Shown: positions 1 through 32,182 of the stretch, one piece after another
Layout: every line of letters starts with the position of its first letter
Position numbering within the stretch: position 1 is the first letter of the stretch
Assembly: GCA_016934315.1 (NCBI GenBank)
Contig: JAFGSY010000041.1
Location: forward strand, 1-32,182
Direction of reading: 5' to 3'
Length of the DNA: 32,182 nucleotides
DNA from: Candidatus Anaeroferrophillus wilburensis
Lineage (GTDB): Bacteria; Desulfobacterota; Anaeroferrophillalia; Anaeroferrophillales; Anaeroferrophillaceae
Translations under genes and position numbers: made by a program
Notes under the pieces: generated by a model
What the model was told of the DNA's origin: nothing
The model's input: the letters and a program-made list of their open reading frames with translations, nothing else
Databases searched by the model: none

Positions 1-974
1 ACGGGTGACTCAGAGCTTAACACATTGTCCAATTTTTGGGGACCACCGTAGTAGCCATGCTCACTACGGGTAAGTTTTTTAGCTTTTTCAAGAATCAGGT
101 TGGCGATACTTTCTAAATTGTCAGGATGGGCAATCAATTGGCTGGATAGATCCGTCAGCTCAACATTGTCATTCAATTCGCGTGCTAATAGTAGTTCATA
201 TTTTTGGCGTGCTTCAAGCATGCTGTTAAATGACCATGTAAGTTCTGCCAGTTCACCTGTGGCATAACTGGCTACCGGAACCTGTAAGTTCCCGGTAGCT
301 GCCCGTTTTGCCCCCTCAGTCAGCGCTTTCACCGGAGCCACCAGACGACGTGAGATCCACAGCCCCATAAGCAAAGAAAGAGCGACCGCCATCAGAAAGC
401 AGACAGTATCAATAAAACGGATTTTTTGAAACTGGCTTTGGATCGAATCACGGGTAATCAGCACCCGAGCCAGGCCGAGATTCTGCTTATGGGAAAAACC
501 AGGGTCGCCAGTTAGATCTTCAAGATGGCTGATAAAAATTGGGCTAAAAAAACTGAGATTTTCTTGATGAACTACAGGTAATAATTTTTTTCCGCTACCT
601 AGCAAAACACCATAGTTCATGATATCCACTGGGGAAATTTCAATAAAGTTTGTCCGCGGTTTAATTTTTTTAAACCACAGATTGCCGGTTCTATCATAGA
701 TTGCTATGCCGGCAACATCCCGGTGTTCCAAAACGGCTGCCAGAGGTTCCCGTAGCAGGAGTTTGTTTTCCGTATAAAGGCCAATGGCTGACGCTCTGGC
801 CAGATATGAAGCCTGGATTTTTCCTGACTGATACAGCAAATCTTGAACAAAGCGCATGTTGAAATATCGATGAGTGAACAGGAAAGCCAATGAAAAAAGC
901 AAAATACTGCTGGTGAACCCCACCAGAATCTGGGCAAGCAAAGTACGTGGTGTTAATTTCTTGATCGCGTTCAT
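1..974 (-). CDS. Membrane sensor protein with HAMP and GAF domains, partial (probable histidine kinase N-terminal part)
   Basis: The reading frame opens with ATG at 974 and stays open to the left edge, giving the first 324 residues. I see a membrane segment at about residues 14-34, an extracytoplasmic stretch to about 187 and a second membrane segment at about 188-207. A HAMP linker follows at about 206-258 (RRLVAPVKALTEGA, then GELAELTWSFNSML). From about 272 a GAF-like domain begins, with the LTRSEHGY pattern common in GAF domains of hybrid histidine kinases. The catalytic part lies outside the window, so histidine kinase is the best guess, not a demonstrated call; a diguanylate cyclase is possible. 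Its start is 2 nt after the stop of the binding-protein gene, so it is translated from the same operon as the TonB receptor and probably reports ligand binding in the periplasm. Confidence 0.8.
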   Translation of the reverse strand, partial: MNAIKKLTPRTLLAQILVGFTSSILLFSLAFLFTHRYFNMRFVQDLLYQSGKIQASYLARASAIGLYTENKLLLREPLAAVLEHRDVAGIAIYDRTGNLWFKKIKPRTNFIEISPVDIMNYGVLLGSGKKLLPVVHQENLSFFSPIFISHLEDLTGDPGFSHKQNLGLARVLITRDSIQSQFQKIRFIDTVCFLMAVALSLLMGLWISRRLVAPVKALTEGAKRAATGNLQVPVASYATGELAELTWSFNSMLEARQKYELLLARELNDNVELTDLSSQLIAHPDNLESIANLILEKAKKLTRSEHGYYGGPQKLDNVLSSESP

Positions 975-976
975 CG

Positions 977-1937
977 CTAGTTCTCCAGTTCGGGCGAGAT
1001 CATTTCAACCATACCTTTCAGCGGATCAGGAACTGAAAAATAAAAATATTCAGCCATGTTCTGATTTACACTGACCATGGAACTGGAGGCAGAAAAGCTC
1101 CCGCTGGCCGGCAAAGCGCCGGTTCTGGAAAAAGTCACTACGGCTGCCGCAGTTTCCTGCAACAACATTTCAGGGGAATAATGGATAGCGCAGAGAGCAC
1201 CGTATTTTGCGAAGGGAAAAGCGGCACCAATTACGGGACGGTGATAGTCATGCTGCATACGAAGTATTTCTTTGATGATGACCGTATTCAGCAAGAGCGG
1301 ATCCGGAAAAGCCCAGACAGCATCGGAACTTTGGAAAAGATTTTTCAAGGCTGGCAATACCTCGCGTGGAGAGGAAATCTGGACAACATCAAGATCCAGC
1401 CCTACTTGGCGGGCTCATGTCCAATTGGCTGGTCAAATAACCGCTGGTGAGCAATCCCAGTGTTTTTATCTTGGGGAATAGTAATTTTATCTGCCGCAAC
1501 TGGACCGCTGGATCTACCCATAAAAAGGTGCCGGTCCACTTGCCGGTTTTTTCCATAGCCCGGACAGCCAATTTCGGTTTGGCAACAAAAAGAAATATTC
1601 CGTTGGCATTAGTTTCTGTTTGCAGACAGAACGTCAGGGCCGTATCACCGAAAACAATGATTAATGATGGTTTTTGGCGACGGAATGCATCGAGATCATT
1701 GTCGTTCCATTCGCTGGTTACCGGCCAGTTTATCACTTGAATCTCAGGGTTCATCTGCCCCATTTCCGCTTCAAGGTTTTTGATCAAAACCTGATGAAAG
1801 GACAGATCGCCACGATACACCAGGGCAACTCTGCGATTTTCTGCCGATTCTGTGGCAAAAGCAAAAACTGATGAACTGAAAATGCCAATCAGCAGGATTC
1901 CCAGCATCATTACAATTTTCAGCCGATTCTGTTCCAT
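977..1937 (-). pseudogene. ABC-type periplasmic substrate-binding protein, interrupted by a frameshift
   Basis: Translation starts at ATG 1937, 2 nt after the receptor stop, with a signal peptide (residues about 8-27, then FAFATES). It reads a type I periplasmic-binding fold of the ABC_sub_bind kind (VALVYRGD near the start, PSLIIVFGDTAL in the middle) until TGA at 1389-1391. The other half continues in another frame, open from 1414 down to the TAG at 977-979. It includes ARQVGLDLDVV, DAVWAFPDPLLLN, RPVIGAAFPFAKYGAL and SVNQNMAEYF, the usual C-terminal half of this family. The span of 961 nt is 320 codons plus one base, so a single extra base near 1415-1420 explains everything. Removing it gives a normal protein of about 319 residues. 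It may be a true mutation, programmed, or a sequencing error. It may serve as the ligand sensor feeding the downstream membrane sensor. Confidence 0.75.
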
Positions 1938-1939
1938 TC

Positions 1940-4039
1940 TTAAAACCGGTACTTTGCCCACAATTCGCCGCTGATTCCCGGTCTGGCGAAATGATCTGAA
2001 AGCCTCCAAGTGATGTCAGGATATGCATAGTCAACATCAAAAAGGTTATGAACTGAAAGAACCAAATCCAAACCAGGAACCAGACCTCGTAAATCATGAA
2101 CCGTGACCGCCAGATTGGTTAACCAATAGGCATCCACATCCTCCAGCGTAATTCCTTCAACGGCTTCAATCCTATCCCTAAAGAAAAAGCTCATATTCAG
2201 ATTACAAAACCGATCTAAAGCCCAGTCAAAGCCTGCACTTCCCAACCATTGGGCAACGCCGGGGACATCATCGCCATTACTTTTTTTATGATCAATATAG
2301 GAAATAGTCGTAAAGCAGGATACTTTCGATAACAATCCGGGAAGCTGATAACGGACGTCCAGATCCAAACCCCAGTTTCGGCACTTACAACTGTTTTCAA
2401 ACTGTGCCAGACCAGTTATGTCATCGTAAAATAGATCGATCATATGATCGAAGTAATTCCAATATCCCGATAGCTGGGCGCTGAAACAACAACCGGGATG
2501 CCATTCAAGACTGGCTTGCCAGGAATCGACCTCCTCGGCGTCCAAGTCCGGATTGCCCATCGACGGATTACCTCCATCAAGTTTGTACAGTTCCCTGAAA
2601 CTTGGAGCCCGAAAAGCCTCGCTGTAGGACAATTTTAACCGCCATTCTGGTTGCGGGGCATAGACCATACCGATACTGGGGGAAAAAGCATTACCAAAAT
2701 CATCGTAATAGTCGAGCCGCCCTCCCAGAGTCATACTAACTTTCGGAGTAATGTCCCACTGATCTTGGAGGAATATACTGCAAAAAAAACGATCTGCTTC
2801 AGAAATCCAGTTGAACCGGTCGCTGACATCCTGTTTTTCCGCCAATGGTGTCGGATCGTAGTTGGCATGATGCTCAGCATCGTGAAGATATGACTTTCTC
2901 AGTTCACCACCGATGGTAGTCAGGTGGCCTGCCCAGGCATGAACATCCAGTTGCAGCTCACCGCCACCTTCATCGACCCGGGCATTCTGGTCACTATAAA
3001 TTCCATCGGGGTATACTCCATTGACATCCTGGAAGCCAGGAGGTTGCAGATTAACATCAAAATCATGATTATAACCATTGTAGAACAGCTTTGCCTGGAG
3101 AAACAGCAGATCATCATTAAAGGAGTTGCTATAGTTCAAATCGCTCCAGAAATAATCCCGAGTCAAGGTCGTTTGATCCGAAAGGGATTTTCCCGGATTG
3201 AAAAAACCGCCATCGCTATGATGTAGATATTGTCCTTGCAATCTCCAGTTTCCGGTTTCCAGGCCAAAGGATAAATCAGTACGGTTCACCCATTCACTGC
3301 TAGGCCCGGGTGCTCGGGAAACATCACCATTAACCGGTGATGATGACAGGATATCAGATTCAACCTTTACCTCCCCGCCGTGGGTGCGAAAATAATTGAT
3401 ATTCCCCCAACAGGAAAGCTTGTCAAAGGAGTTTTTCAACTCCACGTTGTAGCGCTGCAGATCTTCGGTGCCAAATCGGACACTTGTGGTTAGACCGTCA
3501 GTGGCAACGGTCCGGTTGGTTATGATATTGACAACCCCCAGCAGGGCATCACTGCCATACAGGGTGGAACCAGGACCGCGCAGCACTTCGATCTTCTGGA
3601 TGTAATCAACAGCCAGATCGCTATAAAAGAATGCGCCTCCTCCCGTCAGAGCCAAATTGACATCATGACCATCAATAAGAATCTTAAGCCTTTCTGCTCC
3701 TCTCGAGCGAACCCCCCTGAACGTAAGCTGGCTGTAGCCGGCAGTAGCAATCCCCTCCTGCATCCCGGGAATCAATGGCCAGACATCACGCAAATCCCTG
3801 ACGCCCAATCGCTGCAGTTGTTCCGCGGTTATCACCGTCATGACGGCTGGTGACTTACCGATTGGTCGAGGAGTTCTGGTGGGCAATGAACTCACATCAT
3901 AAAAAAGGCCGAGCATTACACTCTCTTCCTCGGCCAAAGCTAGTAGTGATGCAGATTTATCCCCGGCCAGCAAGACTGGAGGGAACAAGGAAATAAAACA
4001 AAATGATACAATTATCAGCGGTAGGTTTAGCTTTTTCAC
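1940..4039 (-). CDS. TonB-dependent outer-membrane receptor
   Basis: A 699-residue outer-membrane beta-barrel with a plug domain. The plug shows PAVMTVITAEQLQRLG, LIPGMQ, FRGVRSRG and the strongly typical KIEVLRGPGSTLYGSDAL followed by VVNIITNR. The C-terminus ends in an aromatic residue (LWAKYRF), as expected for barrel insertion. Barrel-family signatures such as LKLSYSEAFRAPSFREL and GNPDLDAEEVDSW are of the Cir/BtuB-like type. I chose GTG 4039 because it yields a classic signal peptide (KKLNLPLIIVSFCFI, ending near VLLAG) behind a GGTGAG-like ribosome site. The frame is open further up, to TTG 4114 and ATG 4108. The substrate is not evident. It heads the operon with the binding protein and the membrane sensor. 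Confidence 0.9.
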   Translation of the reverse strand: MKKLNLPLIIVSFCFISLFPPVLLAGDKSASLLALAEEESVMLGLFYDVSSLPTRTPRPIGKSPAVMTVITAEQLQRLGVRDLRDVWPLIPGMQEGIATAGYSQLTFRGVRSRGAERLKILIDGHDVNLALTGGGAFFYSDLAVDYIQKIEVLRGPGSTLYGSDALLGVVNIITNRTVATDGLTTSVRFGTEDLQRYNVELKNSFDKLSCWGNINYFRTHGGEVKVESDILSSSPVNGDVSRAPGPSSEWVNRTDLSFGLETGNWRLQGQYLHHSDGGFFNPGKSLSDQTTLTRDYFWSDLNYSNSFNDDLLFLQAKLFYNGYNHDFDVNLQPPGFQDVNGVYPDGIYSDQNARVDEGGGELQLDVHAWAGHLTTIGGELRKSYLHDAEHHANYDPTPLAEKQDVSDRFNWISEADRFFCSIFLQDQWDITPKVSMTLGGRLDYYDDFGNAFSPSIGMVYAPQPEWRLKLSYSEAFRAPSFRELYKLDGGNPSMGNPDLDAEEVDSWQASLEWHPGCCFSAQLSGYWNYFDHMIDLFYDDITGLAQFENSCKCRNWGLDLDVRYQLPGLLSKVSCFTTISYIDHKKSNGDDVPGVAQWLGSAGFDWALDRFCNLNMSFFFRDRIEAVEGITLEDVDAYWLTNLAVTVHDLRGLVPGLDLVLSVHNLFDVDYAYPDITWRLSDHFARPGISGELWAKYRF

Positions 4040-4326
4040 TGTTCTCACCACCAAAGAAACCTTACGATTAATAAACCTTGTTGGATCATCGCTGCGCAAT
4101 GCAAGCATAAACAATCTTAAAAGTTATTCGGCCATTCCTACCAATACTTGAAATTTTCTTTAATAGGTCATCCTCGTTTTTTGAGAATTTTCTTGTAAAT
4201 CCCCGTACTTGCTGACTCATGATGTTTGCTTGCCAAAACTGTAGTGCCGCAACTATGGCGTATTATCCTTGATTCATCCTGGTATTTAGCGGTACTAAGA
4301 GGACTGTCTTTACAGAGGCGCTTTTT
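4040..4326. other. Intergenic region upstream of the receptor operon
   Basis: About 290 bases between the receptor start and the next small ORF, AT-rich and with no convincing gene. It must hold the promoter of the minus-strand receptor operon, but I see no strong -35/-10 pair. The first 75 bases could instead be an N-terminal extension of the receptor if ATG 4108 or TTG 4114 is used. Confidence 0.4.
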
Positions 4327-4515
4327 ATGCGTGCAAGTAAAGAAATCCGGCCAAAATCAGTGCAGTTTGCCTGCGTTGCCTATGTGGTATTCGGCAGTTC
4401 ACTGTTCGATCTTCTGGGGGGTCGGATTTCAACAAAGGTTCTTCTCGGCATTGGTCTTATCGTTCTGCTGAACATCATTGTGGTCATGGTCAAAAAAAGA
4501 AAGACTGGTAGATGA
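4327..4515 (+). CDS. Small hydrophobic protein, hypothetical
   Basis: A 62-residue ORF with an amphiphilic N-terminus, one hydrophobic stretch at about residues 13-30 and a stronger one at about 38-54 (VLLGIGLIVLLNIIVVMV). It ends in a basic tail (KKRKTGR), the layout of a small inner-membrane protein. A weak AGAGGCG ribosome site precedes the ATG by about 6 bases. I do not recognise a family. The composition argues for a real membrane peptide, but the length and weak ribosome site leave a sizeable chance that it is not expressed. Confidence 0.4.
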   Translation: MRASKEIRPKSVQFACVAYVVFGSSLFDLLGGRISTKVLLGIGLIVLLNIIVVMVKKRKTGR

Positions 4516-4584
4516 TGAAATTTGGTTTTGTGCTGCCTGCCGGTGTCGTTGAAAGATTTTTTTGTGGGAAAGCTTCAAAGGAGG

Positions 4585-4613
4585 CTGAATTCGTTATCTC
4601 AGTATGCTATAAT
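4585..4613 (+). promoter_or_regulatory. Extended -10 promoter for the FmdE-family gene
   Basis: TGCTATAAT at 4605-4613 is a perfect extended -10 element. A weak -35 (CTGAAT, 4585-4590) lies 17 bases upstream. It would start transcription about 50 bases before the ATG at 4670. Called by eye. Confidence 0.5.
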
Positions 4614-4669
4614 GAGATTAATTTTCATCTTGGCGTGATGCTGTTGGCACCGTTTCAATGGAGGGTTGT

Positions 4670-5188
4670 ATGATTGACTATAATGACCTTATCTCTTTTC
4701 ATGGACACAGTTGTCCCGGGCTGGCCATAGGCTATCGGATGACCACTGCGGCAATGAATTTTCTTGCTCAAAACCAGGCGGAAGACGAAGAGCTGGTTGC
4801 CATTGTTGAGAACGATGCCTGCGGGGTCGATGCCCTGCAGTTCATCAGTGGCTGTACCTTCGGCAAGGGCAATCTGATTTTCCGTGATTATGGCAAGCAG
4901 GTGTATACATTGTATTCGCGCCAAAGTGGAAAAGGAGTGCGAGTGGCGTTTACCGATACAAACGCCCCTGCCGGGATCAGGCAGGATCGCCAAAAGTTTA
5001 TTGACTGGCTCAAGGGTGCTGCTGAGAGTGATATTGTGATGCTGACTCCGGTAACAATCCCCGAGCCGCCAAAGGCGAGAATTAGGCAGTCAGTTGTTTG
5101 CGAACGTTGCGGGGAGATGGTGATGGAGACCAGGGTCAGGGATGCTGCCGGCAGACTTCTCTGCATTCCCTGTGCTGATCAGTCTTGA
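4670..5188 (+). CDS. FmdE-family protein with C-terminal zinc ribbon
   Basis: A 172-residue protein with the FmdE (formylmethanofuran dehydrogenase subunit E) domain. HGHSCPGLAIGYRM lies near the N-terminus, followed by ENDACGVDALQFISGCTFGKGN and an FRDYGK strand. The C-terminus carries a CERCGE ... CIPCAD pair, a four-cysteine zinc ribbon typical of the longer FmdE proteins. I chose ATG 4670 over 4658 because GGAGGG (4660-4665) sits 4 bases before it. In bacteria such proteins occur apart from formylmethanofuran dehydrogenase, and their role is unsettled; links to molybdenum or tungsten enzymes and metal handling have been proposed. No such enzyme is encoded nearby, so the substrate remains open. 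Confidence 0.88.
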   Translation: MIDYNDLISFHGHSCPGLAIGYRMTTAAMNFLAQNQAEDEELVAIVENDACGVDALQFISGCTFGKGNLIFRDYGKQVYTLYSRQSGKGVRVAFTDTNAPAGIRQDRQKFIDWLKGAAESDIVMLTPVTIPEPPKARIRQSVVCERCGEMVMETRVRDAAGRLLCIPCADQS

Positions 5189-5257
5189 ATTGGTGGTTTT
5201 TAGTGAAAAGGGTTGTTGATGGCATGATTGAATTGCATTTATGTAATTGAAAGGACA

Positions 5258-5297
5258 AGAAAGAGGCAGGCCCCTGCGAGGACCCGCCTCTTTTTTA
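5258..5297. terminator. Bidirectional terminator between FmdE-family gene and secreted-protein gene
   Basis: AAAGAGGC at 5260-5267 pairs with GCCTCTTT at 5286-5293. The stem can be extended by two G-C pairs past one mismatch. A T-run follows on the plus strand, and an A-rich flank gives Ts on the minus strand. It lies exactly between two convergent genes, so it can serve both. Confidence 0.8.
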
Positions 5298-5316
5298 ATA
5301 GTCAAACGGTAAAGAT

Positions 5317-5919
5317 CTATTCAGTGGCTAAAGGTTCTGGTTCTTCTGCGGTTGGCTCATCATCTGCCACATAGTCACACGTCAGATCGTCAAAATTGAT
5401 CAGGGTATATTCAAAAAGGTATTCGCTGGGATTCCAGCCAATCATCTGGCCTGTCGTTTCATCAACATCATCGGTTAATACCAGCCAGATTTTTGCCCCA
5501 TAGCCATAATTTTGATCATAATCGGCTGGTAGATCGCAGAGACCTTCAAGTGTGTATTTGATGTGGACATTGCCGTACTCATCCGCAATGGCGGTTCCTA
5601 GGCATGCAAGCCCGTTGCCCGGCCAGGGATCAGGGTAGTAGATCAGGGTATAGCTGATGCCTGGTTCAAGACGATGGCCATTGAAGTTGAATTTAAACGC
5701 TTCCCCCCAGAGACTGTACTTCATTTTTCCCCAAGCACCATCGCTGATAACGGCCCACGTTTCGGGATTTTTTTCGAAAAGATACAGTTTGCCATTGGGA
5801 GATTTACCAGCCTGCCCATTGGGGACTTGACCGTCTTTAGGAACTGCTAAGACGGGTGAGATGCAAAATGCTGATAATAGTAAAACAGCAAAAACAAGCA
5901 TTCCAGCCTTTTTTTTCAT
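5317..5919 (-). CDS. Secreted protein of unknown family
   Basis: A 200-residue protein with a clear Sec signal peptide (MKKKAGMLVFAVLLLSAF, cleavage near VLA-VP). A mature domain rich in aromatic residues and glycine follows, with blocks such as GAWGKMKYSLWG, FNFNGHRLEPG, YTLIYYPDPWPG, KIWLVLTDDVD and GWNPSEYLFEY. The C-terminal tail is acidic and proline-rich (EPTAEEPEPL). A strong AGGAGG lies 5 bases before the ATG. I cannot assign a function. From memory, similar blocks occur in uncharacterised secreted proteins of methanogenic archaea and some anaerobic bacteria, but I could not check this. The regular strand pattern suggests a beta-sandwich domain. Confidence 0.85.
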   Translation of the reverse strand: MKKKAGMLVFAVLLLSAFCISPVLAVPKDGQVPNGQAGKSPNGKLYLFEKNPETWAVISDGAWGKMKYSLWGEAFKFNFNGHRLEPGISYTLIYYPDPWPGNGLACLGTAIADEYGNVHIKYTLEGLCDLPADYDQNYGYGAKIWLVLTDDVDETTGQMIGWNPSEYLFEYTLINFDDLTCDYVADDEPTAEEPEPLATE

Positions 5920-6177
5920 TTAATCCTCCTGTAAATTTTCTGTTGGTGTTTATAGAATGTCAAACAACAATCTTATAAGATTAAGCAATAATCATGCCTT
6001 AACCGTTTTTTTTATATATTGCACATGATTGCAGGGTGGTAGCGGGAAGCTATTTGTTATTTTTTGTAACATCAGGAAAAAATAGTAAAAAAACACCTAC
6101 ATTGAGAACAAATTTTCCTTATTTGGCAACAACCATGGCATCAGCTACATAAAAGCTAAGCTCACCGGTTTATGAAT
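5920..6177. other. AT-rich intergenic region with a 14-bp palindrome
   Basis: This stretch separates two minus-strand genes. It holds a perfect palindrome, AATCTTATAAGATT, at 5969-5982, about 50 bases upstream of the secreted-protein start, where an operator would lie. A TTGACA-like hexamer (minus strand, near 5957-5962) is close by. No clear rho-independent terminator for pyrF is visible. Confidence 0.4.
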
Positions 6178-6906
6178 CTATTGATTATCTCTGGCCACCA
6201 GAGCAATGCTGATTTCATCTTGCAAATCGCCAACGACGGCTAGGGGATCGGCTGCCTGCTTGATGGGCCGGCCGACGACAACATAGTCGGCGCCATCCTG
6301 GATAGCCAGTTTGGCGGTGGCAATCCGCTTCTGGTCATCTGCTTCAACCTCACGGTTGATGCCGGGCCTGATCCCCGGGGTGACAATAAGGAAATTATTC
6401 CCCAGGTGGGCACGCATCCGCTGAGCTTCCAAGCCTGACGAGACAAGTCCATCGCAGCCCAGTTCCAGAGCTTTTTTCGCCCGGTAATAGACCAGCTCTT
6501 CAATAGTGCCGGTAAGACCCAATTGACGCAGGTCATCCTCGGCAAAGCTGGTCAGGACCGTCACTCCCAGGATTTTGACGTCTTTCCTGCTGGCAACGGC
6601 GGCTTCAATAATGGCATCATTGCCATGGACGGTCGTAAAGGCGACGCCATGGTCGTTCACCTGCTGAACTGCCCGTTCCACGGTTGCCGGAACATCAAAA
6701 AATTTCAGGTCCAGCATGACCTTGTGACCCCGCCTGGTAAGCCATTCCACCATGGGAAAGCCGCCGGCGAGAAAGAGCTGCAGCCCCACCTTGTAAAATC
6801 TGACGTGACTTTCCAGACGTTCAACCCATTCCTTGGCCTCATTGGCCGAGGGAACATCAAGGGCAAAAATAATCCGTTCATTGAGGGGAATATGTTCCTT
6901 GGTCAT
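6178..6906 (-). CDS. pyrF: Orotidine-5'-phosphate decarboxylase
   Basis: This enzyme decarboxylates OMP to UMP, the last step of de novo pyrimidine synthesis, in the cytosol. The 242-residue protein is the normal length for the bacterial type. It shows ALDVPS, FYKVGLQLF, the catalytic LDLKFFDVPATV block (Lys-Asp array), TVHGND, LVSSGLEA, IVTPGIRP and ADYVVVGRPI (phosphate-binding Arg). ATG 6906 is preferred over TTG 6912 because the AAAGGA site lies 9 bases upstream of it. It is divergent from rsmE, sharing a 136-bp intergenic region. Confidence 0.97.
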   Translation of the reverse strand: MTKEHIPLNERIIFALDVPSANEAKEWVERLESHVRFYKVGLQLFLAGGFPMVEWLTRRGHKVMLDLKFFDVPATVERAVQQVNDHGVAFTTVHGNDAIIEAAVASRKDVKILGVTVLTSFAEDDLRQLGLTGTIEELVYYRAKKALELGCDGLVSSGLEAQRMRAHLGNNFLIVTPGIRPGINREVEADDQKRIATAKLAIQDGADYVVVGRPIKQAADPLAVVGDLQDEISIALVARDNQ

Positions 6907-6946
6907 TGGCAATCATCCTTTCGGGAAGTGTAAGATCATAAATCCT

Positions 6947-6975
6947 ATAATGTAATCCATTCGCTGTTTTGTCAA
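6947..6975 (-). promoter_or_regulatory. Probable pyrF promoter
   Basis: On the minus strand a perfect TTGACA (6975-6970) is followed after 17 bases by CATTAT (6952-6947), 4 of 6 matches to the -10 consensus. It lies about 40 bases before the pyrF ATG. Called by eye. Confidence 0.45.
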
Positions 6976-7042
6976 TGACATAATCCTTCACATTTTTTGG
7001 ATGATGGGCTACATTGCTCAGCTGCCGGAGGAGTGTTGGGCC

Positions 7043-7753
7043 ATGAACCTGATTGTGCTGTTTGCCGATGATTTTATTGCGGGGTCGTCGCGGGTGAGAT
7101 TGACCGGCCGTCGAGCCCACCATGTGTATGGCATCCACCATGCCCAGCCGGGGAAACAACTGCGGGTTGGTTTGTGGCAAGGGCTGCTGGGCCGGGGATT
7201 GGTTACCCGCTGCACGCCTGAAATTCTGGAAATGGAGGTTACTCTGGCGGATAAGCCGCCTGCGCCGTTGCCGATTACCCTCATTATGGCGCTCCCCCGT
7301 CCGAAAGTATTGAAACGGGTAATTCAGGGGGTGGTCGCCATGGGTATAAAAAACATGGTGCTGTTGAAAACCTGGCGGGTGGAGAAGAGCTATTGGCAGA
7401 GTCCTCTACTTGCCGAAAAGAGTCTCAACGAGCAGGTGCTGCTGGGGTTAGAGCAGGCGGGTGATACCGTGCCGCCGCAGATTTTGTTGCGTTCCCGGTT
7501 TAAACCGTTTATGGAGGATGAACTGCCTCTGTTCATTGCCGGGACCGTGCCCATGCTGGCTCTTCCGGCAGCTGAACTGAACGTACCGGCCCGCGGCCAG
7601 CGGTCCATAAGCCTTTTCATCGGCCCCGAAGGGGGCTTGGTGGCCTACGAAATTGAGGTTTTGCGGGAGGTCGGGTTTGCAACCGTGTCGCTCGGCCCCC
7701 GTATCCTGCGGGTGGAGCAGGCGGTGCCGGCGCTCTTGGGCCGCTTGTTGTAG
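7043..7753 (+). CDS. rsmE: 16S rRNA (uracil-1498-N3)-methyltransferase
   Basis: RsmE methylates N3 of U1498 in 16S rRNA within the assembled 30S subunit, using S-adenosylmethionine. The 236-residue protein has the N-terminal PUA-like part (RVRLTGRRAHHVYGI) and the C-terminal SPOUT trefoil-knot part with SLFIGPEGGL, EIEVLREVGF and VSLGPRILRVEQA, the family signature. In most homologues the last motif reads LRTETA, so Val and Gln here are mild substitutions. ATG 7043 is preferred because GGAGGAG (7027-7033) lies 9 bases ahead; the frame extends up to ATG 7001. The AEC-type permease gene follows 84 bases later. Confidence 0.94.
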   Translation: MNLIVLFADDFIAGSSRVRLTGRRAHHVYGIHHAQPGKQLRVGLWQGLLGRGLVTRCTPEILEMEVTLADKPPAPLPITLIMALPRPKVLKRVIQGVVAMGIKNMVLLKTWRVEKSYWQSPLLAEKSLNEQVLLGLEQAGDTVPPQILLRSRFKPFMEDELPLFIAGTVPMLALPAAELNVPARGQRSISLFIGPEGGLVAYEIEVLREVGFATVSLGPRILRVEQAVPALLGRLL

Positions 7754-7837
7754 GGCGGCAACCGCCGCTGGGCACGTCGGTTTTTGTCCCATGTGACAGC
7801 TTAGATGGTGTGTCATTGATGTAAAGGATGCCAGTTG

Positions 7838-8737
7838 ATGGTTTTTGTCAATATTCTGCTGCCCATTTTTCTCATTATTGCTTTTGGAGCGCTGTTTGAA
7901 AAAAGCAAGCGACCTGATTTCAAATCTATTTCCGATCTGACCCTCTACTTTTTCACCCCCTGCCTGATTTTTTCCGGATTAATCAAGGGCCATGAGCAGA
8001 TTGCCGTGTTTCTGCCTCGAGCGATTGTTTTCATGATTCTGCTGACCCTGTTTTTCTGGGGAATTTCTGTGGTTGTTAGTCGGCTGCTGGGATATGATAT
8101 CCAGAAAAGCAGCGCTTTTTCCCTGTCGACGATTATGATGAATACGGGCAACTACGGCCTGCCTCTGGTGTTTTTCGCCTATGGCGCCGAAGGGCTGGCC
8201 TATGGGGTAATTATTCTCGTGCTGTTTACCTTTCCCCTGGGAACTTTGGCCGTGTATATTGCGTCCCGTGGTCAGGCAAGCGTGAGAAAATCTGTGCTGG
8301 AAATTTTCAAGGTACCGCTTTTTCATGCGATTATTCTGGCCACCATCTGTCGCAGCATGCAACTGCCCATTCCCTCCGTGGCCTTGAAAGCGATTGATCT
8401 GGTGGGGCAGGCGGCGATCCCCGGGCTTTTGATGCTGCTGGGCATGCAGCTGGCCAGAACCAGCATCAAAGGGGTGCTGCTGCCGGCTTTGGGCAGCAGC
8501 TTTTTACGCCTCATCCTTTCCCCGGTGATTGCCATTCTGTTGTGTGCGTTGCTCAACATCGAAGGATTGCCCCGCAACGTGCTGATTTTGCAGACCAGCA
8601 CCCCTTCGGCGATTATCCCCCTGCTCTATGCCATCAACTATGACACCCATCCGGAGATGGTTGCCGGAACAATCTTCATATCAACTCTGCTCAGCGGGGT
8701 TACGCTGACGTTTGTCCTCCTGTATCTCGGTGTATGA
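7838..8737 (+). CDS. AEC-family permease (auxin efflux carrier-like)
   Basis: A 299-residue inner-membrane protein with about ten hydrophobic segments, spread in two halves as in the AEC/BASS fold. Typical family patterns are the N-terminal VNILLPIFLIIAFGAL, TLYFFTPCLIFSGL, the mid-protein NTGNYGLPLVFFAYG, the second-half GLLMLLGMQLA and the C-terminal LQTSTPSAIIPLLYA. Bacterial members export or import small organic acids such as malate or malonate; the substrate here cannot be told from sequence. ATG 7838 has AAAGGA 9 bases upstream. It follows rsmE in the same direction and is closed by the terminator at 8817-8843. Confidence 0.9.
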   Translation: MVFVNILLPIFLIIAFGALFEKSKRPDFKSISDLTLYFFTPCLIFSGLIKGHEQIAVFLPRAIVFMILLTLFFWGISVVVSRLLGYDIQKSSAFSLSTIMMNTGNYGLPLVFFAYGAEGLAYGVIILVLFTFPLGTLAVYIASRGQASVRKSVLEIFKVPLFHAIILATICRSMQLPIPSVALKAIDLVGQAAIPGLLMLLGMQLARTSIKGVLLPALGSSFLRLILSPVIAILLCALLNIEGLPRNVLILQTSTPSAIIPLLYAINYDTHPEMVAGTIFISTLLSGVTLTFVLLYLGV

Positions 8738-8816
8738 TAACAGCAATTTGGTGATCCTGGAGGGTTGTCATGGCTGTCTCGTGATGTGCTAGAACAATAT
8801 TTTATAATAGTTTGAC

Positions 8817-8843
8817 AAACCGTGTGAAAGCACGGTTTTTTTT
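8817..8843 (+). terminator. Rho-independent terminator after the permease gene
   Basis: AAACCGTG (8817-8824) pairs perfectly with CACGGTTT (8831-8838) around a 6-base loop, followed by a run of Ts to 8843. It isolates the dcw cluster from the genes upstream, just before the mraZ promoter. Confidence 0.88.
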
Positions 8844-8853
8844 ATTTTTCTGC

Positions 8854-8882
8854 TTGACAAACGGGGGGCGGGGAGGTATCAC
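8854..8882 (+). promoter_or_regulatory. Promoter of the dcw cluster (Pmra)
   Basis: A perfect -35 (TTGACA, 8854-8859), a 17-base spacer and TATCAC (8877-8882; 4 of 6 consensus bases). Transcription would start near 8889, inside the phased GTGGGT boxes. It is the only strong promoter seen for the 18.5-kb gene string. Confidence 0.7.
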
Positions 8883-8883
8883 A

Positions 8884-8919
8884 GTGGGTATAAGTGGTTG
8901 AAAGTGGGTAATTGTGCCC
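8884..8919 (+). promoter_or_regulatory. MraZ operator: four direct repeats with 10-bp period
   Basis: GTGGGT at 8884-8889, GTGGTT at 8894-8899, GTGGGT at 8904-8909 and a degenerate GTGCCC at 8914-8919 are spaced exactly 10 bp apart, one helical turn. In E. coli MraZ binds TGGGN direct repeats separated by 5-bp spacers upstream of its own gene, and the same geometry is seen here. The boxes start 1 bp after the -10 element and cover the predicted transcription start, so bound MraZ should repress the cluster. Confidence 0.8.
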
Positions 8920-8948
8920 CAAGAAGGTGTTTCCGGTGAGGTGGATCG

Positions 8949-9392
8949 GTGTTTCGCGGCCGTTACGAGTATGCCATCGATGTGAAGGGGAGGCTGAATA
9001 TCCCGGTGAAAGTGCGGGAATTGCTGGTTAAGGAATATACTCCTTCGCTGATGGTGACCAATGGTTTCGACGGTTGCCTTGACTGTTTCCCTTATCCCGA
9101 ATGGACTCGTCTTGAAGATAAGGTTTCCCTCCTGCCGCAAAATAAAAAGGAAGTAAAAAGCTTTCATCGGTTTTACCTTTCTGCTGCGGTTGAATGTTCT
9201 CTGGATAAGCAGGGTCGGATTCTGGTTCCCCCCTCCTTGAGAAGCTATGCACAGTTGGAAAAGGACGCCGTTATAGTTTGTGCCGTCAAGAAGATTGAGA
9301 TCTGGAGCAAGGAGCGCTGGGAAGCGGAGTTGTCCGAGACGCTCGGATCTGCCGGAGACATCAGCGCGGCAATGGCCGAATTTGGCATCTGA
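8949..9392 (+). CDS. mraZ: Transcriptional regulator MraZ
   Basis: MraZ is a DNA-binding protein of the AbrB/SpoVT fold that forms a ring and controls the dcw operon. The 147-residue protein has the canonical N-terminus FRGRYEYAIDVKGRLNIP and the second repeat CSLDKQGRILVPPSLR, i.e. both DxxGR motifs of the tandem domain. The start is GTG 8949, exactly where family members begin, with a GAGG site 7 bases upstream. It is the first gene of the cluster, 15 bases ahead of rsmH. Autorepression through the boxes at 8884-8919 is the likely regulation. Confidence 0.96.
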   Translation: MFRGRYEYAIDVKGRLNIPVKVRELLVKEYTPSLMVTNGFDGCLDCFPYPEWTRLEDKVSLLPQNKKEVKSFHRFYLSAAVECSLDKQGRILVPPSLRSYAQLEKDAVIVCAVKKIEIWSKERWEAELSETLGSAGDISAAMAEFGI

Positions 9393-9407
9393 TATGTGTG
9401 GACTGCA

Positions 9408-10349
9408 ATGAAGCATGTCCCTGTTCTCCTCTCTGAAACCCTGAACTATCTGAATATTTCCCGCTTCCAACATGGTCCCGGCATCTTTGTTGATGCGACC
9501 TTTGGTGGTGGCGGGCATTGTCGGGCAATCCTGGAACATGCTGGTCCCCAGGTGCGGGTGATCGCCATTGACCGTGATCAGGCTGCCGTTCACCGGTCAG
9601 CAGAACTGCGGGAGCGTTATGGCGACCGTTTCCTCATGCTGCAGGGGAATTTTGCCGATCTTTCCCGGCTTCTGGATGAGGCTCGGGTTCGTTCTGTCGA
9701 TGGACTGCTGTTAGATCTTGGCCTGTCATCCTATCAGCTCGGCAGTGGCCCCCGGGGATTCAGTTTTCAGCTGGACGGTCCTCTGGATATGCGGATGGAC
9801 CGCCGGCAGGAACGTACTGCGGCGGATATTGTTGCCACCTGCCCTGCTGAGCAGCTCCAGGAAATTTTTCAGCGCTTCGGGGAGGAACCTTATGCCAAGT
9901 CGATTGCCAAAGCCCTTGTTGCTGCCCGGGCGGTAAAAGCGATTACCACCACCAGAGAGTTGGCGGAGCTAATCATGTCAATGACGCCACCGGCAAAAGC
10001 CCATCGACGTATTCATCCGGCAACCAAGGTTTTTCAAGCCTTAAGGATTGCCGTTAATGGAGAATTGCAGGCTCTGGTAGATGTACTGTCGGTGGCTCTT
10101 GAGCGACTCAACCCGGCTGGCCGCCTGGTGGTTATTGCCTATCATTCGCTGGAGGACAGGATTGTCAAACAGATGTTCAGACAATGGGCAGCCCGCTGTC
10201 TCTGCCCCCCCGATCTGCCGGTCTGCGCCTGCGGCGTAATTCCCCGGGTGCGTTTGCTGCAGCAGAAAGCGGTCGTTCCTCAAGCGGAGGAAAAGGAGCG
10301 TAATCCCCGCAGTCGCAGCGCCCGGTTGCGGGCCGTGGAACGGTTATGA
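9408..10349 (+). CDS. rsmH: 16S rRNA (cytosine-1402-N4)-methyltransferase
   Basis: RsmH (MraW) methylates N4 of C1402 in the ribosomal P site of 16S rRNA with S-adenosylmethionine. The 313-residue protein has KHVPVLLSETL at the start, the SAM-binding DATFGGGGHCRAIL and AIDRDQAA, then LLLDLGLSSYQL, RGFSFQLDGPLDMRMD, and the C-terminal YHSLEDRIVKQMF. Length is typical. I placed the start at ATG 9408 from homology (MKHVPVLL); a GTG at 9396 would add four residues. Its stop overlaps the ftsL start. Confidence 0.97.
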   Translation: MKHVPVLLSETLNYLNISRFQHGPGIFVDATFGGGGHCRAILEHAGPQVRVIAIDRDQAAVHRSAELRERYGDRFLMLQGNFADLSRLLDEARVRSVDGLLLDLGLSSYQLGSGPRGFSFQLDGPLDMRMDRRQERTAADIVATCPAEQLQEIFQRFGEEPYAKSIAKALVAARAVKAITTTRELAELIMSMTPPAKAHRRIHPATKVFQALRIAVNGELQALVDVLSVALERLNPAGRLVVIAYHSLEDRIVKQMFRQWAARCLCPPDLPVCACGVIPRVRLLQQKAVVPQAEEKERNPRSRSARLRAVERL

Positions 10350-10627
10350 AAAAGACCGGCATTTCCTGGCGTCAGATGCTCAATGGCGGTTTGGTGCTAA
10401 CCCTGGTGCTGACTATTTTTCTCTATGCATGGGTTCATTACCAGGTAGTTGAGCTGGGATATCAGCTGGTGGATGTGCGCCGCAGCTTGAGGGTTGATCA
10501 GCAGCAGAATAAAAAGTTGAAAACCGAGATTGCAACCCTGATGCAGCCGGCACGTCTGGAAAAAATTGCCCGCCAGAAGTGCGGCTTGCGGTATCCTGAT
10601 GCAGACCAGAAGGTAATGCTCAAATGA
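10346..10627 (+). CDS. ftsL: Cell division protein FtsL
   Basis: A 93-residue bitopic inner-membrane protein: a short cytoplasmic N-terminus, one membrane segment (about residues 14-30), then a periplasmic leucine-zipper-like coiled coil (about 31-70). The end is IARQKCGLRYPDADQKVML, similar to the tail of other FtsL proteins. FtsL forms a complex with FtsB and FtsQ and activates FtsW/FtsI. The sequence is poorly conserved in general, so the call rests on topology, size and position between rsmH and ftsI, with ATGA overlaps at both ends. Confidence 0.9.
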   Translation: MKKTGISWRQMLNGGLVLTLVLTIFLYAWVHYQVVELGYQLVDVRRSLRVDQQQNKKLKTEIATLMQPARLEKIARQKCGLRYPDADQKVMLK

Positions 10628-12618
10628 AGCGCCCTCGCAGAGCGGAAAACCGACGGTTGGAACATTGGAAGGCCCTGACTTTGGCGGTGGTGCTGGTGGT
10701 CGGTGCCGGTGGCCTGCTGACGCGAGCTTACTATCTGCAGGTTGTCCGGTATGATTTTTTTCTGGCCAGGTGTCGTTGCCAGAACAGTCTGGCGGTGGAG
10801 ATCAGACCCGAGCGGGGAGAAATTCTTGATGCCCGGGGGAAGAAGCTTGCCATCAGCCTGGAGACTGAATCCATCTGCGTACGGCCGCAAAAGGTGGAAA
10901 ATAAAAAACAGCATGCCGGTACGTTGGCCCGGATCCTTGGTCTTTCCCGGCAAGAGGTGTACCGCAAGCTGCAGAGCAAAAAGCCTTTTGAATGGCTTGA
11001 TCGGGATGTTCTCCCCAGTCAGGCTGAAGCGGTGCGGAAATTAAAACTCAAGGGGGTTGAGTTTGCCAAGGAGAGCCGGCGTTTTTATCCCAACCGAGAA
11101 TTGGCCGGCCAGCTTCTGGGTTTTGTCGGTGTTGATAATACCGGGCTGGAAGGACTTGAGCTGCGTTATAACCGCCATCTGCAGGGCAAGAGGAATGTGG
11201 TTTTCCTTGAGCGGGATGCCCGTCGTCGGGTTCTTGATCCCCAGGGGCTGGGGGCTCCGGAAGGGGTGCGGGGACGGGTCGTCAAACTGACCATTGATCG
11301 GGCGATTCAGTATGCGGTTGATCAGGAATTGGCCCGGGCAGTGAAAAGTTCCCAAGGTGCGAGAGGGCTTGCGCTGGTAATGGATGTGGATAGTGGCGCT
11401 GTGCTGGCCATGTCCCACTATCCGTTTTTCAATCCCAACTCGTTTTCCAGCTCTCAGCCGCAGATCTGGCGCAACCGGGCCATCGTCGACGTTATCGAGC
11501 CTGGCTCAACTTTTAAGGTTTTTACCGTTGCAGCCGCACTGGAAAAGGGCGTCATCAGCCCCACGGAGCTGATCGACTGTGAAGGCGGCAAATATCGAGT
11601 GGGTGGTCGAACGATTCATGACACCCACGAGTATGATGAGCTTAGTGCCGGTGAGATTGTTAAGTTTTCCAGTAATATCGGTTGTTCAAAAATCGCTGCG
11701 CTGCTGGGCAGGCAATCGTTGTATGAGTTCCTTCAGCGCTGTGGTTTTGGGGAAAAAACCGACATTGATTTCCCTGGAGAAAAACCGGGAACGCTGCGTG
11801 ATTGGCAGCAATGGAAAGAAATCGATTTTTGCAACATCTCGTTTGGTCAGGGGGTTGGGGTGACACCGGTACAGCTGGCCAGTGCTTATGCCATGCTGGC
11901 CAACGGCGGCTACCGGGTAAAACCATACCTGGTTGACCAGATTGTTGATGAAAGCGGTTGGAAGGTATATCAGCATCACCCGGAAAAATCACGAAGCCAG
12001 GTGCTGTCGCCAGCGGTTGCCAGTCAGGTTTCGGCGATGTTGGAGATGGTGGTGGAGGATGATGGTACTGCCCCGGAAGCCGCGATTCCCGGCTACTGGG
12101 TGGCCGGAAAAACCGGCACGGCACAGAAGTATGACCAGCAGAAAAAATGCTATTCCCGGTCCGATTACCTGGCCTCGTTCATTGGTTTTATCCCGGCTCC
12201 GGAAGGCTCCGGCAAGCTGCTCATCTATGTGCTGATTGATGAACCCCGGACCAGCATTTACGGCGGCATGGTGGCGGCGCCGGCTTTCCGCCGGATTGGC
12301 CAGCGGGTTATGGCATATCTTAATGTTGAGCCATCCAGCCGCGTAACGCTGGTTCAGGGTCAGGGGGCATTGCCTGCCGGCAGGATGTCGTTGGCGACCG
12401 CACCGGTCAGGGAAGAGGAAGGTGTTGTGCCGGTAGCCGCTGGGGTGATGCCTGATTTTTCCGGTTGTTCGTTGCGTGAGGTGCTATCGCATTTTGGTAC
12501 ATTACCCGGGCCGCTGAAGATTGAAGGCAGCGGGCGGGTTAAAAAGCAGAAACCACTGCCTGGCAGGCGCCTGATGGCGGGAGCCGGGATTGAATTTGTT
12601 TTAACTGCGGAAAATTAA
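10624..12618 (+). CDS. ftsI: Septal peptidoglycan transpeptidase FtsI (PBP3) with C-terminal PASTA domain
   Basis: A 664-residue class B penicillin-binding protein that cross-links septal peptidoglycan together with FtsW. It has one N-terminal membrane anchor (about residues 17-36), the dimerisation/pedestal domain (RPERGEILDARGKKLA onward) and the transpeptidase domain. The latter carries the catalytic STFK (295-298), SSN (349-351) and KTG (496-498) motifs. A C-terminal extension from about residue 605 (GVMPDFSGCSLREVL to the end) is a PASTA domain, absent from E. coli FtsI but known in Gram-positive and some deltaproteobacterial homologues. It overlaps ftsL by 4 nt. A 65-base gap precedes murE. 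Confidence 0.96.
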   Translation: MKRPRRAENRRLEHWKALTLAVVLVVGAGGLLTRAYYLQVVRYDFFLARCRCQNSLAVEIRPERGEILDARGKKLAISLETESICVRPQKVENKKQHAGTLARILGLSRQEVYRKLQSKKPFEWLDRDVLPSQAEAVRKLKLKGVEFAKESRRFYPNRELAGQLLGFVGVDNTGLEGLELRYNRHLQGKRNVVFLERDARRRVLDPQGLGAPEGVRGRVVKLTIDRAIQYAVDQELARAVKSSQGARGLALVMDVDSGAVLAMSHYPFFNPNSFSSSQPQIWRNRAIVDVIEPGSTFKVFTVAAALEKGVISPTELIDCEGGKYRVGGRTIHDTHEYDELSAGEIVKFSSNIGCSKIAALLGRQSLYEFLQRCGFGEKTDIDFPGEKPGTLRDWQQWKEIDFCNISFGQGVGVTPVQLASAYAMLANGGYRVKPYLVDQIVDESGWKVYQHHPEKSRSQVLSPAVASQVSAMLEMVVEDDGTAPEAAIPGYWVAGKTGTAQKYDQQKKCYSRSDYLASFIGFIPAPEGSGKLLIYVLIDEPRTSIYGGMVAAPAFRRIGQRVMAYLNVEPSSRVTLVQGQGALPAGRMSLATAPVREEEGVVPVAAGVMPDFSGCSLREVLSHFGTLPGPLKIEGSGRVKKQKPLPGRRLMAGAGIEFVLTAEN

Positions 12619-12683
12619 TTAATTCGTTCATCTGGTGTAATGAATGAGTCTGGATGGACAGATAAGACACGGGAAATGGTCGA

Positions 12684-14186
12684 GTGGGCAAAGCAGATCC
12701 AACAGAGATGATCCTTCCCCTTAAACAGCTGCTTGATTGCTGTCAGGTGGAAACGTTGGCTGGCGATCATGGGGTGATGATCACCTCGGTGGTGTCCGAT
12801 TCACGTCAGGTCATTGCCGGCAGTTTGTTCGTGGCGGTTTCGGGAACGGCTGTTGATGGTCATCAGTTTATTGCCGATGCCTGGCGGCGGGGAGCGGCAG
12901 CGGTGTTGGTTGATTCACCGACGGTGTTTGTTACTCAGCATAGCGCTTTGCCGGCTGGCCGGGCCCTCTGCCTGGTTGCGGACAGCCGCAAATCTCTGGC
13001 TCTGCTGGCAGCCTGCTGGCATGGTTTCCCGGCCCAGAAGCTGCATCTGATCGGCATTACGGGGACCAACGGCAAAACAACCGTTTCCTACCTGCTGGAA
13101 CACCTGCTGCAAGGGGCCGGATTTCAAGTGGGAGTGGTGGGTACCGTCAGCTACCGTTTTTCCGGTACCGAGCGGGTGGCGGACCGGACAACGCCGGGGC
13201 CGGAGCAGCTGCAACAGCTGCTCCGCCAGATGGTTGATGCCGGGGTTACCTGTTGCATCATGGAGGTGTCCTCCCATGCCCTGATCCAGGAGCGGGTCTA
13301 TGGCCTGCCTTTTGCCGAGGTGGTGTTTACCAACCTGACCCACGAACATCTCGATTATCATCGGGATATGGAGGACTATTTCCAGGCTAAAAAGCGACTT
13401 TTTGCCGACGAGCATCGTCAGGCGGTGAAAATAATCAACAGTGATGATCCCTGGGGTTGCCGCTTGCTGGCGGAAGTGGCAGAACCGAAAGAATCCTATG
13501 GACTCATAGACCATCCCGACTTATTGGCGGCTGAACTTCGGCTTACTTCCCAGGGAGCCCATTTTGTTCTCTCAACGGCAGGTGAAGCCTTGGCCTTCCA
13601 ATCGCCGTTGATCGGCCGTTTCAACGTTGCCAATGTGCTGGCGGCGGTGGCGGCTGCCAGGCGGTTGGGGTGTGGAGTGGCAGAACTGCAACAAGGAGTC
13701 GCCAGCTTTTCCTCGGTTCCGGGACGTCTGGAACGGGTGCCAAACCAGCGCCGGATTCATGTTTTTGTCGATTATGCCCATACACCCGATGCCCTGGAAG
13801 GCGTCTTGAGTACCCTGAAAGAAACGGTATCCGGCGGCCGTCTATTGACCCTGTTCGGCTGCGGCGGTAATCGTGACCGTCAGAAAAGACCGGCCATGGG
13901 AGCCATTGCCCAGCGTTACAGCGACCTGGTGGTAGTGACCAGCGACAATCCCCGCCATGAAGATCCGGAAGTGATTATCGCCGATATTCTGTCAGGGATG
14001 GAGCAGTCCCCGGCAGTGATCGTGGAAGTAGATCGCCGACGGGCCATAAGCAGGATTATCGCCGCCAGCTGTCCCGGGGACCTGGTGCTGCTGGCCGGTA
14101 AAGGGCACGAGACCTATCAGCAGGTTGGTGCTAGACAGCTTCCTTTTGACGATGTTGCGGTGGCGCGGGAGGTTATGGCAGCGTGA
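12684..14186 (+). CDS. murE: UDP-MurNAc-L-alanyl-D-glutamate:meso-diaminopimelate ligase
   Basis: MurE adds the third residue of the peptidoglycan stem peptide in the cytosol, using ATP. In the 500-residue protein I see the substrate-binding N-domain (VVSDSRQVIAGSLFVAV), the P-loop GITGTNGKTT (124-133) and MEVSSHAL. The block AKKRLF holds the carbamylated-lysine region. DNPR at 421-424 (TSDNPRHEDP) is the motif that selects meso-diaminopimelate over lysine, so this organism has a DAP-type wall. The start is either GTG 12684 (after GGGAA) or ATG 12708; I kept the longer. It overlaps murF by 4 nt. Confidence 0.96.
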   Translation: MGKADPTEMILPLKQLLDCCQVETLAGDHGVMITSVVSDSRQVIAGSLFVAVSGTAVDGHQFIADAWRRGAAAVLVDSPTVFVTQHSALPAGRALCLVADSRKSLALLAACWHGFPAQKLHLIGITGTNGKTTVSYLLEHLLQGAGFQVGVVGTVSYRFSGTERVADRTTPGPEQLQQLLRQMVDAGVTCCIMEVSSHALIQERVYGLPFAEVVFTNLTHEHLDYHRDMEDYFQAKKRLFADEHRQAVKIINSDDPWGCRLLAEVAEPKESYGLIDHPDLLAAELRLTSQGAHFVLSTAGEALAFQSPLIGRFNVANVLAAVAAARRLGCGVAELQQGVASFSSVPGRLERVPNQRRIHVFVDYAHTPDALEGVLSTLKETVSGGRLLTLFGCGGNRDRQKRPAMGAIAQRYSDLVVVTSDNPRHEDPEVIIADILSGMEQSPAVIVEVDRRRAISRIIAASCPGDLVLLAGKGHETYQQVGARQLPFDDVAVAREVMAA

Positions 14187-15643
14187 AAAGTCTCCCGGTG
14201 CAGACTATTGAGTTGACCCTTGCCGAGGCCATTGCGGTGCTGAAAGCCACACCATTGTCGGTTGTTGGTCAGGCCACAGCTCTGGCAGGGGTGGCAACCG
14301 ACAGCCGCCAGGTGCAACCGGGCAATCTTTTTTTCTGTCTTAAGGGTGATCGGTTTGACGGTCATGATTTTATTCCCCAGGCGGTGGCCGGAGGCGCCGC
14401 TGCGGTGGTTGTCGCGGCTGACGAAGAGCTCGATAGGCAGGTAGCGTGTACCACCTCCCTACTGGTGGTGGATGATCCCCTGAAAGCTTTGGGTGATCTG
14501 GCCTCCTGGTGGCTGGCAAAAACGCTGCCGAAAGTGATTGCGGTTACCGGCTCGAACGGTAAAACGACAACCAAGGAGATGATTGCCGCCGTTCTGGCGC
14601 GGCAGTGGAATGTCCATCGGAACAGGGGTAATTTCAATAATCTTATTGGCGTTCCCTTGACCATCTTTGATGTGCACCAGGGGCATCAGGTGGTAGTGCT
14701 GGAGATGGGGATGAACCGACCGGGAGAAATTGCCCGGCTGGCGGCCATCAGCCGTCCCCATGGGGTGGTGTTGACCAATGTGGCCGAAGCTCATCTTGAG
14801 GGATTGGGATCACTTGAGGCCATTGCCCGGGCGAAAAGCGAAATTTTTGCCGGTCTTCGGGAGCAGGGCTATATTGTCTACAACGCTGATGACCCGCAGG
14901 TTGCCAGGATCGTTGCCGAAGCTGGGCGGGAGTATGCCCGTCAGTGGCGGCTGATGCCGGTTACCATGAAGGATGCAGCCGGCTGGTCCATGCGGGCAAT
15001 CGATATTGACAGTCAAGAGGATGGGGTTTGCTTTGTGTTGGAATCAGATGAGTGTGAACGTCAGCCGATTGTGCTGCCGCTGTGGGGGCGGCATAATATC
15101 ATGAATGCCCTGTTGGCAGCGGCGGTTGCCAGGGTTGAGGGGGTATCGCTGGAAGATGTTGGCCGGGCCCTGGAGGGGATGAACTCCATGGCCGGGCGGC
15201 TTTGCACCCATCTGCTGCCATCGGGGCGGATAGTTATTGATGATACCTATAACGCCAACCCGGCCTCGATGATGGCTTCCCTGGAAACCTTGAATGAAAT
15301 GCGTGGCCACCGGTATGCGGTAGCGGTTCTGGGCGATATGTTTGAACTGGGTTCGGCGGCCGACCAGCTGCACTATCAGGTGGGTGCTTTCGCCGCCCGG
15401 ACGAAGCCGGACCTTCTGATCACCTACGGTACCCGTTCCCGGGAACTGGCTCGCGCGGCGATGGAGGAGGGCATGCCGCCCTCGGCAATTGCTTCCTTTG
15501 TCCCCGGAGAGGAGGCGGCATTAACGGCCCTGCTCCAGCAGCGGCTGGTGAGTGACCATATTATTTTAGTCAAGGGATCCCGGGCAATGGCAATGGACAA
15601 GCTGGTTGCACAGCTGCTGGCGGAAGAGGGGGCGGGATCATGA
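14183..15643 (+). CDS. murF: UDP-MurNAc-tripeptide:D-alanyl-D-alanine ligase
   Basis: MurF completes the soluble precursor by adding D-Ala-D-Ala to UDP-MurNAc-tripeptide. The 486-residue protein shows [19 protein letters not shown] in the N-domain, the P-loop [13 protein letters not shown], the block [16 protein letters not shown] and [12 protein letters not shown]. The C-terminal part has [16 protein letters not shown] and [10 protein letters not shown], all typical. The start is GTG 14183, which overlaps the murE stop (GTGA); it overlaps mraY by ATGA. D-Ala-D-Ala comes from Ddl, encoded in the same cluster. Confidence 0.97.
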
Positions 15644-16716
15644 TCTACCATCTTCTCTATCCGCTGCATAACCTGTGGGGTATCTTTAATGTTTTCAAAT
15701 ATATCTCTTTCAGGACTATTTATGCCAGCTTGACGGCATTGTTCCTGGCTTTTTATCTGGGGCCGAAGGTAATCAAGTGGTTGCGAAAACTCCAGCTTGG
15801 CCAAGTGATCCGCGAGGATGGGCCACAGTCACATCTGGACAAGGCCGGGACGCCGACAATGGGCGGTACCCTGATCCTTTTTTCGGTGGTGGTTTCAACC
15901 CTGCTCTGGGCAAACCTGGCCAATGGCTATATCTGGCTGGTCATTATGGTTGCCCTGAGCTTTGGGTTTATCGGTTTTATCGATGATTACCGGAAAATGG
16001 TCCATAAAAATGCCAAGGGGCTGTCGGCAAGAAAAAAACTTGGCCTGCAGCTTTTGGTGGGTGTCTTTTTTACCTGCTGTCTTTTTTTCATGTCATCCTA
16101 TCCTTCGACCCTGATGGTGCCCTTTTTTAAGCGCTTTGTTCCTGATCTTGGCTGGTGGTATATTCCTTTCGGTACCCTGGTGGTGGTTGGAGCCTCCAAC
16201 GCGGTCAACCTTACTGATGGCCTCGACGGCTTGGCCACCGGTCCGTCAATTATCTCCTTCAGCGTTTATCTGCTGTTTGCCTACCTGGCCGGGAACCTGA
16301 GATTAGCGGAGTATCTGCAGATTACCTATTTGCCCGGGGTCGGCGAATTGGCCATCTTCTGTGGCGCCATGGTGGGAGCGCTGTTGGGGTTCCTCTGGTT
16401 CAATACCTATCCGGCCGCCATCTTCATGGGTGATGTTGGTTCCCTCGCCCTGGGCAGCTGCCTGGGAGCGGTGGCGGTGATGACCAAACAGGAGATGGTG
16501 CTGCTTTTGGTGGGCGGTATTTTTGTCCTTGAAACCCTGTCCGTCATTATCCAGGTGCTTTCTTTCAAACTCATAGGAAAACGGGTTTTCCGGATGGCGC
16601 CGTTGCATCATCATTTTGAGCTAAAGGGCTGGGCGGAGCCCAAAGTTATTGTCAGGTTTTGGATTATCTCGATTATGCTGGCGCTGCTGGCTTTAAGTAC
16701 GCTTAAGCTGCGTTAG
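15640..16716 (+). CDS. mraY: Phospho-N-acetylmuramoyl-pentapeptide-transferase
   Basis: MraY transfers phospho-MurNAc-pentapeptide onto undecaprenyl phosphate to make lipid I at the inner face of the membrane. The 358-residue protein has ten hydrophobic segments and the key motifs. These are [11 protein letters not shown], the FIDDYRK aspartate pair, [15 protein letters not shown] with the catalytic Asp, [11 protein letters not shown] and the APLHHHFE histidine motif. Length and N-terminus match the proteobacterial type. It overlaps murF by 4 nt. Confidence 0.98.
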
Positions 16717-16737
16717 GGGTGATGGAGATACTTTACA

Positions 16738-16755
16738 GCAGAGAGATTTCTCTGC
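16738..16755 (+). other. Small hairpin between mraY and murD
   Basis: GCAGAGA (16738-16744) pairs perfectly with TCTCTGC (16749-16755) around a GATT loop. There is no T-run, so it is not a terminator. It lies in one of the few true spacers of the cluster and is followed by GGAGG. It could be an RNA stability or processing element. Confidence 0.4.
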
Positions 16756-16785
16756 GGAGGAATACGGCTGGGGCATTGCAGGGTA

Positions 16786-18267
16786 ATGGATAACAGAGGA
16801 ACAACAGCTGGTGTCATGGAACATCCCGGCAGCCTGAAAAAAGGTACAGAAAATCTGCCCCCTCTGCGCCTGCGGGATAAAAAAGTGCTGGTGGTGGGTT
16901 TGGGCATCAGCGGTGAAGCGGTAGCTTCCTTTCTCTGCCGGCAGGGGGCGCTGGTCTCCGTGTCTGATCATCGGCCGGCTGACGAGCTGGTAGACAGTAT
17001 CGGCCGCCTGCAGAGTCTGCCATTGCTTACGATTGAAACGGGTGGGCATTCTCAAGAACTGTTTCTCAGGCAGGATCTGATTGTCGTCAGTCCCGGCGTC
17101 CCTCTTGTCCTTGAGGTGATCAGCCAGGCTCGCAAAAAAGGTATTCCGGTTATTGGTGAGCTTGAGCTGGCTGGTAGATCTGTTTCCCTGCCCCTTATCG
17201 GCCTGACGGGGACCAACGGCAAGACCACCACGGTGACCCTTTTGGGTGAGCTGTTCGCCGCTGCCGGGTTTCATCCTTTTGTCGGCGGCAATATTGGTAC
17301 GCCGGCAATCGAAATGGCCCGGGACGACGCCGACTGGGATGTGGGGATTCTTGAATTGAGCAGTTTTCAGCTTGAAGGAATTGAGCAGTTTCGCCCCCAT
17401 GTGGGGATAATCCTCAACGTAACCCCTGACCATCAGGACCGCTATCCTAGCCATGAAGCCTATCTGCAAGCGAAGATGAAAATCATGCAATGCCAGGGGC
17501 GGGATGATTTTCTGTTGCTCAACAGAGATGATCTCCTGCTTGCCGATCAGTTACAGCTGCTGCATGAGCGCTGGTTGAGGGGCGAGTCGGTGCCCCGGCC
17601 GGTGTCTTTCAGCTGTCGAACCATGGTGGAAGACGGCGGCTGCTGTCTGGGAGGCAAGATTGTCTGCCATATATCCGGCAACGACGGCGGGCGTTCATGT
17701 ACCGTGCCACTGCCGGAAGTGCACATGCCGGGTGAGCATAATCGCAGTAATCTCCTGGCGGCCTTTCTGGCGGGTTTTCTCTATGGCCTTGATCCCCGGG
17801 TGATGCTGGCAACCATCAGCGCCTTCAAAGGCCTGCCCCATCGCCTGGAGTTTGTCGCCCGGGTGGCGGGCATTGAGTATGTCAATGACTCAAAAGCCAC
17901 CAACCTGGATGCGGTGGCCCGGGCGATCGACAGTTTTGATCAACCCATCGTGCTGCTGCTCGGCGGCCGGGACAAGGGGGCATCGTTCGGCGATTTGGCT
18001 GGCGTCATGGGCGGCCGGGTGCGGGATATTGTCCCCTTTGGTGAAGCAGCAGATCTGATTGCCCGCCAACTGCCTCACTTTTATGCCGGTGAGCAGGCAG
18101 CCAATCTCCGGGAGGCGGTCATCAAGGGCACCACGTTAGCCCATGCCGGTGATGTGGTCCTCCTGTCGCCCGGATGTGCGAGCTTTGATGAGTTTGCCAG
18201 TTACCGCCATCGGGGGGATTGCTTTAAATCGGTGGTCAGCGAACTTGCCTCGGGAGCCCTGCCATGA
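16786..18267 (+). CDS. murD: UDP-MurNAc-L-alanine:D-glutamate ligase
   Basis: MurD adds D-glutamate to UDP-MurNAc-L-Ala in the cytosol. The 493-residue protein has the Rossmann-like N-domain (KKVLVVGLGISGEAVA), VVSPGVPL, the P-loop GLTGTNGKTTT and GGNIGTPAIE. The centre has LELSSFQLEG and ILNVTPDHQDRY; the C-terminal domain has LPHRLEFVA, YVNDSKATNLDAV and LLLGGRDKG. The N-terminus is about 25 residues longer than the usual start. ATG 16786 has only a close AGGGT and ATG 16816 has none, so the start is uncertain. It is 69 bases after mraY and overlaps ftsW by ATGA. Confidence 0.96.
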   Translation: MDNRGTTAGVMEHPGSLKKGTENLPPLRLRDKKVLVVGLGISGEAVASFLCRQGALVSVSDHRPADELVDSIGRLQSLPLLTIETGGHSQELFLRQDLIVVSPGVPLVLEVISQARKKGIPVIGELELAGRSVSLPLIGLTGTNGKTTTVTLLGELFAAAGFHPFVGGNIGTPAIEMARDDADWDVGILELSSFQLEGIEQFRPHVGIILNVTPDHQDRYPSHEAYLQAKMKIMQCQGRDDFLLLNRDDLLLADQLQLLHERWLRGESVPRPVSFSCRTMVEDGGCCLGGKIVCHISGNDGGRSCTVPLPEVHMPGEHNRSNLLAAFLAGFLYGLDPRVMLATISAFKGLPHRLEFVARVAGIEYVNDSKATNLDAVARAIDSFDQPIVLLLGGRDKGASFGDLAGVMGGRVRDIVPFGEAADLIARQLPHFYAGEQAANLREAVIKGTTLAHAGDVVLLSPGCASFDEFASYRHRGDCFKSVVSELASGALP

Positions 18268-19382
18268 AGCGTATGGAGATTATCCTCCTGAGTACCGTTG
18301 CCTGCCTTCTGACCATTGGGGTTTTGATGATTTTCAGCGCCAGTGCCGTGTTGGCCAAAAACACCTATAACAACAGCTACTATTTCCTCTTCAAACAGCT
18401 GGCTTTTTTGGTTCTGGGCGGTGCCAGTATGATGATCTGCTGGTTGCTGGATTATCATTGGTGGGAAAAACTATCGGTGCCGCTGATGGCGTTCAGCGCA
18501 ATCCTGCTGATTATGGTTCTTATCCCGGGGATTGGCCATCGTGCCGGGGGGGCAAGTCGATGGTTGCAGACGCCTTTCTTCTCCATTCAGCCGGCAGAGT
18601 GTTGCAAGTTGGTGATGGTGATCTACCTGGGGGCTTATCTGACCAGGAAGGAGGCGCGCATGCGGGAGTTCAAGCGTGGCCTGCTGCCGCCGCTGCTGAT
18701 TTTGGGTATGTTTGTTGGTTTGCTGATGCTGGAACCTGATTTTGGCACTTCGGTGATCATCCTTGTTCTGGCGTTTATGCTGAGCTGGATTGGCGGCGCT
18801 CGTGTTGTCCATCTGCTTTCCCTGGCCCTGCTGGCTCTGCCGGGTCTGGCTCTGGCTGTAGTTTTTTCTCCTTATCGGATGAAGCGGATTCTCACCTTTC
18901 TTGATCCCTGGCAGGATCCCACCGGCAACGGTTTCCAGGTTATCCAATCAATGATAGCCCTGGGGGTTGGTGGGATCAACGGGGTTGGTTTGGGCAACGG
19001 CAAACAGAAACTGTTTTTCCTCCCTGAACCCCATACCGATTTTATTGTGGCCGCCATTGGTGAAGAGATGGGGTTTATGGGGATCTGCTTCCTGATTCTG
19101 GTGCTGCTGATATTCCTCTTTGTCGGTCTGAGGATTGCACTTGCCAGCAAGGATCGTTTTGGTTTGCTGCTGGCTACCGGGCTGACTTTTCTCATTGTCC
19201 TCCAGATGCTGGTCAATATGGGGGTGGCTATGGGGGTGCTACCCACCAAGGGGTTGACCTATCCCTTCTTGAGTTATGGTGGGACCTCCTTGCTAATCAG
19301 TATGACAGCGGTGGGTATTTTGTTGAATATCTGCCGGCAGCCGGAAACTGGCCGTGATCGGCAGCGTTTTTTCAGGAAATAA
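18264..19382 (+). CDS. ftsW: Septal peptidoglycan glycosyltransferase FtsW (SEDS family)
   Basis: FtsW polymerises lipid II into glycan strands at the septum, paired with FtsI. The 372-residue protein has about ten membrane segments and the SEDS signatures. These are FSASAVLA in the first segment, SRWLQTPFFSIQPAE, LMLEPDFGTS, the catalytic-loop block FLPEPHTDFIVAAIGEEMGF and LPTKGLTYPFLSYGGTSL. The short N-terminus puts the first helix almost at residue 6. The conserved Asp in the HTDF motif is present. It overlaps murD by 4 nt and ends 4 bases before murG. Confidence 0.95.
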   Translation: MKRMEIILLSTVACLLTIGVLMIFSASAVLAKNTYNNSYYFLFKQLAFLVLGGASMMICWLLDYHWWEKLSVPLMAFSAILLIMVLIPGIGHRAGGASRWLQTPFFSIQPAECCKLVMVIYLGAYLTRKEARMREFKRGLLPPLLILGMFVGLLMLEPDFGTSVIILVLAFMLSWIGGARVVHLLSLALLALPGLALAVVFSPYRMKRILTFLDPWQDPTGNGFQVIQSMIALGVGGINGVGLGNGKQKLFFLPEPHTDFIVAAIGEEMGFMGICFLILVLLIFLFVGLRIALASKDRFGLLLATGLTFLIVLQMLVNMGVAMGVLPTKGLTYPFLSYGGTSLLISMTAVGILLNICRQPETGRDRQRFFRK

Positions 19383-19386
19383 ATTC

Positions 19387-20517
19387 ATGAAACAGCCAAA
19401 GACAATTATGCTGGCCGGAGGTGGGACTGGAGGGCACCTGTTTCCCGGTATTGCCCTGGCCCAGGAATTCCGGCGGCGTTTTCCTGAGGTTATGATCGTT
19501 TTTGTCGGCACCCGGAAAGGGCTGGAAAGCAGGGTCATACCTCCCCTGGGCTACCGCCTGGCTTTTATGAACATCAGCGGCATGGTGGGCAAAGGGCTGC
19601 GAGAAAAACTGCGGGTTATGGGAGGGTTGCCGGCGGCTTTGATTCAGGCCCTGGTGTTCATAGTTCGTTATAAACCGGATTTGGTGATTGGCCTGGGTGG
19701 CTATGCCAGTGCTCCCATGCTGGTGGCCGCCCGTCTGGCCGCCATCCCGCTGGTGATCCAAGAACAGAATGCCTTTCCCGGGGTGGTAAATCGGCTTCTG
19801 GCTCCTTTGGCAGCAACGGTTTTTGTCGCCTTTGAAGAAGCCAGAAAGCATCTCTATAGCCGGAAAATTATTAATTGTGGCAATCCGGTCCGCCTTGATT
19901 TTGCCACCCAGACTGAAACCGGCCGCCGAGGCAGACATGAATTGACTATGTTGGTTGTCGGTGGCAGTCAGGGAGCCCATTCTCTTAACACCGCGGTACC
20001 GGAGGCTTTGGTTCGCCTGCAGGCGGTCGGTGTGGTGCTGAAGGTTATTCATCAGACCGGCAGCCGTGATTATGCCCAAGTGCAGGCGGCTTACCAGGCG
20101 AATGGCATTGAGGCGGAGGTGGCGGAATTTTTTCCTGATATGGCACCGCAGTATGCTGCTGCCGATCTGGTTGTCAGTCGAGCGGGTGCCTTGACGTTGG
20201 CGGAACTGGCCCTCGTCGGCAGGCCGGCAATCCTGGTCCCCTATCCCCATGCCGCCCATGACCACCAGGATTTTAACGCCAGAGTTTTTATGGCTCGTGG
20301 AGCTGCCTTGATGATTCGCGACCATGAGTTAAACGGGGAGTCATTGGCCGAGATGCTGCAGCCTTTGCTGCAGGACCGCAGCCGTTTGCAGAGCATGCAG
20401 GCGGCCGCGGCAGCCCTAGGATGCCCGAGGGCAGTCGGCGAGATTGTCGATCGTTGTCTGGGGATACTGTCCTTGACAACGGGAGAGGTTTCGGAGGCGC
20501 GTGAAGATGCACCATAA
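19387..20517 (+). CDS. murG: Lipid II synthase (UDP-GlcNAc transferase MurG)
   Basis: MurG transfers GlcNAc from UDP-GlcNAc to lipid I, forming lipid II on the inner membrane surface. The 376-residue GT-B protein has the N-terminal AGGGTGGHLFPGIALA loop, FVGTRKGLESRVIP, IGLGGYASAPMLVAA, QEQNAFPGVVNR, the second-domain VVGGSQGAHSLN, and SRAGALTLAELALVGRPAILVPYPHAAHDHQ for UDP-GlcNAc binding. I chose ATG 19387 (AGGAAA upstream) rather than the open extension into ftsW. It overlaps murC by 11 nt. Confidence 0.97.
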   Translation: MKQPKTIMLAGGGTGGHLFPGIALAQEFRRRFPEVMIVFVGTRKGLESRVIPPLGYRLAFMNISGMVGKGLREKLRVMGGLPAALIQALVFIVRYKPDLVIGLGGYASAPMLVAARLAAIPLVIQEQNAFPGVVNRLLAPLAATVFVAFEEARKHLYSRKIINCGNPVRLDFATQTETGRRGRHELTMLVVGGSQGAHSLNTAVPEALVRLQAVGVVLKVIHQTGSRDYAQVQAAYQANGIEAEVAEFFPDMAPQYAAADLVVSRAGALTLAELALVGRPAILVPYPHAAHDHQDFNARVFMARGAALMIRDHELNGESLAEMLQPLLQDRSRLQSMQAAAAALGCPRAVGEIVDRCLGILSLTTGEVSEAREDAP

Positions 20518-21874
20518 GGTAAAAAGGATCCACTTTATCGGTATTGGCGGCATCGGAATGAGCGGGATCGCCGAAGTGCTGCTTAACCTTGGGTATCAGG
20601 TGACCGGCTCTGATCTACGACAAACCCCGATTACCGATCGCCTGGCGGAATTAGGGGCCGAAATCTATTTAGGGCATTCGCGGCAGCATGTGGGGGATGT
20701 GCAGGTGGTGGTTCGTTCGACCGCTGTAAAAAATGATAATCCTGAACTGGTTGAAGCGCTGGAGCGGGCGATCCCGGTTATTCCCCGGGCTGAAATGCTG
20801 GCAGAACTGATGCGGCTGAAATATGGCATTGCCGTAGCCGGAACCCACGGCAAAACCACCACGACCTCGATGATTGCCACTATGCTCAGCGGCACCGATC
20901 TGGATCCAACCATTGTTATTGGTGGTCGTCTGGATAGTCTGAAGAGCAATGCCCGCTTGGGACAGGGGGAAATCCTGGTTGCCGAGGCCGATGAAAGCGA
21001 CGGCTCCTTCATGGCGCTTTCACCGATTATCGCGGTGATTACCAATATTGATCGGGAGCATCTTGATCACTACCAGGGGGGTCTGGCGGAAATTGAGGAT
21101 ACGTTTGTCGCATTTGCCAATAAAGTGCCTTTTTACGGTTTGGTTATTGTCTGTCTTGATGATCCTCGGGTTCAGGAAATTATCCCGCGTCTCAGCCGCC
21201 GTTTGTGTACGTATGGTTTCAGCCCCCAGGCCGATTTTCAGGCCATTGATGTTCGCATAGAGGGCATGCACAGCTCTTTTACGGTGGTCAGCAATGATCA
21301 GGTTTTCGGGGAGATAACCATTGGTCTGCCAGGGCGCCATTATGTGCAGAATGCTCTGGCGGCAGTTGCTGCTGGTTTTGAACTGGGGCTCGATTTTGCC
21401 CTTATCCAGCGGAATCTTGAGATGTTTGCCGGTGTGCAGCGTCGGATGCAGGTTCTGGGGGAGTGTCGGGGAGCGCTGGTTATCGATGATTATGGCCACC
21501 ATCCAACCGAGATCAAGGTTACTCTGGCGGCGTTGCGCCAGGCTTTTCCCGGTCGGCGGTTGCTGGTGGTTTTCCAGCCGCATCGCTATACCAGGACCCA
21601 GCATCTGTTCCATGAATTTTTGGTTGCTTTCAATGAGGCGGATGAATTGCTGGTCAGCGATATCTACCCGGCCGGTGAATCACCCATTGCCGGGGTCAGT
21701 GGCGAGCATCTGGCCGATGAAATTCGCCATCACGGTCACAAAAATGTCCACTATCGTTCTGATCATCAAGGTATCCTTGACTATCTGGCTGAGCATGTCC
21801 AGGAGAACTACGTGGTCATTACCTTTGGCGCCGGCGACATTACCAGGGTAGCGCATGCTCTGGCCGGTTCATAA
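20507..21874 (+). CDS. murC: UDP-MurNAc:L-alanine ligase
   Basis: MurC adds the first amino acid, L-alanine, to UDP-MurNAc. The 455-residue protein has HFIGIGGIGMSGIAEVL at the N-terminus, VVRSTAV and the P-loop GTHGKTTTTS. EADESDGSF, NIDREHLDHY and the C-terminal IDDYGHHPTEI, FQPHRYTRT and DIYPAGE follow. Two starts compete: GTG 20501 lies only 3 bases after GGAGG, while ATG 20507 lies 9 bases after it, so I chose the ATG. It overlaps the end of murG. Downstream a 98-base spacer precedes the lipoprotein gene. Confidence 0.97.
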   Translation: MHHKVKRIHFIGIGGIGMSGIAEVLLNLGYQVTGSDLRQTPITDRLAELGAEIYLGHSRQHVGDVQVVVRSTAVKNDNPELVEALERAIPVIPRAEMLAELMRLKYGIAVAGTHGKTTTTSMIATMLSGTDLDPTIVIGGRLDSLKSNARLGQGEILVAEADESDGSFMALSPIIAVITNIDREHLDHYQGGLAEIEDTFVAFANKVPFYGLVIVCLDDPRVQEIIPRLSRRLCTYGFSPQADFQAIDVRIEGMHSSFTVVSNDQVFGEITIGLPGRHYVQNALAAVAAGFELGLDFALIQRNLEMFAGVQRRMQVLGECRGALVIDDYGHHPTEIKVTLAALRQAFPGRRLLVVFQPHRYTRTQHLFHEFLVAFNEADELLVSDIYPAGESPIAGVSGEHLADEIRHHGHKNVHYRSDHQGILDYLAEHVQENYVVITFGAGDITRVAHALAGS

Positions 21875-21972
21875 AAGATGACCTGGACGAAGGGAACATG
21901 CTTGTCGAGGAATATGTTTTCGCGGAGGGCAGCAAAACCGAATTTTTTACGTTCCAGCAGAGGAGGAGAATA

Positions 21973-22299
21973 ATGCATCAGGAAGGGAACAAGATAACAA
22001 AAGCCGGAGTCGTACTGGTTATGGTGTTGATGGTTTTTTATGTGGCTGCCTGTGCTACCCCCGGCGGACGCTCAGCGGGGCAGGTGCTGGATGACAGTGC
22101 CATTGCGACGACCATAAAAACCAAGCTGGTCAGTATGCCGGGTGTCAGGTCGCTGGGCATCGATGTTGATGTTCATCAGGGGGAGGTAGTGCTTTCCGGC
22201 CGTGTTCACAGTGAAAATGAGGAGGCTCGGGTTCTTGATGCCACGCGAAATGTTCAGGGGGTGCGGAAAGTTACCAGTATGTTGAAGATTATTCCCTGA
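21973..22299 (+). CDS. BON-domain lipoprotein inserted in the dcw cluster
   Basis: A 108-residue lipoprotein: a basic N-terminus, a hydrophobic stretch (VVLVMVLMVFYVAAC) whose last residues form a lipobox, then a mature BON domain. The domain runs DSAIATTIKTKLVSMPGVRS, IDVDVHQGEVVLSGRVHS and VLDATRNVQGVRKVTSML, as in OsmY-like proteins. A strong GAGGAGGAG site lies 4 bases before ATG 21973. BON domains bind phospholipid or other envelope surfaces; the role here is not known. Its stop overlaps the murB start by one base (TGATG), so the two are translationally linked. Residues after the cysteine are ATP, with no Asp sorting signal, so outer-membrane sorting is expected if E. coli rules apply. 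Confidence 0.9.
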   Translation: MHQEGNKITKAGVVLVMVLMVFYVAACATPGGRSAGQVLDDSAIATTIKTKLVSMPGVRSLGIDVDVHQGEVVLSGRVHSENEEARVLDATRNVQGVRKVTSMLKIIP

Positions 22300-23285
22300 T
22301 GCAGGCTGTTAATCAGGTCGTACTTGCTGATGAGATCATTGCCGGGCTGGTCCGGGAGTTTGGCAGCCAGGTGCAGCAGGATGTGCCGTTGGCCGGTCGA
22401 ACGACGATGAAAGTCGGGGGTATTGCCCGCCTCTATCTTACGCCACACGGAACTTCCCAACTGCAAGGCATGCTGGCCAGGTTGAAACAGCTCTCAGTGC
22501 CGGTTCTGGTGCTTGGCGGCGGTGCCAATGTGGTGGTTGCTGATGAGGGGGTAAGCCGGGCGGCGGTGATTAGTGTGATGGAACATATGAACAATATTGC
22601 CGATATCCGGATTCAGCGTGGGCAGGTGAGCGTCACCGCGGAGGCTGGCGTACGATTAACCACCCTGGTGCAGTTCTGCCAGCAGCAGGGTTGGGGTGGG
22701 ATGGAATTTCTTGCCGGTATCCCCGGTTCCGTCGGTGGCGCGGCGGTTATGAACGCCGGGGCCTTTGGTCGGGAGTTTGGTGATCTGCTCATGGCCATGA
22801 GTTGTTGTGACTATGATGGACAGTTGTCTTGCTGTTCCAGAAACGAGTTGTTCATGACCTATCGTGATGGGGGGGTGGCACCGGATCAGGTGGTCGTTTC
22901 GGTGTGCTTGTTGCTGCAACCGGCATTACCGGAAACTATCGCCGCCAAGATGGCTGAGTACCGTGAAATTCGCCGCCAGCGGCAGCCGTGGGGAGTCCCT
23001 TCAGCTGGCTCCGTGTTTAAAAATCCTCCGGGCGATTATGCCGGGCGTCTCATTGAAGCGGCTGGCTGTCGTGGCCGCCGCCAGGGCAAGGCCCGGGTTG
23101 CTGATCAGCATGCCAATTTCATCACGACTGAACCGGGAGCGACGGCAGCAGATGTCTTTCGGCTTATCGATGAGGTGAAAATGCTGGTTTACCGGCAATT
23201 TGGCGTTTTGTTGGAAGAGGAAATTATCCGGTTTAGTGATGATCATTGTCTCGTTGTTTCTGACGTCCCGCAAGAGGAGATGTGA
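22299..23285 (+). CDS. murB: UDP-N-acetylenolpyruvoylglucosamine reductase
   Basis: MurB uses NADPH and FAD to reduce UDP-GlcNAc-enolpyruvate to UDP-MurNAc. The 328-residue protein begins with the FAD-domain TTMKVGGIARLYLTP and VLGGGANVVVADEGV, then MEFLAGIPGSVGGAAVMNAGA. The catalytic set is present: Tyr-Arg in MTYRDGGV, the proton-donor Ser in SAGSVFKNP, and a Glu near the C-terminus (VLLEEEI). QHANFITTEPGATA is also typical. ATG 22299 overlaps the lipoprotein stop, and its own stop overlaps the ddl start by one base. Confidence 0.97.
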   Translation: MQAVNQVVLADEIIAGLVREFGSQVQQDVPLAGRTTMKVGGIARLYLTPHGTSQLQGMLARLKQLSVPVLVLGGGANVVVADEGVSRAAVISVMEHMNNIADIRIQRGQVSVTAEAGVRLTTLVQFCQQQGWGGMEFLAGIPGSVGGAAVMNAGAFGREFGDLLMAMSCCDYDGQLSCCSRNELFMTYRDGGVAPDQVVVSVCLLLQPALPETIAAKMAEYREIRRQRQPWGVPSAGSVFKNPPGDYAGRLIEAAGCRGRRQGKARVADQHANFITTEPGATAADVFRLIDEVKMLVYRQFGVLLEEEIIRFSDDHCLVVSDVPQEEM

Positions 23286-24226
23286 TGAACTTTTCCCTTG
23301 ACCAGCTGAAAAAGAAAAAGATTGGAGTCCTTTTGGGAGGCTTGTCAGCCGAACGGGAAATTTCTTTAAAAACCGGTGCTGCGATACAATCGGCCTTGGA
23401 ACGGAGCGGTTATCGTACCGTGGCGATTGACGTTGGTCGTGATCTCCCATTCCGTCTGCGTGAGGAGCAGATTGACGTTGCGTTCATTGCCCTCCATGGT
23501 CGCTATGGTGAGGATGGTGTTGTCCAGGGGGTTTTGGAGCTGCTGCAGATTCCTTATACCGGTCCTGGCGTGATGGCCAGCAGTGTGGCGATGAATAAGC
23601 TGATAACCAAACATCTGCTGCGCAGTGCCGGAATTGCCACCCCCGCATATCTGTCCTGTCATGATCAGGTTGATGTGGTGCCTGATGCAGGGTCGCTGGG
23701 TTATCCGCTGGTGGTCAAGCCGGTCAGTGAAGGTTCCAGTCTGGGAGTTGCTATTGTAGAGCGGCATTCTGATCTGGCAGCGGCGATGGCCGGGGCTTTT
23801 CGCTATGAACGGGAGATCCTGCTGGAGCAGTATATCCCTGGCAGGGAAATTACCGCCTCTGTACTCAATGGAACCCCGTTGCCTCTCATTGAAATTTGCC
23901 CGGCCGCCGGTTTCTACAGCTATCAGGCAAAATATACGGCCGGAGAGACGGACTATCTGGTGCCGGCGCCACTTGCCCCGGTGTTGACCAGATCGATCCA
24001 GAGCCTGGCCCTGGCCAGCTGCCGGGTTACAGACTGTTGTCAAGGGGCTGTCCGGGTTGATTTCCGTCTCAGCCCTGATGCAAAAGCATATGTTATTGAA
24101 ATCAATACCATTCCTGGGATGACCGCCACCAGCTTGCTGCCCAAGGCGGCGGCAGCGGCCGGGATGGGATTTGAGGCTCTGATTGAAACAATCGTCTCCG
24201 GGGCGTCTTTAAAATGTAGGTCGTAG
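23285..24226 (+). CDS. ddl: D-alanine--D-alanine ligase
   Basis: Ddl joins two D-alanines with ATP for use by MurF. The 313-residue ATP-grasp protein has IGVLLGGLSAEREISLKTG, FIALHGRYGEDGVVQG, the second-domain LVVKPVSEGSSLGVAIV and LLEQYIPGREITASVL. The metal-binding region is VDFRLS ... VIEINTIPGMTATSLLP. I chose ATG 23285, with GAGGAG 5 bases upstream, over GTG 23282. It overlaps murB by one base and is 10 bases ahead of ftsQ. The position between murB and ftsQ is the classic dcw place. Confidence 0.97.
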   Translation: MNFSLDQLKKKKIGVLLGGLSAEREISLKTGAAIQSALERSGYRTVAIDVGRDLPFRLREEQIDVAFIALHGRYGEDGVVQGVLELLQIPYTGPGVMASSVAMNKLITKHLLRSAGIATPAYLSCHDQVDVVPDAGSLGYPLVVKPVSEGSSLGVAIVERHSDLAAAMAGAFRYEREILLEQYIPGREITASVLNGTPLPLIEICPAAGFYSYQAKYTAGETDYLVPAPLAPVLTRSIQSLALASCRVTDCCQGAVRVDFRLSPDAKAYVIEINTIPGMTATSLLPKAAAAAGMGFEALIETIVSGASLKCRS

Positions 24227-24236
24227 GGTATATCCT

Positions 24237-25085
24237 GTGGCTGAAAGCCGGAAAAAAAAGCTGGTCAATTCACGCCGGGAACTGAACCGTAGCCGCCGGC
24301 AGAAAAAGAAAAGAGAGTTCAGAACATGGGTTCCCAAGGCAGTTATAATACTGATGTTAGTGGGATGTTCCCTGCTGCTCTGGACCAAAAAGGCAGACTT
24401 TGCTGCCGGCATCAGGCAAGAGCTTCGTAATCGACAGCTGTTAACGGTAAAGGAGGTTGTTGTGGAAGGTCATTATCAAACAGTCAAAGATGATATTGTG
24501 CAGCAGTTGGAGGTGGACCCTGGCATGCTCCTGTTCGATGCCGACCTGTCACTCATGCGGGGACGGGTGGAACGGTTGCCCTATGTGCAGACGGCCCAGG
24601 TATGCCGGCAGTGGCCTGACAGGCTGATGGTATCAGTGGCTGAACGGGTTCCGGTTGCCATGGTCAACCTGGATGGTCTCTACTATGTAGATTGCCACGG
24701 ACAGATTTTCAAACGGGTGGAACAGGGGGAGGAAGTGGATCTGCCGGTGCTTACCGGCTTGAACACCGAGATGCTCCAGAAGAATCCTGAAGCTGGCCGA
24801 GCTATGCTGACCCTGGGGCTGGCGATGCTGGGCTGCTGGCAGGGGGAGGATGATTATGCCCAGGAAGGATTGTCGGAGATTCATCTTGATGACACCTTCG
24901 GCCTGACCATCTATACCCGTCGTCATGCATGGCAGGTTGAATTGGGGCTGGAAGCTTTTGGCGTCAAACTTCAACAGTGGTACAAGGTGGTGCAGTACCT
25001 GGGAACCGAAGGAAACCGGGCTCAGCGTTTTGACTGCCGCAGCAGTCATGCGGTGGTGGTTGGTTATCAAAGCGCTGTACAGTAA
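24237..25085 (+). CDS. ftsQ: Cell division protein FtsQ
   Basis: FtsQ is a bitopic inner-membrane protein that links FtsA/FtsZ-side and septal-synthesis proteins through FtsB/FtsL. The 282-residue protein has a very basic cytoplasmic N-terminus (about residues 5-29). A membrane segment follows at about 33-50, then a POTRA domain (about 69-137; VKEVVVEGHYQTVKDDIV, LPYVQTAQVCRQWPDRL). The beta-domain has VAMVNLDGLYYVDCHGQIF and LPVLTGL. The start is GTG 24237 with a weak ribosome site, which fits low FtsQ levels. It lies 24 bases ahead of ftsA. Confidence 0.95.
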   Translation: MAESRKKKLVNSRRELNRSRRQKKKREFRTWVPKAVIILMLVGCSLLLWTKKADFAAGIRQELRNRQLLTVKEVVVEGHYQTVKDDIVQQLEVDPGMLLFDADLSLMRGRVERLPYVQTAQVCRQWPDRLMVSVAERVPVAMVNLDGLYYVDCHGQIFKRVEQGEEVDLPVLTGLNTEMLQKNPEAGRAMLTLGLAMLGCWQGEDDYAQEGLSEIHLDDTFGLTIYTRRHAWQVELGLEAFGVKLQQWYKVVQYLGTEGNRAQRFDCRSSHAVVVGYQSAVQ

Positions 25086-25109
25086 CCGGCGCCAAGGATC
25101 GGGGGAACC

Positions 25110-26339
25110 ATGTCCAAAAATAATCAGGTGATCGTTGGGTTGGATATCGGCACGACGAAAATCTGTGCCATTGTCGGCAGGGTTACGGCCGATGAGGTGG
25201 AAATCATCGGGATCGGCACCCATCCGTCTGAAGGGCTGCGCAAGGGAGTGGTGGTCAATATTGACAGTACGGTTGAGTCAATCAAAAAAGCCATCCACGA
25301 AGCTGAAATGATGTCAGGCTCTGACATTAAGGCGGTGGTAACCGGGATTGCCGGGGCTCATATCAAAGGCTTTAACAGCCATGGGATCATCGGGGTAAAA
25401 GATCATGAAGTGTCAGCCAAGGATGTTGAAAAGGTCTTGGAAGCCGCCAAGGCAGTGGCCATTCCCCTGGATCGGGAAGTTGTGCATACCCTGGCCCAGG
25501 AGTTCATTATTGATGAGCAGGATGGGATCCGGGATCCGGTGGGGATGTCCGGGGTCCGTCTGGAAGTCAAAGTTCATATTGTTACTGCCGCCGTTGCTTC
25601 AGCCCAGAATATTGTTCGCTCCTGCAATAGGGCCGGGCTGGAGGTGGCCGACATCGTTCTGCAGCAGATTGCTTCCAGCGAAGCGGTGCTGACCGATGAA
25701 GAGAAAGAGCTGGGAGTTGTAGTTATCGATATCGGCGGTGGGACGACGGATATTGCCGTGTTTGCCAATGGCAGTATCTGCTATACCGCCTCCCTGCCTT
25801 TGGGGGGCAACCAGTTGACCAGCGATATTGCCGTTGGCCTGCGCACTCCGGTGACGGCTGCTGAAAAAATCAAGAAAAACTATGGTTGTGCCATGATCTC
25901 CCTGATTGATCATAATGATACTATCGAGGTTCCCAGTGTCGGCGGTCGGCAGCCGCGGGTGTTGTCACGGCAGATTCTCGGAGAAATTATTGAGCCTCGG
26001 ATGGAGGAGATCTTGGAACTGGTGAAGCGGGAACTCTACAAATCGGGTTTTTATGATCAGGTGGTTTCCGGGGTGGTGCTCACCGGCGGTTCATCGTTGA
26101 TGCCCGGGGTTGAAGAACTGGCGGAGATGGTTTTTGAGATGCAGGCAAGGGCTGGCATTCCCCAGCATGTCGGGGGGCTTTTGGATATTGTCAGAAGTCC
26201 CATGTATGCCACCGGTGTCGGTCTGTTGATCCATGGCTCAAAAACGTTGGAGTCGTCGGGGCGGTTCAGTACCAGTGATAAAAATTTATTCAACAAACTT
26301 TATACACGAATGAAAAATTGGTTTGCCGAATTTTTTTAA
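25110..26339 (+). CDS. ftsA: Cell division protein FtsA
   Basis: FtsA is an actin-like ATPase that tethers FtsZ to the membrane. The 409-residue protein has the phosphate-1 motif [16 protein letters not shown], the 1C subdomain ([18 protein letters not shown] to the VHIVTAAVA strand), the phosphate-2 motif [16 protein letters not shown] and the adenosine motif [14 protein letters not shown]-terminal amphipathic helix ([17 protein letters not shown]) is the membrane-targeting sequence. GGGGGAA lies 3 bases before the ATG. It is 22 bases upstream of ftsZ. Confidence 0.98.
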
Positions 26340-26361
26340 GCGAGCGAGGGGAGGAAAAATC

Positions 26362-27531
26362 ATGTTTGAATTTGACGAGCGGTCACGGTTGCAGGCCAAT
26401 ATCAAGGTGATTGGTATCGGCGGGGGTGGCAGTAACGCGGTGAACAGCATGATCAATGCCGGGGTTCAGGGGGTTGATTTTGTCGTCGCCAATACCGATG
26501 CCCAGGCACTGGAGGCATCACCGGCAGCAATCAAGCTGCAGCTTGGCTCCAGGCTGACCCGCGGGTTGGGTGCTGGTGCGAACCCGGAGGTGGGACGCAA
26601 TGCCACCATCGAAGATACGGAAAAAATTTCCGAGCTTTTGACCGGGGCGGACATGGTATTTATCACTGCCGGGATGGGCGGCGGCACCGGGACCGGCGGC
26701 GCCCCGGTGGTGGCCAAGCTGGCCAAGGAGTTTGGTGCCCTGGCGGTTGCGGTGGTCACTAAACCGTTCAGTTTCGAAGGCAGGAAACGGCTGCAGCAAG
26801 CCGAGGACGGGTTGGCAGAATTGCGGGAAAGCGTCGATGCCCTGATAACCATTCCCAACCAACGTCTGCTGAATATTGTTGGCAAGAATACCTCAATGGT
26901 GGAAGCCTTCCAGAAAGCAGATGAGGTTCTGGTCCAGGCGGTGCGCAGTATTTCCGACTTGATCAACGTTCATGGCTTAATCAACCTTGACTTTCAGGAT
27001 GTTAAAACGGTTATGACCAATACCGGTCTGGCTCTCATGGGAACCGGGATCGCCAGCGGCGAAAATCGGGCAGTGGAAGCTGCTCAGCAGGCGGTGGCGT
27101 CACCGTTGCTGGAGGATATAAGCATTCAGGGTGCCAAGGGCATTCTGATCAATATTACTGCCGGCAGCCAGTTGACCCTCTTCGAAGTGAGTGAAGCTTC
27201 AACCCTGATCCAGGAAGAAGCCCACGAGGATGCAAACATTATTTTCGGTGCGGTACTGGACGAATCGATGGGCGATGACATCAGGGTGACGGTCATTGCC
27301 ACTGGTTTTGAGCCGATTCGCGGGATCAAAGGGCCGGGCCTGGGGCGTAAATACCATCCCGTGTCTCCCCGCCGGGATCTTGACCGGCCGGCATTCCAGA
27401 CCCGGACCGCTGCCAGAGAGCGCCAAGAAATTGTCCGGACGGTGAAAAAAGTTGTCGGAGCCGACAGTGATGCTGATTTTGAGCTGGAAGATTATGATTT
27501 TCCGACCTTTCTCCGGCGGCAGTTGGATTAA
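26362..27531 (+). CDS. ftsZ: Cell division GTPase FtsZ
   Basis: FtsZ polymerises into the cytokinetic ring. The 389-residue tubulin-fold protein has [17 protein letters not shown], the tubulin signature GGGTGTG (107-113) and the T7-loop [11 protein letters not shown] (208-218) that completes the GTPase site. A variable linker follows, and a conserved C-terminal peptide ([13 protein letters not shown]) binds FtsA and other partners. I chose ATG 26362, behind GGGGAGGA, over the in-frame extension into ftsA. It closes the cluster; no obvious terminator directly follows. Confidence 0.98.
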
Positions 27532-27782
27532 GACACGGTTGCCCATGGTGTTCCATTTTTGCCGTGCTTTGGTTGCCTCGTGAAATAGTGCCGTTTGTAT
27601 GGGTGAAAATCCAGGCTATGCCTGCTCCCTCGCTCAGGGTAGCGTGTCTTTTCAGCTGTGCCGGCAGTATTTCTTGGTGATCAATGACGTCGTAAAACTG
27701 ATAACGAAGTCATCGTGTGTCTTGCAGTCATGAAGAGAATCCGTGTTTTGATGGTGGATTGTATAGCCCGTTCTTAAACAAT
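27532..27782. other. Intergenic region after ftsZ
   Basis: About 250 bases without a convincing ORF. I see no clean promoter. It ends at the strong hairpin at 27783-27813. Confidence 0.4.
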
Positions 27783-27813
27783 AGAGAGCGGCCGTTTTTC
27801 TCGGCCGCTCTCT
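27783..27813 (+). terminator. 12-bp perfect hairpin upstream of the tandem kinase gene
   Basis: AGAGAGCGGCCG (27783-27794) pairs perfectly with CGGCCGCTCTCT (27802-27813) around a 7-base T-rich loop. It is GC-rich and stable enough to end ftsZ transcription, but the bases after it are GTCCATG, not a T-run. It may be a terminator of unusual form, or a leader-RNA structure for the next gene. Confidence 0.55.
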
Positions 27814-27844
27814 GTCCATGAGGACCAGAAAGGGAGTTTTTCAC

Positions 27845-29269
27845 TTGCACTCAGCTTACAGTCCTCCTTTTACTCTTTTTCTGCCCCAGGGCAATCACCC
27901 TTCGTCCATCCGCTGCCAGGAAATTTTACGGGAGCTGTCCGGCAAAAGATTGGTATGTCTTGGCTGGTGGGGGACTCAGCAGGTTGTTGTCAAGGTTTTT
28001 CCCCGCCGCCGGCAGTCCAGGCGCTATTGGCAGCGGGAGGACCGGGGTGTCAGAGCACTGGCTGCGCGGGGAATCTTGACGCCGGAAATCCTTTATTCCG
28101 GTTCACTGGCTGAAGAGCAAGGTGATGTGGTGGTGCTCCCTTTTCTCGCCACGGGTATGACGGCGCTGCAGCTATGGCAAGAAGCTGCCGATGATGATGC
28201 CCGCCAGCGGCTTTTGGGTGCGATGGTGGTGCTTTTCGCCCATCATCACCAGCAGGGAGTATGTCAGAGAGATTTGCACCTGGGTAATTTCATGGCTGTG
28301 GGTGAAATGATCCACACTTTGGATGGTGCTGATATTGTTGTCAGTCGTAGAGAGGTGGGGATAAGAAAAGCATTGGCCAATCTGGCGCTTTTCTGGGCCC
28401 AACTGGACCCGGCATATGACCAGCTGGTTGATATCCTGTTCCCCGGCTATTGTCGGGCTAGGGGTTGGTCCTGCTCCGCGGTGCTTTGCCAGCAGCTGAA
28501 AAACCGTATTGCTGCCAGCCGGCGCTGGCGCCGGGAGAAGTATCTCAAAAAGATTTTCCGTGACTGCAGTGCTGTTGTCCGCTGCCGGGATACCGGACGC
28601 TTGATCCTTTGCAGCCGGCGCTATTATACTCCGCCAGTACGCGATTTTCTTATGGATCCCGATCCCTGGCTGTACCATTCCGCAACGCGGTTGCTTAAAG
28701 ATGGCAATTCAAGCACCGTAGCCACGGTGGTGGTTGATGGCCATCCTTTGGTGGTGAAACGCTATAACAGCAAGGGCTTTATTCATGGGATAAAGAGGGC
28801 ATTTCGCCGAACGCGGGCAGCCCGCTCCTGGCGCAATGCTCATCTGCTGGATTTTTATGGCATTAATACCCCCGAGCCGGTGGCACTGATTGAACGGCAA
28901 CGATTGGCGGTACGCCTGCCTGCCTATTATGTTGCGGCATTGGCTGACGGTATTTTGGCCAGTGATTATTTTGCGGTGGCAGCCGTTTCCGATGAGCTGA
29001 GGCATATGGCTGCCAAAGTGGCGAGCGTGATAAAAACAATGCATGACCAAAGGATCAGTCATGGGGATCTGAAAGCCAGTAATATTGTCCTGACTGCTCA
29101 TGGTCCGGCTCTTATGGACCTCGATGACATGCAGCAGCACCGCAGCGTGGCCGGTTTTGCAAAAGCGGCACGGCGGGATGTGGAGCGGTTCTTGCGCAAC
29201 TGGGAAAACTATCCTGCCGTCGCTCAACTTTTCAGCTCCCTGATGAAAGGGAAGGAAGCGAGATCATGA
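27845..29269 (+). CDS. Tandem LPS/Kdo-kinase-like protein (two kinase domains)
   Basis: A 474-residue cytoplasmic protein with two fused kinase-like lobes of the WaaP/KdkA/InaA type. Counted from TTG 27845, the first has a VVVKVF strand (Lys about 50), then the catalytic loop QRDLHLGNF (about 141-149) and LDGADI. The second has LVVKRYN (Lys about 305), HGDLKASNIVL (about 406-416) and LMDLDDM as a DFG-like motif. I chose TTG 27845 because AAAGGGAG lies 8 bases before it, while ATG 27818 sits 4 bases after a strong hairpin. Such kinases phosphorylate Kdo or heptose of the LPS inner core. The ATGA overlap with the carbamoyltransferase suggests they work on the same glycan. Confidence 0.82.
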   Translation: MHSAYSPPFTLFLPQGNHPSSIRCQEILRELSGKRLVCLGWWGTQQVVVKVFPRRRQSRRYWQREDRGVRALAARGILTPEILYSGSLAEEQGDVVVLPFLATGMTALQLWQEAADDDARQRLLGAMVVLFAHHHQQGVCQRDLHLGNFMAVGEMIHTLDGADIVVSRREVGIRKALANLALFWAQLDPAYDQLVDILFPGYCRARGWSCSAVLCQQLKNRIAASRRWRREKYLKKIFRDCSAVVRCRDTGRLILCSRRYYTPPVRDFLMDPDPWLYHSATRLLKDGNSSTVATVVVDGHPLVVKRYNSKGFIHGIKRAFRRTRAARSWRNAHLLDFYGINTPEPVALIERQRLAVRLPAYYVAALADGILASDYFAVAAVSDELRHMAAKVASVIKTMHDQRISHGDLKASNIVLTAHGPALMDLDDMQQHRSVAGFAKAARRDVERFLRNWENYPAVAQLFSSLMKGKEARS

Positions 29270-30996
29270 TTGTACTAGGTTTGTCGGGAGCGGTTGGCCA
29301 TGATCCTTCAGCGGCGCTGTTTGTTGATGGTCGGCTGGTTGCGGCGGCCGAGGAGGAAAGGTTCCTGCGCGATAAGCATGCCAAAAATACAATGCCCTAC
29401 GAGGCGACTAAATTTTGCATCGAAACAGCCGGAATAGGTCCCCATGAGATTGACGCAGTGGCATTTCCCTATGCCAAAATCAGCTTGGTGGGTCCGGGCC
29501 GCTGGCATTATGCCCGCCGCTACTGGTATGCTCCTGACCGTGCATTGACCGTTCTATTCAACGGCAACCGGCGCTACCGGCGCAACATGAAGCGGGTCCG
29601 TAAGCTTCTCGATGACTTCCGGATAGACTACAACCGCATCCGTTTTTTTCCGGTTGAGCATCATCTGAGCCATGCCAGTAGTGCCTACCATCTCAGTGGT
29701 TTCAAGGAAAAGTGTGCGGTACTCAGCATCGATGGCAAAGGGGAGTATGCGACCACCTTCTTTGGCTATGGAGAACAGGGAAAAATTCATAAGATCAAGG
29801 AATTCTACGATCCTGATTCGCTGGGTGGTTTTTACGGGGCAATAACAGAATACCTTGGTTTTGACATGCTTGATGGTGAATTCAAGGTGATGGGCATGGC
29901 TCCCTATGGTGATCCGGAGCGGTTTGATTTTTCCCGCCTGATTGCCCATGATGAGCAAGATTTCCGGGTCAACACCAAGCTGGTCAACGTTATCGGTTCC
30001 AGGCGTTACAAAGAAGGTGGCAAAGGCTATTACTTCAGCAAGGAACTGGTACGCTGGTTGGGGCCCAAGCGCCAGGGGGACGAAATCGATGATCCCTACA
30101 TTGATTATGCTGCCAGTACCCAGAAACTGCTTGAAGATGTGGCCCTGCCCCTCATTGAGCATTACCTCGGGGATATTATCCGGGAAACCGGGAAAATCTG
30201 CTATGCCGGCGGTGTGGCACTCAATGTCAAACTCAACCAGAAGATCATGGAGATGGAGCATGTAAAAGAACTCTTTGTCCAGCCGGCGGCCAGTGATGCC
30301 GGTACGGCAATCGGCGCCGCCTCCTACGTCGCCAATCTGCTGGGAGATACGGTGCAGAAGCTTGAGCATGTCTATTTGGGGCCCTCTTATACGACCCAAC
30401 AGTGTATTGACGCCTGCAAAGCGCATGAACGGCAGCCTGCCTGGGAGGTGGTGGCCGATCCCTCCCTGACCGGTGCGCAGCTGCTGGCCGAGGGCAACCC
30501 GGTGGCCTGGTTTCAGGGGCGGATGGAATTTGGCCCTCGCGCCTTGGGCAACCGGAGCATCCTGGGAGATCCCAGTCACCGTGGGGTGGCTGACCGGATC
30601 AATGCCCAGATCAAGTATCGGGAGCGCTGGCGACCATTCTGCCCCAGTATGTTGGACCGGGTTGCACCGGAAATTCTGCAGACCGACCACCCGTCTCCCT
30701 ATATGACCTTTACCTTTACGGTTGCCGGGCAGTGGAAGGACAGAATTCCTGAAGTGGTGCATGAAGATGGGACAGCGAGGGCCCAGGTGGTTACCAGGGA
30801 AAGCAACCCGCGCTACTATCGTCTGATAGAGGAGTTGGCAAGGCTGCGCGGTGTGCCGGTAGTGCTGAATACGTCGTTGAACCGCCGTGGGGAGCCGATG
30901 ATCTGTTCGCCCACCGATGCGTTGCAGATGTTTTTTGGTTCTGATCTGGAATATCTGATCATGGAAGAGGTGCTGGTCCGCAAAACCCCCACCTAG
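29266..30996 (+). CDS. O-carbamoyltransferase, NodU/CmcH family
   Basis: This family transfers a carbamoyl group from carbamoyl phosphate via carbamoyl-adenylate to a hydroxyl of a sugar or antibiotic. The 576-residue protein has the N-terminal Kae1-like ATPase part. It starts with LGLSGAVGHDPSAALFVDG, AAAEEERF, VEHHLSHASSAY, LSIDGKGEYATTF and FKVMGMAPYG. It continues through YAGGVALNVKLNQKI and AASDAGTAIGAA. The C-terminal domain has WFQGRMEFGPRALGNRSIL, KYRERWRPFCPSML and LNTSLNRRGEP. All are hallmarks of TobZ-like enzymes. Linked to LPS-kinase domains, it probably carbamoylates an LPS core sugar; a role in a secondary metabolite is less likely. Confidence 0.93.
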   Translation: MIVLGLSGAVGHDPSAALFVDGRLVAAAEEERFLRDKHAKNTMPYEATKFCIETAGIGPHEIDAVAFPYAKISLVGPGRWHYARRYWYAPDRALTVLFNGNRRYRRNMKRVRKLLDDFRIDYNRIRFFPVEHHLSHASSAYHLSGFKEKCAVLSIDGKGEYATTFFGYGEQGKIHKIKEFYDPDSLGGFYGAITEYLGFDMLDGEFKVMGMAPYGDPERFDFSRLIAHDEQDFRVNTKLVNVIGSRRYKEGGKGYYFSKELVRWLGPKRQGDEIDDPYIDYAASTQKLLEDVALPLIEHYLGDIIRETGKICYAGGVALNVKLNQKIMEMEHVKELFVQPAASDAGTAIGAASYVANLLGDTVQKLEHVYLGPSYTTQQCIDACKAHERQPAWEVVADPSLTGAQLLAEGNPVAWFQGRMEFGPRALGNRSILGDPSHRGVADRINAQIKYRERWRPFCPSMLDRVAPEILQTDHPSPYMTFTFTVAGQWKDRIPEVVHEDGTARAQVVTRESNPRYYRLIEELARLRGVPVVLNTSLNRRGEPMICSPTDALQMFFGSDLEYLIMEEVLVRKTPT

Positions 30997-31063
30997 GGGC
31001 AGTGTGTAGGCTTTTGGGGTGCTGTGGCATATGTTTCACGGCCGCAGCCGACAGGAGAGTGTC

Positions 31064-31093
31064 TTGCATTAACCTGTTAAAAATCCATATATT
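31064..31093 (+). promoter_or_regulatory. Possible promoter of the rpfF-like gene
   Basis: TATATT at 31088-31093 (5 of 6 -10 bases) follows TTGCAT (31064-31069, weak -35) at 18 bases in a very AT-rich stretch. It lies about 90 bases before the start codon, which suits a gene transcribed apart from the carbamoyltransferase. Confidence 0.3.
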
Positions 31094-31182
31094 TATATTA
31101 TTTATTATTTTGTCAGTGGTGCTCGGTGTATAGAAAAATAAAGCCGTCAGCAAAAAAACAATGGATAACCAGGGAGTAACGA

Positions 31183-32182
31183 ATGAATAGTGAGTTTTAC
31201 CAAATATTTCGTGACTATCAGGAAATTTCTATCAGATATGATGCCTGCCATCGTGCCATCTGGTGTTACTACAATCCAGCACCCCGTCCTTGTTTTTCCA
31301 TGACCGTCTTGCGTGAAGCATTGGAGATTCAGCATTCGATTATCAATTACTTCAAGCACCGGCCGGAAAAAAGCGAAGTTCCTATCCGTTATCTTATCCA
31401 GGCATCGCAAGTGCCGGGTGTTTTCAATTTGGGTGGAGATTTAGGTTTATTTATTAAATTAATTGCCGAAAGAGATCATAATAAGCTGCTGGAGTATGCC
31501 AAAGGTTGTGTTGATATCTGCTACCTCAATGCCGTAAATCTGCACTTGCCGATTACTACCATTTCTTTGGTTGAAGGGGCTGCTTTGGGAGGTGGTTTTG
31601 AATCCGCGTTGGCCGGCAACATTCTGATTGCAACCAGAAATGCTGAAATGGGTTTTCCCGAAATACGTTTTAACCTGTTTCCCGGAATGGGAGCCTACAG
31701 CCTGTTAGCCCGCACAATGGGCATTACGGTTGCTGAAACGATGATTACCAGTGGGAAAATCTATAGTGCACAGGAACTGCATGACCTGGGGGTGGTTCGT
31801 GTCCTGGCTGAGGGAGGCAAAGGGCGTGAAGCTGTTGAAACATTCATGAAACAGCACAGCCGTGTATACAATGGCATGCAGGCAATTCAGTCGGCCAGGC
31901 AGCGTTACCATCCGATAGCGTACGAAGAACTTATGGATATTACTAAAATCTGGGTTGATGCGGCTTTAAGACTTGAACCCCATGATGTACGGATGATGGA
32001 GCGTATCGTAAGAACCCAGGAACAGAAATTTTCCAAAGCTAAACAAAGATCGGTTCCTCCTCTCTTGCGAACAAAGCAGGACCGCCGGTTTGTTTCGGTC
32101 AAAACTGCTTTCCCGCTGGTGGATTGGTCCGGAGAAAAGGTATTGTTTGACCGGCGGAGAAATGTTGATCGGCGTCTGACAC
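31183..32182 (+). CDS. rpfF: RpfF-like enoyl-CoA hydratase/thioesterase (DSF-type signal synthase), partial
   Basis: The frame opens at ATG 31183 (AGGGAG 5 bases upstream) and runs past the right edge; 333 codons are visible. It is a crotonase-fold protein with the RpfF-specific motifs GVFNLGGDLGLF, EGAALGGGFESALA and MGFPEIRFNLFPGMGAYSLLA. The two glutamates equivalent to the catalytic pair of Xanthomonas RpfF (Glu141 and Glu161) are present. RpfF makes cis-2-unsaturated fatty acids (DSF) from acyl-ACP. The visible part already exceeds the Xanthomonas length of about 289 residues. It carries an extension from about residue 290, basic and arginine-rich (KQDRRF ... FDRRRNVDRRL). G+C and codon use look lower than in the dcw genes. 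Another crotonase-like hydrolase is the main alternative. Confidence 0.85.
   Translation, partial: MNSEFYQIFRDYQEISIRYDACHRAIWCYYNPAPRPCFSMTVLREALEIQHSIINYFKHRPEKSEVPIRYLIQASQVPGVFNLGGDLGLFIKLIAERDHNKLLEYAKGCVDICYLNAVNLHLPITTISLVEGAALGGGFESALAGNILIATRNAEMGFPEIRFNLFPGMGAYSLLARTMGITVAETMITSGKIYSAQELHDLGVVRVLAEGGKGREAVETFMKQHSRVYNGMQAIQSARQRYHPIAYEELMDITKIWVDAALRLEPHDVRMMERIVRTQEQKFSKAKQRSVPPLLRTKQDRRFVSVKTAFPLVDWSGEKVLFDRRRNVDRRLT

Follow-up and report, generated by a model that had tools for sequence, protein, structure and literature searches.

The last gene on a contig of Candidatus Anaeroferrophillus wilburensis raises the question of whether a fatty-acid signal of the DSF type is made in this lineage and, if so, which protein receives it. 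Most known cases of DSF signalling come from pathogens of plants and humans and from Leptospirillum, and two core routes of reception are described for it, through RpfC/RpfG or through RpfR. The window, i.e. the whole stretch of DNA analysed, is the complete contig C41 of this genome (G000; 32182 bp), so the truncation of its last open reading frame is the end of the assembly.

Genomic setting

The window belongs to a MAG-like assembly of 52 contigs. The closest named relative, at 69% identity, is isolate AUK234 of Candidatus Tharpella (L015, the same as G021:C24), a member of the same order, and the window genome is a Desulfobacterota-related relative of Candidatus Tharpella, in agreement with what the sequence-only reading had supposed. 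Its further guess of a sulfate-reducing lineage does not fit: the Tharpellota are described as a deep branch of the Desulfobacterota that lives in hydrothermal sediment, oxidation of long-chain fatty acids is predicted for them, and sulfate reduction is reported to be absent from their MAGs (PMC9213671). Contigs end in or near rpfF in several assemblies, be it at their ends (G000:C41, G005:C165, G351:C3) or at their starts (G018:C181, G144:C149, G298:C3).

The rpfF region is preceded by a dcw-type cluster (window positions 9396-27531) that includes mraW, ftsI, Mur ligases, mraY, ftsW, murB, ftsA and others. Between this cluster and rpfF lie two genes on the plus strand, both outside the proposed system. 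The first (27818..29269) encodes a double kinase-like protein of 483 aa, an unusual arrangement in which an APH-like half is followed by a Kdo/WaaP-like half; the second, the direct upstream neighbour (29266..30996), encodes a NodU-type carbamoyltransferase. What the earlier description called LPS-core genes comes down to these two, the Kdo/WaaP-kinase-like protein and the NodU-type carbamoyltransferase, and both stand behind a peptidoglycan and cell-division cluster. The genes upstream of rpfF vary among relatives. An A+T-rich gap of 186 bases (30997..31182, plus strand) separates rpfF from the carbamoyltransferase gene and contains a ribosome-binding-like AGGGAG (31171-31176, plus strand), and rpfF probably has its own transcription start. 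A promoter scan of the gap gave no match above chance, and an Rfam search of the window returned nothing.

RpfF-like genes occur in other surroundings as well. On a conjugative plasmid of Methylibium petroleiphilum (RPME01; L073, 4947-5897) such a gene is flanked by genes for a ferritin and for an iron-containing redox enzyme, with no annotated sensor nearby. An IncK2/Z plasmid of E. coli (NZ_CP060058.1; L075, 4890-5723) encodes a crotonase that resembles RpfF distantly, its gene sitting behind those for an ABC transporter, an FtsX-like permease and outer-membrane lipoprotein sorting.

A member of the RpfF family

The rpfF-like gene (31183..32181, plus strand) starts with ATG and is open at the contig end, with 333 residues visible and 334 plus a stop codon when contig C2 is included. 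Full-length relatives at 54-69% identity, together with the preserved reading frame, rule out a chance open reading frame. All three motifs named from the sequence are present in the visible residues, namely GVFNLGGDL (residues 79-87), ALGGGFE (134-140) and FPEIRFNLFPGMGAYS (158-173). Seven further crotonases encoded by this genome served as controls. With the NCBIfam profile NF006452/PRK08788 the protein scores 368.7 bits (cut-off 177), compared with 401 bits for the RpfF of B. cenocepacia, a proven BDSF synthase, and at most 75 bits for the crotonases of its own genome. The RpfF equivalog profile NF053515 gives 207 bits against a cut-off of 550, but the proven Burkholderia protein reaches only 186; the cut-off is therefore an unfair test beyond Xanthomonas-type RpfF and was dropped as a membership threshold. 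Judged by the B. cenocepacia control on both profiles, the window protein resembles RpfF about as closely as a proven member of the family does.

Searches of the PDB with phmmer point the same way. The top matches are BcRpfF (5fus, 6dgn), XccRpfF (3m6m) and 7zq7, at about 1e-46 or better, and the next crotonase follows at only 6e-17. Identity is 35-38% to proven RpfF proteins versus 16-24% to the crotonases of the same genome. In the tree the RpfF-like rows stand apart from all seven of these (support 100/100), the branch between them measuring 2.96 changes per column, so that the window protein falls outside the ordinary crotonases. Its own branch has ten rows (87/100) and also includes Candidatus Tharpella, MAGs of Desulfobulbaceae and one MAG of the Campylobacterota; the branch order within the RpfF groups is poorly resolved. 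A structure predicted from a ten-row alignment had a pLDDT of 44, and no structural argument is drawn from it.

In Xcc RpfF, Glu141 and Glu161 are catalytic and Met170 and Trp258 line the substrate pocket (PMC9864630). By alignment (3m6m numbering) they correspond in the window to Glu140 (codon 31600..31602), Glu160 (31660..31662), Met169 (31687..31689) and Trp257 (31951..31953), all on the plus strand, and the four residues are kept in 27/27 RpfF-like rows. The catalytic pair that the sequence-only reading had relied upon is indeed in place, but it is not diagnostic of RpfF: four of the seven control crotonases carry it too, and the pair alone is thus without deciding power. The Met170 and Trp258 equivalents occur in none of the seven. 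With the PRK08788 score, the tree and the Met/Trp pocket residues in agreement, the choice of an RpfF-type synthase over a general crotonase has held up, and on these comparisons the protein is almost certainly a member of the RpfF family and not an ordinary enoyl-CoA hydratase.

The branch is further set apart by a C-terminal tail (residues 294-333; 32062..32181, plus strand) of the form RTKQDRRF...FPL.DWSGE...DRR..DRR, which is confined to this part of the RpfF family and shows paired Arg motifs and eleven invariant positions across the branch. Among 59 related genomes the tail was found only in the seven that hold both rpfF and the sensor gene described below. It is also present in the Campylobacterota rpfF, and is thus not strictly bound to the sensor. 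One might guess that it docks RpfF to the membrane or to a receptor.

The gene beyond the contig end

The sequence-only reading had asked whether an RpfC/RpfG-like pair follows rpfF; extension of the contig leads instead to a membrane PAS-GGDEF-EAL protein. Its gene lies in the same genome at the end of contig C2 (G000:C2:23269-25608, minus strand), with 237 bases between its start and the end of the contig, and encodes a protein of 779 aa that is the ortholog of the rpfF neighbour in relatives (68% identity). The reverse complement of C2 starts GACACATTGA and the window ends ...CGTCTGACAC; the two contigs share five bases, GACAC, and the joined frame reads R-L-T-H-stop, giving a protein end ...DRRLTH where relatives have DRRLLH, DRRLVH or DRRLFH. 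Five bases alone are weak evidence, but since the join restores both the reading frame and a conserved ending, it is very likely that C41 and C2 adjoin, with rpfF followed by the sensor gene on one strand.

The putative sensor has six predicted hydrophobic membrane helices in its first ~190 residues, followed by PAS, GGDEF and EAL domains. The PAS_9 match scores 26.5, just under the gathering score of 27, and lies above it in relatives. In the complete sensors the motifs GGDEF, EALLRW (EVLLRW in L019) and DDFGTGYSS are intact. For the catalytic half, the closest solved structure is the GGDEF-EAL part of PA0575 (RmcA; 5m3c), at 45% identity; the comparison spans this half and not the sensor domains, and the structure model of the protein (a modest pLDDT of 59) was used only to name the nearest catalytic-half structures.

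The protein thus resembles RpfR in its PAS-GGDEF-EAL order and intact catalytic motifs. RpfR of B. cenocepacia and Cronobacter turicensis, however, starts with an RpfF-binding FI domain, is convergent with rpfF, and uses four PAS residues to hold the carboxylate of the fatty acid (PMC6361424). The FI domain is absent from the window genome's sensor, where the six hydrophobic helices occupy its place, and the residues S169, N172, Y183 and R187 are unmatched in an alignment with B. cenocepacia RpfR, albeit one that is uncertain across the divergent PAS domain. On both counts the protein is not an RpfR. An RpfC can be dismissed as well: the sensor has no kinase parts, a profile comparison of its N-terminus with the input domain of RpfC shows no similarity (hhalign E 0.5), and it lacks the residues R15, D17, S18, E19 and Q22 (RxDSExxQ) that Xcc RpfC needs for DSF sensing (PMC5391125). 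A search of the whole genome for RpfC returned, as its best matches, kinase domains only, with the input domain uncovered.

The membrane domain has homologues elsewhere. It is homologous to that of EAL proteins whose genes adjoin rpfF in Methylobacterium and Sphingomonas (hhalign E 3e-6 over 161 columns), which is suggestive only, two sequences having been compared and the domain being found on paralogues too. More distant versions of it are found on GGDEF-EAL paralogues, and genomes that lack rpfF have them as well.

Pairing of rpfF and the sensor gene across genomes

The two genes are adjacent on the same strand at seven further loci (L026, L027, L028, L016, L017, L018 and L019), and the same-strand pair is seen at contig edges in G005 and G018. 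Within the order, seven of the 22 genomes hold both genes and 15 hold neither (Fisher p = 6e-6, uncorrected for kinship). At first rpfF was found in 5/22 genomes and the sensor membrane domain (E < 1e-60) in 7/22; in G005 and G018 the 3' end of rpfF lies directly before the sensor gene at the contig end, and both were counted as holding the pair. G016 retains both genes on different contigs, with a terminator-like T run after its rpfF. The pair is present in Desulfobulbaceae MAGs too. At E < 1e-25 the membrane domain is confined, out of 395 genomes of Desulfobacterota, to five of this order and two others. Two Campylobacterota MAGs possess an rpfF of the window's branch, and a close sensor is missing from them. 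Their tailed rpfF (L020, 2219-3199; L024, 1-504) is followed by a HAD-type hydrolase gene in L020 and by one of equal size in L024. The co-occurrence of rpfF and the sensor gene may in part go back to their transfer together as neighbours.

Canonical DSF genes in other Desulfobacterota

The window genome is not the only case in the phylum, other families holding a canonical rpfF-rpfC(-rpfG) set. Eight more Desulfobacterota genomes, seven from one family and one from another, encode RpfF at 40-52% identity. The gene is convergent with that of a membrane HisKA-HATPase-REC-Hpt kinase in L030, L056, L057, L058 and L061 and, at the contig end, in L059. The N-terminus of this kinase retains the residues required for DSF sensing in Xcc RpfC, reading RPDSEHEQ or a close variant, with S replaced by T in L058. 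An RpfG-like REC-HD gene stands beside rpfC in L058 and in a MAG of the Proteobacteria (L021). An apparent RpfF fusion of 1036 aa in L055 proved false: a stretch of N precedes a reading frame in which no domain was matched. A literature search of partial coverage found no description of rpfF-rpfC(-rpfG) in Desulfobacterota, nothing was found on RpfF in Deltaproteobacteria, and the titles and abstracts retrieved for RpfF with sulfate-reducing bacteria did not treat such a system.

A possible signalling route and its alternatives

By analogy with the proven enzymes, the window RpfF probably makes a DSF-type signal, i.e. a cis-2-unsaturated fatty acid. Position and co-occurrence point to the membrane GGDEF-EAL protein as the likely receptor, and the reading that we favour on balance, from sequence and gene order, is a DSF-type synthase paired with a membrane c-di-GMP protein in a third receptor layout. 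RpfF is known to make free cis-2 fatty acid from 3-hydroxyacyl-ACP and to have thioesterase activity on acyl-ACPs (PMC4504480). In the window organism it would dehydrate 3-hydroxyacyl-ACP drawn from fatty-acid synthesis to cis-2-enoyl-ACP and would then hydrolyse the thioester to release the free signal; the fatty acid may build up in or near the membrane, upon which the sensor would alter the cellular c-di-GMP level. We infer that sensing runs through the membrane domain and not through a PAS pocket like that of RpfR, and whether c-di-GMP would rise or fall is likewise a matter of inference. A broader proposal, tentative and with slightly less than an even chance of being right, is that of a third class of DSF receptor, in which a membrane sensor domain fused to (PAS-)GGDEF-EAL, with neither an FI domain nor the RpfC motif, reads fatty acid in the bilayer. 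Such a class would accompany rpfF in Tharpellales, Desulfobulbaceae and, by homology of the membrane domain, Alphaproteobacteria, and the tail of the Desulfobacterota branch may tie the synthase to the membrane or to the receptor.

The alternative that survives best, though still unlikely, grants a real DSF-type synthase and denies its neighbour the role of receptor: the GGDEF-EAL protein would sense redox state or membrane stress, the two genes would travel together, and the true sensor would be elsewhere or absent. The sensor is without a known DSF-binding motif, related membrane domains occur on paralogues without rpfF, and the Campylobacterota rpfF lacks a close sensor, all of which speaks for this reading. 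Against it stand the strict co-occurrence across the 22 genomes, the adjacency in two lineages and the retention of both genes in G016 where they are unlinked, as well as the fact that rpfF in Alphaproteobacteria again has GGDEF-EAL neighbours whose membrane domain is homologous; moreover, both described DSF receptor routes lead to c-di-GMP (PMC13220807). Less likely still is a crotonase-fold acyl-ACP thioesterase or dehydratase that serves membrane lipids or fatty-acid metabolism, with the c-di-GMP protein monitoring free fatty acids or the state of the membrane. It would be in keeping with the thioesterase activity of RpfF itself and with the fatty-acid oxidation predicted for Tharpellota, and the substrate is not fixed by sequence; yet the RpfF-specific Met/Trp pocket residues are retained, and members of the family adjoin signalling genes in several layouts (RpfC, RpfR, and membrane GGDEF-EAL in two groups).

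Mis-binning of the rpfF contig or of the sensor contig, which would make one of them foreign to the genome, is very improbable: the assembly is MAG-like and rpfF has a G+C content of 46% versus 53% for the window, but rpfF shares one unbroken contig with the dcw cluster, the end of C2 completes its reading frame, and the same genes are found in other genomes of the order. An ordinary beta-oxidation enoyl-CoA hydratase/isomerase resembling RpfF through chance motifs can hardly be the answer, for all that Pfam ECH_1 matches the protein and the glutamate pair is common to hydratases, given its greater identity to proven RpfF than to the crotonases of its own genome, the fully supported split in the tree and a PRK08788 score far above theirs.

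With the synthase and membrane-receptor pair as the preferred reading, what is new here is an rpfF partner layout that differs from both described types of DSF receptor. RpfF is now placed in Desulfobacterota of sediments and vents, where some families hold canonical RpfC and RpfG and others a membrane c-di-GMP enzyme of another kind. Should the proposed pairing be right, a fatty-acid signal would be received, quite simply, by a single membrane protein. This suggests that DSF-type signalling has a broader range and more forms than the two known from textbooks.

Comparison with known DSF systems

At the level of the synthase, Xcc RpfF (3m6m) and BcRpfF (5fus, 6dgn) belong to the same family and share the glutamate pair and the Met/Trp residues at the identities given above, but the window RpfF sits on a separate branch of the tree and bears an extra Arg-rich C-terminal tail of about 46 residues that is found in this branch only. 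The RpfF/RpfR system of Burkholderia cenocepacia and Cronobacter turicensis likewise sets an RpfF-family synthase beside a PAS-GGDEF-EAL protein with a c-di-GMP readout, the latter being proposed for the window pair. Unlike that system, the window pair has six membrane helices in place of the FI domain and co-directional genes, its sensor is without the PAS carboxylate residues, and its RpfF carries the additional tail. With RpfF/RpfC/RpfG of Xanthomonas and Leptospirillum it has in common an RpfF synthase, a membrane-embedded partner and, as proposed here, a c-di-GMP output; unlike that system, it has no histidine kinase, receiver, Hpt or HD-GYP partner and no RxDSExxQ motif. The remaining parallel is with Methylobacterium radiotolerans pMRAD01 and a plasmid of Sphingomonas parapaucimobilis, for whose rpfF-EAL pairs the papers found report no function. 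In both, rpfF lies beside a gene for a membrane-GGDEF-EAL protein with a homologous membrane domain. These pairs differ from that of the window in that their genes are convergent and their RpfF is only about 40% identical to the window's, and the PAS-like segment of their EAL proteins has diverged in one of the two and is lacking from the second.
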